The translations under genes were made by a program, and so were the position numbers. DNA of 64,000 nt from Oscillatoria sp. FACHB-1407 (lineage in GTDB: Bacteria; Cyanobacteriota; Cyanobacteriia; Elainellales; Elainellaceae): NCBI RefSeq assembly GCF_014697545.1, contig NZ_JACJSA010000007.1, positions 186,001-250,000 on the forward strand. The letters are read 5' to 3'. The notes under the pieces are model-generated. The model saw only the letters and a program-made list of their open reading frames with translations. It had not been told where the DNA came from and did not search any database. Below, piece by piece: positions 1-64,000 of the stretch; the stretch's first letter is position 1; each line of letters begins with the position of its first letter.

Positions 1-1
1 G

Positions 2-307
2 CTGGTCGATCGCCGTCGCATTCTTTTCTTGCGGGGAGTCTGTAAGCAATACCAATCGTTGTTGCGTCAGTTGAGACAAACTGTATTGGCAGACGTCACT
101 TCAGCAGTTGAGTTGAACGACGAACAAAAAGAAGCCGTTCGCCAAAAGGTTGTCGCGATGACGGGTGCTCAACAAGTTGAGTTAGACACTCGCATTGACC
201 CAGAATTGATTGGCGGTGTCATCATTAAAGTTGGATCTCAAGTCGTCGATGCAAGTCTGCGTGGTCAGTTACGACGCATCGGTATTCGCCTGAACAGTGC
301 CGCTTGA
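2..307 (+). CDS. atpH: ATP synthase F1 delta subunit, C-terminal part
   Basis: This is the C-terminal part of the delta subunit, which links the F1 head to the peripheral stalk of the thylakoid/plasma membrane ATP synthase. The frame is open from base 2, so the gene begins left of the window; a TTG at 29 lies inside the coding region and is not the start. The stretch [18 protein letters not shown], followed by the [22 protein letters not shown] motif region and the LRRI end, is typical of cyanobacterial AtpH. It is followed after 71 bases by atpA, as in the usual cyanobacterial atp operon. Identity is secure; only the N-terminus is missing. Confidence 0.95.
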
Positions 308-339
308 ATCTAATTAATCGATTTCGAGTGCAAACCTAG

Positions 340-1896
<1,557 letters not shown>

Positions 1897-1907
1897 CAGC
1901 TTTTCCG

Positions 1908-1934
1908 TAGGGACACGGTATTGCTGTGTCCCTA
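1908..1934 (+). repeat. intercistronic hairpin between atpA and atpG
   Basis: TAGGGACAC (1908-1916) pairs perfectly with GTGTCCCTA (1926-1934) around a 9-base loop. There is no T-run after it, so it is unlikely to be a full terminator. It may stabilise or partly terminate the message between atpA and atpG. It resembles the TAGGGACGT stem at 29195, which suggests a dispersed palindrome family. Confidence 0.6.
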
Positions 1935-1969
1935 TGGGGGTTGATTAATCTTCTATTCCCCACAGCACT

Positions 1970-2920
1970 ATGGCTAACTTAAAAGCAATTCGCGATCGCA
2001 TCCAGTCGGTCAAGAATACGAAGAAAATTACAGAAGCGATGCGCCTGGTGGCGGCTGCAAAGGTGCGTCGTGCTCAAGAGCAAGTAATTGCCACTCGTCC
2101 CTTTGCTGATCGCCTTGCACAGGTACTCTATGGCTTACAAACCCGTTTGCGCTTTGAAGATGCTGATTTGCCTCTGCTGAGAAAGCGGGATGTCCAAACG
2201 GTTGGGATTTTAGTTATCTCAGGCGATCGCGGTTTGTGTGGTGGTTACAACGCTAACGTGATTCGTCGGGCTGAGACACGGGCTAAGGAAATCAAAGCGG
2301 AAGGTTTAGATTACCGATATGTAATCGTTGGGCGTAAAGCAAGCCAATACTTCCAGCGACGAGAGCAACCCATCAGCCAAACCTTCACTGGGTTGGAGCA
2401 AGTGCCAACAGCAGCGGAGGCATCCATGATTGCAGACGAACTGCTCTCCTTGTTCCTCTCGGAAACGGTCGATCGTGTTGAGTTGGTTTATACCAAATTT
2501 GTCTCGCTGGTCAGCTCTCGCCCAGTGATTCAAACCTTGTTGCCACTTGATCCGCAAGGATTGGAACCTCAAGATGATGAGATCTTCCGACTCACGTCAC
2601 GAGGTGGTGATTTTCAGGTGGAACGGCAACGAGTTGCGGCAAACACTCAAAACACCTTGCCTCAGGACATGATTTTTGAGCAAGATCCGGTACAAATTTT
2701 GGATGCATTGTTGCCTCTGTATCTCAATAACCAACTCTTGCGGGCACTGCAAGAGTCAGCCGCGAGTGAACTGGCGGCTCGGATGACCGCTATGAACAAC
2801 GCCAGCGATAACGCTAGCGAGTTGATTAGCACGCTGACCCTGTCTTATAACAAGGCGCGTCAAGCCGCGATTACTCAAGAGATTCTTGAGGTTGTCGGTG
2901 GTGCTAACGCTCTGAAGTAG
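1970..2920 (+). CDS. atpG: ATP synthase F1 gamma subunit
   Basis: The central rotor shaft of F1. It starts [24 protein letters not shown], whose N-terminal helix ([15 protein letters not shown]) is the family signature, and ends with the C-terminal helix containing [18 protein letters not shown]. At 316 residues it has the length of photosynthetic gamma subunits, which carry an extra segment near residues 195-230 compared with E. coli. The cysteine pair used for thioredoxin control in chloroplasts is not seen in that segment, as is normal for cyanobacteria. It is the last gene of the visible operon and is followed by a strong terminator. Confidence 0.98.
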
Positions 2921-2947
2921 AACTTGCGACAGATTTTAACTTGAATC

Positions 2948-2987
2948 ACCCTGGAGAAGCTATTGGTTAAAGCTTCCCAGGGTTTTT
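2948..2987 (+). terminator. Rho-independent terminator of the atp operon
   Basis: The arm ACCCTGGAGAAGCT is followed by a loop of about 9 bases, the arm AGCTTCCCAGGGT and then a TTTTTG tract. The stem is nearly perfect with one bulged base. It lies 27 bases after the atpG stop codon. Confidence 0.85.
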
Positions 2988-3068
2988 GTTTAAGGATTGA
3001 AAAGATTGTTTGATAATGTAAGTGACTTTCATCGTGGAGGCTGGAGTATGCAATAGAAGCTAGGTGAG

Positions 3069-3293
3069 TTGCTTCTATTGAGATTGCTTACAATTCATGA
3101 GATTCAACAAGAGGATTGGGTTCGTCTATTAGAACTGATGCAGCAATATCGCGATCGCCCAATGGATTCAGCTGATGCAACCTTAGTTTTGATTGCTGAA
3201 AAGACAGGCTACCGCCAAATTCTTACCCTTGATTCTGATTTTTTGTTTTACCGAATTGGCAATCAAGGTACTTTTGATATTATCCAGATATAG
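3069..3293 (+). pseudogene. VapC-like PIN-domain toxin, N-terminal half missing
   Basis: The 74 readable residues match the second half of a PIN-domain ribonuclease. The acidic helix (MDSADATLVLIAEK) and the strand RQILTLDSDFLFYR, which carries the last acidic active-site residues, are both present. The first half, which normally supplies the opening Asp (a DTSAL-type motif), is not found in any frame between the atpG terminator and this point, and the only start is a TTG. No antitoxin gene is adjacent. It is most likely a decayed toxin-antitoxin remnant. Confidence 0.65.
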
Positions 3294-3344
3294 CGGTTTC
3301 TTCATAGGGCCTTTGAGTATTTAAGACAGAACTGGTGTCAATTA

Positions 3345-3677
3345 GTGGATGATATGGACGATTGGATTGGATTCACACCTCGTGAGAAATACATTCTGAA
3401 TGCCTACCGCGATCGCGACCTGCTCAATTCCTCTCGTTACATAACGCTGGAATTGATCTACATCATTCCTTCTATGCTCTTCGTGAGTTTCTACTTTTTA
3501 GAGCAAAATGCAACCTGGGTTTTTGTAGGCTATTTCTTGTTGTTGCTGCGTCTCTATCTCATCACACGGGAAACCCTTCTGTTTTTGCGACCATTCCGAA
3601 GTATCTTTGCTAAATATGAAGCCAAGATCAAAGAACTCAAAGAAGTTGTAGAGGCACAACAACCTCCGGCATCATGA
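3345..3677 (+). CDS. two-helix membrane protein, function unknown
   Basis: A 110-residue protein with a charged N-terminus (GFTPREKYILNAYRDRDLL), two hydrophobic segments at about residues 32-55 and 57-77, and a lysine/glutamate-rich helical tail (YEAKIKELKEVVEAQ). GTG at 3345 opens the frame; ATG at 3354 is an equally good start and would remove three residues. I do not recognise a named family. Position and topology suggest an inner- or thylakoid-membrane protein with a cytoplasmic tail. Confidence 0.6.
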   Translation: MDDMDDWIGFTPREKYILNAYRDRDLLNSSRYITLELIYIIPSMLFVSFYFLEQNATWVFVGYFLLLLRLYLITRETLLFLRPFRSIFAKYEAKIKELKEVVEAQQPPAS

Positions 3678-3822
3678 GCACGATGTACTTAAAGAGCCAA
3701 TAACCGCTGAGTTGGATTGATCCGTTAGTCTTGATCACAAGCTTGCTCCTACTACACCAGTCCTGAGACAAAGCGATAGACTCAAACAGTAGCGTAAACC
3801 CCTGTTGAGTTCTGTGAGTCCT

Positions 3823-5901
3823 ATGCCGAATCGTCTGGCTCAATCTGAAAGCCTCTACCTTCGTAAACACGCCGACAACCCGATCGATTGGTATCCCTGG
3901 GGAGACGAGGCAATTCAGAAAGCTCGTCAAGAAGACAAGCCAATTTTTCTCTCGATTGGGTATTCCAGTTGCCACTGGTGTACGGTGATGGAAGGGGAAG
4001 CGTTTTCAGATGGGGCGATCGCGGACTACATGAATGACAATTTTGTGGCGATCAAGGTCGATCGAGAAGAACGCCCCGATATTGACAGCATTTATATGCA
4101 AGCCCTGCAAATGATGGTGGGGCAAGGAGGATGGCCCCTCAACGTATTTTTGTCACCGGACGACCTGGTGCCTTTTTACGGGGGGACGTACTTTCCGGTA
4201 GACCCGAAGTATGGGCGACCCGGATTTCTGCAAGTGTTGGAGTCATTGCGCCATATTTATGACTCTGAAAAGAGCAAAATTCAGAACGTGAAAGATCAGA
4301 TTTTGCAGCAGTTGCAGCAGTCAACGGTGATTGCTGCCGATGAGTTAACCGATGATTTGCTGCATAAGGGTCTGGAATACAGTGCCGGAGTGTTGTCGAG
4401 TCGGGGCATGGGTCCGAGTTTTCCCATGATTCCCTATGCAGAGGCAGCGTTGCATGGATTGCGCTTCAGTAGTACCAATTCCAACTACAACGTTGCGGAG
4501 GTTTGTCACCAACGAGGGTTGGATCTCGCGTTGGGTGGGATTTATGACCATGTGGCTGGAGGATTTCATCGCTACACCGTTGACCCCACCTGGACAGTTC
4601 CTCACTTTGAAAAGATGCTCTATGACAACGGGCAGATTGTGGAATATCTGGCGCATTTGTGGAGCACAGGGGTACAAGAACCTGCGTTTGCAAGAGCGAT
4701 CGCCGGGACAGTGGAATGGCTCAAGCGGGAAATGACGGCTCCTGAAGGTTACTTCTATGCGGCTCAAGATGCAGATAGTTTCATCACAGCCGATGACGCA
4801 GAGCCAGAGGAAGGGGCTTTTTATGTCTGGAGCTACACTGAGCTAGAGCAGCACTTAACAGCCGACGAATTAGCAGAGTTGCGAGAGCAGTTTACTGTCA
4901 CACCGACGGGCAACTTTGAGGGCAAGATAGTATTGCAGCGTCGTCATCCGGGTGAATTGTCAGCAACGGTAGAAACCGCTTTAGCCAGGTTGTTTGTGCT
5001 TCGTTATGGAACTGCTCTAGAGGAAACTCCGACCTTCCCTCCGGCGCGAAACAATCAGGAGGCCAAGATGCAACCCTGGCAGGGGCGCATTCCAGCCGTC
5101 ACCGATACCAAGATGATTGTCGCCTGGAACAGTCTGATGATTTCTGGACTGGCAACCGCTGCGATCGCCCTACAAAACCCTGAGTATCTGGCTCTGGCAG
5201 CTCAGGCGGCTCAATTTATTTTGCAGCATCAGTGGCAACCGACTGAGACGGGGGCACGGCTGCATCGGCTCAACTATGACGGCAAAGCCAGTGTCGTAGC
5301 CCAGTCAGAGGACTATGCTTGCTTCATCAAAGCCCTATTGGATTTGGATCAGGCGGAGTTCAGTGTGAACTCCAATCACCCCTCAGCGCAGTGGCTTGAA
5401 CAAGCGTTGAAAGTGCAGGCAGAGTTTGATGAGTTTTTGTGGAGCGTGGATAGCGGTGGCTATTACAACACCGATGCTCGCAGTGACCTGGTAATCCGAG
5501 AGCGGAGTTATGCGGATAACGCCACTCCTTCAGCCAATGGGGTGGCGATCGCCAATCTGGTGCGGTTGTTTCTTCGGTCTGAGGAGATATCTCTCCTCGA
5601 CAAAGCTCAGCGATCGTTGCAGGCGTTTAGCCATGTGATGGATCGGGCACCACAAGCCTGTCCTACGTTGTTTATTGCACTGGACTGGTATCTCAACCAG
5701 ACACTGATTCGCACGAATAGCCACCAACTGGCTCGACTCGCAGCTCAATACTTACCAACGGTGGTGTGGGCGATCGAGCCACTACCCAATGATGTAGTGG
5801 GGTTAGTGTGCCAGGGGTTGAGTTGCCAAGAACCCGCACGCAACGAAGCGCAGTTGCAGGAGCAGTTAACTTTCAGTCTGACTAGGGTCCTGAGAAAATA
5901 G
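3823..5901 (+). CDS. DUF255/YyaL-type thioredoxin-fold protein with six-hairpin domain
   Basis: A protein of about 692 residues. The first ~160 residues are the DUF255 thioredoxin-like domain, with [15 protein letters not shown] as its CxxC-type site and [12 protein letters not shown]. The rest is an (alpha/alpha)6-barrel-like region resembling N-acylglucosamine epimerase/cellobiose epimerase folds ([25 protein letters not shown]). ATG at 3823 is preferred over an upstream TTG at 3805 because homologs begin with [18 protein letters not shown]. The substrate is unknown. The 3' end overlaps the convergent DUF3143 gene by 20 bases. Confidence 0.88.
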
Positions 5902-6154
5902 CCGCCTCCAGGTCTTGGCGACTGAGCGAATACTTAAACGACCGTTGAATGTCGCGTCCATCTTCGCCTGCGTTGAGATAGCGCACAGCAAAGGAGTCAA
6001 TTTCCATCACAATTTCAGCTTCCCAGCCTGCTTTTTTGACATGCCAGTAATGCAAGTTGCGATCGTCCTGTTGACAACCATGCTCAACTAACCAGGCTTC
6101 GATGTCAGGTAGAGGATGATTGTAAAGCGGTGTATCAGCAGAAGGAAGCGTCAT
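5882..6154 (-). CDS. DUF3143 family protein
   Basis: A 90-residue soluble protein with the pattern [20 protein letters not shown], then [13 protein letters not shown] and IDSFAVRYL, as in the DUF3143 family found in cyanobacteria and plastid-bearing organisms. Function is unknown. Its start codon overlaps the stop of the J-domain gene as ATGA (6151-6154), so the two are translationally coupled. This suggests a shared task, perhaps with the chaperone-like partner. Confidence 0.85.
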
Positions 6155-6774
6155 GAGTTTGGCGAGGGTAAAGATGGAAAAGATTCACCAGGCAACAAAT
6201 GGGTTGAATCGATAGCAGGGGCATCGTCCAACTCAGGCAATTGCTCAGGAGGCGAGTCGATAGGAGTGCTTTGCGCGTCTAGAGGAGCCACTTCTAAAAT
6301 CTCAGCCGATGCGGGAGGGTTCGTAGCCGTCAGAGGTTGAAAGGCATGTTCGCCACGGGTAATGCCGATGGCAATCACCAGAATGAGACAAGCAACAAAA
6401 GTCAGCCCCAAGATAAACAGCGCGAAAATTTCACCTGCTGAGAGGGGGCGATCAGTAGGGTCAAGGTAAGCCGATGAACGGTAGGAACGGCTTTCAGAAA
6501 CCGGGCGGTTGAGATCGAGCGGCACTTGCATCACTGAAAAGCGAGAATAGCCGATCTTGAGATCGTAGGCGGCTCGCTTTTCGGGGCTACTCAGCGTTGC
6601 GTAAGCTTCGTTTAAGAGCTGAAACTTGGCTGTAGCGATCGCATCTGGCAATTCAGTTGTGTCGGGATGGTAGAGCTTGCTCAATTCCCGGTAGGTGCGC
6701 CGGATCTGTTGCACCGATGCCGAAGGAGTCAACCCTAACACCTGGTAGTAGTTAGAAGTCAAATCGTCCGACAT
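6151..6774 (-). CDS. J-domain (DnaJ-like) membrane protein
   Basis: Residues 1-65 are a J-domain (NYYQVLGLTPSASVQQIRRTYRELSK, then YHPD with the HPD motif that activates DnaK ATPase). A single membrane helix follows near residues 110-132 (EIFALFILGLTFVACLILVI), and the tail is Pro/Glu/Asp-rich. No Gly/Phe or zinc-finger region is present, so this is a type III J-protein that would recruit Hsp70 to a membrane. ATG at 6774 is used; an in-frame TTG/GTG-type extension to 6795 has no support. It is coupled to DUF3143 by a 4-base overlap. Confidence 0.88.
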   Translation of the reverse strand: MSDDLTSNYYQVLGLTPSASVQQIRRTYRELSKLYHPDTTELPDAIATAKFQLLNEAYATLSSPEKRAAYDLKIGYSRFSVMQVPLDLNRPVSESRSYRSSAYLDPTDRPLSAGEIFALFILGLTFVACLILVIAIGITRGEHAFQPLTATNPPASAEILEVAPLDAQSTPIDSPPEQLPELDDAPAIDSTHLLPGESFPSLPSPNS

Positions 6775-6878
6775 ACCAATCCCTCCACAGGTCACGCCCC
6801 TTAACCAGTAACCTTTTAAGTTATTGTAACTGGGTTAAATTCGGTTACAAAGCGTAAAACTCTATTTTTTATGAATGA

Positions 6879-7724
6879 TTAAGTGCCAACAAAACAAGTA
6901 GATCGAGTCAAGCGAATCTGAGCCAGCGTGAAAATGACGGGAATCACACGGCTATAGTTAGTGGCGATCGACCGCCAACCCAGATCTGCAAAGAACCACA
7001 TCCACAAAGCGGGACCTAAAAACGCAAACACCGATCGCACTGCCCCATACCGCGCTGCACTCATTGCCATGCCTCGTGAAGCCGTTTGCAGGGCGATTTT
7101 GCTTTGAAGTTGAGTTGCGGCTGTCACTCCCCCTCGCACCAAAGCTTCCGTGGCGACTTGATACGTAGCCGCATGAAGCGCAAACTGACGAGTGATTTGT
7201 TGGAGCAACCAGGGACCAACCACTGAGCTCACTGCAAACGCACTTCCCCCTTTCAGGGCGAGCGCGATTGGGTCTTTGTGAACAGCGGGTGGAAGTTGCT
7301 TTGCCAATTGAGCGTGAGACAATGCCTCTTGCAACTGCCCAGTCAAAACTCGTTGCTGAGCCGGGGGTAGTTTCTTCCAGGCAGCATTGAGAATGTGTAG
7401 AAAGATTTCAGCTTCCAGTTCTTCAGTCGAGAAGGTTTGGGAATAGGAGATTTTGAGATAACGGCAAACTTGCATCAACACCTGACGATAACTAATTTGC
7501 CCCGTTTTGCGGCGCAACACCGTAAAACCGTCAGCCGCAAGGAAGCGAAACCGTTCTTCAATCGCATCTAATTGCGCTTGGCGATCGCGGCTTTGCACTT
7601 CAACAATCTCAGGGGTACACACGTAGTCCAACGGGTTGAACTTGCGCTGAAATAGAATTTCGGTTAATGTCTCTAATTCCTCATCTGTAGCCAGTTCCAA
7701 CCCCGTTCTCAGTTCATCTACCAC
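6879..7724 (-). CDS. YaaW/UPF0174-like protein
   Basis: A protein of about 281 residues whose C-terminal half matches the YaaW/UPF0174 family: GSAFAVSSVVGPWLL, FAFLGPALWMWFFADLGWR, then ATNYSRVIPVIFTLAQIRLTR. The first half has a DELxTxLxxATDEELxxLTEILF helix. GTG at 7724 is chosen because AGGAGG lies five bases before it; the more upstream TTG at 7742 would place the Shine-Dalgarno inside the gene. The biochemical role of this family is unknown. Confidence 0.82.
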   Translation of the reverse strand: MVDELRTGLELATDEELETLTEILFQRKFNPLDYVCTPEIVEVQSRDRQAQLDAIEERFRFLAADGFTVLRRKTGQISYRQVLMQVCRYLKISYSQTFSTEELEAEIFLHILNAAWKKLPPAQQRVLTGQLQEALSHAQLAKQLPPAVHKDPIALALKGGSAFAVSSVVGPWLLQQITRQFALHAATYQVATEALVRGGVTAATQLQSKIALQTASRGMAMSAARYGAVRSVFAFLGPALWMWFFADLGWRSIATNYSRVIPVIFTLAQIRLTRSTCFVGT

Positions 7725-7802
7725 GTCAACCTCCTGTCTCAATCCCCAAAAATTAGCTCTAGCTGCTGTCTCATATTCTACTTATAGCTGTCGCTGGGTG
7801 GA

Positions 7803-7882
7803 GGGATAAGGATAAAGGATGGGAAGAGAGATTACGAAGGATGAACGATGAAGGATAAAGGATAAAGGATGAAGGATGAAAA
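7803..7882 (+). repeat. AAGGATR heptad tandem repeat
   Basis: Imperfect head-to-tail copies of a 7-base unit, AAGGATA or AAGGATG, between two divergent genes. The same unit recurs at 15196-15366, 31499-31642, 37078-37205 (complement) and 49835-49865. It corresponds to the STRR class described in filamentous cyanobacteria. Confidence 0.85.
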
Positions 7883-7930
7883 GAAATAATCCCGCTCCCT
7901 ATTGCCAACTTCTTTACGCTGATCAAAACC

Positions 7931-9004
7931 ATGCAAGAAACAATGATTGATATCGCTGTTATTGGTGCAGGCATCACCGGACTCGTTTGTGCGCGGCAAC
8001 TGCAACAAGCCGGATATCAGGTGGTCGTTCTGGAAAAATCGCGGGGATTGGGAGGACGAGTGGCGACCCGTCGTCTGGAGGGAACCTGGGCAGACCATGG
8101 CACCCGTTATCTAGAGCCTCAGGGCAAATGGACGGAGCAATTGATCCAGAGCTTGAGCGATCGCGGCATTGTGCATCTCTGGACGAAGCAGCTTTACCAA
8201 TATGCTGAGGGAGAATTATCACCGCAAGAGCCTCGCCCCTGCTATGTGGCAAAGGATGGCATTACGGCGATCGCCAAGGAGTTGGGCGCAGGGTTAACGA
8301 TTCAACGACAACAGCGCGTGATTGCCATCACTCCGAATGCTGGGCATTGGAGTCTCACCTTTGAGGGATCCGGGGTTGATCCGTTACCTCCGCTTCAAGT
8401 CAGAGCAGTAGTCGTGGCAATTCCTACCCCCCAAGCTCTGATGTTATTGGAACCCCTCTCTCAAGAGGGCTTACCTGAGGAACTGCTCACCACCCTACGT
8501 TCAGTGGAATTTGACCCCTGCTTCAGTGCGATCGCCACCTATGCACCCAATCGAGTCGCAGAACTGGAGAATTTGCCCTGGCGCGGTGTGCTATTCAGGG
8601 ATGATGCCGACTTGAGTTGGGTTGGGCTAGAAAGCAGCAAGCAACGTACGACCCAACAGTCTGTTGTGGTCGTGCAAAGTAGTGCTCAATTTGCGACGAA
8701 ATATTTAGAAGCGACTGATTTACAACCTATCGGTCAACAATTGTTGACAAGAGCCGCTGAAACGTTGCTTCCCTGGTTAGACGCTCCAACCGTGCTGCAA
8801 GTTCACCGTTGGCGATATGCCTTAACTCGCACGCCCCTATCAACAGGATGCCTTGCCACAACAAATCCCCTACCACTGGTTTGTGGTGGGGACTGGTGTA
8901 GTAGCAACAACCTCGAAAGTGCATTGAAATCGGGCATTGCAACCGCGCATGAGATGAATCAGCGGCTTGATCAGCGATCGCTACCGATACTGACGTTTGC
9001 GTAA
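7931..9004 (+). CDS. FAD-dependent amine-oxidase/renalase-like oxidoreductase
   Basis: A 357-residue flavoprotein. The N-terminal Rossmann motif is IAVIGAGITGLVCARQL, followed by VVVLEKSRGLGGRVATRR, the second dinucleotide-binding signature of the NAD(P)/FAD oxidoreductases related to renalase and protoporphyrinogen oxidase. The C-terminal motif LVCGGDWCSSNNLESALKSG contacts FAD. The substrate cannot be inferred. The start is ATG 7931; a second ATG at 7943 (MIDIAVIG) is also plausible and neither has a strong Shine-Dalgarno. Confidence 0.85.
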   Translation: MQETMIDIAVIGAGITGLVCARQLQQAGYQVVVLEKSRGLGGRVATRRLEGTWADHGTRYLEPQGKWTEQLIQSLSDRGIVHLWTKQLYQYAEGELSPQEPRPCYVAKDGITAIAKELGAGLTIQRQQRVIAITPNAGHWSLTFEGSGVDPLPPLQVRAVVVAIPTPQALMLLEPLSQEGLPEELLTTLRSVEFDPCFSAIATYAPNRVAELENLPWRGVLFRDDADLSWVGLESSKQRTTQQSVVVVQSSAQFATKYLEATDLQPIGQQLLTRAAETLLPWLDAPTVLQVHRWRYALTRTPLSTGCLATTNPLPLVCGGDWCSSNNLESALKSGIATAHEMNQRLDQRSLPILTFA

Positions 9005-9062
9005 AGGGCGATCGCCTAATCAATCAGGCTGCTTTTCAGCAAAGGAGATCAAACTGACTCAG

Positions 9063-9254
9063 TTACAGGTTGTCAGCTGCTCCTTCGCTACCACCCTTCT
9101 CTTCCATGTCGTCCATGTCCTGAGCGTTGTTGTCACCGCCAAAGCGTCTTCTACCGCCCATTCCACGTCCGGTGCTGGGGCGTTTACGAAACTTGCGAGC
9201 GTAAGCTTGGTTGCGGAGAGCTTTTTCTTTCTTCTGGTTGCGGCGTTTAGCCAT
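9063..9254 (-). CDS. small very basic protein, function unknown
   Basis: 63 residues. It starts MAKRRNQKKEKALRNQAYAR, continues KFRKRPSTGRGMGGRRR and then turns acidic and Gly/Asp-rich (DMDDMEEKGG). ATG at 9254 has AGAGG six bases upstream, which decides the start against an upstream frame extension. The basic head and acidic tail suggest nucleic-acid or ribosome binding, but that is inference. I recall similar short proteins in cyanobacteria without an assigned function. Confidence 0.7.
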   Translation of the reverse strand: MAKRRNQKKEKALRNQAYARKFRKRPSTGRGMGGRRRFGGDNNAQDMDDMEEKGGSEGAADNL

Positions 9255-9459
9255 GCTTAACCTCTTTAAATCGATGGACTGAACGAACAAACATAATCAT
9301 TGCTGCAAACAATTAATGATTGAACAGAGAATGATTGAACAGGATTTCAAGGCTTTAAACAACCCTGCAAGAGGTATACTCTAGCACAATCCTGAGTCAT
9401 TAAGATGGGGTTTAGAAACCGGAATCTGGGGATCAATCAGGGATTGATGACTGACTGCC

Positions 9460-10761
9460 TTAGATCAAGGTTTTCGCAAATTGAATGGCATCCTCCGGAG
9501 TAGAAATTTTTCCTTCGGCTCGTGCTAGTTGAATCGCCTGCAATAAATGTCCGATTTTTGGACCTGCCGGAAGTTGCAACGCTGCCATCAGATCACGTCC
9601 GGTCAATGGCGGTTGGGGATGGGCGATCGCATCTCCGGGGGTGAGGAACCGTTGCAGCAGTGGGGCGATCGCTTGAATTGGTGTGCCGAAGGCGACCGTT
9701 AGCACCGCGACAGCCGGAAACGTTGCCCCCATACCCTGAAACAAAAAGTATTGCTCACGAGCAGGCATGTCGGTCTGCACAAAGGCTTGCACCTGTGGCA
9801 GATATTTCATCACAGTTAGCACCGCTTGCACCTCAGCGCGGCTGTATTTGAGTTGCCACAACTCCTGCTCTGCCATTTGCAAATCGGGGGCAATCAGACA
9901 AGCCAGCTTGGCAATTTTGAACCAACTGCGTCCCGTCCCCGCTGCTTTTTGCTGATCCCGCAACCAACCCGACAACTCAGAGCCGAAGGCCTCCCATCGA
10001 GTCGTGAGAGCGATCGCCGCTCGATCGACATCGGCAATTTGTGCCAACCGAGTCGCGTTGGCATGGGGCAACCAGTGCCGCAATAGCCCGTCTTCGCAGG
10101 CAACGGCTAATAAGGGCGTGCCTTTGGGAGTGCTCAACAAATAACTCAGTTCCGCTTGAACCCGCTCTGGAGCAATAAACTGCAACAAATCTGCCAACTG
10201 TTGAATGGTGCCTTGGGTTCTCGGCTCCAACGTAAACTCCAACTGAGCCGCTTGCCGATAAGCCCGCAGCAACCGCAGCGGATCTTCCTTCAGGTTTTCG
10301 GGAGCCACCATGCGAATCAAGTGCTGCTGCAAATCCTGGTAGCCCCGCAGGGGATCGAGCAACTGCTGGGTGTGGGGATTGTAGGCGATCGCGTTAACCG
10401 TAAAGTCACGCCGTTCCAAGTCAGTTTCGAGGGTGGGGCCCACCTGCTGCGCAAAATCAACCGTGGCATGGTCAAACACCACACGGGCAATCTGCCGCTC
10501 TGCATCTAGCAACACGAACCCTGCTTTGTGATAGTTGGCGATCGCTCGTGCTGTCTGCACTGCCCCTTCTGGCATCACAAAATCCAGATCAAGGTATTCA
10601 GCCTGCCTTCCCAACAAAGCATCGCGGACATTTCCTCCTACTAAGTAGGTAGCCGGAGGGAGCCATTTCAAGTCGAAAGGCCAGGTCTTGGGTGACAAGA
10701 CTGAATGACAGGTGAAGGCGTGCTGTGGTTGCAGATCGGGGTACAAATTAGGACGGCTCAA
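9460..10761 (-). CDS. CCA tRNA nucleotidyltransferase / poly(A) polymerase family
   Basis: Adds CCA (or only part of it) to tRNA 3' ends; some cyanobacteria are reported to use separate CC- and A-adding enzymes, and I cannot tell which this is. Motifs: ATYLVGGNVRDALLGR (helix-turn and GG/RD), EYLDLDFVMPEG with the metal-binding DxD, ERRDFTVNAIAY, and EDPLRLLRAYR. A TAG lies just upstream of a TTG at 10761, so the start must be this TTG or another one downstream; the TTG near residue 22 (before SPKTWPFDL) would fit homologs better. The tail is a helical tRNA-binding region. Confidence 0.88.
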   Translation of the reverse strand: MSRPNLYPDLQPQHAFTCHSVLSPKTWPFDLKWLPPATYLVGGNVRDALLGRQAEYLDLDFVMPEGAVQTARAIANYHKAGFVLLDAERQIARVVFDHATVDFAQQVGPTLETDLERRDFTVNAIAYNPHTQQLLDPLRGYQDLQQHLIRMVAPENLKEDPLRLLRAYRQAAQLEFTLEPRTQGTIQQLADLLQFIAPERVQAELSYLLSTPKGTPLLAVACEDGLLRHWLPHANATRLAQIADVDRAAIALTTRWEAFGSELSGWLRDQQKAAGTGRSWFKIAKLACLIAPDLQMAEQELWQLKYSRAEVQAVLTVMKYLPQVQAFVQTDMPAREQYFLFQGMGATFPAVAVLTVAFGTPIQAIAPLLQRFLTPGDAIAHPQPPLTGRDLMAALQLPAGPKIGHLLQAIQLARAEGKISTPEDAIQFAKTLI

Positions 10762-11007
10762 ATGTGAATAAACCTATACTGCCACAGGGCATGAGAGAGA
10801 TTGGGAGAACAGCAATTTGAGAGACAGGCTACAAAAATCACTGTTTTTCATTGTGCAACATCCTGGGCGATCGCCACCTACCAAGAGTGCTCTCTAACGG
10901 ATGATTTTTAGAGGCAAACCGCCTGTTTGCCCAAACTTGAGCTACAGTAGCAGAAATGGGTCTAAACACAGGTTAGCGTGTGGTTTAGTCAGACGGAGGA
11001 AACGATC

Positions 11008-11292
11008 ATGTGTATTTGTGTGAACTGTCACTACGTTGATCGCTGCACGACGTATCATGCGGTCGAAGAGCAACACCATCAGCCTCACCTGACCGATAAC
11101 CCAACATTTGAACCTATTAATCCAGTTATTAACTACAATTACACCCTTCCAAAGGTGGTCGTCACTGATGATGGGCAGATTGTCCAGGAAGGCGATTTTG
11201 GTGAAGAGTACGATGTCGTCGGCTGCGATAGCTTTAAGCAGGAGACTGGCAAATGGGCACAGTTGCGTCCCGGAGAGCTAGTGCCCACCTGA
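11008..11292 (+). CDS. ycf34: Ycf34 iron-sulfur family protein
   Basis: A 94-residue protein beginning MCICVNCHYVDRCTTYHAVE, with four cysteines in the conserved Ycf34 pattern, and ending GCDSFKxETGKWAQLRPGE. Ycf34 is encoded in plastids of red algae and in cyanobacteria; in Synechocystis it was reported to bind an Fe-S cluster and affect photosynthetic electron transport. ATG 11008 is preferred because ACGGAGGAAA lies just before it. Only three bases separate it from the kinase gene downstream, so the two are probably co-translated. Confidence 0.93.
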   Translation: MCICVNCHYVDRCTTYHAVEEQHHQPHLTDNPTFEPINPVINYNYTLPKVVVTDDGQIVQEGDFGEEYDVVGCDSFKQETGKWAQLRPGELVPT

Positions 11293-11295
11293 TGC

Positions 11296-13227
11296 ATGAG
11301 CTACTGTTTTAACCCGCTCTGCCGACAACCTCAAAATCCTAGCAATGCCCAGTTTTGTCAGAATTGTGGGTCAAAGCTGGTTCTAAATGGTGCCTACCGT
11401 GCCCTCAAATTAATTGGGCAGGGTGGCTTCGGCAGGACTTTTTTGGCGGTATCTGGTGAGAACTCGGAAACACCCTTTTACTGCGTCATCAAGCAATTTT
11501 TACCGCGCCAACAGGGAGTTGCTAATTTACAAAAAGCCGCCGAGCTATTTCGGCAGGAGGCCGAGCGGCTAAAGCAACTGGGTCAGCATCCCCAAATCCC
11601 CCAACTGCTCGATTATTTTGAGTTAGATGGGGAAGAATACCTGGTTCAAGAATTTATCGATGGGCAAAACTTAGAGGAAGTGTTAGCCAGCGAGGGAGCA
11701 TTTAGCGAAGCGCAAGTCCGCAAAGTGCTGAACGACCTGTTGCCTGTGTTGCAATTTATTCACCATCATCGGGTGATTCACCGCGATATCAAGCCCGAAA
11801 ATATCATCTATCCCCACACCGAAGGGCAGCCTGCTCAGGATGTGCCGCTGATTTTGGTGGACTTTGGTGCCTCAAAGTTTGCCTCAGCCACAGCCTTAGC
11901 TCGCACAGGCACCGTCATTGGCAGTGCGGGATACGTCGCCCCAGAGCAAGCCATGGGCAAGGCGGAGTTTGCCAGCGACATTTACAGTTTGGGTGTGACC
12001 TGTGTGCATTTGCTGACCGGATTGCACCCCTTTGACCTCTATTCCGTCAGTGAAGATGCCTGGGTATGGCGACAATATCTGGCAGATCCGATTAGCCGAC
12101 GATTAGCGATCGTGCTGACAAAGATGCTACAAAAAGCGACGAGCCAACGCTATGACAGTGCCGCAGCAGTATTACACGATTTGAATCAAACTCCACGAAT
12201 TACCCGTGGAGAGCGGCGATCGCCAGAAACCCAGTCTCAACGTCGCTTGACCTCAGAAGCCGAGTTGCCTCCTCGTGCAGCCCAGGCACGACGCCAGCGA
12301 ATTTTGCAACAGCAGCAAGATTGGCAAGCGGTAAGTACCCTCACCGGGCACACTGGAGCCGTTACGGCGATCGCCCTGAATCCAAATGGCACGCTGCTTG
12401 CCAGTGGCAGTAGTGACAAAACGATTCGGCTGTGGAGCATTCCTCAAGGGGAGTTGCTATACACGATTCCGGGGCGATCGCTCTGGTCAAACACGGGACA
12501 TAGCGATCGCATCAGTGCGTTAGGGTTTGCGTTGGATGGGCAAACCTTGATCAGTGGCAGTGACGACAGCACGATTAAGATATGGGATGTAGCCACTCGC
12601 AGACTGGTCGTGACCCTGCCCAGTCGAGGATGGGATATCTCCGCTCTAACAGCCAGCCAAACGGGAACCACGTTGGTTAGTGGTGGTGGAGATGGGGTGA
12701 TCTACGTGTGGGATCTGAAGACCCGGGAACTGGTTCAAAGTCTGCACAAACACCTCGATCGCGTCAGTGCGCTTATTCTCAGCCCCGATGACCGGATCTT
12801 GGTGAGTGGCAGCTATGACAAAACCATTCGCGTTTGGGATTTGAGAAAAAATACCCTGATCAATACCTTTAAGGGACATGGCGATCGCATCAGTACCCTT
12901 GCCGTTACCCCTGATTGGTACACCCTGGTTAGCGGCAGTTGGGATCGCACCCTGCGAATTTGGGATCTCCCCACAGGTGACCTAAGACGCACCTTAGCCG
13001 CTCATCGCGATCGCACCAACTGCCTCGCCATCAGTCCTGACGGATATACACTCGCGAGTGCCAGTGAAGACAGCACGATTAAACTGTGGGAATTAGAAGA
13101 AGGCATTCCCCTGCATACCTTCCAGCAAGCCTGGGGAATTAATGTGTTGACCTTTACCCCCGACAGTCGAATGCTAATCAGTGGCAGTGCCGATGAGACG
13201 ATTAAAATCTGGCAGCGGCGATCGTGA
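11296..13227 (+). CDS. zinc-ribbon Ser/Thr protein kinase with seven WD40 repeats
   Basis: 643 residues. An N-terminal zinc ribbon (CFNPLC and CQNCGSKL) is followed by a Hanks-type kinase: glycine loop GQGGFGRTF near residue 43, catalytic HRDIKPENI near 162, DFGASK near 188, and YVAPEQ. A linker leads to about seven WD40 repeats from residue 340 to the end, each closing with SGS-D-TI-IWD. The kinase would phosphorylate Ser/Thr on proteins docked by the propeller. It is tightly linked to ycf34, which hints at redox or Fe-S-linked signalling, though this is inference. Confidence 0.93.
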   Translation: MSYCFNPLCRQPQNPSNAQFCQNCGSKLVLNGAYRALKLIGQGGFGRTFLAVSGENSETPFYCVIKQFLPRQQGVANLQKAAELFRQEAERLKQLGQHPQIPQLLDYFELDGEEYLVQEFIDGQNLEEVLASEGAFSEAQVRKVLNDLLPVLQFIHHHRVIHRDIKPENIIYPHTEGQPAQDVPLILVDFGASKFASATALARTGTVIGSAGYVAPEQAMGKAEFASDIYSLGVTCVHLLTGLHPFDLYSVSEDAWVWRQYLADPISRRLAIVLTKMLQKATSQRYDSAAAVLHDLNQTPRITRGERRSPETQSQRRLTSEAELPPRAAQARRQRILQQQQDWQAVSTLTGHTGAVTAIALNPNGTLLASGSSDKTIRLWSIPQGELLYTIPGRSLWSNTGHSDRISALGFALDGQTLISGSDDSTIKIWDVATRRLVVTLPSRGWDISALTASQTGTTLVSGGGDGVIYVWDLKTRELVQSLHKHLDRVSALILSPDDRILVSGSYDKTIRVWDLRKNTLINTFKGHGDRISTLAVTPDWYTLVSGSWDRTLRIWDLPTGDLRRTLAAHRDRTNCLAISPDGYTLASASEDSTIKLWELEEGIPLHTFQQAWGINVLTFTPDSRMLISGSADETIKIWQRRS

Positions 13228-13331
13228 GGGAGCGGGGAGTGGGGAATAGGGAAGAGGAACGAGAAGGATAAGGGCTAAAGGCTAAAAGCGGAAGAAAAAT
13301 CGAGGATGCAATTAATATAGCTACGGCTATA

Positions 13332-14141
13332 TCAATTCAACGTGGTGGTGGAGTAGCTAAAGTCCAGCACAGGCCAATCCGGCTCCCGATAGTAATGCAT
13401 CATGTTATCAAACTTGCGAAGCTCAGCCCGTTGAATTAACAGCGTCTGAGGTGCGTCATGCATGAGCCATTGCTGGTTTAAGTCATCAATTTGATGACCC
13501 AACGCATCGCGATCGATTTCGTTAGGCACATTGCCAAAATAGCCCAGGGTAATGTGCGCTGTGAGGTGATATTGCTGCTCAATTCCTAAACCGATTAAGG
13601 CTGAATTTTGGTAAATTGCCCGACGCAGTTTAACAATCTGCTCATAGCCATCCTCAGTTTTGGGTGTTAAGCAGACCGCTAAGGCTCTGGGCATGACGAC
13701 AAGACCCATCACTTGCCAATAGATCGGCTCGATTGATTTTTGGGGTTGACATTGCTGAAAGATCTGACCAATGCGATCGCGCAATTGCCACTGAAAATTG
13801 GGGTTCTCATCTGCATGACGATAAGCACTATCCCAAATCAGGTCAGCGATCGTCATGTGGAAACTCTCAGGGGGAAGTTGCACAAATAGCTCAGGCGAAA
13901 GCTTTTGGGCAATCTGTTGCTGAAATGCCTGCAACTGCTGATAAAACGCCTGATTGTCTGACTCATCTGCCCACGGTGGCGTAATCACCGAATATCCAGG
14001 AAACGGAGCAGGCTGAAACGTGCCATCCGGTTGTTGCTGGAATTTTGGAGATGACTGAATATGTTGTACTTGAGACTTGTAAGCCTCTGGTAGCGTCATC
14101 CGCGCCACCCGATTTACATAAACCTGGTAAATGTCGTCCAA
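13332..14141 (-). CDS. 2H phosphoesterase, DUF1868 / 2'-5' RNA ligase-like
   Basis: A 269-residue protein with two His-x-Thr motifs, FHMTIAD near residue 117 and AHITLGYF near 196, the signature of the 2H phosphoesterase superfamily (RNA ligase-like, cyclic phosphodiesterases). The N-terminal part (FPGYSVITPPWADE) matches the DUF1868 type. It likely hydrolyses or transfers 2',3'-cyclic or 2'-5' phosphodiester bonds; the substrate is unknown. It stands alone on the minus strand. Confidence 0.8.
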   Translation of the reverse strand: MDDIYQVYVNRVARMTLPEAYKSQVQHIQSSPKFQQQPDGTFQPAPFPGYSVITPPWADESDNQAFYQQLQAFQQQIAQKLSPELFVQLPPESFHMTIADLIWDSAYRHADENPNFQWQLRDRIGQIFQQCQPQKSIEPIYWQVMGLVVMPRALAVCLTPKTEDGYEQIVKLRRAIYQNSALIGLGIEQQYHLTAHITLGYFGNVPNEIDRDALGHQIDDLNQQWLMHDAPQTLLIQRAELRKFDNMMHYYREPDWPVLDFSYSTTTLN

Positions 14142-14262
14142 TCGAATACGCCTCGCCTTCTGACTTCAGGGGATCACTTGCAATACACCTTCCCTAATGT
14201 ACCTTGTCAAAAGCAAGCTTTGACAGAGTAGCCAGAAGACTTTTCTAAACAACAACCCTCTG

Positions 14263-14317
14263 GCATGAATCATTTTTAGAAATATGAATCATTCTTACTG
14301 CAAAAAATGATTCATGC
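14263..14317. repeat. inverted repeat with a third direct copy
   Basis: GCATGAATCATTTTT (14263-14277) pairs exactly with AAAAATGATTCATGC (14303-14317). A further ATGAATCATT copy (14284-14293) lies in the loop. No T-run follows on either side in the right place for an ordinary terminator. It may be a repressor-type operator, a processing hairpin, or a small mobile remnant. Confidence 0.6.
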
Positions 14318-14347
14318 AGAAATTTTAAGGGCTGAAGATGAACTTCT

Positions 14348-14731
14348 TTAATTAGCTGAAAAACTGATTAAACCAAGCTGTGATTTTGAGATCAAACTAT
14401 TGTTTTTAAATTGCAAGTTGATCGTTGATCCGTTGGAGTTATACCACACATAAATGTGTGTTTCTGTCTCTCCAGGAATTTGGACTCGACGTGTTTCATC
14501 CGCTTTCCCTAAAATGCCTTCTACTTCAGAAACAGTCATCGATTTAGTGATGCGTTCATATTTTGCCAGGGTTTCTGCTAGAGATTCAGAAGCACTACCA
14601 ATGAGGTTTGAAACAGTAGTTGATTCGGAATTCGTCGATTTTTCTGAAGGCTCTACAACAGATTGCGATACAAAAGAGCAGCTGCTTAAAGCAAGAGCAA
14701 ATAGGGACAGAGCAGATAGTTTTAGCTTCAT
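14348..14731 (-). CDS. lipoprotein with SmpA/BamE-like fold
   Basis: 127 residues. The signal peptide MKLKLSALSLFALALSSC ends in an LSSC lipobox, so Cys18 should be lipidated. A Ser/Glu-rich linker follows. The C-terminal domain has ITKSMTVSEVEGILGKADE and then VWYNSNGSTINLQFKNNSLI, resembling the SmpA/BamE or beta-lactamase-inhibitor-like two-helix, three-strand fold. The location is probably the periplasmic face of a membrane. It lies in an AT-rich stretch compared with its neighbours. Confidence 0.72.
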   Translation of the reverse strand: MKLKLSALSLFALALSSCSFVSQSVVEPSEKSTNSESTTVSNLIGSASESLAETLAKYERITKSMTVSEVEGILGKADETRRVQIPGETETHIYVWYNSNGSTINLQFKNNSLISKSQLGLISFSAN

Positions 14732-14890
14732 ATATCAGAGACAGAATGCTCTCTCTAATGTGCCCAAAAGGTCCCAGGGAATTCAATAGCCAGGATTAAA
14801 GCCTGAATGAAACTTCGAGGTTTTAAGTACAGAGGAGTTATTGGATTCAATATATTGCTTTTCTAAAGTTTCCTTGATTTTACGGATCAC

Positions 14891-15193
14891 CTAGCTCCAG
14901 TCCTCCCGTTGAGAACCACGACCCTTATAAACCTGGGCTATTTGATGAATTTGACGACTTCTTTCAAACAGTGTTTCTTCTGTGAATCCCCACTGAGTCA
15001 ATACCTTTTTCAAGTCGGATTGAATATCTCTTGCTCCAGGAAAATCTTGATATCGAATGTAGAGACGAGCCAACTCCGCGACATGAAAATCAGTGGGTTG
15101 GGCTTCAAGGAGGGTGTTTACGAGCTGGCGATCGCTGCTCCAGAGGGGGTGTTGTTGATCTTTGGAGGTTGCTTTTCCAGAATTGTCAGCCAT
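14891..15193 (-). CDS. DUF3288 family protein
   Basis: A 100-residue soluble protein. After a short head it has DQQHPLWSSDRQLVNTLL, then AELARLYIRYQDFPGARDIQ and LTQWGFTEETLFERSRQIH, the conserved blocks of DUF3288, a family I know only from cyanobacteria. ATG at 15193 is the likely start; an upstream in-frame ATG at 15202 adds three residues. Function is unknown. Confidence 0.85.
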   Translation of the reverse strand: MADNSGKATSKDQQHPLWSSDRQLVNTLLEAQPTDFHVAELARLYIRYQDFPGARDIQSDLKKVLTQWGFTEETLFERSRQIHQIAQVYKGRGSQREDWS

Positions 15194-15195
15194 AG

Positions 15196-15366
15196 GAAGC
15201 AAGGATAAAACACAAAGGATAAAGGATAAACGAGGAAGAGAAGAAAAAATAGGAAATAAGGAAAAATAATACGGAAGTCAGGCGTGAAGAAAAATAATAG
15301 CTCAATTTTTACCCTTCATCCTTTTTAATCCTTCATCGTTTATCCTTCAGCTTTCATCCTTTTACC
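15196..15366 (+). repeat. AAGGATR heptad blocks flanking a spacer
   Basis: The spacer between the GNAT and DUF3288 genes carries AAGGATA-type units on the plus strand at 15196-15235 and the complementary CCTT/ATCC units at 15300-15366. The two blocks could base-pair with each other in RNA. The right block touches the stop codon of the GNAT gene. Confidence 0.7.
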
Positions 15367-15829
15367 CCTCTCCCTGCTCCAACCGCTTGACCATCCACAA
15401 CGATTGCACCTCGTAGCCTAGCTGACGGTACAAATTGAGGGCAGGTTGGTTATTTGGAAAGACTTGCAACCCAAGCTGGCGATCGCCTCTGCTTTTAACC
15501 CAGGTTTCAGCGTGATGCATCAAGGCTTTGCCGATGCCACGACGACGATGCTCTGGAGTGACGTAGAGCAAGAAAATGTAGGACTGGCGATCGCCGCTGA
15601 TTTGATCGATCGCACTCCCCATCCAGAGGCAGCCAACGGTTTGACGGTCTACCGTTTCGACCCACCAGAGGGGCGTGTCCTTGGAAAGATACTGTTCAAC
15701 GGTGTGAGCCAGGTGAGCGACGGATTGACCAGGATGAGATTCCTGGTAGGTGCGCTGCATAAACTTCAGCAACAGGGGGCGATCGAGTCCTGAGCCTGAA
15801 CGCAGATCATAGCCGGGGAGCAGTTCCAC
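15362..15829 (-). CDS. GNAT family N-acetyltransferase
   Basis: 155 residues with the GNAT fold. The acetyl-CoA pyrophosphate loop is HRRRGIGKALMHHAE (residues ~97-111), preceded by the strand SYIFLLYVTPEH and followed by LGLQVFPNNQPALNLYRQLGYE. It starts at a GTG (15829), 18 bases after the upstream small membrane-protein gene, so it is the third gene of an operon. The acceptor substrate is unknown. Its last residues (EQGEG) and stop codon run into a heptad repeat. Confidence 0.85.
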   Translation of the reverse strand: MELLPGYDLRSGSGLDRPLLLKFMQRTYQESHPGQSVAHLAHTVEQYLSKDTPLWWVETVDRQTVGCLWMGSAIDQISGDRQSYIFLLYVTPEHRRRGIGKALMHHAETWVKSRGDRQLGLQVFPNNQPALNLYRQLGYEVQSLWMVKRLEQGEG

Positions 15830-15847
15830 TGGTGAGGATGGCAGTGA

Positions 15848-16105
15848 TTAAAACGCGGCAGTGGAGAGTGGCTCTGGAGGTAATCCTTCTACAAACAGCT
15901 CTAAGGGAACGGGTAATTTAGCGGTGCGAAGCAGTTCCCCATTTGGGGTAGTCGCTTCAACGGAGCTAACTTGATCCACTTCTTCAATCGGAGCAGGGGC
16001 AGCCATGTCAGCAGGTAAAAAGATGCGGGCACTCACCACTACTAACGCCAGTAGAAACACCAGAACGACCAGCAACGGGGCAATATATTGACGAAAAATA
16101 GCCAT
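15848..16105 (-). CDS. single-pass membrane protein, function unknown
   Basis: 85 residues: one N-terminal membrane helix (APLLVVLVFLLALVVVSARIFL) and a Pro/Ala-rich exposed tail (FLPADMAAPAPIEEVDQVSSVE and beyond). It has no recognisable enzyme motif. It lies 52 bases after the AmpG-like transporter and 18 bases before the GNAT gene on the same strand, so all three are probably one transcription unit. The tail resembles the pilus/cell-wall-facing ends of SAF-like proteins only weakly. Confidence 0.65.
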   Translation of the reverse strand: MAIFRQYIAPLLVVLVFLLALVVVSARIFLPADMAAPAPIEEVDQVSSVEATTPNGELLRTAKLPVPLELFVEGLPPEPLSTAAF

Positions 16106-16157
16106 ATAACCGAAAAATGAACAAAAGTCTTAAGAGTTGTAACGCCTTCCTTCCATC

Positions 16158-17450
16158 CTACACCTCATCGGAGGGGTCATCCCCAGGAAGTGAAGGAGAT
16201 GAGGCATTCCATGGAGCAAAGATTGGCAGCAACAATAATCCTGGTAAGGCAGCACAGAAGGTGATGAAAAAGAACCACGCCCAGCCTGTGGCTTTAGCAA
16301 TTTCACCCGCAGGCGAAGCGATGACTTCTCGACTTACCGCCACCAAACTTGACAAAAGGGCATATTGCGTTGCCGAAAAGCGAGGATTACACAAACTCAT
16401 CAAGAACCCTAAAAAAGCGGCTGTACCTAAGCCAGCACAAAAGTTTTCGATGTTGATTGCCGCCACCATCAGGGGATAGTTTTGCCCAGCCAGTGCCAGG
16501 GCAAAATAGGCGAGGTTGCTCACAGCCTGAAGTCCTCCAAACAGCCATAGAGAGCGGTTGATGCCGATTTGGCTGAGCACAGCTCCTCCTAACAGACCTC
16601 CAACAATGGTGGCAAGCAATCCCATCCCGCCCCGAATTGCCCCGATCGCCTCAATGGGAAACCCCGTCTGGATGAGAAATGGAGTCGTCATCACAACTGC
16701 CAGGTAGTCTCCCACTTTGTAGAGCAGGATAAAGATCAGAATGAGCACACCCCGCCACAGACCAGAGCGAGCAAAGAAGTCTTGAAATGGTAGCTGAACC
16801 GCGTCTCTGAGGGTTTGTGGGGCAGAAATGATGTTTCCCTGGCGATCGCGTGACTCTGGCTCAGGCGACAGAATTGAGGTGAGCAACCCCAACCCCATCA
16901 ATGCTGCCATCAACAGATACACCCCCTGCCATGACAATCGATTTGCCCAAATCAGGGCTAAGGCTCCTGTGACCAGCAGGGCAACGCGATAACCCAGCAC
17001 CCAAATGGCGACTCCTGCTCCAACCTCTCGTTCTTCTAAAACATCGGTTCGATATGCATCGATGGCGATATCTTGAGTGGCACTGAGAAAGGCAATCACG
17101 ATCGCATTCACCGCTAGCAGTTGCAATGCCTGCGTGGGTTGATAGAAAGCCATCGCTGCGATCGCCACGATCAACGCCAATTGTGTCAACAGCATCCATC
17201 CCCGGCGACGTCCTAAAAAGGGAGGTACGTAGCGATCGAGCAACGGCGACCAGAGAAACTTGACCGTCGAAGGCAAATTCGCCAGGTTAAACCAGCCAAT
17301 CGTGCCGAGATCCACCCCTGCGACGGTCATCCAGGCAGTCAGGGTTTCACGGGTGAGGTTGTAGGGCAACCCGGAGGCAAACCCCAATGACACCAGAGCC
17401 GCCATTTTTTTGCTTTGGAAAACACGCAGGAAGGATGGAATGGATTTCAC
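16158..17450 (-). CDS. AmpG-like MFS transporter
   Basis: About 430 residues with 12 or so membrane segments. The N-terminal block MAALVSLGFASGLPYNLT, FLWSPLLDRYVPPFLGRRRGW and the helix ATQDIAIDAYRTDVL are the hallmarks of AmpG muropeptide permeases, which import peptidoglycan fragments (GlcNAc-anhydroMurNAc peptides) for recycling. GTG 17450 is preferred: the frame also extends to a TTG at 17498, but that part lies in a TGGTCAA-type repeat. It heads an operon with the small membrane protein and the GNAT enzyme. Confidence 0.85.
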   Translation of the reverse strand: MKSIPSFLRVFQSKKMAALVSLGFASGLPYNLTRETLTAWMTVAGVDLGTIGWFNLANLPSTVKFLWSPLLDRYVPPFLGRRRGWMLLTQLALIVAIAAMAFYQPTQALQLLAVNAIVIAFLSATQDIAIDAYRTDVLEEREVGAGVAIWVLGYRVALLVTGALALIWANRLSWQGVYLLMAALMGLGLLTSILSPEPESRDRQGNIISAPQTLRDAVQLPFQDFFARSGLWRGVLILIFILLYKVGDYLAVVMTTPFLIQTGFPIEAIGAIRGGMGLLATIVGGLLGGAVLSQIGINRSLWLFGGLQAVSNLAYFALALAGQNYPLMVAAINIENFCAGLGTAAFLGFLMSLCNPRFSATQYALLSSLVAVSREVIASPAGEIAKATGWAWFFFITFCAALPGLLLLPIFAPWNASSPSLPGDDPSDEV

Positions 17451-17470
17451 TGTCTTAATGCTGCTCCTTG

Positions 17471-17655
17471 TGGTCAGTGGTTGGTGGTCAGTGGTCAATG
17501 GTCAATGGTTAATGGTCAATGGTTAATGGTCAATGGTTGGTGGTCAATGGTCAATGGTCAATGGTTAATGGTCAGTGGTTAATGGTCAGTGGCTCAACCC
17601 TATTCCCTACTCCCCACTCCCTGCTCCCCACTCCCTACTCCCCACTCCCTCTCCT
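17471..17655 (+). repeat. TGGTCAA heptads followed by ACTCCCC heptads
   Basis: Bases 17471-17593 are degenerate copies of the unit TGGTCAA/TGGTTAA/TGGTCAG; bases 17600-17655 are copies of ACTCCCC/ACTCCCT. The array lies between the divergent AmpG-like and lexA genes and ends about 60 bases before the lexA SOS box. Confidence 0.85.
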
Positions 17656-17716
17656 ATTTCTCTGTACTTTTAGGGAGGCGACGCGGAACAGGGAGGGTTA
17701 AAATTGCGACTATAGT

Positions 17717-17730
17717 AGTACATCTGTTCT
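17717..17730 (+). promoter_or_regulatory. SOS box (LexA operator) of lexA
   Basis: AGTACATCTGTTCT matches the published cyanobacterial LexA consensus RGTACNNNDGTWCB at every defined position. It lies 25 bases before the lexA ATG. A candidate -10, TATAAA, sits at 17739-17744, so the box would cover the -35 region and block the promoter. This implies autoregulation. Confidence 0.75.
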
Positions 17731-17754
17731 TCCGTTGCTATAAAATCGTCACTT

Positions 17755-18384
17755 ATGAAGTCCCTCACTTTTTCCCAACAGCGGCTCTTTGACTGGATGG
17801 AAGATTACATTTCTCGGTGTCATCACTCCCCCAGTATGCGGCAGATGGCAGCCGCGCTAAATTACAAATCCCTATCGCCGATTCAACTGCACTTGAAACA
17901 ACTGCAACAGAAAGGATACATCGATTGGGATGAAGGGCATTCTCGCACGTATCGCATCGTGCAGCCCAAACAGTTTAGAGTTCCTATCTTAGGGGCGATC
18001 GCCGCTCATAGTTTAGTAGAAACGTTTTCTGACACCGACGTGGAATGGATTGAAGTTCCCGGCTTGTCCGAGATCCTCAAAAATAGCAATCGCCGCAACG
18101 ACTATTTTGCCCTGCGCGTTCGGGGAGATAGTATGCTCGGTGCCCTGATCGATCACGGTGATGTAGTGGTGATGCAACCACCTCAAGATGCCCGAACTAT
18201 CCGAGACAAAACCATTGTGGCAGCGCGAGTCGAAGGCAAAACTACATTGAAGTATTTTTATCGCGAAGGTAGTACGATTACACTGCAACCTGCAAACGCT
18301 GCCTATCCTGCGACACACGTTAATGCAGATGATGTGGATGTGCAAGGCGTATATGTGGGGTTAGTGCGGGGATTAGTCGGCTAA
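17755..18384 (+). CDS. lexA: LexA repressor / S24 family protein with altered cleavage site
   Basis: 209 residues. The winged-helix N-domain (SPSMRQMAAALNYKSLSPIQLHL) is followed by an S24 peptidase domain. The catalytic Ser126 (RGDSM) and Lys166 (TTLKYF) are present. The self-cleavage bond, normally Ala-Gly after an AA pair, is here Ala84-His85 within GAIAAHSLVE. In E. coli LexA, change of the equivalent glycine (G85D, lexA3) abolishes cleavage, so this repressor may be uncleavable or slow. An SOS box upstream suggests it still binds its own promoter. It is a member of the LexA family with high certainty; inducibility is uncertain. Confidence 0.92.
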   Translation: MKSLTFSQQRLFDWMEDYISRCHHSPSMRQMAAALNYKSLSPIQLHLKQLQQKGYIDWDEGHSRTYRIVQPKQFRVPILGAIAAHSLVETFSDTDVEWIEVPGLSEILKNSNRRNDYFALRVRGDSMLGALIDHGDVVVMQPPQDARTIRDKTIVAARVEGKTTLKYFYREGSTITLQPANAAYPATHVNADDVDVQGVYVGLVRGLVG

Positions 18385-18494
18385 AACAGATCTTGACCGC
18401 AACCTAATTTACTCTTAATAAAAGCTTTTTCCAGACTTAAAGCTATCTCTTTACACTGCCTCCTTAGATTCAAACACCTGCTTGTGAGGAGAAT

Positions 18495-19625
18495 ATGGCA
18501 AAGATTGCAAAGTTTGGTTGGGTAGCGGCGATCGCCCTGATGATGGTGCCCCTGCAAGGAACAGCAGTCAAGACAGCATCCACTTTATCCGGTGAGCCAC
18601 CCTTGGTGATTGGGCATCGGGGCGCGAGTGGATATCTGCCAGAGCATACGTTAGCTGCTTATGAATTGGCGATCGAGCAAGGGGCAGATTTTATTGAACC
18701 GGACCTCGTCTCAACTAAAGATGGTGTTCTGATTGCGCGTCACGAACCCAACATGATTGCGACAACGAATGTGGCGGAGTTGCCCCAATTTCGCGATCGC
18801 CGCCGCACCAAAACAGTCGATGGTGTGCAGGAGGAGGGCTTCTTTTCAGAAGACTTTACCCTGGCAGAAATCAAGCAACTGCGGGCAAGACAACCAAGAG
18901 CCTATCGCGATCAATCCCACAACGACCGCTACGAAGTGCCAACACTGCAAGAAATTATTGACCTGGTGAAGCGAGTCGAGGCACAGACCGGGCGCAAAGT
19001 TGGCATTTATCCTGAAACCAAGCATCCCACCTACTTTGACAACTTGGGGCTGTCACTGGAGGAACCCTTGATTGAAACCCTGGTTCGCAATCAGTTCACC
19101 GATCCAACCCGGGTCTTCATTCAGTCCTTTGAAGTGTCAAACCTGAAGGATCAGTTAACCCCGTTAATGGCGGCCAACAACATCGATTTGCCCCTGGTGC
19201 AACTGTTTGATGAGTTTCACCTTAAGCCCTATGACTTTGTGGTTAGTGGTGACTCGCGCACCTACGGGGAATTAATTAGCCGGGACAGTTTGAGAAGCTT
19301 TGTAGCAACTTATGCGGAGGGCATTGGTCCCTGGAAGCGGAGTTTTGTCATGACGGCTCCGGTTGACCCACCCGTTGACACAAACGGCGATGGAGTCGCT
19401 GAAACCAAGGAACGCTTGACTGGAGAGGTGCTACCAGTCATTCCTGATGCTCATGCGGCAGGCTTAGTCGTACATCCTTACACGTTTAGGGATGAGGAGT
19501 CGTTTTTGACAACTGACTATAGCGGCGACCCTGTGGCAGAGTACAAGCAGTTTTATGACATGGGTGTGGATGGGGTGTTTACTGACTTCCCCGATACAGC
19601 CGTCAAAGCCCGTCAAGCCCGATAG
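18495..19625 (+). CDS. glpQ: secreted glycerophosphodiester phosphodiesterase
   Basis: 376 residues. An N-terminal hydrophobic signal (WVAAIALMMVPLQGTA) is followed by the GDPD domain: IGHRGASGYLPEHT (His41-Arg42, Glu50), EQGADFIEPDLVSTKDGVLIARHEP and later VGIYPETKHP. The enzyme hydrolyses deacylated phospholipids to glycerol 3-phosphate and an alcohol in the periplasm, a source of phosphate and glycerol-3-P. GAGGAG lies just before the ATG. The tail GVFTDFPDTAVKAR is family-typical. The E. coli GlpQ type (periplasmic, long insertion) is closer than UgpQ. Confidence 0.9.
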   Translation: MAKIAKFGWVAAIALMMVPLQGTAVKTASTLSGEPPLVIGHRGASGYLPEHTLAAYELAIEQGADFIEPDLVSTKDGVLIARHEPNMIATTNVAELPQFRDRRRTKTVDGVQEEGFFSEDFTLAEIKQLRARQPRAYRDQSHNDRYEVPTLQEIIDLVKRVEAQTGRKVGIYPETKHPTYFDNLGLSLEEPLIETLVRNQFTDPTRVFIQSFEVSNLKDQLTPLMAANNIDLPLVQLFDEFHLKPYDFVVSGDSRTYGELISRDSLRSFVATYAEGIGPWKRSFVMTAPVDPPVDTNGDGVAETKERLTGEVLPVIPDAHAAGLVVHPYTFRDEESFLTTDYSGDPVAEYKQFYDMGVDGVFTDFPDTAVKARQAR

Positions 19626-19957
19626 ACAAGCATCTACGAAGGCGAAATTTTTTATAGCGTTACCCGCTTAGGTAGAGTATCGGGTGTAGGGGTGGAGCCT
19701 CCACGCAAGGGCCCTGCTCCCTGCACCCCCTGTACTTTACCAACTGGAGTTTAGACTCAGTGGAAACAATCCCAATCTCTATGGTGATACCGAGCAAAAG
19801 GTGAGAAACCAGGTACTAAACCGTTAGGCAGAGGTTTGGGCTTACTTTTGCGTTTGGAGTATCGTTTTCGGACAATGGGGGCACGCACATTTTGGCGATC
19901 GCCTAATAAGAGTTGCAATGTCTGTAATCGTCAACGGATGAATTTCAGATGCAAGTC
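19626..19957. other. spacer between convergent genes
   Basis: 332 bases with no supported gene. It contains a GC-rich stretch at about 19683-19733 (GGTGTAGGGGTGGAGCC and CCCTGCACCCCC) that resembles the GGGTGCAGGGGTGGAA element at 62180 and the hairpin block at 33257. No T-rich terminator was seen. Confidence 0.4.
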
Positions 19958-21064
19958 TTAAACGGATGAGAATGCACGCTTTAATGATGTTTCGTCTGAG
20001 CCGCGATAACTCCCCGGCGTTTTTCCAGTCCACCGTTTGAAAGCTCGATTAAACGCACTCGGCTCTGAAAACCCTAACAAAAAAGCGATATCGTGAATCG
20101 GTGTTGCTGGGTTTTTGAGGTGTTGTAGGGCGAGTTCTTTTCGAGTTTCATCCAGCAACTGTTGAAAGGAAGTGCCTTCCACTTTGAGTTCGCGTTGCAA
20201 GTGACGAACACTAATGGCTAATTCATAAGCGATCGCCTGAATGGTGGGCAGTTCCCCAATCAGGTGTTGAGCGATCGCCTGCCTGACCTTTTGTCGATAT
20301 CCCTGCGTTGGAGTTAAAGCCGCCAACATCGCGTCGGCATACGATTCAAAAATAGGCAATAATGCTGCATTACTCGATAAGATTGACCAATCAAGACAGC
20401 CTGCATCAAACACAAGACGATTGGTTGGTTGTGCAAAATGTAGCTCAGTCTGAAACAGACGCTCATAATCGGTTAGGTGAGCGGGTGGTGCATATTGAAA
20501 CCAGGCGGCTGAAAGGCGAAGTCGCTTGCCCGTGAGATTTTTAACAAGTGCCAGTAATGATGCAAAGGTACATTCAACCAAATAACGTCTTTCTTCTAAC
20601 TGGCAGGTTGTCAAATCACCTGTCATCCAACCTCCTGTTTTGTTGCGACTCGACATCCAATTGTCTGCCATATTGCAGTCACATTCACACTCACAAAAGA
20701 CTGTCCCACTTGATTTTGAGAAGCGAATTTGAGTGATTTGGCAGAATAAACGTGTGTAACGAACGAGTTTTTCAAACACATCTCCTACTGTTTTGCAATT
20801 GAGTAAGACATATCCTGGAATGCCAAAGTTAGCAATATTAAAAGACTCTCCTAAATGTAAGCCAAAGTGATCGTCACCTGTTTGCTTAACAGCCTCTCGC
20901 CACAGCACCAAATGGAGTGACCAGGGAATACGCTGGTCGGGTGTTTGCAAGAGTTCAGGATCAATCCCTGTAGTAGCACAAACAGTTTCAATATCGGCTC
21001 CTTGTTCTGCTGCAAATTGCAGAATACTACGAGCTGTGTAACCAGAAACGGTTGTTTCTTGCAT
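19958..21064 (-). CDS. AraC family transcriptional regulator
   Basis: 368 residues. The first ~200 match the arabinose-binding-like N-domain (AraC_binding_2/PF12625 type; GYTARSILQFAAEQGADI, GLHLGESFNIANFG). The last ~90 residues form two helix-turn-helix motifs (TIQAIAYELAISVRHLQREL, PIHDIAFLLGFSEPSAFNRAFKRWTG), as in AraC/XylS regulators. It is divergent from the PPC-domain gene 233 bases away, which may be a target. The ligand is unknown. It carries an unusually Cys-rich stretch (FCECECDCN) near residue 125. Confidence 0.88.
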   Translation of the reverse strand: MQETTVSGYTARSILQFAAEQGADIETVCATTGIDPELLQTPDQRIPWSLHLVLWREAVKQTGDDHFGLHLGESFNIANFGIPGYVLLNCKTVGDVFEKLVRYTRLFCQITQIRFSKSSGTVFCECECDCNMADNWMSSRNKTGGWMTGDLTTCQLEERRYLVECTFASLLALVKNLTGKRLRLSAAWFQYAPPAHLTDYERLFQTELHFAQPTNRLVFDAGCLDWSILSSNAALLPIFESYADAMLAALTPTQGYRQKVRQAIAQHLIGELPTIQAIAYELAISVRHLQRELKVEGTSFQQLLDETRKELALQHLKNPATPIHDIAFLLGFSEPSAFNRAFKRWTGKTPGSYRGSDETSLKRAFSSV

Positions 21065-21297
21065 GAATTGTTATTTGTTAGCAGCAGGGAATGAGTTTAA
21101 GTTGCAAAATTATCACCTTCGTAGCATCACCCCAACTGTGAAACATCACCCAGTTGGGGATAAGCATCTGATCTCTCCCAGCCTTTCCTCTTATCAGGAC
21201 GATGGCGCGATCGGTCAAGGGATTGGCACACAAAGTCAAGTGATTTTGAGAATAGAGAATATACGGTTGAGATACTCTCAACGGTGTTTCAATTCAC

Positions 21298-22371
21298 ATG
21301 ACAGATAATTCTCTCAGACAAGCTCGAAGCTTGGGAACGCTGAGCAATCGAGCGATCGCCCGACGAGATGTGGTAAATTTACGCGATCGCACAGATTTCT
21401 ACAAATTCACACTCAACCGCAGTAGTAATGTTCAATTTCAATTGTCTGGCTTACAAGCCAATGCAGATTTGTTGTTGCTAAATGGGGCGGGGCGAGTTTT
21501 GGGGCGATCGCGCAAGGGTGGCACCCAGACAGAACAGGTCAATCGCCAACTGGCAACAGGAACCTATTATGTGCAGGTGCTCAATCGGAGCAGCGGAACG
21601 CGATATCGGCTTCTAGGGTCTGCAACAGCCAGTGGAGGGAGCACGACCCCTGCTGGAACTCGTGCAAACCCAATCGATTTAGGAATTTTAACGGGTGGAC
21701 CTGTCACCCGAATTCAAGACGTAGCAACAGGTGCTGGTCTTAATGATGCAACGTACTACAAATTTCAGGTAGGGCAGATTAGCGATGTGAGTATCGCCCT
21801 CAGCCAAATATCTGGGGGAGGTACGATGTTCCTTGAGTACGACAGTAACCGCAACGGACTGTCCGATGTCAACGATGCACTGCTTGAGGCAGGAGGCGGA
21901 ACTGAATCGAACAATGACCCCATTGTTTCTAAGCCATTGCCTGCCAACACAACTTACTTTTTAAGCGTGTCTCGAAATACACTCTTCAACACAATGCGGT
22001 ATAACCTCACTGTGACCACCAATCCTGCTCCGGGCAATATTCCTACTGACCCCGGAAGCGAACCAACCACCGCTTACGATTTGGGCACGTTGAACCGAGG
22101 TGGGCGGTTTGAACTCAAAGATTATGTTGGAAGTGTAGACTTTACTGATCTCTATCGCTTTAGTCTGAACGAAACAACGAGCGTAACTCTGAATAAGGTC
22201 GATGTTGTGGGAGGTTCTAACCTCAACGTATTCCAAGATAGAAACAACAATAATATTCTTGAGGACAGCGAAGCAGTTTTCATTTCAGGTGTTAGAACGT
22301 TGCAAGCTGGAACGTACTACGTCCGTTTGAGCGCAGGAGATGGGGCATACACGGTGACTATTACGACCTGA
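21298..22371 (+). CDS. triple PPC-domain (bacterial pre-peptidase C-terminal) protein
   Basis: 357 residues built from three beta-sandwich PPC-type modules, at about 5-105, 120-245 and 255-357. Each has a DFYKF or DLYRF strand and ends with an ATGTYYVQV or AGTYYVRL hairpin. Calcium-binding-like Asp/Asn clusters occur (EYDSNRNGLSD, FQDRNNNNILEDSE). There is no obvious signal peptide; export by type I or adhesion is possible, since such repeats are common in cyanobacterial secreted proteins. The start ATG has no strong Shine-Dalgarno. Confidence 0.75.
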   Translation: MTDNSLRQARSLGTLSNRAIARRDVVNLRDRTDFYKFTLNRSSNVQFQLSGLQANADLLLLNGAGRVLGRSRKGGTQTEQVNRQLATGTYYVQVLNRSSGTRYRLLGSATASGGSTTPAGTRANPIDLGILTGGPVTRIQDVATGAGLNDATYYKFQVGQISDVSIALSQISGGGTMFLEYDSNRNGLSDVNDALLEAGGGTESNNDPIVSKPLPANTTYFLSVSRNTLFNTMRYNLTVTTNPAPGNIPTDPGSEPTTAYDLGTLNRGGRFELKDYVGSVDFTDLYRFSLNETTSVTLNKVDVVGGSNLNVFQDRNNNNILEDSEAVFISGVRTLQAGTYYVRLSAGDGAYTVTITT

Positions 22372-22554
22372 GTTCAGACACAAGGCTTTTCTTGCGATCG
22401 CGTGTCAAGGTTGGCTAGAATCACGACGCCCAACTCAACTTTGGTATTCAATGTAACCGCTTGATATTGCACCAGTTGCTGCAAGGCAGAGCGATTACAG
22501 ATCAACGGCTTGGGTCATCTGCACTGGATCACACTGTAGTTTTGAGGATTTTTA

Positions 22555-23634
22555 ATGTTTAATAGTCAGGTTAACGCCTCTTCTCAACTCTCGGATAATC
22601 GTCCCAGTAGTGCTCGCAACATCGGCACCCTGAGCGGACGCAAGGTATTTCGAGGCTTGGTGGGAGTGAGCGATCGCGTCGATTTCTACTCCTTTAAGGT
22701 CACTGGACGCAGCAGTTTCAACCTGGCACTCAACCGATTGCAAAACAATGTCGATGTCTTCTTGCTGCAAGGTCGCAGAGTGCTGGCCCGCTCAACCAAA
22801 CGAGGAAAACTGGCAGAAGCGATCAATACTAATCTGGAGTCTGGCACCTACACGATTCAAGTGAGTCAAAGAAGCGGTGATAGCCGATACACACTGACAC
22901 TCAATGCAGCATCACTTCCTGCGCCAAACCCTAGACCTAAATTGGTGTCTTTATATCGACAAGCCAGCGATCCGCTGCCTCGATATGGATTCGTTGATCT
23001 CAGTACAGGCAGCATTTCTCAATTACCGTTGGGCAATGCATTCGGTCAATTAACCTTGCTTGATATCGCGTCTTCGGGCAGTGATACCCTCGCCGTTGAC
23101 CTTTTGTCTGGCTTATACAGAGTAGATGTCAACACAGGTAATTCTACACGTATCGGTGATTTGGGAGGCTTTCTTTCAGGCATTGCCTTTGGCTCCCTGG
23201 GGTTTGGACCCTCTGGAACGCTCTATACAATTGGAACCAATCGCACAACACGCCAATCGGGTCTATATACAGTTAATGTAGCCGCAGGCGGACAGGTGAC
23301 GTTGGTGGCTAACCTTCCAGGCATTGTTGATGTTGGCGATATCGCCTATGACGCCACATCAGGACGTTTCTTTGCCACTGCCAACTCAGCCGCCGCAGGC
23401 GGTAGTCTCCTTTATTCCATCGGGTTGATTGGCGATGCTCAACTGGTTGGTAACATTGGTTTTGACGGGGTTGGAGCACTACTCTTTGACAACGGAATTT
23501 TGTATGGCTACGACAGCGTTTTTGCACTACAACAACGCCAAATTATCATCAATACAACCACAGGAGTTGGAACCGTCGATAAACTGGTAACACTCAATAA
23601 TCAACCCTTTAGTGACATTAGTGGTGGAGCCTGA
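22555..23634 (+). CDS. PPC-domain protein with a propeller-like C-terminal region
   Basis: 359 residues. Residues 1-120 form one PPC module paralogous to the upstream protein (SARNIGTLSGRKVFRGLVG, RVDFYSF, LESGTYTIQVSQRSGDSRY). Residues 130-359 hold repeated strand patterns (DLSTGSISQLPLG, LYRVDVNTGNSTRIGDLGG, LYTVNVAAGG, LLYSIGLIGDAQLVG) like a beta-propeller of the DUF4394/lactonase type. It follows the PPC gene by 183 bases in the same direction. Role: probably extracellular; substrate unknown. Confidence 0.7.
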   Translation: MFNSQVNASSQLSDNRPSSARNIGTLSGRKVFRGLVGVSDRVDFYSFKVTGRSSFNLALNRLQNNVDVFLLQGRRVLARSTKRGKLAEAINTNLESGTYTIQVSQRSGDSRYTLTLNAASLPAPNPRPKLVSLYRQASDPLPRYGFVDLSTGSISQLPLGNAFGQLTLLDIASSGSDTLAVDLLSGLYRVDVNTGNSTRIGDLGGFLSGIAFGSLGFGPSGTLYTIGTNRTTRQSGLYTVNVAAGGQVTLVANLPGIVDVGDIAYDATSGRFFATANSAAAGGSLLYSIGLIGDAQLVGNIGFDGVGALLFDNGILYGYDSVFALQQRQIIINTTTGVGTVDKLVTLNNQPFSDISGGA

Positions 23635-23735
23635 TCGACGTCAATTTGCTTCGCCCAACTGGGTAAACCAGTCGGGTGGAGCAGAGATAGAAAGCCATTC
23701 GATATCATTGACTTCTTTTGTGAGGCTTGAGATCA

Positions 23736-24545
23736 ATGGTTCAATACTATGTGCATGGATATAACCAACGAGAAAGCATTCGCTTACAAGATCAAGCATC
23801 CACATTAGTTGAGTTATTGCACTCGGATACAACTTACCCCGCCGGAAGTCGAGTCCTTGAAGCAGGATGTGGCGTCGGAGCGCAGACTGTCACGTTGGCT
23901 CAAAATAGCCCTTCCGCACAGATTGTCTCAGTTGATATCTCAAACAGTTCGATCGCAGAAGCGAGAAAAAAAATTGAGGCATTAGGGTTCAATAATGTGT
24001 CGTTTCAGCAAGGCGATATCTTCAACCTACCGTTTGAACCAGAATCCTTTGACCATATCTTTGTTTGTTTTGTGCTTGAACATCTACCACAACCGATCGC
24101 GGCCCTCACGAGTCTTAAACGCTTGCTAAAAGTGGGTGGCACAATGACGGTGATTGAAGGCGATCATGGCTCAACGTATTTTTATCCTGATAGCAAAGCG
24201 GCTCACAACGCAATTCAGTGTCAGGTTGATCTACAAAAACAGGCAGGTGGTAATGCCAACATCGGGAGAGCATTGTATCCTCTCTTAGATGCAGCAGGGT
24301 TTGATTCTATTCACGTTTCTCCGCGTATGGTTTATGTTGATGCCAGTAAACCTAAATTAGTCGAAGGTTTTACTAAAAACACGTTTACAGCCATGATTGA
24401 AGGCGTTCGCCAACCTGCTATTGAAGCGGGTTTGATTGACGAAACGATGTTTGATGCTGGCATCCAGGATTTGTATAGAACCGCAGAAAGCGATGGTGTT
24501 TTTTGCTATACCTTCTTTAAGGCATTTGCAATAAAGCCAGCATGA
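23736..24545 (+). CDS. SAM-dependent class I methyltransferase
   Basis: About 269 residues. Motif I, VLEAGCGVGAQTVTLA, binds S-adenosylmethionine; motif II VSVDIS and the FDHIFVCFVLEHL and LKVGGTMTVIEGDHG blocks follow the UbiE/class I pattern. The substrate is not evident. ATG at 23736 (MVQYYVHGYNQRE) is the preferred start. The gene follows the PPC pair by about 100 bases. Confidence 0.85.
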   Translation: MVQYYVHGYNQRESIRLQDQASTLVELLHSDTTYPAGSRVLEAGCGVGAQTVTLAQNSPSAQIVSVDISNSSIAEARKKIEALGFNNVSFQQGDIFNLPFEPESFDHIFVCFVLEHLPQPIAALTSLKRLLKVGGTMTVIEGDHGSTYFYPDSKAAHNAIQCQVDLQKQAGGNANIGRALYPLLDAAGFDSIHVSPRMVYVDASKPKLVEGFTKNTFTAMIEGVRQPAIEAGLIDETMFDAGIQDLYRTAESDGVFCYTFFKAFAIKPA

Positions 24546-24780
24546 TAGTTGTGACATCGGGAGCAAGCGATCGAACCCTAAGTTGACTCCAAAGTGCTGG
24601 TTAAGGCGATTCTTGCAAGCACTAGTGACGACCTTGCCAATCGCTGTCAATCCTCAGCACAAGACCTGAACCATGTCTGCAACTCTATTCTGTCAATTTT
24701 GAGAGGTTTTGGTAGAAGCTTAATCATTAACATTGATGATTAACTATTAACTATCGAGCGTTAATCATCTGGTTTGCATC

Positions 24781-25707
24781 ATGTCTGGACAATCTACCCA
24801 CTCAACCTATCAACCTCCAGTTGCTAAACTTTTGTCTGCGGGTGAAGTTAAACACAGCAAAAAAGAACGCTGGAAGAACTATCGCCAGAAGTATGGGTTA
24901 ACTGAGGCAGATATTCCTGAGTTGATTCGCATGATGACCGATGATCAACTCTGGAATAGCGAGGATATAGCAGAGGCTTACAGCGCGGTTCATGCGTGGC
25001 GAGCACTGGGGCAACTCAAGGCGATCGAAGCCATTAGGCCGCTCTTATCACTTTGGGATGACTATGAAGATGATGATTGGCTCAGTAGTGAAGCCCCAAC
25101 CGTTTTTGAGTTAATTGGAAGTCAAGCACTGCCTGTCTTGAGCGAAGCGTTAGCCAATACATCATTGAAAGAATGGGCACGCTCTTCTGCCTCTGAGGGG
25201 ATTTTGAAGATCGGTAAAGCTGAGCCAGAACAGCGTGATGCCTGTGTTGAGATTTTGAGACGGCAGCTTGAAGCCTACAACGACAACGGTTTGGTCTTCA
25301 ATGGCATGTTAGTGTCAGCACTGGTTGAATTCAAGGCTGTAGAAACGGTTGATTTGATTGAGCAGGTGTATGCTGCCAAACAAATTGATGACATGATTCC
25401 AGGGACATGGGCTTATATTCAAATCAAGTTTGGGCTGAAGCAACGATCTGATTTTACGAAAGACGAGCTTCAACCCCAGTTTTTCAAAAATATGGCAGCG
25501 TCTCGATTGCTTCGCAATCTTAAGTTGAATGATGATTTAGATGGCTTGGGTGCTCCCCCTCCTGACGATTGGTATGAGTATCCGGTGACACCTTCTGGTT
25601 TTGGAGAAGGTTTTTTAGAAATACCTAAACAATCTGTCCCAAAGCCAGTACAAGGGTTTGGGCAAGGAGGAGTGACAAAAGGCAATAAGAAAAAGAAGAA
25701 AAAGTAG
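24781..25707 (+). CDS. DUF1186/HEAT-like repeat protein with Lys-rich tail
   Basis: 308 residues. The helical repeats with ELIRMMTDDQLW, AVHAWRALGQLKAIEAI and LVSALVEFKAVETVDLIEQVY resemble DUF1186-type HEAT domains. The C-terminal end is VTKGNKKKKKK. Such proteins often act as scaffolds; no enzyme motif is visible. The stop codon is followed directly by a TGGTCAA array. It is convergent with the photolyase gene. Confidence 0.7.
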   Translation: MSGQSTHSTYQPPVAKLLSAGEVKHSKKERWKNYRQKYGLTEADIPELIRMMTDDQLWNSEDIAEAYSAVHAWRALGQLKAIEAIRPLLSLWDDYEDDDWLSSEAPTVFELIGSQALPVLSEALANTSLKEWARSSASEGILKIGKAEPEQRDACVEILRRQLEAYNDNGLVFNGMLVSALVEFKAVETVDLIEQVYAAKQIDDMIPGTWAYIQIKFGLKQRSDFTKDELQPQFFKNMAASRLLRNLKLNDDLDGLGAPPPDDWYEYPVTPSGFGEGFLEIPKQSVPKPVQGFGQGGVTKGNKKKKKK

Positions 25708-25710
25708 GGA

Positions 25711-25800
25711 TGGTTAATGGTCAATGGTCAATGGTCAATGGTCAATGGTCAATAGTCAATAGTCAATCGTCAATCGTTGATGGTTAGTGGTCGATGGTGA
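25711..25800 (+). repeat. TGGTCAA heptad array
   Basis: About 12 degenerate copies of a 7-base unit (ATGGTCA, ATAGTCA, ATCGTCA, GTGGTCG), beginning three bases after the DUF1186 stop and ending 34 bases before the convergent photolyase stop. Confidence 0.85.
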
Positions 25801-25833
25801 ATTGTGCTTGAGGAGCGATCGCCCCATCTGGCA

Positions 25834-27495
25834 TTAATTCAACAAGCTGAGTTGTACTCCATAGTTTTCGGCTGTGTCGCGGGCTTTGGCAGATCGTCGG
25901 CGAGGTTTCACAGGATGCGGTTTAATCTCAACATGGGCGACAAACCAGGTTCGCAGTGCCTTTGCCTGTTCTAAATCCAGATTCTCTAAATCAAGAGCGG
26001 CGGGAAACAATTCAGGATTCAGTTGAGTTGCCCAACCGATTTCGCTAACAAAGCGATCGCTCCCAAAGGGTACGACTGATTCTGGCAACCGTCCCAAAAA
26101 AGGAATCACGTTATCGTGGTGCAGGAAAATCTGGCGTTGGTGTTCCAGTTGTTGAACACGACGCTGACGGGCATCCTTGTATTTCAAAATCGGGGGTGGA
26201 TAGTCGCGCAATCGTGGCGGCAAGCCTAACTGTTCGGGGGGCAGGTGAGCGACTTCGGGCACCCATTGCCGAATGAAGTCACCCTGTGGATCGCAGCGAT
26301 CGACAGCCACTTGTCCGGGGTTGTAAATGCGAGTCCAGGTTTTATCGACGCAGTGGGTCACTCCGGCTTGCATTGCCCACTGGTAGTGATCAATGGGGCA
26401 ATCGCCATCAATCAAGTGCCGCATGAAATGCAACGCCCCATACCGCCAATCCATCCCTAACAAATTGCTTAAGAAGCTAGAGTAAATGGCTCTGACGCGA
26501 AAATTCAGCTGCTTCCATCCGCCAGTCGCCTCCAAACAACGAGCCGCCGCATCGATGATGGGAAACCCGGTTTGCCCTTCCTGCCACGCCTGATAGAGGT
26601 CTTCGTCAAAGTCCCAGCCTTCTTCGTCAAATACGTTGTAGAGCGATCGCACTTCTAACTGAGGCAAGTAGCGGAATCGTTGAGCAAACCCACTACCCCA
26701 TCGCAAACGTGAGATGAATTGTTGACGGCTCCGTTGTATCCGCGGGTCTTCTGCATCCTCTAATTGCTGAGCCGTGTGAAAACACTCCCGCACTGAGATT
26801 GCCCCAAATTTGATGTAAGGACTCAACCCTGATGTTGCGTCTGCACCCGGATAGGACAATTGCCAGTAATAGCGATCGGTCTTCTCGTCCAAAAATTCCC
26901 GCAGCAGTTGTCTTGCTGGCTCAATCCCTCCGGGGGGAATTGGCTTATCGTCTGCGAATAAACCTAACTCCGCTAAGGTGGGTAATGGTTCGCTTTGCAC
27001 TGACTCAGGAACGCAAACACGACTGGGCGGAGGAATTGGATTTTCCTGCATGTGCAGATACCACAGATCGCGATAGCGAGGATAGGGAATTAAATCCGGG
27101 GTTGTGCCCGCAGGCTCAAACCAACGGATCTTCATCTGCCGCTCTTGCAAAGCCTGGTTGAGTCGAGCATCGCGCACCCGACCATAAATTCGCTCAAAGT
27201 CAACATAGGCGTAAATTCCATCGGCTTGTGTCTCCTGCACTAGTTGGGGCAAAACCTCTGCCGGATCGCCATAGCGAATGATGAGCCGACCCCCATGTTG
27301 TCGCAAATCGCGATCGAGACTATGCAGGCACTCCAGCATAAATGCCACTCGTGCTGAAGCCGTTTCGGGGTGGTGTAACAAGGCGCGATCGAGCACGAAC
27401 ACAGGAACGACGGCTCCCCGCAGCGCAGCCCGATACAGCGGCGCGTGATCCGCGATGCGTAAATCTCGGCGAAACCAGACCACGGTACAGTTCAT
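25834..27495 (-). CDS. cryptochrome/photolyase family protein
   Basis: A 553-residue flavoprotein. N-terminal domain: VVWFRRDLRIADHAPLYRA and VVPVFVLD, the antenna-binding Rossmann fold. C-terminal FAD domain: SGLSPYIKFGAISVREC, TGFPIIDAAARCLEATGGW, then LNFRVRAIYSSFLSNLLGMDWR, HLIDGDCPIDHYQWAMQAG and a WTRIYNPGQVAVD motif. It repairs UV lesions by blue light or acts as a photoreceptor. Compared with the usual class I string MHNRxRM, here the FAD site reads LNFRVRAI, so it belongs to a divergent group and specificity (CPD, 6-4, signalling) is uncertain. A tail of about 60 basic residues is extra. Confidence 0.9.
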   Translation of the reverse strand: MNCTVVWFRRDLRIADHAPLYRAALRGAVVPVFVLDRALLHHPETASARVAFMLECLHSLDRDLRQHGGRLIIRYGDPAEVLPQLVQETQADGIYAYVDFERIYGRVRDARLNQALQERQMKIRWFEPAGTTPDLIPYPRYRDLWYLHMQENPIPPPSRVCVPESVQSEPLPTLAELGLFADDKPIPPGGIEPARQLLREFLDEKTDRYYWQLSYPGADATSGLSPYIKFGAISVRECFHTAQQLEDAEDPRIQRSRQQFISRLRWGSGFAQRFRYLPQLEVRSLYNVFDEEGWDFDEDLYQAWQEGQTGFPIIDAAARCLEATGGWKQLNFRVRAIYSSFLSNLLGMDWRYGALHFMRHLIDGDCPIDHYQWAMQAGVTHCVDKTWTRIYNPGQVAVDRCDPQGDFIRQWVPEVAHLPPEQLGLPPRLRDYPPPILKYKDARQRRVQQLEHQRQIFLHHDNVIPFLGRLPESVVPFGSDRFVSEIGWATQLNPELFPAALDLENLDLEQAKALRTWFVAHVEIKPHPVKPRRRSAKARDTAENYGVQLSLLN

Positions 27496-27643
27496 AGAGG
27501 CAACTTGCGGAACCGTAACGAAAAGTAAACCTTGCCTCTCTCAATTTAACTGACCATTACGGTTTATTGCATTGATTGCTGACATCAAAAACCTGTCCAA
27601 AGCAGAGGTGCCCCTGCCCTTGGTGTTGACACTTATCCACAAA

Positions 27644-28483
27644 TTACTTGCTCTCGATCGGATGAGATGGCGTTTGGGTCAAAAAAGAACGCATCTCATT
27701 GACAATGCCCGCCGCATAAATTTGTGTTAAGGAGTGGTCGGTGTTGGGCAACACCACAAATTGAGCACCCGCAATCTCATTGGCGTAGGTTTGGGCGTGC
27801 CAGAGGGGAATTGTCTCGTCGCGATCGCCAATCACCACCAACGTCGGCACTTGTAGCTGATGGATTTCTTTTTCCACCGTATCGATCGCATCCTCAGGAC
27901 GGAGGCGATCGACCAAAAAAGAGCGACCTGCCGGTTGGGCGTTAATCTCTCGGCGAAACCACCGCAAACGATCTAAGTTCTCCCGTTGCCCAATCACACT
28001 TGCCAACGGTTGCGCCAACCACAACCCTAAATCCACCACCGAAGTTTGCCACAACAAGGGTCGTAAGTGGTCATATCGCCCACAAAAACTGTCATCCCGA
28101 ATTCCAGCAGGGGCAACTAAAATCAACGCCTCGACATCGTCATACGCCAGCGCATAGGCAGCAGCAACCCATCCCCCCAGGGAATGCCCGACCAACGTCA
28201 CTCGCTCTAGCCCCAGGGTCACTACAAACTGGCGGACAAATGCTACCAGCTTGGCAATGTCATACCGAATCATAGGCTTTGAGGACTGACCAAACCCCAA
28301 CATATCCAGCGCAATGCAGCGATGATCAGTGGCTAAGGCGTCCAGGAGCGATCGCCAACAGCTTCCTTCTCCCATAAACCCATGCAAAAACAAGAGCGGT
28401 GCTCCAGTCCCCTGCTCCAAATAAGCTGCCTCATATCGGGACGGGTTCGTGTCGAGTGTGATGACTTGCTTGTTGTGTAACAC
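27644..28483 (-). CDS. alpha/beta hydrolase
   Basis: 279 residues. Motifs: LLFLHGFMGEGSCW (oxyanion loop), TLVGHSLGGWVAAAY with nucleophile Ser in GHSLGG near residue 103, acid VVIGDRDETIP and catalytic His in LPNTDHSLTQ. These are typical of MhpC/2-hydroxymuconic semialdehyde hydrolase-like enzymes, but the substrate is unknown. Starts at a GTG (28483). It is on the same strand as the photolyase gene, 148 bases upstream of it. Confidence 0.85.
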   Translation of the reverse strand: MLHNKQVITLDTNPSRYEAAYLEQGTGAPLLFLHGFMGEGSCWRSLLDALATDHRCIALDMLGFGQSSKPMIRYDIAKLVAFVRQFVVTLGLERVTLVGHSLGGWVAAAYALAYDDVEALILVAPAGIRDDSFCGRYDHLRPLLWQTSVVDLGLWLAQPLASVIGQRENLDRLRWFRREINAQPAGRSFLVDRLRPEDAIDTVEKEIHQLQVPTLVVIGDRDETIPLWHAQTYANEIAGAQFVVLPNTDHSLTQIYAAGIVNEMRSFLTQTPSHPIESK

Positions 28484-28793
28484 AGTGTTAACTCCTGGCT
28501 CCCCTTCTAACAGAATATCGAGGTTGCAGTGGGTATCACCTTTTAACTTTCGAGAGAGTTAAGAATTGAATCTTAAATTATGGATGTGAATCAGGGAACG
28601 ATAGAGAGTAATGCCGTAGTGAGAGCGTTTCTTTAAATTCTGCTACACATGGCCGCAGGTTTACAGTCTCGCCATTTACCTTAGACGGCTTTTTCTCTCG
28701 TCGCTTTCATTTTTTGTCTCCTACTTTCGTTACACTTTCTTAATATCAACCCCTTCTAGAGTTACACTTCATTGCAAAATTCAAAGGAGCGAA
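28484..28793. other. divergent promoter region
   Basis: 310 bases between the hydrolase and a small gene. Two GTTACACTT copies occur (28730-28738 and 28760-28768), each with a possible -10 (TACACT). Otherwise no structure. A clear Shine-Dalgarno (AAAGGAG) precedes the small gene downstream. Confidence 0.4.
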
Positions 28794-29054
28794 ATGTCCC
28801 GTGATACGTTCGATATCGTTGTTGAAAGTGATGAATTGAGAGAGGCAAAAGTTTTGGTTGCACAGTTTGACAAACCCTCAGATCCATTACTCCGCGAAGA
28901 CTTTAGCGAGTATGTCGCCCATCTTCAACTCCATATGGCATTACAAGCTCGTAATCTTGTGCCTACCCTAACTAAAACTGTTGACAGTCGTGAGCAACTG
29001 CTTCATCAGACGCAGGCAAACTTTGAGAAGTTTGTCTCTCGCCAGATTGGTTAA
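28794..29054 (+). CDS. small helical protein, function unknown
   Basis: 86 residues, mostly charged and helical (VESDELREAKVLVAQFDKP, HLQLHMALQARNLVPTL, LLHQTQANFEKFV). ATG 28794 follows AAAGGAG with good spacing and the codon use matches the neighbours, which supports translation. No family recognised and no membrane segment. Followed by a long spacer with a bidirectional terminator before desC. Confidence 0.65.
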   Translation: MSRDTFDIVVESDELREAKVLVAQFDKPSDPLLREDFSEYVAHLQLHMALQARNLVPTLTKTVDSREQLLHQTQANFEKFVSRQIG

Positions 29055-29194
29055 GCAGTGCTGCGAGGTGGTTTTCCCTGAGAACTCCGTATCTCTCCTG
29101 ACTTTAAGAAGCAGGGAGTTGTAGTTCTCAGACCATAATGGGTAGCTTTCAGTTCAATTCAAGCGTGTTGTTCTCGGTTGTCATAGCAAATTGA

Positions 29195-29229
29195 GTAGGG
29201 ACGTATGATTTAACGTCCCTACATTTTTT
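29195..29229. terminator. bidirectional terminator
   Basis: GTAGGGACGT (29195-29204) and ACGTCCCTAC (29213-29222) form a perfect 10-base stem followed by ATTTTTTTG. It separates the small gene on the plus strand from the desC stop on the minus strand five bases beyond. The minus-strand side lacks a comparable T-run, so termination is better supported on the plus strand. Confidence 0.8.
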
Positions 29230-29233
29230 TGAC

Positions 29234-30052
29234 TTAAGCGTTGGGTTCAACCAATTTAATCTTTGAGGCTAACCCGATCGCCTGAAGAAACTGAATGGTC
29301 ATCCAGGTCATATCAATCTCCCACCATTGCAATCCATGGCGAGCGGAGTATTGAAAAGCGTGATGGTTATTGTGCCAGCCTTCACCATAGGTCAGCAGAG
29401 CGACCCACCAACAGTTGGTGGAATTGTCACCTGATTCATAGGTGCGATAGCCAAATTTGTGCGTTGCGCTGTTGACAAACCAGGTGCAGTGATAGACCAG
29501 CACCAGACGGAAAAACACCCCCCAAACGACAAACGACCATCCACCCAGCAGATACAGACCAACCGCCAGGACAACTTGCAGGAGTAAAAAGTTTTTATCT
29601 AAAAACCTGTAAAACGGGTCGTTGGCGATATCTTTTGTGTAACGATCCCTGAATTGTTTAGCCGGAACATCGCGTAACATCCATTCCATATGGCTCCACC
29701 AAAACCCTTTGCTTGAATCATGATGATCCAGGTCCTGATCGGAATGGATATGATGGTGGCGATGCAACCCAACCCATTCGATCACGCTCCCCTGCATTGA
29801 TAAGCTGCCACAGAATACCAGCAGATATTCCAGCCATTTAGGGGTTTGAAAACTACGATGGGTGACTAAGCGATGCCAACCGAGTGTGATACCCAAACCG
29901 CCAGTCACCCAATGGAGCAACAAACATAAGCCAACTGCTGACCAACTGAAATTACTGGGTAAGAAAACAAATAGTGCGCCAATGTGCAGTGCCACCATAA
30001 AAAAGATGGTGTGCCAGGTCCAAGGGAGTTTAGTTGAGGTTGCGATAGTCAT
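29234..30052 (-). CDS. desC: acyl-lipid Delta-9 fatty acid desaturase
   Basis: 272 residues with four membrane segments and three His boxes: HRLVTHRSF, HRHHHIHSD and EGWHNNHHAF, which coordinate the di-iron site. Puts a double bond at Delta-9 of C16/C18 acyl chains in membrane lipids, needed for cold fluidity. Ferredoxin-dependent in cyanobacteria. The length and the WVTGGLGITLGWHRL start block fit DesC. No fatty-acid neighbours; the spacer beyond the start has no readable operator. Confidence 0.92.
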   Translation of the reverse strand: MTIATSTKLPWTWHTIFFMVALHIGALFVFLPSNFSWSAVGLCLLLHWVTGGLGITLGWHRLVTHRSFQTPKWLEYLLVFCGSLSMQGSVIEWVGLHRHHHIHSDQDLDHHDSSKGFWWSHMEWMLRDVPAKQFRDRYTKDIANDPFYRFLDKNFLLLQVVLAVGLYLLGGWSFVVWGVFFRLVLVYHCTWFVNSATHKFGYRTYESGDNSTNCWWVALLTYGEGWHNNHHAFQYSARHGLQWWEIDMTWMTIQFLQAIGLASKIKLVEPNA

Positions 30053-30273
30053 TCATTAATCTCAATGTGAACAGTGCAGCCCGATCTGCGCGAAAATAAG
30101 ACTCTGCCAATTCAACACATGCAAAGCGACCTAGACGACATTTGTTGTCCAGTGCTGCATCGAGAGAACCACGAGAGTTCGGGAACAGATGAACAAGGGT
30201 ATTCAAGCCCGACAATTGTTGGTGTTGAACTTCGATTGGCTCGTAATTTCAACTAAATTGCAGAGATTGAGTG

Positions 30274-31509
30274 ATGACCCCTGATCAATACCTTCAGCAA
30301 GCAGAAAAAGCACTATTTCAGATTTTTTCTGGAATTGATGCTCAGGTCAAGGAAAATTTGAGACGAGTGCTCATAGCCATGCGTCGTCATCAAGTTGGGG
30401 TGCACCATTTTTCCAGTGTATCCGGGTATGGCCACGGCGATTTAGGACGACAAACCCTCGACCGAGTGTTTGCTGAGGTTATGGGGGCGGAGGCAGCGGC
30501 AGTGCGAGTGCAGTTTGTGTCCGGTACTCACGCGATCGCCTGTGCCCTGTTTGGTGTCCTGCGTCCGGGTGACGAGCTTCTAGCGGTGGCAGGAGCACCC
30601 TACGACACATTAGAAGAAGTCATTGGCTTACGGGGACAAAACCAGGGTTCCCTACGGGAGTTTGGAATTCACTACCGCCAGCTAAATTTAACCGCAGCCG
30701 GTGAAATCAATTGGGAGGCACTTGCAAATGCCATACTCCCCCACACTCGAATGGTACTAATCCAGCGGTCGTGTGGGTATACCTGGCGACAGAGTTTGGC
30801 GATCGCCGATATTGAAAAGATTATTAAGCTTGTCAAACAGCAGAATCCAGAAACCGTTTGTTTTGTGGATAACTGTTATGGCGAATTTGTAGAAGACCGG
30901 GAACCCCCTGCGGTTGGAGCCGATTTAATGGCGGGATCATTGATTAAGAACCCCGGAGGAACGATCGTGATAGCAGGGGGCTATGTCGCGGGTCGGGCTG
31001 ATCTGGTGGAGCAGGCGTGCTGTCGTCTCACGGCTCCGGGTGTGGGCAGTGAAGGGGGAGCGACCTTTGACCAAAATCGGTTATTGTTTCAGGGCTTATT
31101 TCTTGCTCCCCAGATGGTGGGCGAAGCGATCAAAGGCAATCATTTAACGGCGATGGTGTTTCAGGAACTGGGATATCCGGTGAATCCGCTGCCGGGTGCG
31201 CCTCGCCGGGATGTGATTCAGGCGATTAAGCTGGGTTCCCCGGAAAAAATCATTGCCTTCTGCAAAGCGATTCAACAGTATTCCCCGATCGGTTCCTATC
31301 TCAATCCTGTCCCCGCTCAGATGCCGGGATACGAAAGTGAGTTAGTGATGGCAGGTGGCACCTTCATTGATGGCAGTACCTCGGAGTTTTCAGCCGATGG
31401 CCCTTTGAGGGAGCCGTATGTGGTGTTTTGTCAGGGTGGGACTCACTGGACTCATGTGGCGATCGCACTGGAAGCGGCGATCGAAGCAGTAGGGAAGAAT
31501 GAAGGATGA
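30274..31509 (+). CDS. PLP enzyme, aluminium-resistance/methionine gamma-lyase-like
   Basis: About 411 residues, homologous to the Alr/YnbB-type aluminium-resistance family in the Cys/Met-metabolism PLP fold. Signs: HHFSSVSGYGHGDLGRQTLDRVFAEVMGAEAA, FVSGTHAIACALFGVLRPGD, CFVDNCYGEFVEDREP and the PLP lysine in GSLIKNPGGT. It likely eliminates a thiol or carries out beta/gamma elimination. ATG at 30274 is used; a GTG three bases earlier is possible. The last codons (GGG AAG AAT GAA GGA TGA) are repeat sequence. Confidence 0.85.
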   Translation: MTPDQYLQQAEKALFQIFSGIDAQVKENLRRVLIAMRRHQVGVHHFSSVSGYGHGDLGRQTLDRVFAEVMGAEAAAVRVQFVSGTHAIACALFGVLRPGDELLAVAGAPYDTLEEVIGLRGQNQGSLREFGIHYRQLNLTAAGEINWEALANAILPHTRMVLIQRSCGYTWRQSLAIADIEKIIKLVKQQNPETVCFVDNCYGEFVEDREPPAVGADLMAGSLIKNPGGTIVIAGGYVAGRADLVEQACCRLTAPGVGSEGGATFDQNRLLFQGLFLAPQMVGEAIKGNHLTAMVFQELGYPVNPLPGAPRRDVIQAIKLGSPEKIIAFCKAIQQYSPIGSYLNPVPAQMPGYESELVMAGGTFIDGSTSEFSADGPLREPYVVFCQGGTHWTHVAIALEAAIEAVGKNEG

Positions 31510-31642
31510 AGGATGAAGGATAAAGGATAAAAGATGGGGGATGAAGGATAAAGGATGAGGGATAAAGGATGAAGGATAAAGGATGAGAGATGAAGGATAA
31601 AGGATAAAGGATGAAGGATAAAAGATGGGGGATGAAGGATAA
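31499..31642 (+). repeat. AAGGATR heptad array
   Basis: Around 20 imperfect copies of AAGGATA/AAGGATG, with a few GGGGATG units. The array begins inside the 3' end of the PLP-enzyme gene and supplies its stop codon. Confidence 0.9.
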
Positions 31643-31705
31643 GAGTGTAAACTGCCCTTCATTACTCCTTCTCTTGACGTTTCATCTTCCAATTATGAAT
31701 TTCGT

Positions 31706-31727
31706 AGGGTCGTTTCGCAAAACGCCC
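31706..31727. repeat. GGG(C/T)CGTTTCGC palindrome copy
   Basis: GGGTCGTTTCGCAAAACGCCC is an imperfect palindrome; a perfect version is at 33556-33575. It is a REP-like dispersed element seen in intergenic DNA only within this window. Confidence 0.55.
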
Positions 31728-31850
31728 TTACGGCGGGAGTCAATTTTTGAGAATCACATCCGAATTCAGCAACGTCTCGGTTTTCATCCTTTGTTTTTCA
31801 AATTAATTTTTTCCATTGCCAATCCGGCAGGGGGGTATCTCCGTAGATTC

Positions 31851-31901
31851 CAACAAATGAGGTCTTCACCGCCTCGTGAAGATATCAAGCTCAATTTGTT
31901 G
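31851..31901 (+). promoter_or_regulatory. nested hairpin in the leader of the DUF4331 gene
   Basis: CAACAAAT (31851-31858) pairs with ATTTGTTG (31894-31901), enclosing a second perfect stem TCTTCAC (31863-31869) / GTGAAGA (31876-31882). The structure ends before the AAGGAG ribosome site (31906-31911) at the ATG 31919. It is not a known riboswitch class that I recognise; it could be a metal-responsive or RNA-stability leader. Confidence 0.5.
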
Positions 31902-31918
31902 CCTCAAGGAGATAAAGA

Positions 31919-33226
31919 ATGGCATCTCAGCCGCAAAATCAGCCAAAGGGCTTACTCAGGCGTTTGGCTGCAACTCTACCCTCATCGATTAAAACGCCCC
32001 GTTTCGGTAAAACGCTCAAGGTAGGTGCTGTTGCACTTAGTTTAGCAATAACCGCGATGGGGGTTTCGATCGCCCTCAATCCGCCAACGATTCAAGCCTC
32101 TGACCATGATGACGGGGATATTGACACCCGCAGTCGTGCCCTCAGCCTGACAGATCTCTATGTGTTTCGGGAGCGGGATCAAAACCCCTCCGTAGCAACA
32201 GATGATCTGATTTTGATCATGAACACCAACCCGCGATCGCTGGCACGAGTGCAGTATTACTTCAGCAGCAATGCTCAGTATGAGTTTCGTGTTTCACGGG
32301 TTGGCAACAATAACGCCGTTCCAACTGGGGTGCCCGATGTCCGACTGCGGGTAACGTTTAGCGGACCCGATCGCGCCAATCGTCAGCGCATGACGCTCAC
32401 ACTAGTCGATCGCAACGGTCGTGAAACGGTGATTAACCGGGGCAACAACGGCAGACCTCTATTTACCACGGCACTGAATGAAGCCAGCACCCCAATCATT
32501 AACCAAACTCGTATTGCCGGATTGCCTGTGACCGTATTTGCGGGACTACGGGAAGATCCCTTCTTCTTTGATGTGGAGCAGTATTTCCGAGTGCGGGCTG
32601 GACTGCTGGGAACAGGGCCCTCCGTTGGCTTTCGACCACCCAGCACAGCGCGTGACTTTGCCGCAGGATACAACGTCAACACGATCGCTCTCCGCGTGCC
32701 CCGTCGTTTGTTGCAGGGCGGAACCCGCAACACCACCTTTGATGTGTGGCTCTCTCTGTTAACGCCTGACCCCCGCAACGGGCGGTTTGTGCAAACGGAG
32801 CAACTGGCACGCCCGGCGGTGAATGAGGTGTTGGTGATCAACCAGAGCACCTATGCCCAATACAACCGGGTGATGCCAACTCGCAACGCCCGTGAACTTG
32901 CCCCGATCGCCCGTGAGGCAAAGCGCACCCTGCTGGCGTTAGGCAACAGCGATGCTCGTGCTAATGCGCTGCTTGGAGCCTTCGTGCCCGATGTCATGCG
33001 GATTGATACGACGGGTCCCAGTGGTTTTGCCAATGCGCTCAACAATGCAGGTTCCCCAATTCGCGGGCGGATGCTGTTGGATGACGTGGTGGACATTGCC
33101 TTTACCGTGTTAACGAATGGAGCCGTCACCACGGACAACGTTTCCTATGCTGGGGAGGCAAATAATCCAGCCCAGGGACACAAGCAACTCGAAGCGTCGT
33201 TCCCGTATCTGGCGTTACCTAACTAG
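31919..33226 (+). CDS. exported DUF4331 domain protein
   Basis: 435 residues. Two-step N-terminus: a basic head, then the hydrophobic stretch VGAVALSLAITAMGVSIAL and a likely cleavage near IQASDHDDGD. The mature part has DUF4331 blocks (RALSLTDLYVFRER, AGLREDPFFFD, NVNTIALRVPRRLL). It is an exported beta-rich protein of unknown activity. It stands upstream of a TPR gene and a NicO-type metal transporter gene in the same direction. AAGGAG at 31906-31911 lies seven bases before the ATG. Confidence 0.85.
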   Translation: MASQPQNQPKGLLRRLAATLPSSIKTPRFGKTLKVGAVALSLAITAMGVSIALNPPTIQASDHDDGDIDTRSRALSLTDLYVFRERDQNPSVATDDLILIMNTNPRSLARVQYYFSSNAQYEFRVSRVGNNNAVPTGVPDVRLRVTFSGPDRANRQRMTLTLVDRNGRETVINRGNNGRPLFTTALNEASTPIINQTRIAGLPVTVFAGLREDPFFFDVEQYFRVRAGLLGTGPSVGFRPPSTARDFAAGYNVNTIALRVPRRLLQGGTRNTTFDVWLSLLTPDPRNGRFVQTEQLARPAVNEVLVINQSTYAQYNRVMPTRNARELAPIAREAKRTLLALGNSDARANALLGAFVPDVMRIDTTGPSGFANALNNAGSPIRGRMLLDDVVDIAFTVLTNGAVTTDNVSYAGEANNPAQGHKQLEASFPYLALPN

Positions 33227-33256
33227 TACAGCAAAAAATAAGTTTTGAAAGGGGTG

Positions 33257-33293
33257 AAGGGGTGGAACCCCTTCTTGGGGGCGAAGCCCCCAA
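33257..33293 (+). repeat. double hairpin element
   Basis: AAGGGGT/ACCCCTT (33257-33273, loop GGA) is followed directly by TTGGGGGC/GCCCCCAA (33275-33293, loop GAA). It is a common cyanobacterial intergenic element. Related but weaker copies are at 19683 and 62180. Confidence 0.7.
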
Positions 33294-33555
33294 ACCCCCT
33301 ACATTGCAGAACTTTGTGTTCGCAACACTAGTACTCCAGGGAGCGGGGAGTGGGGAATAGGTTGGCTAGGTTCCATGTAATACCATTTTGGATTTGCATT
33401 TTGGATTGTGAAATGTCCACAAGAAGGTGCTTCTAGTCTTCGATCTGCCCAATCTTCAATTTCAGTCGGTATAACTCTCCTTCATCTCTCTCCCCTCTCT
33501 GCCCCCTCTTTATACCCTTTCTACCAATTTGGGTTACACACGAATGCTCCTGTAA

Positions 33556-33575
33556 GGGCGTTTCGCGAAACGCCC
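33556..33575. repeat. GGGCGTTTCGCGAAACGCCC palindrome
   Basis: A perfect 20-base palindrome, self-complementary and with no loop. A near copy lies at 31706. The function is not evident. Confidence 0.7.
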
Positions 33576-33649
33576 CTCCGTTCATCTCTAACTACTGTTT
33601 CTTGAATTGGTAGTACTTCTGCGTTTTTCCTTTTTCTATCTTCGTTCTT

Positions 33650-35062
33650 ATGAAGTACATTAGTTTCCCTCAGCCCGGAGACAAACGCCGATCGCCCCTT
33701 TTATGGCTGGTTCTTGTTGGATTGCCGTTAACGACAGCCGCGTTGTTAGTCACGCAATCGGACTGGCGCGATCGCACGGAGCAGTGGCTTGGTCAGGTCT
33801 TCAGTCCATTAGATGCCCCTTACCAGTATCCGTTTCAGAATGGGGTGGCTCGTGTGAACCCGACAGGGCGCATTACTGAGGAGATTGGCTTCTATCAGGA
33901 GCAACTGCGGCAAGACCCTCAAAATGCTCTGGATCGGGCTGCGCTGGCTCTGGCATATCTGCGAATGGCACGGGCAACCGGGCAAAACAACTGGTATGTT
34001 TTGGCGGAGGAGTCGGCGCGTCAGTCCCTGGTGCAGTTGCCCCACGGTAATGTAGAGGCGATCGCTGTTTTGGCACGCATCGCTGAGGCGCGTCACGACT
34101 TTGCAGGGGCATTGCAGTTAACGGAGCAAATGCCCAGACGAGAGGCGATCGCTCTGCAAGTGACGGCTAATCTGGCATTGGGCAACCTGGAGGAAGCCAG
34201 TCAGGCAGCGGAAGAACTGGTGGATCTGACGTTGAGCACCCATGCCTTTACGCTGCAAGCCATGGTCAAAACCGCTCAGGGCAAGGATGAGGCAGCCCTC
34301 CAGAGTTTTCAATATGCTCTGGAGGTAGAAGAACAGGGGGAACTCACCCTCTCGGCACGAGTTCGCACCCTGTTGGGACGCTATTACTACGAACGGGGAC
34401 AATTGGGTCTGGCGGAGGACTTGTACGAAGAGGCACTCCGCATCGTGCCGCAGTACCCCCCGGCACTGCTGAATCTGGCGCAACTGGATATCCGGCAGGG
34501 ACGCTATGGTGCGGCAAAACGGCGATATGACCAGCTTGTTGCTGGGGCAAATGGTGCGCCGACCGTGTATGACTCAGTGATATGGCGGGGGCAAGCCAGA
34601 ATCAACCTGTTACAGGGCGATCGCGCTGGCGCAGAAGCTCTCTGGAGTCAGGCTGAAGTCCAACTGCGCCAAAGCCTGGTTGGGGTTGATGCGGGTTCCT
34701 TTGGACATCGCCGCGACTTAGCCCGACTGTTGTTGGAACGGGGGCGATCGCAGGACATTGCCGAAGCAGTCACCCTGATGGAGGCTGAAGTGCAACTGCG
34801 ACGGGACACCGACACGCTGAGCCTCTACGCCTGGGCATTGTCAGAGGCAGGGCAACGGCAACAGGCAAACGCCGTGATTGAGGAGGCGATCGCTCAGGGA
34901 ACCCGCGACCCCGATCTGTTTTATCGAGCCAGTGCGATCGCTCAAGCATTGGGTGATGCAACTCAGGCGCAGGCTTATGGGCAGGAGGCAAAGGCGATCG
35001 ACCCGCTGTTTGATGACGGTGCTCAACGGGCAGCAGGACTGGGAACAGGATTAGGCAGCTAG
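33650..35062 (+). CDS. TPR protein with N-terminal membrane anchor
   Basis: 470 residues: one hydrophobic helix (LLWLVLVGLPLTTAALLV), then tetratricopeptide-like repeats through to the end, e.g. LLGRYYYERGQLGLAEDLYEEALRI followed by PPALLNLAQLDIRQGRYGAAK, spaced about 34-36 residues. Repeats give a protein-binding scaffold facing the periplasm. It lies 10 bases before the NicO gene, so the two are co-transcribed, which suggests it serves the transporter. Start ATG has weak Shine-Dalgarno (TTCTTATG). Confidence 0.85.
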   Translation: MKYISFPQPGDKRRSPLLWLVLVGLPLTTAALLVTQSDWRDRTEQWLGQVFSPLDAPYQYPFQNGVARVNPTGRITEEIGFYQEQLRQDPQNALDRAALALAYLRMARATGQNNWYVLAEESARQSLVQLPHGNVEAIAVLARIAEARHDFAGALQLTEQMPRREAIALQVTANLALGNLEEASQAAEELVDLTLSTHAFTLQAMVKTAQGKDEAALQSFQYALEVEEQGELTLSARVRTLLGRYYYERGQLGLAEDLYEEALRIVPQYPPALLNLAQLDIRQGRYGAAKRRYDQLVAGANGAPTVYDSVIWRGQARINLLQGDRAGAEALWSQAEVQLRQSLVGVDAGSFGHRRDLARLLLERGRSQDIAEAVTLMEAEVQLRRDTDTLSLYAWALSEAGQRQQANAVIEEAIAQGTRDPDLFYRASAIAQALGDATQAQAYGQEAKAIDPLFDDGAQRAAGLGTGLGS

Positions 35063-35072
35063 AAGGAGATAA

Positions 35073-36737
35073 ATGATGAAATCTAAAGTGGGTCGATATG
35101 GAATTTTGAGTGTGCTTGCTGGGTTGGTGGCGATCGCATTGTGTCTGCTAACCGCTACACCCAGTCAGGCGCATTGGGCAGATCTGGCAGCAGCAGAAGT
35201 GGTGGTGCAGGAGGCTCAGGTGCAGATGACACTGACGTTTCCTACAGGGTTACTGGCGTTTGCCGACGATAACCAGGATGGACAGTTGTCTGCTACAGAG
35301 GTGACAACGCATCGACAACAGTTACAAACCACGCTGGCGAAACAGATCCGCCTGACTGACAGTAACAACCGTTCTGCCACACTCAGCGTTGAACCTTCTG
35401 AAGGAGCAACACTGTCTCCCAGTGCGTTGGTTGCGCCCAATACCCACAGCACGTTGCAACTCACGTATGCGTGGGACAGTCCAGTGCAGGGATTGCGAAT
35501 TCAGTATGGATTGTTTTTGCCGGGAGTCCCGACTGCCAGTTGCGTCACCACCATTTTGCAAGACGGACACCTTAAAACCCATGTGTTTACCCCAACCCGA
35601 ACCGAACTGGCTCTGACTCCTGGTTTACCCTGGGTTGCAACTGGAGAAATGATGTTGGCGATCGCTGGAGCCTTTGTTTGGGGGGCAGTTCATTCCATGT
35701 CACCGGGGCATGGCAAGACGGTTGTAGGAGCTTATCTGGTGGGAGAAAGAGCAACCCCACGACATGCTATTTTTCTGGCGATGACAACGACGATTACTCA
35801 CACAATTGGGGTATTTGCGTTGGGCTTGGTGACTCTATTTGCAGCACGTTATATTTTGCCAGAGCAGTTGTATCCCTGGCTGAGTCTGGCATCTGGGCTA
35901 ATGGTGGTCACCATTGGAGTGAATTTGTTGCGCGATCGCTTCAACCGTCATAGTCACCACAGCCATTCTCACGAACATCATTCCCACGAACATTATTCCC
36001 ACGAACATCATTCTCACAAACCACACACTCACTCTCACAGGTTGCACACTCACGAACCGCATTCTCACGAGTTACATACTCACGAACAGCTATCTCACGA
36101 AGATCACGCTCGCAAATCACAAAATCAGAACTATCATTCTGACAAGACGCACACACACTCACATCATGCTCATGAACAATATCTCCACGAGCCGCACTCC
36201 CAAAAACCACACGCTCACGGACACGCTCACGAGCATTCCCACGAGTCACATTCCCATCAGACGCACCCTCAACAGCAGACTGGCGATCGCCACTCCAATC
36301 ATCCTCGTAACCACCGTCATAACCACACTCATCATCACGACCACATTTACCGTCATGACCCTATTCAAGGTCACACGCACGGGCACGCTCACTCCCACTT
36401 GCCCCCTGGAACCGATAGTCCAATTACGTGGAAGAGCCTACTAGCACTGGGTATTTCAGGCGGATTGGTTCCCTGCCCTGCGGCCCTGGTGTTGCTGCTG
36501 AGTGCGATCGCCCTGGGCAATGTGAGCATCGGATTGATTCTGGTGCTGTCTTTTAGCTTGGGTTTGGCGTGTGTGTTGACTAGTTTGGGCTTGTTGTTGG
36601 TCTATGCCAAACACCTGTTTAAGCGAGTGCCTGCCCACCTGCGATTTGTGCGGCTTCTTCCTGCCTTTAGTGCGATGTGCATTACGTTAATTGGTTTGGG
36701 CATTTCAGCAAAAGCAATCTTGCAGATGCAGGTTTAG
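35073..36737 (+). CDS. NicO/RcnA-type nickel-cobalt transporter with huge His-rich loop
   Basis: 554 residues. After a signal/anchor (ILSVLAGLVAIALCLL) comes a periplasmic domain with an EF-hand-like loop DDNQDGQLSATE (residues 65-76). The transporter core begins with FVWGAVHSMSPGHGKTVVGAYL (H-rich metal site, HGK motif) and continues through TTTITHTIGVFALG. Between helices there is a loop of about 150 residues (292-442) with 56 histidines, mostly HSH, HTH and HEH units. The second half starts ALGISGGLVPCPAALVLLL, a typical NicO motif. It likely moves Ni2+, Co2+ or Zn2+ and binds it in the loop. AGAAGGAGAT precedes the ATG. Confidence 0.88.
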   Translation: MMKSKVGRYGILSVLAGLVAIALCLLTATPSQAHWADLAAAEVVVQEAQVQMTLTFPTGLLAFADDNQDGQLSATEVTTHRQQLQTTLAKQIRLTDSNNRSATLSVEPSEGATLSPSALVAPNTHSTLQLTYAWDSPVQGLRIQYGLFLPGVPTASCVTTILQDGHLKTHVFTPTRTELALTPGLPWVATGEMMLAIAGAFVWGAVHSMSPGHGKTVVGAYLVGERATPRHAIFLAMTTTITHTIGVFALGLVTLFAARYILPEQLYPWLSLASGLMVVTIGVNLLRDRFNRHSHHSHSHEHHSHEHYSHEHHSHKPHTHSHRLHTHEPHSHELHTHEQLSHEDHARKSQNQNYHSDKTHTHSHHAHEQYLHEPHSQKPHAHGHAHEHSHESHSHQTHPQQQTGDRHSNHPRNHRHNHTHHHDHIYRHDPIQGHTHGHAHSHLPPGTDSPITWKSLLALGISGGLVPCPAALVLLLSAIALGNVSIGLILVLSFSLGLACVLTSLGLLLVYAKHLFKRVPAHLRFVRLLPAFSAMCITLIGLGISAKAILQMQV

Positions 36738-37028
36738 GGTAGTGGTCAATGGTTGATGGTTAGTGGTCAATGGTTGGTGGTTAATGGTCAATGGTCAATG
36801 GTTAGTGGTCAATGGTCAATAGTTAGTGGTTAGTGGTCAATGGTTAGTGGTCAATGGTCAATGGTTAGTGGTCAATGGTCAATGGTTAGTGGTCAATGGT
36901 CAATAGTTAGTGGTTAGTGGTCAATGGTTAGTGGTCAATGGTCAATGGTTAGTGGTCAATGGTTAGTGGTCAATGGTCAATGGTCAATAGTTAGTGGTCA
37001 ATAGTCAATGGTCAATAGTTAATGGTTA
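36738..37028 (+). repeat. long TGGTCAA/TGGTTAG heptad array
   Basis: About 40 copies of the units TGGTCAA, TGGTTAG, TAGTCAA, TAGTTAG, starting just after the NicO stop codon. The repeat pairs form longer 21- and 28-base blocks that recur, as expected from unequal exchange. It is the largest array in the window. Confidence 0.9.
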
Positions 37029-37077
37029 TCTGTTAATTGTCGATTGCTAACTTTCAAGTTTCGTTCTTGTTTGACTT

Positions 37078-37205
37078 ACCTCTTCTTTTATCCTTCAGCT
37101 TTTATCGTTTATCCTTCTTCTCTTTTCTCCACGCAGAAACGATAAATCGTGTTTTTTTCCTCGTCATCCTTTACCCTTCATCGTTTATCCTTCTTTCTCC
37201 CTTCT
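37078..37205 (-). repeat. AAGGATR heptads (complementary orientation)
   Basis: Copies of TTATCCTT and TCATCCTT such as CTTTTATCCTTCAGC and GTTTATCCTTC. They lie just before the secreted-protein gene and would be the transcribed pyrimidine-rich leader of it. Confidence 0.75.
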
Positions 37206-37215
37206 CTCTTTTCTT

Positions 37216-37614
37216 ATGCTGAAAATACTTGGTCTAACAACGGTTTCTTTTGTTTTAATTGGTTCGATTTCAACTGTTAGTGTTGCCGATCCGGTGCCGA
37301 CATTTGCGTATCCCAACACAACATTGGATGACAGTAGGCTGTTTTGCTATATGCAAACGGCTGATGGGCGAACGCTTGATTTGGGGCGCATTTGTGGCAG
37401 ATCAACTCCCACTGTTCCCACGACTCCACAGGCGAGTCGGTTAATTTCCGCTCCGATTCCGGCAATCCCTGTACCGGGTAGCTCTACAGATTTAAATCTA
37501 AACGCACCTAACGCCAGTCCGATTCCTAACACCGCAGACGCAGGAACCGGAAACGATTTAGCCTGCTTCATTTTTGATTCTCAAGGTCGCCCCTGTGCCA
37601 GTACAGCGCAGTAA
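37216..37614 (+). CDS. secreted Cys-pair repeat protein, function unknown
   Basis: 132 residues. Signal peptide MLKILGLTTVSFVLIGSISTVSVA, then two short cysteine motifs: LFCYMQTADGRTLDLGRICG and DLACFIFDSQGRPCAS, separated by a Pro/Ala/Ser-rich linker. The C-x(n)-G-R-x-L/P-C pattern appears in other cyanobacterial exported proteins from memory. There may be one disulfide per motif. It stands alone upstream of the PilB-like gene; 29 bases separate them. Confidence 0.65.
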   Translation: MLKILGLTTVSFVLIGSISTVSVADPVPTFAYPNTTLDDSRLFCYMQTADGRTLDLGRICGRSTPTVPTTPQASRLISAPIPAIPVPGSSTDLNLNAPNASPIPNTADAGTGNDLACFIFDSQGRPCASTAQ

Positions 37615-37643
37615 GCCACGAAGTTACGTTATTCATTTTATAG

Positions 37644-39350
37644 ATGGTGACTAGTGATATGCAGGCTAATACGGTTTCGCTTTCTGCATGGCAACAATTA
37701 AAACGACAACAGATTAGTTGTGAACAGGCGATCGCTCTACTGGTAAATTCCCAAGGACGAGTGAATCTGGATTTACTCGATCGGGAGGTGAGTTGTCGAT
37801 TTCTCAAACGATTTCCCGATAAAAGTGTGTTGCCACCTGTTGTTCCGCTCATCTTGTGGCAAAACTGCTATTACCTGGGTAGCCCTGTAACACTGTTGCC
37901 GGAGCAGATTCAGCAGTTGGGCGATCGCCTCTCAACGGCAATCGAAATCATTCCCATTAGTGACAAGAGTTATCGTCACTGGTGCCGAATTCAACAACTG
38001 GATGCCAATCAAATCAATGCAGCGGCACTCATCGATCCACTGACGGGAGAAATTGAGCAGGAAGACATCACGGAAATTGCAGAACTGCATCTATCTCAGA
38101 CTGACAACCAGATTGAGCGGATCAAAACGCTAATCGCCAGTGCATTGCGAAACCGTGCTAGTGATATTCACCTCGCTCCATCCCCCAATGGGTTGCAGGT
38201 ACGCTATCGCATCGACGGTATTTTGCGCCACGTTACCACACTGCCACCCGACATTAGCCGTAAGGTGATTGTCTCTCTTAAAGTGATGAGCGACATGGAT
38301 ATCGCAGAGAGTCGTCGTCCGCAAGATGGCAGGATTGGCGAACGTTACTTTGCGGAACAGGAGCAAGAACAGGGGTTAGATTTGCGGGTCAGTACGTTGC
38401 CTTGTGTCGGGGGTCGAAAGGGAGAACCCGCCGAAAAAGCAGTGCTGCGACTGTTGCGGCAACAAAACTCATTCACAACGATCGCTGACCTCGGTTTCTC
38501 AGAACGCACACGCCAGATCTATGAAGGATGGTTGCGAGAGCCGCAGGGAATGGTGATCTTCACAGGTCCCACCGGATCGGGCAAAACCAGCACGCTCTAC
38601 ACCAGTTTGCAGGCGATCGCCACGGAATCCGTCAACATTGTCACCGTAGAAGATCCGGTGGAATATGTGTTACCGGGGATTACTCAAACGCAGGTACATG
38701 AAGTCGCAGGCATGACCTTTGCGGCTGGATTGCGAGCCATTTTGCGGCAAGATCCCGACATCATCATGGTGGGGGAAATTCGCGATAACGAAACCGCAGA
38801 AACCGCTGTGCGAGCGGCACTCACCGGACATTTGGTGCTCACCACATTGCATACCAACGATGCGATCGGGGCAATTCCGCGTTTGAAAGATATTGGTCCC
38901 GATCCGGGATTAATCAGCGATGCATTATTGGGCATCGTGGCTCAACGTCTCGTGCGAAAAGTGTGTCCTCACTGTACGGAACCCTATTCCCCCACCTCTA
39001 GCGATCTCAAACTGTTGGGTATCAAGCTCGATGAGGCAAATCCAACAGCATGGCGCAAAGGCAAAGGTTGTCCACAATGTTTTCAGTCTGGGTATTTGGG
39101 ACGAGAAGCCATCATCGAACTGCTCAATGTCGATGACACCGTGCGTCACATCATCTATGAGGGCACAATGACCCAGTTGCATCGCTACCTCCACGAAATT
39201 CAATTTGACTCTTTTCGCGTGGGGGCGATCGCCAAAGTGACGAGTGGCATTACTACTATCGAGGAGGTGCAACGGGTTCTACCTCACAGTTCGCTGGCGC
39301 GGAAATTGGGGAGTCCTGTGGGGGCAATTCGGTTGCCCAATGCCGTATGA
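37644..39350 (+). CDS. GspE/PilB-type secretion/pilus ATPase
   Basis: 568 residues. N-terminal GspE-N-like region, then the ATPase: ASDIHLAPSPNGLQVRYRID (Asp box), Walker A VIFTGPTGSGKTSTLYT, IVTVEDPVEY (Walker B region), GEIRDNETAETAVRAALTGHLVL and the zinc ribbon CPHC-x(n)-CPQC near residue 450-475. This powers assembly of type IV pili or type II secretion. It lacks pilT/pilC neighbours, so it is a stand-alone paralog, perhaps for natural competence or a second pilus. ATG 37644 starts; 37659 is possible. Confidence 0.9.
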   Translation: MVTSDMQANTVSLSAWQQLKRQQISCEQAIALLVNSQGRVNLDLLDREVSCRFLKRFPDKSVLPPVVPLILWQNCYYLGSPVTLLPEQIQQLGDRLSTAIEIIPISDKSYRHWCRIQQLDANQINAAALIDPLTGEIEQEDITEIAELHLSQTDNQIERIKTLIASALRNRASDIHLAPSPNGLQVRYRIDGILRHVTTLPPDISRKVIVSLKVMSDMDIAESRRPQDGRIGERYFAEQEQEQGLDLRVSTLPCVGGRKGEPAEKAVLRLLRQQNSFTTIADLGFSERTRQIYEGWLREPQGMVIFTGPTGSGKTSTLYTSLQAIATESVNIVTVEDPVEYVLPGITQTQVHEVAGMTFAAGLRAILRQDPDIIMVGEIRDNETAETAVRAALTGHLVLTTLHTNDAIGAIPRLKDIGPDPGLISDALLGIVAQRLVRKVCPHCTEPYSPTSSDLKLLGIKLDEANPTAWRKGKGCPQCFQSGYLGREAIIELLNVDDTVRHIIYEGTMTQLHRYLHEIQFDSFRVGAIAKVTSGITTIEEVQRVLPHSSLARKLGSPVGAIRLPNAV

Positions 39351-39370
39351 CCCCGTGTGCGACTTTCCCC

Positions 39371-39436
39371 AGATCCCCGGTTGCTGTGATGCAAATCAGA
39401 CTACTTTGAGGATGCTGAACGAGCAACCGGGGATCT
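39371..39436. repeat. inverted repeat AGATCCCCGGTTGCT
   Basis: AGATCCCCGGTTGCT (39371-39385) pairs exactly with AGCAACCGGGGATCT (39422-39436) around a 36-base loop. It lies 20 bases after the PilB-like stop. It may terminate that gene, or be a copy of the common cyanobacterial GATCCCCGA palindrome family. No T-run is present. Confidence 0.7.
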
Positions 39437-39577
39437 AAGCCTCTAAGTTGCACATCGCGTGTATGATGTTCAATCCAGTGATCCCGTACATTCAGGAGGG
39501 ATAAATTCTAATATTTTGCGGAGAAGCCCAAAATTCTGCGGTAGAACAGAGGCAACACCGGATCTGAGTTGCTCCCA

Positions 39578-42232
39578 ATGGATACTGACACGAAGAAGGA
39601 TTTTTTTGTCAGCTACAATCGCCATGACAAAACCTGGGCAGAGTGGATTGCCTGGACTTTGGAGGAGGCAGGCTACAGCGTTGTGATTCAGGCGTGGGAT
39701 TTTCGTCCGGGCGGTAACTTTGTCCTGGATATGCAACGAGCCACATCGCAAGCAGAACGCACGATCGCCGTATTATCCCAAAACTATCTCGATTCACAGT
39801 TTGTGCAACCAGAGTGGGCAACGGCATTTGCCCAAGACCCAACTGGCAAGAAGCGATCGCTCATTCCAATTCGGGTGGGTGAGTGTGTGCTAACGGGAAT
39901 GCTATCGACGATCGTGTATGTGGATGTGGTCGGGGTTGAGGAGACAGCAGCCCAGGCTCTGGTGTTGCAAGCGGTGCAAGAGAGACGCACCAAGCCAGCG
40001 CAAAAGCCAAGCTTTCCAGGATATTCAGAGCCAACGATAGCGCGATCGAAGCCAATCTATCCACCACACATTGTTCAAAATCTGCCCTATGCCAGCCAAA
40101 CCTTTGTGGGACGCGATGCCGAACTGGAGCAGATCCATGAGCAGTTGCACCAGCAACCCACGACAGTCGTTCTAGCCATTTCAGGAATGGGTGGCACAGG
40201 CAAAACAGAATTGGCGTTGCAATATGCTCGTCAGCAATGCCGTGAGGGGGCATATCCCGGTGGGGTGTGTTGGCTACGGGCACGAGAGGATGTGGGTGCT
40301 CAGATTATTAGCTTTGTGCGATCGCACTTTGAACTAATACCACCCGAAGACCTGGAGTTGCTGGAAAAGGTGCGCTGGTGTTGGCAACGGTGGCACGAGG
40401 GAGCCGCGTTGCTAATCTTTGATGATGTGCAGCAATACGACGATATTGTCCCCTTTTTGCCGCCGCAAGACTCACGCTTTAAGGTGTTGCTAACGACCCG
40501 ATTAGACCTGGGAGCCGCTGTGCAGGAATTGCAATTGGATGTATTGTCGGAGAACGAGGCGATCGAGTTGTTGCGGGCGTTAGTGCCCCGGTCGCTCCAA
40601 GCGACCGGGGCACTGGAAAAGCCGCTTTGTGAATGGTTAGGCTATTTGCCATTGGGAGTCGAGTTAATCGGGCGATATTTAGCCCGCAAGCCGGATCTCT
40701 CCCTTGCAGACCTGTGGCAGCGGTTGCAGGATAAACGCCTAGACGCGATCGCCTTTAAAGAAGCGCAACCGGGAATGACCGCATCGTTGGGTGTGGCAGC
40801 GGCATTTGAGTTGAGTTGGCAGGCATTAGAAGAACCAGCACAGCACGTCGCTACCGTGTTGAGCTTATTTGCATTGGTGGAAATTCCCTGGACACTGGTG
40901 GAGCAATGCCTGCCAGACATGGACGAGGAGGAGTTAGAAGAGATCCGCGACGAGCAGCTTTTAGGAGCGCATCTGCTGAAGCGGGTAGACAAGGGGATGT
41001 ATCGACTCCATCAACTCTTGCGAGAGTTTTTTGCATCGAAGCGATCGCAACGAGCAGACGATCTAACCTTGCAGCAGCAGTTTTATCAGGTGGTGATCAC
41101 GGCAGCCGAGCGAGTCAAGGAAAAACCAGAGCGATCGCAAATCAAAGAATCAACCGTGGCGATCGCTCATCTGCAAGCCGCAATGGAACGTTTAGTCCAA
41201 CCAGAGCAAGCGCTGGATGTAGCCACTTGTCTCAAGTGGATAGCAGAACTTTACTACGCGCAAGGACGGTATAGAGAAGCGGAACCGCTGTTAGTGCGAT
41301 CGCTCGAACTTCGAGAACAGCGGTTGGGACAAGAACATCCCGATGTGGCTCAGAGCTTAAGCGTTTTGGGATGGTTGTATTACTCACAAGGGTATTTTGG
41401 GGAGGCAGAACCACTACATGTGCGAGCATTAAAAATTAGGCAACAGCATTTGGGCGACGACCATCCCGATGTGGCATTAAGCCTGAGTGGTTTAGCACAG
41501 TTGTACAGTTTCCAAGGACGGTATGGAGAAGCAGAACCACTACATGTGCGAGCATTGGAAATCAGGCAACAGCATTTGGGTGATAACCATCCCGATGTGG
41601 CATCAAGCTTGAACACTTTGGCACAGTTATATGAGGCACAAGGACGGTATGGAGAAGCAGAACCACTACATGTGCGATCACTGGAAATCTATCGACGGCA
41701 ATTGGGCGACCAACATCCCGATGTGGCAACGGGTCTGAACACTTTGGCAAACTTGTATCGATCTCAAGGACGGTATGAGGAGGCAGAGCCGCTTTATCTG
41801 AGATCGCGGGAGATTTATCAACTACAATTGGGCCACAGCCATCCTTATGTGGGAATTAGCTTGAGCAATCTAGCAAAGCTTTATCGCTGGCAAGGGCGCT
41901 ACAGCGAGGCGGAACCGCTTGTTCTACAATCGCTCTCTATTCTGCGAAAGCAGCTTTCCGCCGAACATCCCAGAGTAGCAGCAGTTCTGTATAATCTAGC
42001 ACGCATATACGATTTGCAAGGACGCTACAGCGAGGCAGAATCCCTTTACCTTCAAGCACTGCCAATTTTTTCGATGAAGCTGGGACACAATCATCCCTCG
42101 ACGCAGTCCGGCTCACAAATATTTCGATTGTTCTTGCAAAAGGTGATTCAAGATCGGCGCACGCATGAACTCTCGGATGACCCGATGACACAAGAGATGT
42201 TAAAACAGCTTCAAGCTACAACCGAAGATTAA
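39578..42232 (+). CDS. TIR-NB-ARC (STAND)-TPR protein, probable immune sensor
   Basis: 884 residues. TIR domain 1-140 (KKDFFVSYNRHDKTWAEWI; putative NADase Glu79 in FVQPEWATAF). STAND ATPase: FVGRDAELEQI, Walker A GMGGTGKTEL, Walker B ALLIFDDV, LLTTRLDL, LPLGVELIGRYL and a winged helix LHQLLREFFASK. Then seven 42-residue TPRs (AQLYxxQGRYxEAEPLhVRALEI-like). This is the design of bacterial NLR-like defence proteins, which sense a phage protein via repeats and trigger NAD+ depletion by TIR. ATG 39578 is preferred over TTG 39569. The repeats suggest it can change by recombination. Confidence 0.9.
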   Translation: MDTDTKKDFFVSYNRHDKTWAEWIAWTLEEAGYSVVIQAWDFRPGGNFVLDMQRATSQAERTIAVLSQNYLDSQFVQPEWATAFAQDPTGKKRSLIPIRVGECVLTGMLSTIVYVDVVGVEETAAQALVLQAVQERRTKPAQKPSFPGYSEPTIARSKPIYPPHIVQNLPYASQTFVGRDAELEQIHEQLHQQPTTVVLAISGMGGTGKTELALQYARQQCREGAYPGGVCWLRAREDVGAQIISFVRSHFELIPPEDLELLEKVRWCWQRWHEGAALLIFDDVQQYDDIVPFLPPQDSRFKVLLTTRLDLGAAVQELQLDVLSENEAIELLRALVPRSLQATGALEKPLCEWLGYLPLGVELIGRYLARKPDLSLADLWQRLQDKRLDAIAFKEAQPGMTASLGVAAAFELSWQALEEPAQHVATVLSLFALVEIPWTLVEQCLPDMDEEELEEIRDEQLLGAHLLKRVDKGMYRLHQLLREFFASKRSQRADDLTLQQQFYQVVITAAERVKEKPERSQIKESTVAIAHLQAAMERLVQPEQALDVATCLKWIAELYYAQGRYREAEPLLVRSLELREQRLGQEHPDVAQSLSVLGWLYYSQGYFGEAEPLHVRALKIRQQHLGDDHPDVALSLSGLAQLYSFQGRYGEAEPLHVRALEIRQQHLGDNHPDVASSLNTLAQLYEAQGRYGEAEPLHVRSLEIYRRQLGDQHPDVATGLNTLANLYRSQGRYEEAEPLYLRSREIYQLQLGHSHPYVGISLSNLAKLYRWQGRYSEAEPLVLQSLSILRKQLSAEHPRVAAVLYNLARIYDLQGRYSEAESLYLQALPIFSMKLGHNHPSTQSGSQIFRLFLQKVIQDRRTHELSDDPMTQEMLKQLQATTED

Positions 42233-42353
42233 TTTTTGAGCTAATCAGAGAAAATCTGTTTAAATAGACTTGGGTGCTTTGATTTTAGAGCGGAGCTAAA
42301 CAAAAGCCAGGGAAGAATGAAATAGGCAGTTCACCCAACATCAACAAGAGCAT

Positions 42354-42716
42354 ATGGATGACCTCACCGATTTTCTGCAAAAAACCATGTATTTGGGCGT
42401 TGGGTTAGCCGCTTATGCATTTGAGAAGATTGAGCATTTGGATGAAAGCCTGGCTGAATTGCATCGCCAAACCCAACGAACTGTAGAAGAGTTAATCGAT
42501 AAGGGCGAACAGGTTGTTGCCCAAAACAACCAGACCAACTCTGCTTCAACAAATTGGCAGGTGAGGCCGCTTCATCGCAGGCTGCTAGAACTCGTCAATG
42601 GAAACGAGGAATTGGCTAATCGCCTGGTCGAACGAACCCGAATGAGTAACCCCGATCAAACCCTGATTTGGGTCTATGAGAAGGTGATCTACGATTTGGA
42701 ACGCGATCGCACCTAA
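42354..42716 (+). CDS. phasin-like helical protein, function unknown
   Basis: 120 residues with a hydrophobic head (LQKTMYLGVGLAAYAFEKIEHL) and amphipathic helices ending in LIWVYEKVIYDLERD. The first 60 residues resemble polyhydroxyalkanoate phasin-like coiled coils seen in cyanobacteria, but no granule gene is close. It lies 121 bases after the TIR gene and is convergent with GH31, six bases apart. Confidence 0.65.
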   Translation: MDDLTDFLQKTMYLGVGLAAYAFEKIEHLDESLAELHRQTQRTVEELIDKGEQVVAQNNQTNSASTNWQVRPLHRRLLELVNGNEELANRLVERTRMSNPDQTLIWVYEKVIYDLERDRT

Positions 42717-42722
42717 TTTGAA

Positions 42723-45068
42723 TTAAGCATTGGCTGAAAACGTGAGTCGATGGGTGCTGCCATCATCCTGGAAGCGTTGCTCTCCCACACCAACCATGGC
42801 GACAATAACCTCGCGATCGGGCGGAGTCCAACCTCCCTGCCGAGGTTCTACATCGACGTGGAGTTGTTGTTCTTCCTGAGTGACACGATATTGCGTGGTG
42901 GAGTACGCGCCAGAGCGATAGTCAAAGCTGCGACCATCATCCTCATAGAGCAACCATTCGCCATCACCGGGATATACCCACAGCGTCAACTCCGTTAGCG
43001 GTCGCTCATCTACATATTGCGTCACTGTCCGCATGGGAATGATAGCTCCTGCGCGAACGTACATCGGCATCCGTTCTAGAGGCGCGTGAGCCATGATGTA
43101 GTTGCCACCTTCAAAGCGTTCTCCCGTCCACCAGTCATACCAGGCTCCTTCTGGCAGATAGACCGCTCGACATTCCACTCCCGGACGATAGACGGGAGCC
43201 GCCATCAACAAGGGTCCGAGCATTACCTGATCGTGCAGGTTGTAGGTTTTGGGGTCATTGGGAAACTCGTAGACCAGCGGACGCAGGATCGGTGCGCCTG
43301 TGTTGGATGCCTGCCAAAACAGCGTGTAGAGGTAGGGCATCAAGCGATAGCGCAACTCGATGTACTCGCGGCAAATCGTTTCGACGCGATCGCCAAACAC
43401 CCAGGGTTCATGCCGTGCAGTACTCAGAGCGGAGTGTCCTCGCATCAAGGGATAGAGCATACCCACTTGCATCCAACGGGCAAATAATTCAGCCGTTGCA
43501 TTGCTGGCGAATCCGCCGATGTCACAGCCGACAAAGGCAACCCCCGACAACCCCATGTTGCAGAGCATCGGCAGCGACATCTCCAGGTGATCCCACAGCG
43601 AGTGGTTGTCACCCATCCACACGGACGACCAGCGTTGAATTCCCGCAAAGCCCGATCGCGTCAAGACAAACGATCGCTCATTACGCAGTCGTTCCAATCC
43701 CTCGGCACAGGCTTGCGCCATCCCCAAGCCATACAAGTTGTGAGCTTCAGCGTGGGTGGTGCGTTCGCCTTCCGGTCCTTGTGGTGCATCCAGCGGAAAC
43801 GCAATTTTGTTGCCCTTATCGCCAAAGGGGCGATCGTCCAGCGCAGGCTCGTTCATGTCATTCCAGATGCCTGCCACGCCTGCTTCGGTTAAGCTCTTTT
43901 GCCAGTTGCCCCACCACTCGCGCACCTCAGGTCTGAGAAAATCGGGAAAAACCGCTTTTTCAGGCCAGACATAGCCGTGAAACAACTTACCATCGGCTTT
44001 GCGAACAAAGTAATCGCGCTCAAACCCCTGATCAAAGACTGGATAATCCGCTTCCGGTTCGTACTTCACCCCCGGATCGACAATCGTAACGGTTTTGAAT
44101 CCCTGCTCTGCCAGATCGCCCAACAGTTTCGCTGGGTCAGGAAACCGCTTCGGACTCCAGGTAAAGACCCGATAGCCCCGCATGTAGTCGATGTCGAGGT
44201 GAATCACATCACAGGGAATGTGGCGATCGCGAAACTCTCGCGCCAACTCCCGTACTACATCCTCTGAGTCGTAACTCCAGCGGCACTGGTGATAGCCCAG
44301 CGACCACTTGGGCGGTAGTGGCATTCGTCCGGTGAGTTGCGTGTAGGTGTCTAGAATTTGGGCTGGCTCTGGACCGTAGATGATGTAGTAATCTAACTCG
44401 CTGCTCCGGGCTTCCATGCGCCAGACTCCCGGTTGCTCAGCACCCATATCGAACTGACTCCAGTGAGTGCTGTTGAGAAATAGCCCATAACCCAAGCCCG
44501 GACGCAACCCGATAAAAAAGGGAATGGCTTGATACATCTCGTCGGTGAGGGAGCCGTAGTCCAGCGCATCCACCGTCCAATTGGTCTTGCGCTCCGATCG
44601 CTTGTCGAGTAGTCCGGTGCGTTCGCCAAAGCCGTAAAAGTGCTCGTCGTCCTCGATCCGCTTCCAGCCCGCCACCGAACCCGATCGCCACCCCAAGCCC
44701 AGTTCGGCATCGCTAGCAAAGGGTTGCATCTGCGCGTCATAACAGGCAATGCGACAGGGATTGCGGTGAATCACTACCCGCATTTTGTCTGTTTGCAGGG
44801 CGATCGCCCCTTCACCCTCTTGCGTCTCAAAGGAGGCCGTCTCCCACTCGCTGTCATCTCGCGTCACCGCCCACGATCGCCGGGGCAAAAAGTCCCCATT
44901 GGGGACAAATCGCACCCGAACGAGGTTAGCCGCGAGGATGCTGACTCTCAACCGAGTCTCTCCGCAAATTAGCTCAACGCCGCGATCGCGTGGCTCAACT
45001 GAGGTGACAGCCGAAATTTCGTGCCAGGGAGCTTCGAGGGAATGCAGTGATCCAAAGAATTGAGGCAT
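42723..45068 (-). CDS. GH31 alpha-glucosidase family protein
   Basis: 781 residues. The GH31 catalytic nucleophile is the first Asp in GIWNDMNEPAL; the block DVIHLDIDYMRGYRVFTWSP, ERTGLLDKRSERKTNWTVD and RSGFAGIQRWSSVWMGDN are the active-site loops, and the acid/base is in WMGDN. N-terminal beta-sandwich and two C-terminal beta domains complete the fold. Likely removes terminal alpha-1,4 (or 1,6) glucose from storage glucans or oligosaccharides in the cytoplasm; no signal peptide. It is convergent with the previous gene. Confidence 0.92.
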   Translation of the reverse strand: MPQFFGSLHSLEAPWHEISAVTSVEPRDRGVELICGETRLRVSILAANLVRVRFVPNGDFLPRRSWAVTRDDSEWETASFETQEGEGAIALQTDKMRVVIHRNPCRIACYDAQMQPFASDAELGLGWRSGSVAGWKRIEDDEHFYGFGERTGLLDKRSERKTNWTVDALDYGSLTDEMYQAIPFFIGLRPGLGYGLFLNSTHWSQFDMGAEQPGVWRMEARSSELDYYIIYGPEPAQILDTYTQLTGRMPLPPKWSLGYHQCRWSYDSEDVVRELAREFRDRHIPCDVIHLDIDYMRGYRVFTWSPKRFPDPAKLLGDLAEQGFKTVTIVDPGVKYEPEADYPVFDQGFERDYFVRKADGKLFHGYVWPEKAVFPDFLRPEVREWWGNWQKSLTEAGVAGIWNDMNEPALDDRPFGDKGNKIAFPLDAPQGPEGERTTHAEAHNLYGLGMAQACAEGLERLRNERSFVLTRSGFAGIQRWSSVWMGDNHSLWDHLEMSLPMLCNMGLSGVAFVGCDIGGFASNATAELFARWMQVGMLYPLMRGHSALSTARHEPWVFGDRVETICREYIELRYRLMPYLYTLFWQASNTGAPILRPLVYEFPNDPKTYNLHDQVMLGPLLMAAPVYRPGVECRAVYLPEGAWYDWWTGERFEGGNYIMAHAPLERMPMYVRAGAIIPMRTVTQYVDERPLTELTLWVYPGDGEWLLYEDDGRSFDYRSGAYSTTQYRVTQEEQQLHVDVEPRQGGWTPPDREVIVAMVGVGEQRFQDDGSTHRLTFSANA

Positions 45069-45118
45069 AGGGGGTTAAGGGGGGAGTAGGAAATGGGGAG
45101 TGGGGAGTAAGAGAGGGA
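45066..45118 (+). repeat. GGGGAGT heptads
   Basis: Copies of GGGGAGT/GGGAGTA in the spacer upstream of the GH31 start, with related short runs at 13228-13255 and 47541-47573. The array joins the GH31 ATG. Confidence 0.6.
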
Positions 45119-45165
45119 TGTGTGGGAGAGACGCGATTAATCCGTCTCTCCCACACATCCACCAT

Positions 45166-45948
45166 CTACCCTTGCAACAACGATTCACCGCCATCAATCC
45201 AGATCTCAGTACCAGTAATGTGATTGGAGGCATCGGAGGCTAAAAATAAGACTAGCTGAGCGACCTGCTCCGAAGTACCTGACTCGCCATCCGTCAGGGG
45301 AATGCGTCCTTCGGGAAACTCCACTGGCTCCTTGACCTCCTCTAAGTTACGTTGCTGTGTGCTCTCGTTGATGTTTGTCTCGATCGCCCCAGGGCAAATC
45401 ACATTTACTCGGATACGTTGTGAAGCTAGCTCCAACGCCACCATTTTAGTGAAGGCAACCTGTGCCGCTTTGGTGCAGGAATAAGCCGTTGCTCCGGTAT
45501 TGCTAAAGATGCGCGTGCCATTTACCGAGGAGGTAATAATCACCGAGCCACCCTGTCGCTTGAGATAGGGCACCGCATACTTCACTGTAAGGAATGTACC
45601 CCGCAGGTTGGTATTGATCGTCTTGTCCCATTCCTCCGGAGCCAGTTCTTCGATTGGTGCCCAGACCCCGTTAATGCCTGCATTCGCAAACACAATGTCA
45701 AGGCGTCCCCATTTTTCGCCAATGGTTTGCATCGCTTGCTGCATTTGATCCGGTTGCGAGATGTCCGCGATCGCCGAGATTGCCTCTCCACCCATCTGCT
45801 GGATTTTGCTGATGGTTTCCTGGCTATCATCCGGGGTGCGATCGATCGCCCCTATCTTTGCTCCCTGTTGAGCTAACAGCAGGGCTGCTGCTCGACCAAT
45901 CCCTGAACCCGCACCCGTAACCACCGCGACCTTTCCTGTCAGTTGCAT
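45166..45948 (-). CDS. short-chain dehydrogenase/reductase (SDR)
   Basis: 260 residues. TGAGSGIGRAAALLLAQQG (cofactor binding), NAGINGVW, Ser in ITSSVNGTRIF, catalytic YSCTKAAQVAF (Tyr-x3-Lys) and PGAIETNI. The last residues are GTEIWIDGGESLL. The ATG at 45948 has AGGGAAA upstream; a long frame extension up to 46131 overlaps the neighbouring gene and is rejected. It is the second gene of an SDR pair; substrates are unknown. Confidence 0.9.
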   Translation of the reverse strand: MQLTGKVAVVTGAGSGIGRAAALLLAQQGAKIGAIDRTPDDSQETISKIQQMGGEAISAIADISQPDQMQQAMQTIGEKWGRLDIVFANAGINGVWAPIEELAPEEWDKTINTNLRGTFLTVKYAVPYLKRQGGSVIITSSVNGTRIFSNTGATAYSCTKAAQVAFTKMVALELASQRIRVNVICPGAIETNINESTQQRNLEEVKEPVEFPEGRIPLTDGESGTSEQVAQLVLFLASDASNHITGTEIWIDGGESLLQG

Positions 45949-45983
45949 GATGACTTTCCCTGCTGTTGTTGAACTGGACAGAC

Positions 45984-46859
45984 TTACTTCACTCGGTGAG
46001 TTTCTTTGTTTTCTAAACCTTCTCTGGCGTGCTCCAGGCGCAATTCGCCCTGGGGTTCCGATCGCTTCCAGAAAGGAGTCTGTTTGCCAACGGGACCCTT
46101 TGCTGGTGTGACACCACCATCGGCTAGCCACAATGCCCCCGTCACATAGCTGGCTTCATCGGAAGCAAGAAAAGCGTAAACGTTAGCAATTTCTTCAGGG
46201 GTGCCGCGTCGTGCCATCGGTGTTGCCTGAATCAACATCTGTTCCATTTGCTGATCCATCGGACCTGTCTCTTTGTGAGTCCAGGCTGTATCGATCGCCC
46301 CCGGACAGACGCAATTTGCCCGCACGCCATACTTCGCCTGTTCCACCGCCACACCCATCGTGAAGGAGTGCATCCAGCCTTTCGTGCCACCGTAGGGCGC
46401 GTTTTGAGCCAATCCGTTAAATCCGGCTTCCGATCCGGCATTGACGATATTGCCGTTGACCTCTTGCAAGTAAGGCAGGGCAAACTTGGTCATCAGAAAT
46501 GCCGATCGCAGATTCATGCGGAGGGTGCGATCGAAATCTTCAATGGGGTAATCCTCCACCAGCGCATTAGTGAGAAATACGCCAGCATTGTTGACCAGAA
46601 TGTCGAGTTGCCCGTAAGTATCGATCGCTTGCTGCACACAGCCTTTGGCATACACTTCCTCAGACACATCTCCGGCATAGGCGATCGCCACACCACCATA
46701 CTCTCGAATCGAGTGAGCGACATCCTCAATTGGGTCATCTGGTAAGCCATTCACGACGACTTTTGCGCCTTCTTTGGCAAACTTATGGGCGATCGCTTCA
46801 CCAATGCCCGTGCCTGCGCCCGTGACGATCGCCACTTTGTCTTCCAATCGTCTGGTCAT
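45984..46859 (-). CDS. short-chain dehydrogenase/reductase (SDR)
   Basis: 291 residues. MTRRLEDKVAIVTGAGTGIG, NNAGVFL, NAGSEAGFNG and catalytic APYGGTKGWMHSF (Tyr-x3-Lys), PGAIDTAW and GALWLADGGVTPAKG. The fold is glucose 1-dehydrogenase-like. A C-terminal tail of about 35 extra residues has no counterpart in the partner. 35 bases precede the second SDR gene; the 5' side faces the carotenoid-protein gene across 179 bases. Confidence 0.9.
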   Translation of the reverse strand: MTRRLEDKVAIVTGAGTGIGEAIAHKFAKEGAKVVVNGLPDDPIEDVAHSIREYGGVAIAYAGDVSEEVYAKGCVQQAIDTYGQLDILVNNAGVFLTNALVEDYPIEDFDRTLRMNLRSAFLMTKFALPYLQEVNGNIVNAGSEAGFNGLAQNAPYGGTKGWMHSFTMGVAVEQAKYGVRANCVCPGAIDTAWTHKETGPMDQQMEQMLIQATPMARRGTPEEIANVYAFLASDEASYVTGALWLADGGVTPAKGPVGKQTPFWKRSEPQGELRLEHAREGLENKETHRVK

Positions 46860-47000
46860 TGTCAGCCTCTTCTAGAATTGCAATTCTGTGTGGTTCCATC
46901 ACGTTCCATCTCAAAGGGTTGTCGAGAAAGGGCGATCGTACCTCTGTCCACAGTCGAGTTATAGGGTTCTGTCTTCAGCAGGTTTAATCAGACGGGTCAG

Positions 47001-47028
47001 CGTTGTTAGCGTTCTAACGACGTTTTTT
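47001..47028 (+). terminator. terminator-like hairpin before the carotenoid-protein gene
   Basis: CGTTGTTAG (47001-47009) and CTAACGACG (47014-47022) form a 9-base stem with one G-T pair, loop CGTT, then TTTTTT (47023-47028). The start codon of the HCP gene follows at 47039, leaving no room for a normal leader or Shine-Dalgarno. It may be an attenuator that regulates the gene. Confidence 0.6.
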
Positions 47029-47038
47029 ATGAATTGTT

Positions 47039-47539
47039 ATGACATATACAACTTCAAATTCGGCTAGTGAAATGGTCCAGGCTTTTCGTAAGCTAGACGT
47101 TGACCAGCAGTTAGCTCTGTTCTGGTTTGTTTATAAGGAAATGGGTAAGTCAGTAACTCCGGCGGCTCCCAACGCCAGCACCGTCTCACCTGAAATTGCC
47201 CAAGGACTATTCAATCAAGTGGCTGAACTCTCACACGATGAGCAACTGCAATTGCAACGCGATCTGGCGAGCAACAAAAATACCTTCATCACTCGTGAAT
47301 ACGGCGCACTCAGCGACACCACCAAGCTGCTGTTCTGGTATTACCTGGCGCAGGGAATGGATCAAAACGTGATTGTGCCCTTTCCCTCTGACTACCAGAT
47401 GACTGAAGAGGCAAATAACTTGTTTGGTCAGATTAAAGGGTTAGATTTCGGTGAACAAATCACCTTCTTCCGCAATATCGTTGCGCCGATGGGTGTTGAT
47501 CCCAATGCCGTAGAGCACGATCCAGAGACGGGTCTGTAA
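47039..47539 (+). CDS. helical carotenoid protein (OCP N-terminal domain homolog)
   Basis: 166 residues, all-helical, matching the N-domain of the orange carotenoid protein: MVQAFRKLDVDQQLALFWFVYKEMGK, with carotenoid-contacting aromatic residues in FWFVYKEMG (Trp, Tyr), and LLFWYYLAQGMDQNVIVPFPSDY. No C-terminal CTDH domain is fused or adjacent. HCPs bind a keto-carotenoid and quench singlet oxygen or phycobilisomes, at the thylakoid stroma side. There is no Shine-Dalgarno; a terminator-like hairpin ends 10 bases before the ATG. The HCP clade cannot be assigned without a tree. Confidence 0.87.
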   Translation: MTYTTSNSASEMVQAFRKLDVDQQLALFWFVYKEMGKSVTPAAPNASTVSPEIAQGLFNQVAELSHDEQLQLQRDLASNKNTFITREYGALSDTTKLLFWYYLAQGMDQNVIVPFPSDYQMTEEANNLFGQIKGLDFGEQITFFRNIVAPMGVDPNAVEHDPETGL

Positions 47540-47819
47540 GTAAGGGAATGGTGAGTAGGGAATGGGGAGTGAATAACCTCTTCACTCCTCTATTCCTTTA
47601 CTCCTCTAACCCCTCCCCATCCTCCAATTGGAGGTATGCAGAGTTTTACAAAATGCGTCATGCTGAGATTGATTAAGGAAAATTGCTCATCTTGATGGAA
47701 AGCTTGCCCATCAGGGTGTTGATATCTGGGTAATGCAGAGCTGTTCTCCCCTGTGGGGCAATCGCCTCAGGTAAGATAAATCCCTCCTTCAGCAATCTCT
47801 CGTTTAGGTAGGTAAAACG

Positions 47820-49073
47820 TTGAGGATTTTTGCCACTCTCAGCTCGCCTGTGCGGCTTAATTTATTGGTGCTTTTTAGTGCAGGGCTACTGTTTTGGTCA
47901 GCTCTCGCTGCCATGTTGCCCACGCTGCCTCTGTATGTGGAAGAAACAGGGGCAAATAGCATCACTATTGGAATTGTTATGGGGTCATTTGCGATCGGGC
48001 TATTGTCGTCGCGATCGTGGTTAGCCTATCTGGCGGACTATCGCGGACGCAAGCTGGTGATGGTGATTGGTATGGTGGCAGTGGCGATCGCCCCTGTGCT
48101 CTATCTGCTCACAGAGTCCGTTCCCCTTTTGATTGGTATTCGTGCTTTTCATGGGTTGAGCATTGCCGCATTTGCGCTGGCCTACAGTGCCCTCGTCATA
48201 GATCTGTCACCGCCACAGCAGCGAGGTGAGTTGATTGGGTACATGAGTTTGGTCAACCCTGTGGGCATGGCTCTTGGTCCTGCTGTCGGCGGTTTTTTGC
48301 ATGAATGGGCAGGGTATCTTCCGGCGTTTTTGGTTGCTTCAGGATTAGGGTTCCTGGGTTTAGTCTTTACCCTGCGAGTGCAAGAGCCGCGTCTGCCCGA
48401 CCAGATGACCGTGACAGCAGTTGCAAAACCTCGACCTCACTTTTGGCGATTATTAGTTACATCCCCCATTCGTATTCCAGCAACGGTGTTGCTCCTAATT
48501 GGGCTGGCATTTGGCACCCTCAGCACTTTTGTGCCGCTATTTGTTCAAGAGGCAGGGGTGGCGTTAAACGTGGGCTTGTTTTACACGGCAGCAGCGATCG
48601 CCAGTTTTGCGATTCGGCTATTGGTTGGGCGTGCCTCTGACCAGCGAGGACGGGGTCTATTTATTACAGTGAGTTTGATTCTCTATACCCTGTCAATGGC
48701 AGTGCTATGGATAGCGACCAGTGCCCCTGCCTTTTTGCTAGCCGCTATTTTTGAGGGGGCAGGTGCAGGCATTTTAATTCCCATGATGGCAGCCCTGATG
48801 GCAGACCGATCGCACCCCAACGAACGCGGGCGCAACTTTAGCCTCTGCATGGCAGGGTTTGACCTGGGGATTGCCATTGCTGGCCCCATTTTTGGGGCGA
48901 TCGCCATTCAGACAGGCTATCGAACCACCTTTGGGCTCTGCGCCGGACTCGCCTTTCTGGGGTTGTTAGTGTTTCTCACCCTGTCGAGCAAAGACCTGCC
49001 CCACTCGCTACGATTTGCTTTGGGTCGGGGGCGTGACATCTATGCCGTTGAGAGGTTAGGGTTCAACTCCTAA
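47820..49073 (+). CDS. MFS transporter
   Basis: 417 residues, 12 membrane segments. Motif A-like LAYLADYRGRKLVMVIG (loop 2-3), then MALGPAVGGFLHEW and a second-half repeat GRASDQRGRGLFI. The family is drug/metabolite exporter type. Starts at TTG 47820, after AGGTAGG; the first ATG is inside TM1, so TTG is likely. It follows HCP by 280 bases, some of it heptad sequence; no joint role is evident. Confidence 0.85.
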   Translation: MRIFATLSSPVRLNLLVLFSAGLLFWSALAAMLPTLPLYVEETGANSITIGIVMGSFAIGLLSSRSWLAYLADYRGRKLVMVIGMVAVAIAPVLYLLTESVPLLIGIRAFHGLSIAAFALAYSALVIDLSPPQQRGELIGYMSLVNPVGMALGPAVGGFLHEWAGYLPAFLVASGLGFLGLVFTLRVQEPRLPDQMTVTAVAKPRPHFWRLLVTSPIRIPATVLLLIGLAFGTLSTFVPLFVQEAGVALNVGLFYTAAAIASFAIRLLVGRASDQRGRGLFITVSLILYTLSMAVLWIATSAPAFLLAAIFEGAGAGILIPMMAALMADRSHPNERGRNFSLCMAGFDLGIAIAGPIFGAIAIQTGYRTTFGLCAGLAFLGLLVFLTLSSKDLPHSLRFALGRGRDIYAVERLGFNS

Positions 49074-49204
49074 AACCTCTATCCTGCACGAGCGAAGCAT
49101 TTGACCCTACTTTTGTTGGCTGACATTCACACTCTGCCGTGAATGCTTTACCCTCGCGTGAAAAAATTAAAAAAGGGATGCAGCATTGCATCCCCTTTCT
49201 TGTA

Positions 49205-49278
49205 CGGGCTAGGAGGGATTCGAACCCCCGACACCGTGGTCCGTAGCCACGTGCTCTAGTCCACTGAGCTACAAGCCC
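49205..49278 (-). tRNA. tRNA-Arg (anticodon ACG)
   Basis: On the minus strand the arms are GGGCTTG, GCTC..GAGC, CGTGG CTACGGA CCACG (anticodon ACG, reading CGU), T-arm GGGGG TTCGAAT CCCTC and CTAGCCC plus discriminator G. Acceptor pair 6-67 is T-T, which from memory also occurs in plastid tRNA-Arg(ACG). CCA is not encoded. Confidence 0.95.
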
Positions 49279-49312
49279 CTGACAAGATTTCCATCTTAGC
49301 ATACCCAAACGC

Positions 49313-49843
49313 ATGACGCAAAACTTTTCTAACTCAATTTCCAATTCCGACGAATCCAACGAAACTACCCTGACTCACCTCAATGCCGCTGGCGAGGCAA
49401 ACATGGTAGACGTATCCCCCAAAACGCCCACCGTACGTCATGCCGTTGCCGCTGGTCGAGTTCGTATGTTGCCTGAAACGTTGGCGACTATTCAGGCAGG
49501 CAACGCCCCTAAGGGAGACGTATTGGCAACAGCCCGATTGGCAGGCATCATGGCAGCCAAACAAACCTCGCAACTGATTCCCCTGTGTCACCCCCTGCCC
49601 CTGCAAAAAATCAAAGTTCACATTGACCCCGACCCCCAACTACCGGGCTATCAGATTCGAGCAGAGGTCAAAACCAAAGCCGAAACAGGGGTTGAGATGG
49701 AGGCACTCACCGCCGTAGCGATCGCCGCTCTCACGCTCTACGACATGGCAAAAGCCCTGGAGAAATCCATTCAGATTGAAAACATTCATCTGGTGAGCAA
49801 AACGGGGGGCAAGTCGGGGGATTATCAGAGGGATGAAGGATGA
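49313..49843 (+). CDS. moaC: cyclic pyranopterin monophosphate synthase
   Basis: 176 residues. Catalyses the rearrangement to cyclic pyranopterin monophosphate, the first committed step of molybdenum cofactor synthesis with MoaA. Motifs [27 protein letters not shown] and [16 protein letters not shown] are all present, as are the Lys and Asp in [11 protein letters not shown]. It lacks moa/moe neighbours. The last codons GAT GAA GGA TGA come from an AAGGATG heptad. Confidence 0.95.
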
Positions 49844-50440
49844 AGGATGAAGGATGAAGGATAAGAGAGAAGAAGGAAAATGGGCGTTGCTGAATGCTGA
49901 ATAAGGATATGAGATCGCGAGCAAGATGCTCGCACTCCCTTGCGATAATCCCGATAGCAGGGTGGTTTCATACAGGTGAAGAATTTTGCTTCGCCCCCCT
50001 AGCCCCCAAAGTTGGGGATTTAGGGGGCAGATTAAGGGAATTAACCTCCAATTCACTTTTCTTTGTGTATATGAAGCCACCCTGCTTGTAATGATCCCGA
50101 TAGGGTGAGCGTCTCGCTCACGTTGGCAATTTACGTATCATTTGTCATTTCAGCAACGCCGAAAAATGCAGGGTGGAGGGCAGAGGGACAATTTCCTGAA
50201 CCTAATAGGGGTGGAAGGCAGAACGCCCTTATAGCTAACGTTCTTCCCTTAGATGATGGTTAAATGTCTGTCACTTCAAGTACAAGGTTAGTGTGGGTTG
50301 TTCGCATCAATCTGGTTAACCTCATGGCAGATCGACGGATGGGTTAAGCAATCCTGAGTGAAAATGCTGTACTCGGAAGTTGCGGTTCTACAATTGGAAT
50401 ACAGAGCTTTTCTGTAAAGTGGTGTTTCTCAGGTTGTGTT
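49844..50440. other. long intergenic region
   Basis: 597 bases with no supported gene. It starts with AAGGATG heptads (49835-49865), then a segment GCTTCGCCCCCCTAGCCCCC with a GGGGATTTAGGGGGC complement (49989-50028), and a mixed stretch. Short frames exist but without family signatures. A promoter for the 2TM gene is likely in the last 100 bases. Confidence 0.4.
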
Positions 50441-50710
50441 ATGCCTCCAAGATGGTCCCGTAAGCCCGATCGCAAAGACCCTGACTATCGTCGTTTGGAC
50501 GATCGCATGACCTTTGCAACCCATGTCGCCATTTTTGCGGCGTCTAATTCGGGGTTGTGGTTTGTCAAGACGCTACAACTCTATGGTTGGAGTTGGGCAA
50601 CGTGGTTCACAGGAGCGTGGGCGATCGCTTTGTTGCTGCACGGGGTCTATATCTTTGCGATCGCCGACTATTCCGGTTCTACTAACCCATCCAATCCCAC
50701 TAAATCCTGA
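50441..50710 (+). CDS. 2TM domain protein
   Basis: 89 residues: a basic head (RWSRKPDRKDPDYRRLDDR), then two hydrophobic segments around residues 25-42 and 51-76 (FATHVAIFAASNSGLWFV and FTGAWAIALLLHGVYIFAI). It resembles the 2TM domain family (PF13239-type) fused to histidine kinases elsewhere; here it is free-standing. The function is unknown. Confidence 0.72.
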   Translation: MPPRWSRKPDRKDPDYRRLDDRMTFATHVAIFAASNSGLWFVKTLQLYGWSWATWFTGAWAIALLLHGVYIFAIADYSGSTNPSNPTKS

Positions 50711-50777
50711 TCCAGGCAACAGACCTGCCTTGTGATGAATGTGTTTAGTGAATTGTTGTTTCACAGGGAAACGTCCT

Positions 50778-51083
50778 ATGGCATTCGGTACTACAGAAAG
50801 CATTGAAAAGTTGGCAGCTGAAATCGGTGAAAACGTTTACATCGATATCGCCAAGTGGCATCTCTATCTGCGTGATGCTCACCTCCATACCCTCTTAGCC
50901 GAACGCTTTCTGCCGATTCTGCAATCGGGTCAACTACAAGAAAGCAAAGTGGCTGAAGTGTTGCAAAACATCTCTGTCAAAGTGGGTGGCGGCAAGCGTG
51001 ATATCCCCCTCGCTGACCTCCTGCCGATGCAATCTCAGGTTCATTTGATGGATGTGCTGGAGGAGTATCAACGAGAGCTATAA
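50778..51083 (+). CDS. DUF3181 family protein
   Basis: 101 residues. TTESIEKLAAEIGENVYIDIA, KWHLYLRDAHLHTLLAERF, VKVGGGKRDIPLADLLP and MDVLEEYQREL match the DUF3181 family of cyanobacteria. ATG 50778 is preferred, since the earlier GTG/ATG frame is unsupported. The function is unknown; it is 67 bases after the 2TM gene. Confidence 0.87.
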   Translation: MAFGTTESIEKLAAEIGENVYIDIAKWHLYLRDAHLHTLLAERFLPILQSGQLQESKVAEVLQNISVKVGGGKRDIPLADLLPMQSQVHLMDVLEEYQREL

Positions 51084-51501
51084 CAAGGATGAGGGACTCA
51101 CACTCTTGGGAGATTGTTAGAAAATAAAATACCTGCAAGGACAGGTTTAGCAACAGAACTATCGGTTTACACCGGACACTTTGGCAAGACCTGTCCCAAG
51201 TAAGGGTCAATCTTTTCTTGAATAGTGGTCTAGATATAGGGATCGATGGGGTGAAACAACCCGTCCAAACTCACACCGATTAAAGCTGTGACGGGTACAT
51301 TCAGTATTGCGACATTAGATATCGCTGTTTGTCCTCAGTCGTCTTACTATGTTTGACGATATTCGTGCTGTTGCATGTTGGACAATGTATGGGTTCGAGT
51401 ACCAGCACTGCAAGGAAGGAGTGAACAGATTCAGGTTGTTCTATGCATTCTGATCCTCATCCCTATGTCTGGAATACCACCATTTGTGCGGAGCCTGCTG
51501 T
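51084..51501. other. upstream region of the restriction-like island
   Basis: 418 bases without a family-supported gene. A 20-codon frame MHSDPHPYVWNTTICAEPAV (51443-51505) ends by overlapping the GTG start of the helicase as GTGA, which would couple translation. It may be a leader peptide or the last remnant of a lost gene. No repeats were seen. Confidence 0.35.
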
Positions 51502-53664
51502 GTGAGTCTTAGAGATCTTGCTCTGCGGAATCAGTATCGGAGCGATCGCCATAATCTGCTCCAGGATTTTTATATTCCTTGCTTGAGTCGGGCAGTAACC
51601 TACGATCGCGCTGTTGGTTTCTTTTCAAGCACCTCTTTAGCCTTGGCCGCTCAGGGATTGTCCTATTTCATCCAGTCAAACGGACGGATGAGGTTGGTTG
51701 CTTCACCTCACCTCTCTACGGAGGACATTGCAGCAATCGAGAAGGGGCTGAAACAGCGGGATGAGGCGATCGCAGAAAGTATCATCCATGAGTTGGAGCA
51801 AGAGTTTGAGCAGATTGTGGGAGACCACCTTGCTTGCCTGGCTTGGTTACTGAGCAACGGTTTCTTAGAGATTAAGTTGGCAGTCTATCGTGACCTCCAT
51901 CATCAAGGTATCTATCACGAAAAACTGGGAGTCTTCACCGATTCAGAAGCAAATCAGGTTGTTTTCTCTGGCTCTGCCAATGAGAGTGCTAGCGCATTGA
52001 GGAATAACTTTGAATGCATTGATGTATTTCGATCCTGGCGGTCTGGAGACGATGAGCGGATCGGTGAGAAGTTAAAAGATTTTCAGCGACTCTGGGATAA
52101 CCAGACTCCTAATTTGGAGGTGATGGAGTTTCCGGAGGCAGCGCGGAGGTCATTGTTGAAGCGTTGTCCGAGTGAAGCCCCAATGGAAGAAGTAGGGAGT
52201 CAAGAAGTCAAGGAGTCGAGGGAGCCAGGAGCAAAAGAATCGAACAAAAAATATTCCCTTGATCCCCTTGATTCCCTGATTCCCTTGATTCCCTCGAATC
52301 CCTCTAAAGTCCCTACCCTTCCATCCTGGCTCACGATTCGTCCTTATCAGAGGCAGGCGATCGCCAACTGGTTTGCCAATAAGGGCAGAGGCACCCTGAA
52401 AATGGCGACAGGTAGTGGCAAAACGATTACGGCTCTATCCTTAACCACAGAACTCTACAACAAGATTGGTCTTCAAGTTCTACTGGTGATTTGTCCCTAT
52501 CGGCATCTGGTGAGTCAATGGGCAAGGGAGTGCCAGAAGTTTGGACTGGAGCCAATTTTAGCATTTGAGAATGTTCGTACCTGGCAGAGTAAGCTTTCCA
52601 CTCAGCTTTATAACGTTCGCTCTGGCAGTCAGCCTTTTTTGACGATTATCACAACTAATGCAACCTTGATGAGTCAGGGCTTACAGTCGCAGTTACCCTA
52701 TCTACCAGAAAAGACCCTGATTGTCGGGGATGAGGCGCATAACCTGGGAGCGAGACGGCTAGAGGCAAGTTTGCCACGGAATGTAGGGTTACGCTTAGCC
52801 CTGTCTGCTACTCCCGAACGGTATTTTGACGATCGCGGTACACAGTCCCTCTTTGACTACTTTGGTCCCGTATTGGAACCAGAATTTACGCTCAGGGATG
52901 CGATTGAGCAAGGTGCATTAGTTCGTTACCTGTACTATCCCCTGTTCGTGGAATTGACAGAGGAGGAAGCGAACGCTTACTCGGAACTCAGTACCAAAAT
53001 TGGGCGAGCACTGGCGATCGCAGATAATGATGAGGACGATTCAGCCGTGGCAACCCTGTCAATGCAACGCGCCCGTTTGCTCAGTACGGCTACCAATAAA
53101 CTCACCGTTTTACGAGAGTTGATGAAATCTCGCCTGCAAACCAGCCATACTCTGTTCTACTGCGGAGACGGGTCTGTCGAAAACGAGGTCAGCCAAGAAA
53201 GTCAGACCCAAGTTGAAGTCGTTGCTCGCATTCTCGGCAAGGAGTTAGGCTATCGTGTCAACATCTACACCGCCGATACTTCTCTAGATGAACGGGAGGC
53301 GTTACGTCAACAATTTGAATCGGGAGAACTCCAAGGGTTGGTTGCGATTCGTTGTCTCGATGAAGGCGTCGATATTCCTAATGTAGAAACGGCTGTCATT
53401 CTGGCGAGCAGCAGCAATCCACGACAGTTTATTCAACGACGAGGACGGATTTTACGTCGCTATCCCAATAAGCAACGCGCCACCCTGTTTGACATGATCG
53501 TGTTGCCCCCTGCCCTGGATCGAAAAACGCTAACCGTTGAGCGAAATCTGTTGCGTCGAGAATTGCGACGAGTGATCGAATTTGCTGATTTGGCAGACAA
53601 CTCCGGTGAAGCCAGAGCCAAACTTTTGGGGCTTCAGCAGCAGTATGACTTGTTAGATATGTGA
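51502..53664 (+). CDS. PLD-nuclease/SF2-helicase, DNA phosphorothioation-type restriction protein
   Basis: About 720 residues. Residues 20-200 form a phospholipase D-like nuclease (YDRAVGFFSSTSLALAA; HEKLGVF with His-x-Lys near 138, and VVFSGSANESASALRNN). After a Pro/Ser linker comes a superfamily 2 helicase: PYQRQAIANWF, Walker A MATGSGKT near residue 301, DEAH in VGDEAHNLGAR near 408, LSATPERYFDDRG, then VAIRCLDEGVDIPNVETAVI and QFIQRRGRILR. This layout fits the restriction enzyme of dnd (phosphorothioation) loci. GTG 51502 follows CGGAG and overlaps a small frame. No dndC/dndB/dndE lies in the window. Confidence 0.85.
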   Translation: MSLRDLALRNQYRSDRHNLLQDFYIPCLSRAVTYDRAVGFFSSTSLALAAQGLSYFIQSNGRMRLVASPHLSTEDIAAIEKGLKQRDEAIAESIIHELEQEFEQIVGDHLACLAWLLSNGFLEIKLAVYRDLHHQGIYHEKLGVFTDSEANQVVFSGSANESASALRNNFECIDVFRSWRSGDDERIGEKLKDFQRLWDNQTPNLEVMEFPEAARRSLLKRCPSEAPMEEVGSQEVKESREPGAKESNKKYSLDPLDSLIPLIPSNPSKVPTLPSWLTIRPYQRQAIANWFANKGRGTLKMATGSGKTITALSLTTELYNKIGLQVLLVICPYRHLVSQWARECQKFGLEPILAFENVRTWQSKLSTQLYNVRSGSQPFLTIITTNATLMSQGLQSQLPYLPEKTLIVGDEAHNLGARRLEASLPRNVGLRLALSATPERYFDDRGTQSLFDYFGPVLEPEFTLRDAIEQGALVRYLYYPLFVELTEEEANAYSELSTKIGRALAIADNDEDDSAVATLSMQRARLLSTATNKLTVLRELMKSRLQTSHTLFYCGDGSVENEVSQESQTQVEVVARILGKELGYRVNIYTADTSLDEREALRQQFESGELQGLVAIRCLDEGVDIPNVETAVILASSSNPRQFIQRRGRILRRYPNKQRATLFDMIVLPPALDRKTLTVERNLLRRELRRVIEFADLADNSGEARAKLLGLQQQYDLLDM

Positions 53665-53731
53665 ATGGTTGGGGAACTTAGGGAAATAGAAACAATTAAG
53701 GACATCAAGGGAATCACGGGGTGGGAAGGAA

Positions 53732-54122
53732 ATGAGAGGAGTTGCTGCAAAGAGTTTTCAGGATTTGCTAGTTTGGCAAAAGGCGCATCAGTTTGTTTTA
53801 GGTGCTTACCGATTCAGTCATGATTTTCCAAAAACTGAAGTTTATGGACTAACTTCTCAATTTAGAAGAGCAGCCGTTTCTGTTGTCGCTAATATTGCAG
53901 AAGGTTTTAGATAAAAGGCGCGGGCAGACCGAGCAAGATTTATCAATATTGCTCAGGGTTCTCTGAAAGAATGTCGATATTACTTGATTCTGGCGAAAGA
54001 ATAGTGATAGTACAAAGTTAATTGCTCAACTAGAAGAGGTTAGCAGGTTCCTGACTGCTGACTACACAATGCAAGGATTACCAACAAAATCACCCTCATC
54101 CCCTGAATCCCCCACACCCTGA
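53732..54122 (+). pseudogene. four-helix bundle (S23-type intervening-sequence) protein, broken
   Basis: Reads VAAKSFQDLLVWQKAHQFVLGAYRFS, LTSQFRRAAVSVVANIAEGFR, then a TAA stop (53912-53914), then in the same frame ARFINIAQGSLKECRYYLILAKE, and after a shift into another frame DSTKLIAQLEEVSRFLTADYT. So it is a four-helix-bundle protein killed by one nonsense codon and one frameshift. It sits between the PLD-helicase and the DndD-like gene, without being part of the coupled set. Confidence 0.8.
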
Positions 54123-54135
54123 CGCTCTCTCTCCA

Positions 54136-54312
54136 ATGCCCAAACCCTCTACTTCCACCAATGATGTTCATAAGCCGATTTCTACTGCCTCCAGGGAGGT
54201 ACAGCAGATTATTCAACGAGTGCTAGAAATTGAGAAGGAGCGGTTGGATAAGAATGAGCGCAGCCCGGTCAATGATGAAATCTTGAAAATCATCAAGGAA
54301 GTTGTGCAATGA
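54136..54312 (+). CDS. 58-residue small protein coupled to the DndD-like gene
   Basis: A 58-codon frame: MPKPSTSTNDVHKPISTASR, then a helix EVQQIIQRVLEIEKERLDKN and SPVNDEILKIIKEVVQ. Its TGA overlaps the ATG of the next gene as ATGA (54309-54312), so the two are translationally coupled. No Shine-Dalgarno is strong. I recall unnamed small proteins beside DndD-like genes in other genomes. Its charged helical character suggests a subunit that binds the SMC ATPase. Confidence 0.72.
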   Translation: MPKPSTSTNDVHKPISTASREVQQIIQRVLEIEKERLDKNERSPVNDEILKIIKEVVQ

Positions 54313-56387
54313 AACTTCTTGCACTCAAATTTTGCAATTTTCGATCGTTTTACGGCGAACAGAGTCTCACCTTTGCCAAGTCGGATGAGCGCAACATTAC
54401 GGTGATTCATGGCAACAATGGTTCGGGGAAGACGGCTGTGCTGAATGCGTTTACCTGGGCACTCTACGAGAAATTTACAGCAGCCCTCGCGTCTCCGGAG
54501 CAATTGGTGAATCGGAGGGCACTGAGCGAAGCGAAAGTTGACAAGCCTGTTCCCTGTTGGGTTGAGGTGTCTTTTGAACATGATGGTAAGCAGTATCGAG
54601 TGAAACGAGAGTGTCGGGCTTACCGGAAGAAGGATGGCTCCGTCGAGCAGACGAAGAGCGAACTGATGATGCAATTCGTGGGGGATGATGGTCGTTGGAC
54701 TTTCCTGCCGTCTTCTCAGATGCCAGAGGATGTGATTACTCGTATCTTGCCAAGGAGTCTGCACCAGTACTTCTTCTTTGATGGAGAGCGGATTGAGAAT
54801 ATTACCCGCACCGACAATCGCTCAGAAATTGCAGAAGCCACGAAGAAATTACTTGGCGTTGAAGTGTTGGATCGAGCGATCAAGCATTTGACAACGGCTC
54901 GTAAAACGCTAGAGGAGGAGTTGGAAGGAATTGGAGATGCAGAGACACAGAGCCTGTTAGCCCAAAAGCGCAAGCTAGAACAGGAGGCTGAGCAGTTACA
55001 GACTCGCCAGCTAGAGATCGATCAGGAGTTGGAACACCAGACTACCCGGCGACAACAGCTTCGGCAAAAGCAACTGGAGTTGACGGAGGTAGAGGGGTTG
55101 CAAACGCAACTCAATACTCTGGAGGAGCAAGAGCGGGAAATTCGGGAGAAAATTCAGCAGAGCAAGAAGACCCTTAAACGGGCAATTTCGAATCGAGGTT
55201 ATAGTGTTTTTCTGCCAAAGGTCGCCGCAGAATTTCGGTCATTGATCCGGGAACGGGAGCAGCGCGGTGAATTGCCTGCGGATATTAAGCAGAAGTTTGT
55301 TCAGGATTTGCTCGATCGCCAAAAGTGCATTTGTGGAACAGAATTACATGAGGGAACGACCGCCTGCAATCTGGTCAAATCCTGGTTGGAGCGATCGGGG
55401 CTTTCAGAGGTAGAGGCAGCCACCTACCGGGTTGAAGCACGAGTCAACGAACTAGAGAACCAAATTGACGATTTTTGGCAGGAAGTGGATCGGGAGCAGG
55501 CAAGTATCAACCACAGCAAAGGGACTTTAGAGCGAATTCAAGACGACTTAGAAGACCTGCGAGATCAACTGCGCCATAGCCCCAGAGAAGATATCCGGGA
55601 ACTTCAGAAACGACTCGATGAGGTGGATACAGCGATCGACCGTCTGACCACAGAAAAAGGAGTTAACCAGGAAAAGATTGCCAACCTGGAACTGCAAGCT
55701 GGACGATTAGGCAAGCAGTTGAAGGAAAGCCGCTCCAACGAGAAGCGACAAAAGCTAGCTGTAAAGCGGATCGAGGTGGCTCAAGAGGCGATCGATCGCC
55801 TGAAACAGGTGAAGGAAAACCGGGATGAGGTCTTTCGGCAGCAGTTGGAACAACAAATTGCAGATCTGTACGGACAAATATCGTTCAAGACATACTTACC
55901 CAGATTGAGCGATCGCTATGAACTGAGCCTGGTTGAAGTAGCAGGTAGACAGGATGTACTGGTTGGTGCCTCGACTGGGGAAAATCAAATCCTTAGTCTG
56001 TCATTTATTGGCAGTGTTATTGAGCGGGTGCGCCAGTGGAGTAAGGCAGGGCTAGTCATGGGACCCGATAGCAGCACCTTTCCTGTTGTGATGGACTCAC
56101 CCTTTGGTAACTTGGATGAGCTTTACCGGAGACAAGTGGCAAGATTAATTCCACTGTTAGCGAATCAGTTGGTAGTAATGGTTTCTCAGACGCAGTGGCG
56201 AGGAGAAGTGGAGCAGGAAATGCAATCTCGGATTGGCAAGGAGTATGTGTTGACGTTTAATTCACCGAAGTCAGATTGTGAGGAAGCATCAATTAAGCGA
56301 TATGGACAGGTTTATTCTCTGGTTAGGCAAAGCCCAAATGAGTTTGAATATACAGAGATTGTGGAAGTAAAAAATGGCTTTAGCTAG
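54309..56387 (+). CDS. DndD-like SMC/Rad50-type ATPase
   Basis: 692 residues. Walker A GNNGSGKT (35-42); the DndD-typical YFFFDGERIENITR near 154-167; long coiled coils from ~185 to ~540 with a CxC hook (KCICGTEL near 340); signature LSLSFIGSVIERV and Walker B VVMDSPFGNLDELYRRQV at about 592-609. In Dnd systems DndD helps the sulfur modification of DNA; it may nick or scan DNA. Here the gene lies downstream of a restriction-like PLD-helicase and overlaps the next gene by 14 bases. Alternatives: a generic AAA_23/RecF-like defence ATPase. Confidence 0.88.
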   Translation: MKLLALKFCNFRSFYGEQSLTFAKSDERNITVIHGNNGSGKTAVLNAFTWALYEKFTAALASPEQLVNRRALSEAKVDKPVPCWVEVSFEHDGKQYRVKRECRAYRKKDGSVEQTKSELMMQFVGDDGRWTFLPSSQMPEDVITRILPRSLHQYFFFDGERIENITRTDNRSEIAEATKKLLGVEVLDRAIKHLTTARKTLEEELEGIGDAETQSLLAQKRKLEQEAEQLQTRQLEIDQELEHQTTRRQQLRQKQLELTEVEGLQTQLNTLEEQEREIREKIQQSKKTLKRAISNRGYSVFLPKVAAEFRSLIREREQRGELPADIKQKFVQDLLDRQKCICGTELHEGTTACNLVKSWLERSGLSEVEAATYRVEARVNELENQIDDFWQEVDREQASINHSKGTLERIQDDLEDLRDQLRHSPREDIRELQKRLDEVDTAIDRLTTEKGVNQEKIANLELQAGRLGKQLKESRSNEKRQKLAVKRIEVAQEAIDRLKQVKENRDEVFRQQLEQQIADLYGQISFKTYLPRLSDRYELSLVEVAGRQDVLVGASTGENQILSLSFIGSVIERVRQWSKAGLVMGPDSSTFPVVMDSPFGNLDELYRRQVARLIPLLANQLVVMVSQTQWRGEVEQEMQSRIGKEYVLTFNSPKSDCEEASIKRYGQVYSLVRQSPNEFEYTEIVEVKNGFS

Positions 56388-56832
56388 GGTTCAAATTTCA
56401 GAAGATAAAGCAGAATTGGTCAAAGCTCTGAGGGATGCAGAAGGCGGGACTGGACCTTTTCAAACATATGCTGACGTTTTAGCATTTGCAGGAATGCTAG
56501 GAGTTAGCAGAGCTAAAAGAGTGCCGTTAGGAAAATTCTCAAGAAAAGATCCTGATGCAGTTCCACAAGATCAATTTAGAAGTAATTTGGCAGTCATTAG
56601 CTTAGTTGCAGCAGTTTCAACTGAGGAACTGAGAATTTTACTCCCGAATGAAGAATGTGATGCAATGCGGATTCAAATCTTTCAGGAATATGTAAACGGA
56701 GGATTGGAAATCTTACAAGCCGAGTTACAAGGAATCGTAGATTATTCAGAGCAGATTTTATTACTACTCAATACAGAAAGAAACAAAGGCAAAACAGATA
56801 TAGAAGAGTTTGATTTATCCCGATTTTTGTAA
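56374..56832 (+). CDS. Dnd-associated protein 4 (DndE-like accessory)
   Basis: 152 residues, soluble, helical. ARVQISEDKAELVKALRDAEG, FQTYADVLAFAGMLGVSRAKR, then VPQDQFRSNLAVISLVAAVST and IFQEYVNGGLEILQ match the pattern of dnd system-associated protein 4. The start overlaps the DndD-like 3' end by 14 bases. Function in these systems is unknown; it probably forms a complex with the DndD-like ATPase. The 3' end abuts the convergent ABC1-kinase gene. Confidence 0.75.
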   Translation: MALARVQISEDKAELVKALRDAEGGTGPFQTYADVLAFAGMLGVSRAKRVPLGKFSRKDPDAVPQDQFRSNLAVISLVAAVSTEELRILLPNEECDAMRIQIFQEYVNGGLEILQAELQGIVDYSEQILLLLNTERNKGKTDIEEFDLSRFL

Positions 56833-56854
56833 AGGGTATGAGTGACCAAGAGCT

Positions 56855-56880
56855 GCGATAAAGGCGATCGCCCCTATCGC
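56855..56880. repeat. HIP1-centred palindrome between convergent genes
   Basis: GCGATA...TATCGC arms (56855-56860 and 56875-56880) surround GGCGATCGCC, itself a palindrome, with only a 2x2 mismatch. It overlaps the stop codon of the minus-strand ABC1 kinase gene and could serve as a hairpin for both genes. Confidence 0.6.
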
Positions 56881-58526
56881 AACCGTCCCGATCGCAAGAT
56901 ACTGACAATCAACCACAATCCCATCAGACTTGCTGCGGCAAATAGCGCATCACTCAACCACGACACCTGGCTCACCGCCGAATTCGACGAGATGATCGCG
57001 GCTCCCATAATCAGAGAACCGACCACTACGCTAAACGACAGGCGATTCGCAGAGGAATCCACCGTACGACGCAGCGAATCGAGTTCCTTAATGTTAAAGT
57101 TCCAATGCAACGTTTCTGACGTGACGCGATCGAGCAATAGCTCAATCTGTCGTGGCGATTGCAACGAAAGGCTTTTGAGATCCAGTGCCGTTCTCAAAAA
57201 AGTAGACAGTGGCGATTGCCCCACCAGTTGCCGTTGAAACAACTCCGTCATCAACGGACGCAACTGATCAGGAATATTGAATTCGGGGTCAAGAGCACGG
57301 GCAATGCCTTCGAGGTTCGCGATCGCCTTGGCACACAGCCCCAGGTTGCCGGGAATTCGCACTTTGTTGTTACGAGCTACCTGCAACACCTCATACACCA
57401 GCTTGCTAAAGTTTACCTCTGAGATCGTCATGCTGTAATACTGCCTGAGCAGGCGATCGAAGTCGTTTTCCAGGCGCACAAAGCTGATTCGGTTATCGGA
57501 GGGAGCCAGTTCCAGCGTCAGTTGAGCACAGCGACGCGCATCCAGACTGACGATCGCCAGAATAATCTCCAGCAAGATCTCCTGCGTACGCGGGTCAAGT
57601 CGTCCAATCATGCCAAAGTCGAGCAGAGCCACCTGTCCCGTTTTGAGATAGAACAAGTTGCCGGGATGCGGGTCAGCATGAAACACGCCATCCAGACAGA
57701 TCTGTTGAAAGAAGGCTCGCAATAGCATGTTGGCAATTTCTTTGCGCTCAGCAGCGACATCGCCATTGTGATCCGCACTTTGAAACGTAGCAGAGAGCAG
57801 CGGTTCTCCATCCAACCACTCCATCACCAACAGCTTTTCAGTGGTCAATTCCCAGGCGATCGCCGGAATCACTAATTTCTCGGTATCGAACCAACGGCTC
57901 GTCGCTAAGTTCTCTTTAAGTTGCTTGGTGTGTTGTGCCTCACGGGTAAAGTCCAACTCCGATCGCAATGCCTGAGTAAATTCTTCTGCCAATGCCGTGA
58001 CATCGTAATACTGCCCAAAGTCCGTTTGAGCGACCAGGCTTGCTACCAGGCGAATCAGGGCAATATCCTGTTCTACCACCTGTTCAATCCCGGGACGCTG
58101 CACCTTCAACGCGACATCTCGACCGTCTTTCAGGGTGGCGCGATGGGTTTGGGCGATCGAGCCTGCTGCCACAGGCTCAAACTGCACCGACGTAAAGGTT
58201 TCCTCTAGCGGTTGAGGCAATTGCTGCCGCAACACGATCTCGACCTCATCCCAATTAACGGGAGGCACATCGGCTTGCAGGGTGCCCAACGCCAAAATAT
58301 AGTCGGGAGGCAACAGGTCTGGGCGAGTGCTCAAGAGTTGCCCCAATTTCACGTAAACCGGACCCAACTCCACCAAAATGTTTCGCAACACGGCAGGCGG
58401 CGGCAAGCGCGGCTCATCGGCTTTTAAGCCCGACAACAACCGCCGCATATAGTCCCACCCATTGCGAAGCAGGATCTCAAGGATTTCCCCTTGACGAGAA
58501 CTGGTTTGAACAAGGCGACTAAACAT
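56874..58526 (-). CDS. ABC1/AarF/UbiB family kinase-like protein
   Basis: 550 residues. The family motif YVKLGQLLSTRPDLLP (KxGQ) near residue 54-69 is followed by AAGSIAQTHRATLKDGRDVALKVQRPG, VMEWLDGEP, FHADPHPGNLFYLKTGQVALLDFGMIGRLD, then a C-terminal membrane anchor of two helices (LSFSVVVGSLIMGAAIISSN and SDALFAAASLMGLWLIVSIL). In plastids and cyanobacteria such proteins control plastoquinone and tocopherol metabolism. ATG 58526 begins the frame. Confidence 0.92.
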   Translation of the reverse strand: MFSRLVQTSSRQGEILEILLRNGWDYMRRLLSGLKADEPRLPPPAVLRNILVELGPVYVKLGQLLSTRPDLLPPDYILALGTLQADVPPVNWDEVEIVLRQQLPQPLEETFTSVQFEPVAAGSIAQTHRATLKDGRDVALKVQRPGIEQVVEQDIALIRLVASLVAQTDFGQYYDVTALAEEFTQALRSELDFTREAQHTKQLKENLATSRWFDTEKLVIPAIAWELTTEKLLVMEWLDGEPLLSATFQSADHNGDVAAERKEIANMLLRAFFQQICLDGVFHADPHPGNLFYLKTGQVALLDFGMIGRLDPRTQEILLEIILAIVSLDARRCAQLTLELAPSDNRISFVRLENDFDRLLRQYYSMTISEVNFSKLVYEVLQVARNNKVRIPGNLGLCAKAIANLEGIARALDPEFNIPDQLRPLMTELFQRQLVGQSPLSTFLRTALDLKSLSLQSPRQIELLLDRVTSETLHWNFNIKELDSLRRTVDSSANRLSFSVVVGSLIMGAAIISSNSAVSQVSWLSDALFAAASLMGLWLIVSILRSGRLR

Positions 58527-58624
58527 GGGTGAGTCAAAAAAGAGGTAGAAGCAAAAATCAGTTTGCCTATCACCTCTAGCCTATAACCTGTGTCTCATTT
58601 CGGGGAATTTCCTGTAGAGAGAGT

Positions 58625-59674
58625 TTACAGCAGATCTTGATAACGGGGGTCGGCATGGAGTGCCTTCAAAACTTGCTTAATCTCCTGTGTACGGTCTTTT
58701 TTGACAATCAGTGTAACTTTGCCATCCCGGACGATCACGGTGTCATCTAAGCCAATGGTGACAATCAAGTCATCTTCATCGGTGGCGTAGAACAGTGCCC
58801 CTTTAGTGTCCAGACCGACGTGGCGTGCCAGTTCCACATTGGGGTTTTCACCCTTGAGCAGACGTTCGATCGCGTTCCAATCGCCCAGGTCATCCCAGGG
58901 AAAGGTCACAGGCACGACATACGCCTTCTGGGTTTTTTCCATCAAGGCATAGTCCACGCTGAGCTTAGGCAAGTTGGGATAGACCGCTACCCCTTCTTTT
59001 TCCAGTGGCTCAATAATTTGCGGCGCGTGGGTGTGCAGTTCTGCCAGGGCTACCCCTGCCTTAAAGATGAACATACCGCCATTCCAGCTAAAGCGTCCGC
59101 TGGCTAAAAATTCCTCAGCGGTGGGGCGATCGGGCTTTTCGGTAAAACGACTGACTTTGTAAACCGGAAATCCGCCAAAGTCGCCTGCGGTTTCGCCTTG
59201 CTCAATGTAGCCGTAACCTGTGGAGGGATAGGTGGGATGAATGCCGAGGGTGGCGATCGCGCCTTCTTTGTCTGCTAATTCAGCAGCGGCTCTCAGTGTT
59301 TGATGAAACAGAGCCTCGTCGCCAATCCAGTGATCCGCTGGGAAGAACCCAACAATGGCATCTTCGTTATAGCGTTGAGCGATTTCGAGCGTGGCCCAGG
59401 CAACAGCAGGAGCCGTGTCTCGCCCCTCTGGCTCGACCAATAAGTTCGCTTCGGGCAGATTAGGAAGCTGTTCTCGCACACCATCTGCGAGATGGCTGGC
59501 AGTAATGACCCATAACCCCTCCCAACCCCCAGAGAGGGCAAGCAGGCGATCGGCGGTGGCTTGTAGCAAACTCTTACCACTGCCATCTAGACTTAAAAAC
59601 TGTTTGGGTCGGGCTTTGCGACTCAGGGGCCAAAAACGCTCACCTTTACCGCCTGCCAAAATTACAGGTATCAT
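58625..59674 (-). CDS. mannose-1-phosphate guanylyltransferase
   Basis: About 349 residues. The nucleotidyltransferase signature is MIPVILAGGKGERFWPLSRKARPKQF. Also FFPADHWI, TGYGYIEQGE, TEKPDRPTAEEFLASGRFSWNGGMFIF and VPVTFPWDDLGDWNAIERLL. Makes GDP-mannose for exopolysaccharide, glycans and glycoconjugates. ATG 59674 has GAGGCG upstream; a TTG at 59686 was not chosen. It has no PMI domain, so it is the short form. Confidence 0.92.
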   Translation of the reverse strand: MIPVILAGGKGERFWPLSRKARPKQFLSLDGSGKSLLQATADRLLALSGGWEGLWVITASHLADGVREQLPNLPEANLLVEPEGRDTAPAVAWATLEIAQRYNEDAIVGFFPADHWIGDEALFHQTLRAAAELADKEGAIATLGIHPTYPSTGYGYIEQGETAGDFGGFPVYKVSRFTEKPDRPTAEEFLASGRFSWNGGMFIFKAGVALAELHTHAPQIIEPLEKEGVAVYPNLPKLSVDYALMEKTQKAYVVPVTFPWDDLGDWNAIERLLKGENPNVELARHVGLDTKGALFYATDEDDLIVTIGLDDTVIVRDGKVTLIVKKDRTQEIKQVLKALHADPRYQDLL

Positions 59675-60159
59675 TGAACGCCTCAATCTAACTCACTTGG
59701 CTGTGCCCATCCTACTAGGGTCTACCAAATTTTCTGTTGATTTTGAACGGAACTTATCCATCACTTCATATCGCCTTTACGATCATTTCACAGCCTGTTG
59801 GTGATTTTTCTAGCTTTAGAGGGTTGTTTTAGCCATTATTCCCTGGCAATCGAAATACTGCTCTGATGCCAATTACATCCTGAATGCCCAAATCTCATCC
59901 TGTAGTCAGAGGTACATCTGTCACCTAAGAGACTGTCAATGGGCAAAAATCTTGGCTAAATAGTAAAGAGAAGATAAAAAACGCCGGGATTTTGTAGACG
60001 ATCCGCGACTCAAAACACCCTTTTGAGCTGTTATGCTCTAGCTGGACTGTCATGAGGAGCACCAGGTTTGGTCTATAATCTCGAAGGTTTACACAGCTAA
60101 ATAGTTCTAGAGAAAACGTTAATATAGCTAAACATTACAACCTTGAGGTGTGAAACGGA
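59675..60159. other. divergent promoter region
   Basis: 485 bases with no supported gene between the mannose-1-P guanylyltransferase start and the LCP gene. AT-rich at 59940-60150 with a possible -10 TATAAT (60075-60080). No repeats or hairpins recognised. Confidence 0.4.
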
Positions 60160-61599
60160 GTGGGAAGGTCAATACGTCAATCTGAGTTACAACCATCTGA
60201 ATTAACAGTTCCTCTACAGCAGCCTGAGGTTGCTCCAGGGAGTGCTTCAGATCAGGCGATGCCAAGCCGTCTTTCCTCTGGAGAAGATGCTGCCCAACCT
60301 ACTCCTGTTTCTCTATCTGTAACCCAACCTACCTGGTCAAAACGTCTGCTTTGGAGTGTAACGTTTTTGCTGGCGGCAGGGGTGTCTGCAAGCATAGGAG
60401 CAATGCTAACAATGATGACTCCTCTGCCCCCGTCGATCGCCCCTCAAGGAGAAGAGCAAGTTTCGTTAGGAGACGTGTGGCAACGAGGCTTTGGCTACCG
60501 CATCAGCCGTCCTATTAATGTGCTGGTGATGGGAATCGACCGCGTTCCCAATGTGCCCGATGGTTCGCCAGAGGTCTTTTCTGGCCGCAGTGACACGATG
60601 TTGCTCGTGCGGATTGACCCCGTTACAGAATCGGTCAATGTGCTCTCAATTCCTAGAGATACACGAGTTAGCATTCCAGAAGAAGGAACCAACAAGATCA
60701 ACCATGCAAATACGGTGGGGGGTGCTGAGTTAGCAGCTCGTACCGTTAGTGCCAACTTTGATGGGGTCACGATCGATCGCTATGTGCGCGTCAGCACTGG
60801 AGCGTTTCGAGAACTGGTCGATCTGGTGGGTGGGGTGAGAATCTTTGTTCCCCAAGAGATGTATTACGTCGATAATACGCAGGGTTTGTTCATTGACCTG
60901 CAACCGGGATGGCAAGTGTTGAACGGGGAGCAGGCAGAGGGATTTGCTCGATTTCGACGCGATGCCACTGGAGATGTGGGACGGGTGCAGCGGCAGCAGC
61001 AGTTGATTCGAGCCTTGCGCGATCGCCTGATGGACCCGACTGTGCTTCCTAAACTCCCAGAGGCACTGAGGCTGGTGCAACAGAGCATCGACACCAATCT
61101 TTCGCTCGATGAAATGCTGGCTCTTATTAGCTTTGGCTTGGGCTTAGAACAAGACAACTTTAGGATGGTGATGCTGCCAGGTCGCTTTAGCACTCCCAGT
61201 GAGTATGTTGCTAGCTATTGGATCATGGACGAGGAGAAGCGCGACCAGATCATGCAGCAATACTTTCAGGTGGATTCTCTGGATATTGCGGCTGAACCCC
61301 GTGACCTCAATAGCTTGCGAATTGCCGTACAAAATGCCTCTGGCAATCCGGGGTTGGGTCGCGAAGTGGCAAACTACCTGCAAGAACAGGGTTTTGGCAA
61401 TGTCTACGTGATTCAAGATTGGCCTGACCGTCAAGCCCAAACTCAAATTATCGTGCAACAGGGTGACTTGCAGGGTGCAGAAACTGTTGAGATGGTCTTG
61501 GGAGTCGGTGATGTCATTGCTGCCTCGACGGGTGATCTGGAGTCTGATTTAACGATTCGAGTGGGATCTGATTGGGCAGGACATACAGAAGGGTTATAG
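60160..61599 (+). CDS. LytR-CpsA-Psr (LCP) family cell-wall ligase
   Basis: 479 residues. A cytoplasmic head of about 65 residues, one membrane helix (LLWSVTFLLAAGVSASIGAML), then the LCP domain: VLVMGIDRVPNVPDGS, RSDTMLLVRIDP, VLSIPRDTRVSIPEEGTNKINHA (Asp/Arg catalytic), LVDLVGGVRIFVPQ and EGFARFRRDATGDVGRVQRQQ. A LytR_C domain ends it (LRIAVQNASGNPGLGREVA). It transfers glycopolymers from lipid carriers to peptidoglycan. GTG 60160 is the start. A pentapeptide gene follows after 17 bases. Confidence 0.9.
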   Translation: MGRSIRQSELQPSELTVPLQQPEVAPGSASDQAMPSRLSSGEDAAQPTPVSLSVTQPTWSKRLLWSVTFLLAAGVSASIGAMLTMMTPLPPSIAPQGEEQVSLGDVWQRGFGYRISRPINVLVMGIDRVPNVPDGSPEVFSGRSDTMLLVRIDPVTESVNVLSIPRDTRVSIPEEGTNKINHANTVGGAELAARTVSANFDGVTIDRYVRVSTGAFRELVDLVGGVRIFVPQEMYYVDNTQGLFIDLQPGWQVLNGEQAEGFARFRRDATGDVGRVQRQQQLIRALRDRLMDPTVLPKLPEALRLVQQSIDTNLSLDEMLALISFGLGLEQDNFRMVMLPGRFSTPSEYVASYWIMDEEKRDQIMQQYFQVDSLDIAAEPRDLNSLRIAVQNASGNPGLGREVANYLQEQGFGNVYVIQDWPDRQAQTQIIVQQGDLQGAETVEMVLGVGDVIAASTGDLESDLTIRVGSDWAGHTEGL

Positions 61600-61616
61600 G
61601 CTAATAGGTAGGGGCG

Positions 61617-62165
61617 ATGGCTAATTTAGCGTGCATTCACATCGCTGATAGACCTGTGAAAAAGCTTCTACTCCGTGGTTTTGGGTTTCTTCTTGTGTTG
61701 GCTCTGGCCTGCCTCTGGTTGTTGCTGAGTGCTACTCCTGTGCAAGCGGCGATCGACACGGTGAACTACAACAACGCTAACCTGATCCAACACGATTTCT
61801 CCCACGCTGATTTAACAGGTAAAGCCTTTGTCTCGGCTGAGATGCGGGAAATAAACCTGGAAGGAGCCGATCTAACAAATGCCATTTTGACGAAAGCGGT
61901 TATGTTGGATGCCAATTTAGTAGGCGCAAACCTCACAGGTGCTCTGGTCGATCGCGTATTTCTGGTTGGCTCCGATCTAACCAACGCCATTTTGGAAGGA
62001 GCTACCGCAACCCGTACCAGCTTCGATAATGTCACGATTACCGGAGCAGATTTTACCGATGCCATCCTCGATCGCTACGAGATTGCCCAACTGTGCAAAC
62101 GAGCAGAAGGCGTTAATCCAGTAACGGGTGTCGCGACTCGTGACAGTTTAGGATGCCGGGAATAG
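61617..62165 (+). CDS. lumenal pentapeptide repeat protein
   Basis: 182 residues. Signal peptide ([21 protein letters not shown], cleavage near VQAAIDT), then pentapeptide repeats A(D/N)Lx[58 protein letters not shown]. It ends [22 protein letters not shown], as in plant TL15/TL17 thylakoid lumen proteins. It forms a right-handed quadrilateral beta-helix. It follows the LCP gene by 17 bases. Confidence 0.87.
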
Positions 62166-62438
62166 GGAGGCGATCGAGATAGGGTGCAGGGGTGGAATCC
62201 CTGATCGCCGCAAGCCTTCACATCCCCTTTTTTAAGGGATGTGCGTAAGACTATAAAATATGAAGGAATGGCAGACTTACACCCCTTACAACCATTGCCT
62301 ATCAAGGGATTGTGGTTGATCAACAAAAACCGTCAGGACGGGCTATACCTTTGACCAGGAGTACAAGCCCTGGTTAGAGAGCATCTTGCAAGCCGACCTC
62401 TAAAATCCAAAATCTAAAATCCAAAATGGTGTAAACCA
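62166..62438. other. spacer with a short hairpin
   Basis: 273 bases. CACATCCC (62219-62226) pairs with GGGATGTG (62236-62243) around a loop containing TTTTTT; a GGGTGCAGGGGTGGAA element precedes it (62180-62200). It may end the LCP-pentapeptide transcript. No gene seen. Confidence 0.5.
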
Positions 62439-63458
62439 ATGGCTCCAGCAGTTGTCATTGAAAAATTACAGAAACGCTACGGACAGGTCGAAGCTGTCAA
62501 AGACGTCTCGCTGCAAATCGAACCGGGTGAAATCTTTGGTTTGTTGGGTCCCAATGGGGCGGGCAAAACCACAACGATTCGCTGTCTTTGCACTCTAACG
62601 ACTCCCGATGCAGGACGCATTGAAGTCTCTGGCGTCTCTGTTTTGGATGAACCGAAACTGGCACGGCAACGGTTAGGATACGTGGCGCAAGAAGTCGCGT
62701 TAGATAAGGTGCTAACTGGACGGGAACTATTGCAACTGCAAGCGGCACTCTATCACTTGCCAAAAGCGATCGCCACAGAACGCATCGACAAAATGTTGTT
62801 CCTCCTGGGCTTGGGTGAATGGGCAGACAAGAAAACGGGCACCTATTCTGGCGGATTGCGGAAACGTCTTGACCTCGCTGCCGGATTGCTGCATCAACCG
62901 GATGTGCTGGTGCTGGATGAGCCGACGGTTGGGCTGGATATTGAGAGCCGTTCTGCCGTATGGAACTTTTTGCGGCAACTGCGAAGCGAGGGAACCACGG
63001 TTCTCATTACCAGCCATTACCTGGAAGAAGTGGATGCCCTGGCGGATCGAGTCGCCATTATCGATCGCGGGGTGGTGATTGCATCGGGCACTCCCTCAGA
63101 GTTGAAAGACCGGATTGGGGGCGATCGCATTACGCTACGAATCCGGGAGTTTACCCCCCGTGAGGAAGCCGAAACCGCTAAGACTCTGCTGGCAAACTTT
63201 CCCTTTGTGCAGGAGGCGATCGTTAACGAAGCACAGGGTAACTCGTTAAATCTAGTCGTTGACCCTCAAAGTGATGCCTTGCTAACCATTCAACAAGCTT
63301 TAAAGGAAGCAGGTTTGCCCACCTTTGGCGTGTCGCAATCGCGTCCCAGTCTGGATGATGTCTACCTCGCGGCAACAGGTAGAACGCTGTTGGATGCCGA
63401 TCTCGCAGCGGCAGAAACTCGTGACTTGAAAAAAGAACGCAAACAAAACATGCGTTAA
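62439..63458 (+). CDS. ABC transporter ATP-binding protein, DrrA-like
   Basis: 339 residues. Walker A GLLGPNGAGKTTTIRCL, signature YSGGLRKRLDLAAGLL, Walker B VLVLDEPTVGLD, H-loop LITSHYLEEVDALADRVAIID, and a C-terminal DUF4162-like regulatory part. Belongs to daunorubicin-resistance/ABC-2 exporters. The expected permease gene is not next to it: downstream is a LysR gene on the other strand, so the permease is encoded elsewhere. Confidence 0.92.
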   Translation: MAPAVVIEKLQKRYGQVEAVKDVSLQIEPGEIFGLLGPNGAGKTTTIRCLCTLTTPDAGRIEVSGVSVLDEPKLARQRLGYVAQEVALDKVLTGRELLQLQAALYHLPKAIATERIDKMLFLLGLGEWADKKTGTYSGGLRKRLDLAAGLLHQPDVLVLDEPTVGLDIESRSAVWNFLRQLRSEGTTVLITSHYLEEVDALADRVAIIDRGVVIASGTPSELKDRIGGDRITLRIREFTPREEAETAKTLLANFPFVQEAIVNEAQGNSLNLVVDPQSDALLTIQQALKEAGLPTFGVSQSRPSLDDVYLAATGRTLLDADLAAAETRDLKKERKQNMR

Positions 63459-63521
63459 CCCTCAGATCTCTAGCTTTTTCAAAAATCCAGGGATCTCACT
63501 GGTTTCCTTTACTATCCCAAC

Positions 63522-64000
63522 TCAACAAAGGGTTGCCTCATGCAGAAACTTAGCAACGGCAGGGGTCACACTGGGTAGCGAGGGAACGGCAAAGGCAAGC
63601 TGTCTGAACTGTCGTGGCTCAAGTGACATCATGTGTAACTGGGAGCGATCGCTCGGTAATGCCATCTCCGGCACAATCGTGGCTCCCATTCCTTCTTGCA
63701 CCATCACAAAAATCGTCCGCAAATCAATCACCTCACACTGGATTTTTGGGGTGATTTTGGCTTTGCGAAACATCGCTGTAATCAACGGTTTGCAGCCTGC
63801 TTTCGACATGATGAACGGTTCCTGTGCCAGTTGGCGAATGGAGATCTGCGAGTGTTGTGCCAGAGGGTGCTGGAGTGAAGTCACCACTAAAAACTCATCC
63901 TTTGTGATGGGAATAGTTTCTAGCTCATCAATCGGTAAAACGACCACACCAACATCCACCGCGCGGGTATGAATCCACTCCCGCACTTCATCATCGGTTC
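63522..64000 (-). CDS. LysR family regulator, C-terminal part (cut by window edge)
   Basis: The frame is open to the right edge; 154 residues from GTG 63986 plus TDDE upstream are visible. VDVGVVVLPIDELETIPITKDEFLVV and QEPFIMSKAGCKPLITAMFRKAKI and VQEGMGATIVPEMAL are the effector-binding domain of LysR proteins (periplasmic-binding-like fold). The HTH lies outside the window. A GTG inside the frame is not the true start. Its ligand is unknown. Confidence 0.9.
   Translation of the reverse strand, partial: TDDEVREWIHTRAVDVGVVVLPIDELETIPITKDEFLVVTSLQHPLAQHSQISIRQLAQEPFIMSKAGCKPLITAMFRKAKITPKIQCEVIDLRTIFVMVQEGMGATIVPEMALPSDRSQLHMMSLEPRQFRQLAFAVPSLPSVTPAVAKFLHEATLC

Follow-up and report, generated by a model that had tools for sequence, protein, structure and literature searches.

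Gene content of the locus

The window, a stretch of 64,000 nucleotides, covers positions 186001-250000 of contig C7 of Oscillatoria sp. FACHB-1407 (genome G000 of our set), an 8.13-Mb draft in 66 contigs with completeness 100 and contamination 1.71. Four genes, all reading in one direction and ordered A-B-C-D, occupy positions 51502-56832 of the plus strand. Open reading frames and profile matches showed that all four are present and intact between a DUF3181 gene and an ABC1-kinase gene, as the first-pass annotation of this DNA had described. The features of the locus, in window coordinates, are:

50739-51083: DUF3181 gene, left neighbour of pbeABCD (PF11378)
51502-53664, plus strand: pbeA, PLD/HKD nuclease domain fused to an SF2 (ResIII-type) helicase, 720 aa (TIGR04095, PADLOC PbeA)
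53732-53914, plus strand: 23S rRNA intervening-sequence (IVP) protein gene, present as a remnant between pbeA and pbeB (PF05635)
54136-54312, plus strand: pbeB, small protein, 58 aa, 4-nt overlap with the pbeC start (homologue alignment)
54309-56387, plus strand: pbeC, 692-aa ABC ATPase of the CxC clade, with a coiled coil and a Cys-x-Cys hook (PADLOC PbeC)
56374-56832, plus strand: pbeD, TIGR04062 "phosphorothioation-associated protein 4" with a DndE-like predicted fold, 152 aa (TIGR04062, AlphaFold2 model)
56874-58526, minus strand: ABC1-kinase gene, convergent with pbeD (PF03109)

The start of pbeD overlaps the end of pbeC by 14 nt. The GTG taken as the start of pbeA (51502) lines up in register with a relative's ATG, and a longer alternative, TTG, lies at 51484. 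The IVP remnant aligns over 60 aa with positions 1-50 of the 106 in PF05635 (E 1.6e-18); pbeA-pbeB gaps of similar size were found in other loci (median 297, 65 loci), and the remnant probably stands outside the pbe system. No methyltransferase family was found among the 10 genes scanned flanking pbeABCD. The neighbourhoods of ABC1-kinase genes were also compared for an empty insertion site, and DUF3181 was beside the kinase in none of the 29 loci of relatives (flanks of about 1.5 kb).

Identity of the four proteins

PbeA matched TIGR04095 with 646.8 bits (cut-off 600) and the PADLOC PbeA profile at E 9e-252. PF04851 and PF00271 were also over cut-off, while PF13091, at 25.5 bits, was slightly below its cut-off of 27. 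An alignment of four sequences showed conservation of HxK (H139, K141), GSANES, Walker A (G304-T308) and DExH (D410-H413). PbeB had no library profile above cut-off; it aligned with 13 homologues found at the equivalent position in other loci, at 43-82% identity and with 11 invariant columns.

The ATPase had been annotated at first as DndD-like. An ATPase is indeed encoded, with Walker A, STGxNQ, MDSPFG and C340-I-C342 invariant in seven sequences, but the label had to be corrected to PbeC: the protein scored 968 bits (E 5e-292) with PADLOC PbeC and only 151.7 bits with the DndD profile TIGR03185, under the cut-off of 245.85. The possibility of a true DndD was rejected on these grounds.

The assignment of the last gene to a Dnd-associated protein 4 was borne out by a TIGR04062 score of 146.7 bits (cut-off 74.25). 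The AlphaFold2 model of PbeD has a pLDDT of 75, and its 15 best Foldseek matches were all DndE entries, with probabilities of 0.89-1.00 at E-values of only 0.05-0.5 (best match, probability 1.00 at E 0.05). VIA-align gave Z scores of 9.6, 9.4 and 8.7 to three DndE entries, followed by an F-plasmid relaxosome chain at 6.6. The predicted fold of PbeD is thus closest to DndE, in keeping with the double ribbon-helix-helix protein expected at this place in a PbeABCD cassette. Sequence similarity between the two families was not found by hhalign of the PbeD family against DndE alignments (probability 0.3), and a PDB sequence search with PbeD gave a best E of only 0.4. The model agrees with Rakesh et al. 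(2024; PMC10853773), where, in the part of the article available to us, PbeC is identified as the CxC ABC ATPase and PbeD as a cognate of DndE. It is nearly certain that the four genes form a complete PbeABCD cassette, that is, a CxC ABC-ATPase/DndE-like system, and not a broken Dnd modification operon. A literature search on TIGR04096 found no paper.

Search for writer genes in the same genome

The first-pass annotation had noted neither DndC nor DndE in the window, and the profile searches of the genome agreed: no DndC, DndD or DndE was placed there, besides PbeC under the DndD cut-off. It had also suggested that modification genes might lie elsewhere, and this found no support in the draft genome. 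The DndC profile TIGR03183 matched only a divergent 399-aa protein on contig C47, with 137 bits against a cut-off of 290.4. The DndD profile TIGR03185 matched PbeC (about 151 bits) and, partially, a 956-aa frame (31.5 bits), both under the cut-off of 245.85. The DndE profile PF08870 had no match at E<=1. The PAPS-reductase domain gave two matches in the genome, a 249-aa frame on C4 and the 399-aa DndC-like protein on C47. An ordinary split Dnd system was therefore rejected, as the draft genome showed no DndE and no DndC or DndD over cut-off. The DndC-like protein of C47 was also rejected as an ordinary DndC, since four relatives carry a DndC besides the DndC-like protein.

The island on contig C47

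Contig C47 (locus L006) is 17,725 bases long and carries the following:

210-4327: TnsA- and TnsB-like genes, Tn7-like (PF08722, PF08721, PF09299)
7454-10106: second PbeA-like gene, then a 141-aa truncated ATPase fragment (PADLOC PbeA, E 1e-263)
12227-16518: genes for a DndC-like protein (about 400 aa; 399 aa here), a 248-aa protein and a dnd_rel_methyl methyltransferase

An SBD-type protein and an SBD-HNH-type protein (NF045808, under its cut-off) are also encoded. The Tn7-like genes suggest that such an element once carried a Dnd accessory island. The PbeA-like protein is 30% identical to PbeA of the window; the same PbeA-like/ATPase-fragment pair occurs at L129, L148 and L174, followed by a distant PbeC-like ATPase, and may belong to another PLD-helicase/ATPase system.

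Comparison of C47 with relatives revealed a short interval at which similarity is interrupted. Positions 10022-11774 and 12002-12162 match contig C93 of G390 through SBD and SBD-HNH, ending immediately ahead of a gene resembling the C-terminus of DndC. Similarity to G390 C93 and to G409 stops at about 12173 and restarts at 12227, at the 3' end of the DndC-like gene, from where C47 matches the DndC-like/248-aa/methyltransferase block of G390, G394 and G407 at 81-92%. In G409 the two equivalent points are about 7.8 kb apart, and DndC (with one internal stop codon), DndD and DndE lie between them. The DndC-DndD-DndE block of the relative is thus absent from C47 within about 50 bp, and searches of C47 with DndD, DndE and related queries gave only chance-level matches (E 0.28-0.99). 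From the alignments, the gap appears to be a deletion of the DndCDE block.

The DndC-like protein and the methyltransferase are encoded near DndC and DndD in G390, G394, G407 and G409, and the 248-aa gene was seen in the first three. DndE was recognized by profile in G390, G170 and G422; tblastn detected it in G394 and G409, and in G407 it was assigned from its position alone. The DndC-like gene with dnd_rel_methyl, sometimes with the 248-aa gene, was also found at L049, L050, L053 and L094-L099, frequently next to Dnd clusters. In G000, G011 and G060 the pair of DndC-like and methyltransferase genes was retained, with no DndD found.

Small proteins resembling the C-terminus of DndC were observed standing alone at L049 (9971-10354), L100 (9452-9775) and L105 (2824-3222); in G170 and G422 the neighbouring DndD-DndE cluster has no DndC. 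The one at L049 also matches Sp-DndD PF20306, under its cut-off.

Distribution of Pbe and Dnd genes in Cyanobacteriota

Match lists for PbeD, DndC and DndD in a sample of 386 Cyanobacteriota genomes were compared by eye. The proteins were found over cut-off in 94, 93 and 94 genomes, respectively. Among the 94 genomes with PbeD, 89 had DndC and 91 had DndD over cut-off, while in the 292 genomes without PbeD the numbers were 4 and 3. The genomes with PbeD lacking an over-cut-off DndC were G000, G011, G070, G159 and G170, and those lacking DndD were G000, G011 and G159. Since 89 of the 94 have DndC, the Oscillatoria genome is an exception.

By adjacency, 28 of the 80 named PbeC loci had DndC or DndD within the fetched flank. 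Of the remaining 52 loci, 48 were searched genome-wide, and DndC and/or DndD were found elsewhere in 43 of these, in one case only as a 90-aa piece. Neither was found in the other five (L107, L109, L138, L172, L182) at E<=1e-40, a threshold at which the control L111 matched and which is too strict to show the divergent DndC-like family, as applies to L107 and L109. These counts suggest that most cyanobacterial Pbe loci that are solitary by neighbourhood are not solitary genome-wide. The 43 of 48 with writer genes elsewhere call for caution with counts based on neighbourhood.

Relatives of the cassette

In the PbeC tree the window falls in a clade of five rows, together with G422, L107, L108 and L109. 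The closest of these by PbeC sequence (93% identity), G422, has SBD-HNH, DndD and DndE beside Pbe and no DndC match at E<=1e-20. Four of the five clade rows lacked DndC, against 4 of the 76 other rows (at least 5 counting L153, which showed DndD alone). The Fisher p of 0.0002 for this comparison is descriptive only, because the test takes no account of relatedness and the clade was picked out once the tree had been seen. A shuffle test on the tree, in which the label "Dnd" stood for DndC and/or DndD, gave six changes for the six rows with "no Dnd"; 500 of 500 shuffles were equally low, so that no clustering was indicated. Five rows of uncertain status were excluded from the change count, and G397 was labelled Dnd on a contig-edge piece of DndD and a DndC-like protein only.

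Two members of the clade, L107 (Aphanocapsa sp. GSE-SYN-MK-11-07L) and L109 (Leptolyngbya sp. Prado105), have apparently intact Pbe open frames without DndC or DndD at E<=1e-40; both are metagenome assemblies for which completeness is not given, and PbeA of L109 is cut by a contig end. Between the window and L107, dN/dS was 0.080 for PbeA, 0.147 for PbeB, 0.045 for PbeC and 0.059 for PbeD, within the range of pairs with Dnd; in L109 pairs dS was near or past saturation. A convergent ABC1-kinase gene directly follows PbeD in L109, as in the window, and the orphan arrangement may therefore be old. Since two genomes of the clade keep an apparently intact Pbe, a function without PT (phosphorothioate) is possible. 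Other relatives without over-cut-off DndC and DndD show decay: Pbe is broken in G011 and G410, only PbeD is left in G425, and only PbeC remnants in G060.

Interpretation of the locus

The writer was not found and its block appears to have been deleted from C47, and the cassette is therefore regarded as orphaned: PbeABCD is probably a known antiviral effector left behind after loss of its DndCDE writer. Drawing on published work, we propose that a dimer of the PbeC ATPase and the putatively DNA-binding, DndE-like PbeD would scan DNA, and that the nuclease-helicase PbeA, gated by the small PbeB, would block replication of invading DNA or cut it. Most Cyanobacteria with the cassette also encode DndC-DndD-DndE, whose PT marks are required by the cassette in the only system with a published test. 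The writer seems absent from the Oscillatoria genome as far as searches of the draft show, and the comparison with relatives suggests that a deletion in the Dnd accessory island on C47 removed the DndCDE block. The cassette, although intact, would then probably be idle as a PT-dependent defence unless the writer were regained or another mark took the place of PT. The co-occurrence in 89 of 94 genomes, the C47 gap and the decay of Pbe in Dnd-less relatives speak for the orphan reading, and also point to secondary loss instead of a system modification-free by original design. The orphan reading is further favoured by the 43 of 48 genomes with DndC and/or DndD away from Pbe and by the haloarchaeal cassette, which had no effect on protection or host when PT was missing. 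Counting against it are the intact state of all four genes, the apparently intact Pbe of L107 and L109, the low dN/dS (0.045-0.147), the ABC1-kinase neighbour shared with L109 and the 66-contig state of the draft.

Several of these observations would also fit a cassette that works without PT in this small clade, with PbeCD recognising invading DNA through a different mark, through DNA structure or through a trigger that acts on PbeB, and with DndCDE dispensable. Open Pbe frames persist in the window, L107 and L109 in the absence of DndC and DndD, DndC is missing from 4 of 5 clade rows as against 4 of 76 others (at least 5 with L153), dN/dS is low, and L109 shares the chromosomal neighbour; other marks are raised as a possibility in the available parts of PMC10853773 and PMC6459918. 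However, L108 in the same clade has DndC and DndD elsewhere in its genome and G422 retains DndD-DndE beside Pbe, related Dnd-less genomes have a decayed Pbe, the 500 of 500 shuffles give no sign that "no Dnd" rows cluster, and no methyltransferase family occurs among the 10 flanking genes scanned. We consider such a mechanism rather unlikely, and we are likewise doubtful that the cassettes of G000, L107 and L109 are a free-standing PT-independent defence under selection, with a neighbour gene common to G000 and L109.

It is quite improbable that the DndC-like protein, the 248-aa protein and dnd_rel_methyl of C47 lay a licensing mark for the cassette without DndD and DndE. The trio is intact and 92-98% identical to the proteins of G390, and DndC-like and dnd_rel_methyl genes persist where no DndD was found, in G011 and (DndC-like shortened) in G060. 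Yet these genes lie near DndC, DndD and DndE in G390, G394, G407 (a gene in the place of DndE) and G409, and because of this position in four relatives the DndC-like protein and the methyltransferase look like accessories. Moreover, no DndC-like match at E<=1e-20 was obtained in G422, the closest relative by Pbe, and G407 has the trio with no PbeD match. That writer genes are present and were missed, through assembly gaps or because their families have diverged beyond the reach of the profiles, is very improbable. The 66 contigs, the end of C47 at 17,725 bases and the coverage of the searches (DndC, DndD and DndE) leave some room for it, but completeness is 100 with contamination 1.71, C47 is continuous across the point where G409 has its writer genes, and the divergent DndC-like protein and PbeC were both detected, so that the sensitivity of the search was fair.

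Comparison with published systems

The nearest characterized counterpart is PbeABCD of Haloterrigena jeotgali A29 (Xiong et al. 2019; PMC6459918). Compared by description, as given in the available part of that article, it has the same four-gene order, with a PLD+ResIII+helicase protein, an AAA_23 ATPase and a 152-aa protein, and a small protein of 66 aa against 58 aa in the window. There dndCDEA lie alongside and PT is required for protection; without PT the haloarchaeal cassette was neither protective nor toxic to the host, and cleavage of viral DNA was not observed. Searches of the Oscillatoria draft, in contrast, turned up no DndD, no DndE and no DndC over cut-off. According to the same part of the article, dndCD were absent within 10 kb of 320 of 553 pbeAC. 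Such solitary loci resemble the one described here in having Pbe without adjacent dnd genes, but that criterion was a distance of 10 kb, whereas the absence in G000 is genome-wide as judged from the draft.

The accessible text of Rakesh et al. (PMC10853773) describes CxC ABC-ATPase/DndE-clade-2 systems that are independent of DndD systems in numerous taxa. They share with the window the CxC hook ATPase, the HKD-SF2 protein, the small protein and the DndE-fold partner; some of their neighbourhoods contain a methylase, unlike the 10 flanking genes scanned in the window. Cleavage by PbeA is favoured by those authors, while the available part of PMC12707154 calls the nature of the restriction event still obscure. 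Canonical DndABCDE and the cassette share a DndE-like fold and have ATPases that are distant relatives, but G000 misses the DndC and DndD cut-offs and has no DndE match, PbeD being of another family. The first-pass annotation had offered a modification-free variant as one option. This holds as a description of G000, within the draft, but does not hold as a new kind of Dnd system, the cassette being the published PbeABCD.

Solitary Pbe as such is already published, as the available parts of PMC6459918 and PMC10853773 show. For Cyanobacteria, PMC8569181 reports, in the part available, enrichment of dnd in Nostocales, and the term Pbe is absent from its main text; a literature search judged by titles and the beginnings of abstracts found no paper on a PT-independent Pbe in this phylum. 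Whether a solitary PbeABCD is idle or paired with another mark is a question posed in print. The Oscillatoria locus is a cleaner case than those judged by neighbourhood, because the writer was not found genome-wide and an apparent deletion site is visible. In orphan cassettes of this kind the dependence on PT is directly testable, and they provide a test case for function without the sulfur mark.

Two further genes of the window were observed upstream of the cassette. An 887-aa TIR-NB-ARC-TPR protein (TIR_2, NB-ARC and TPR_12 over cut-off), possibly an NLR-like defence or signalling protein, is encoded at 39569-42232 on the plus strand, 9 kb upstream of pbe. Positions 47039-47539 encode a stand-alone protein matching the N-terminal domain of the orange carotenoid protein (PF09150).
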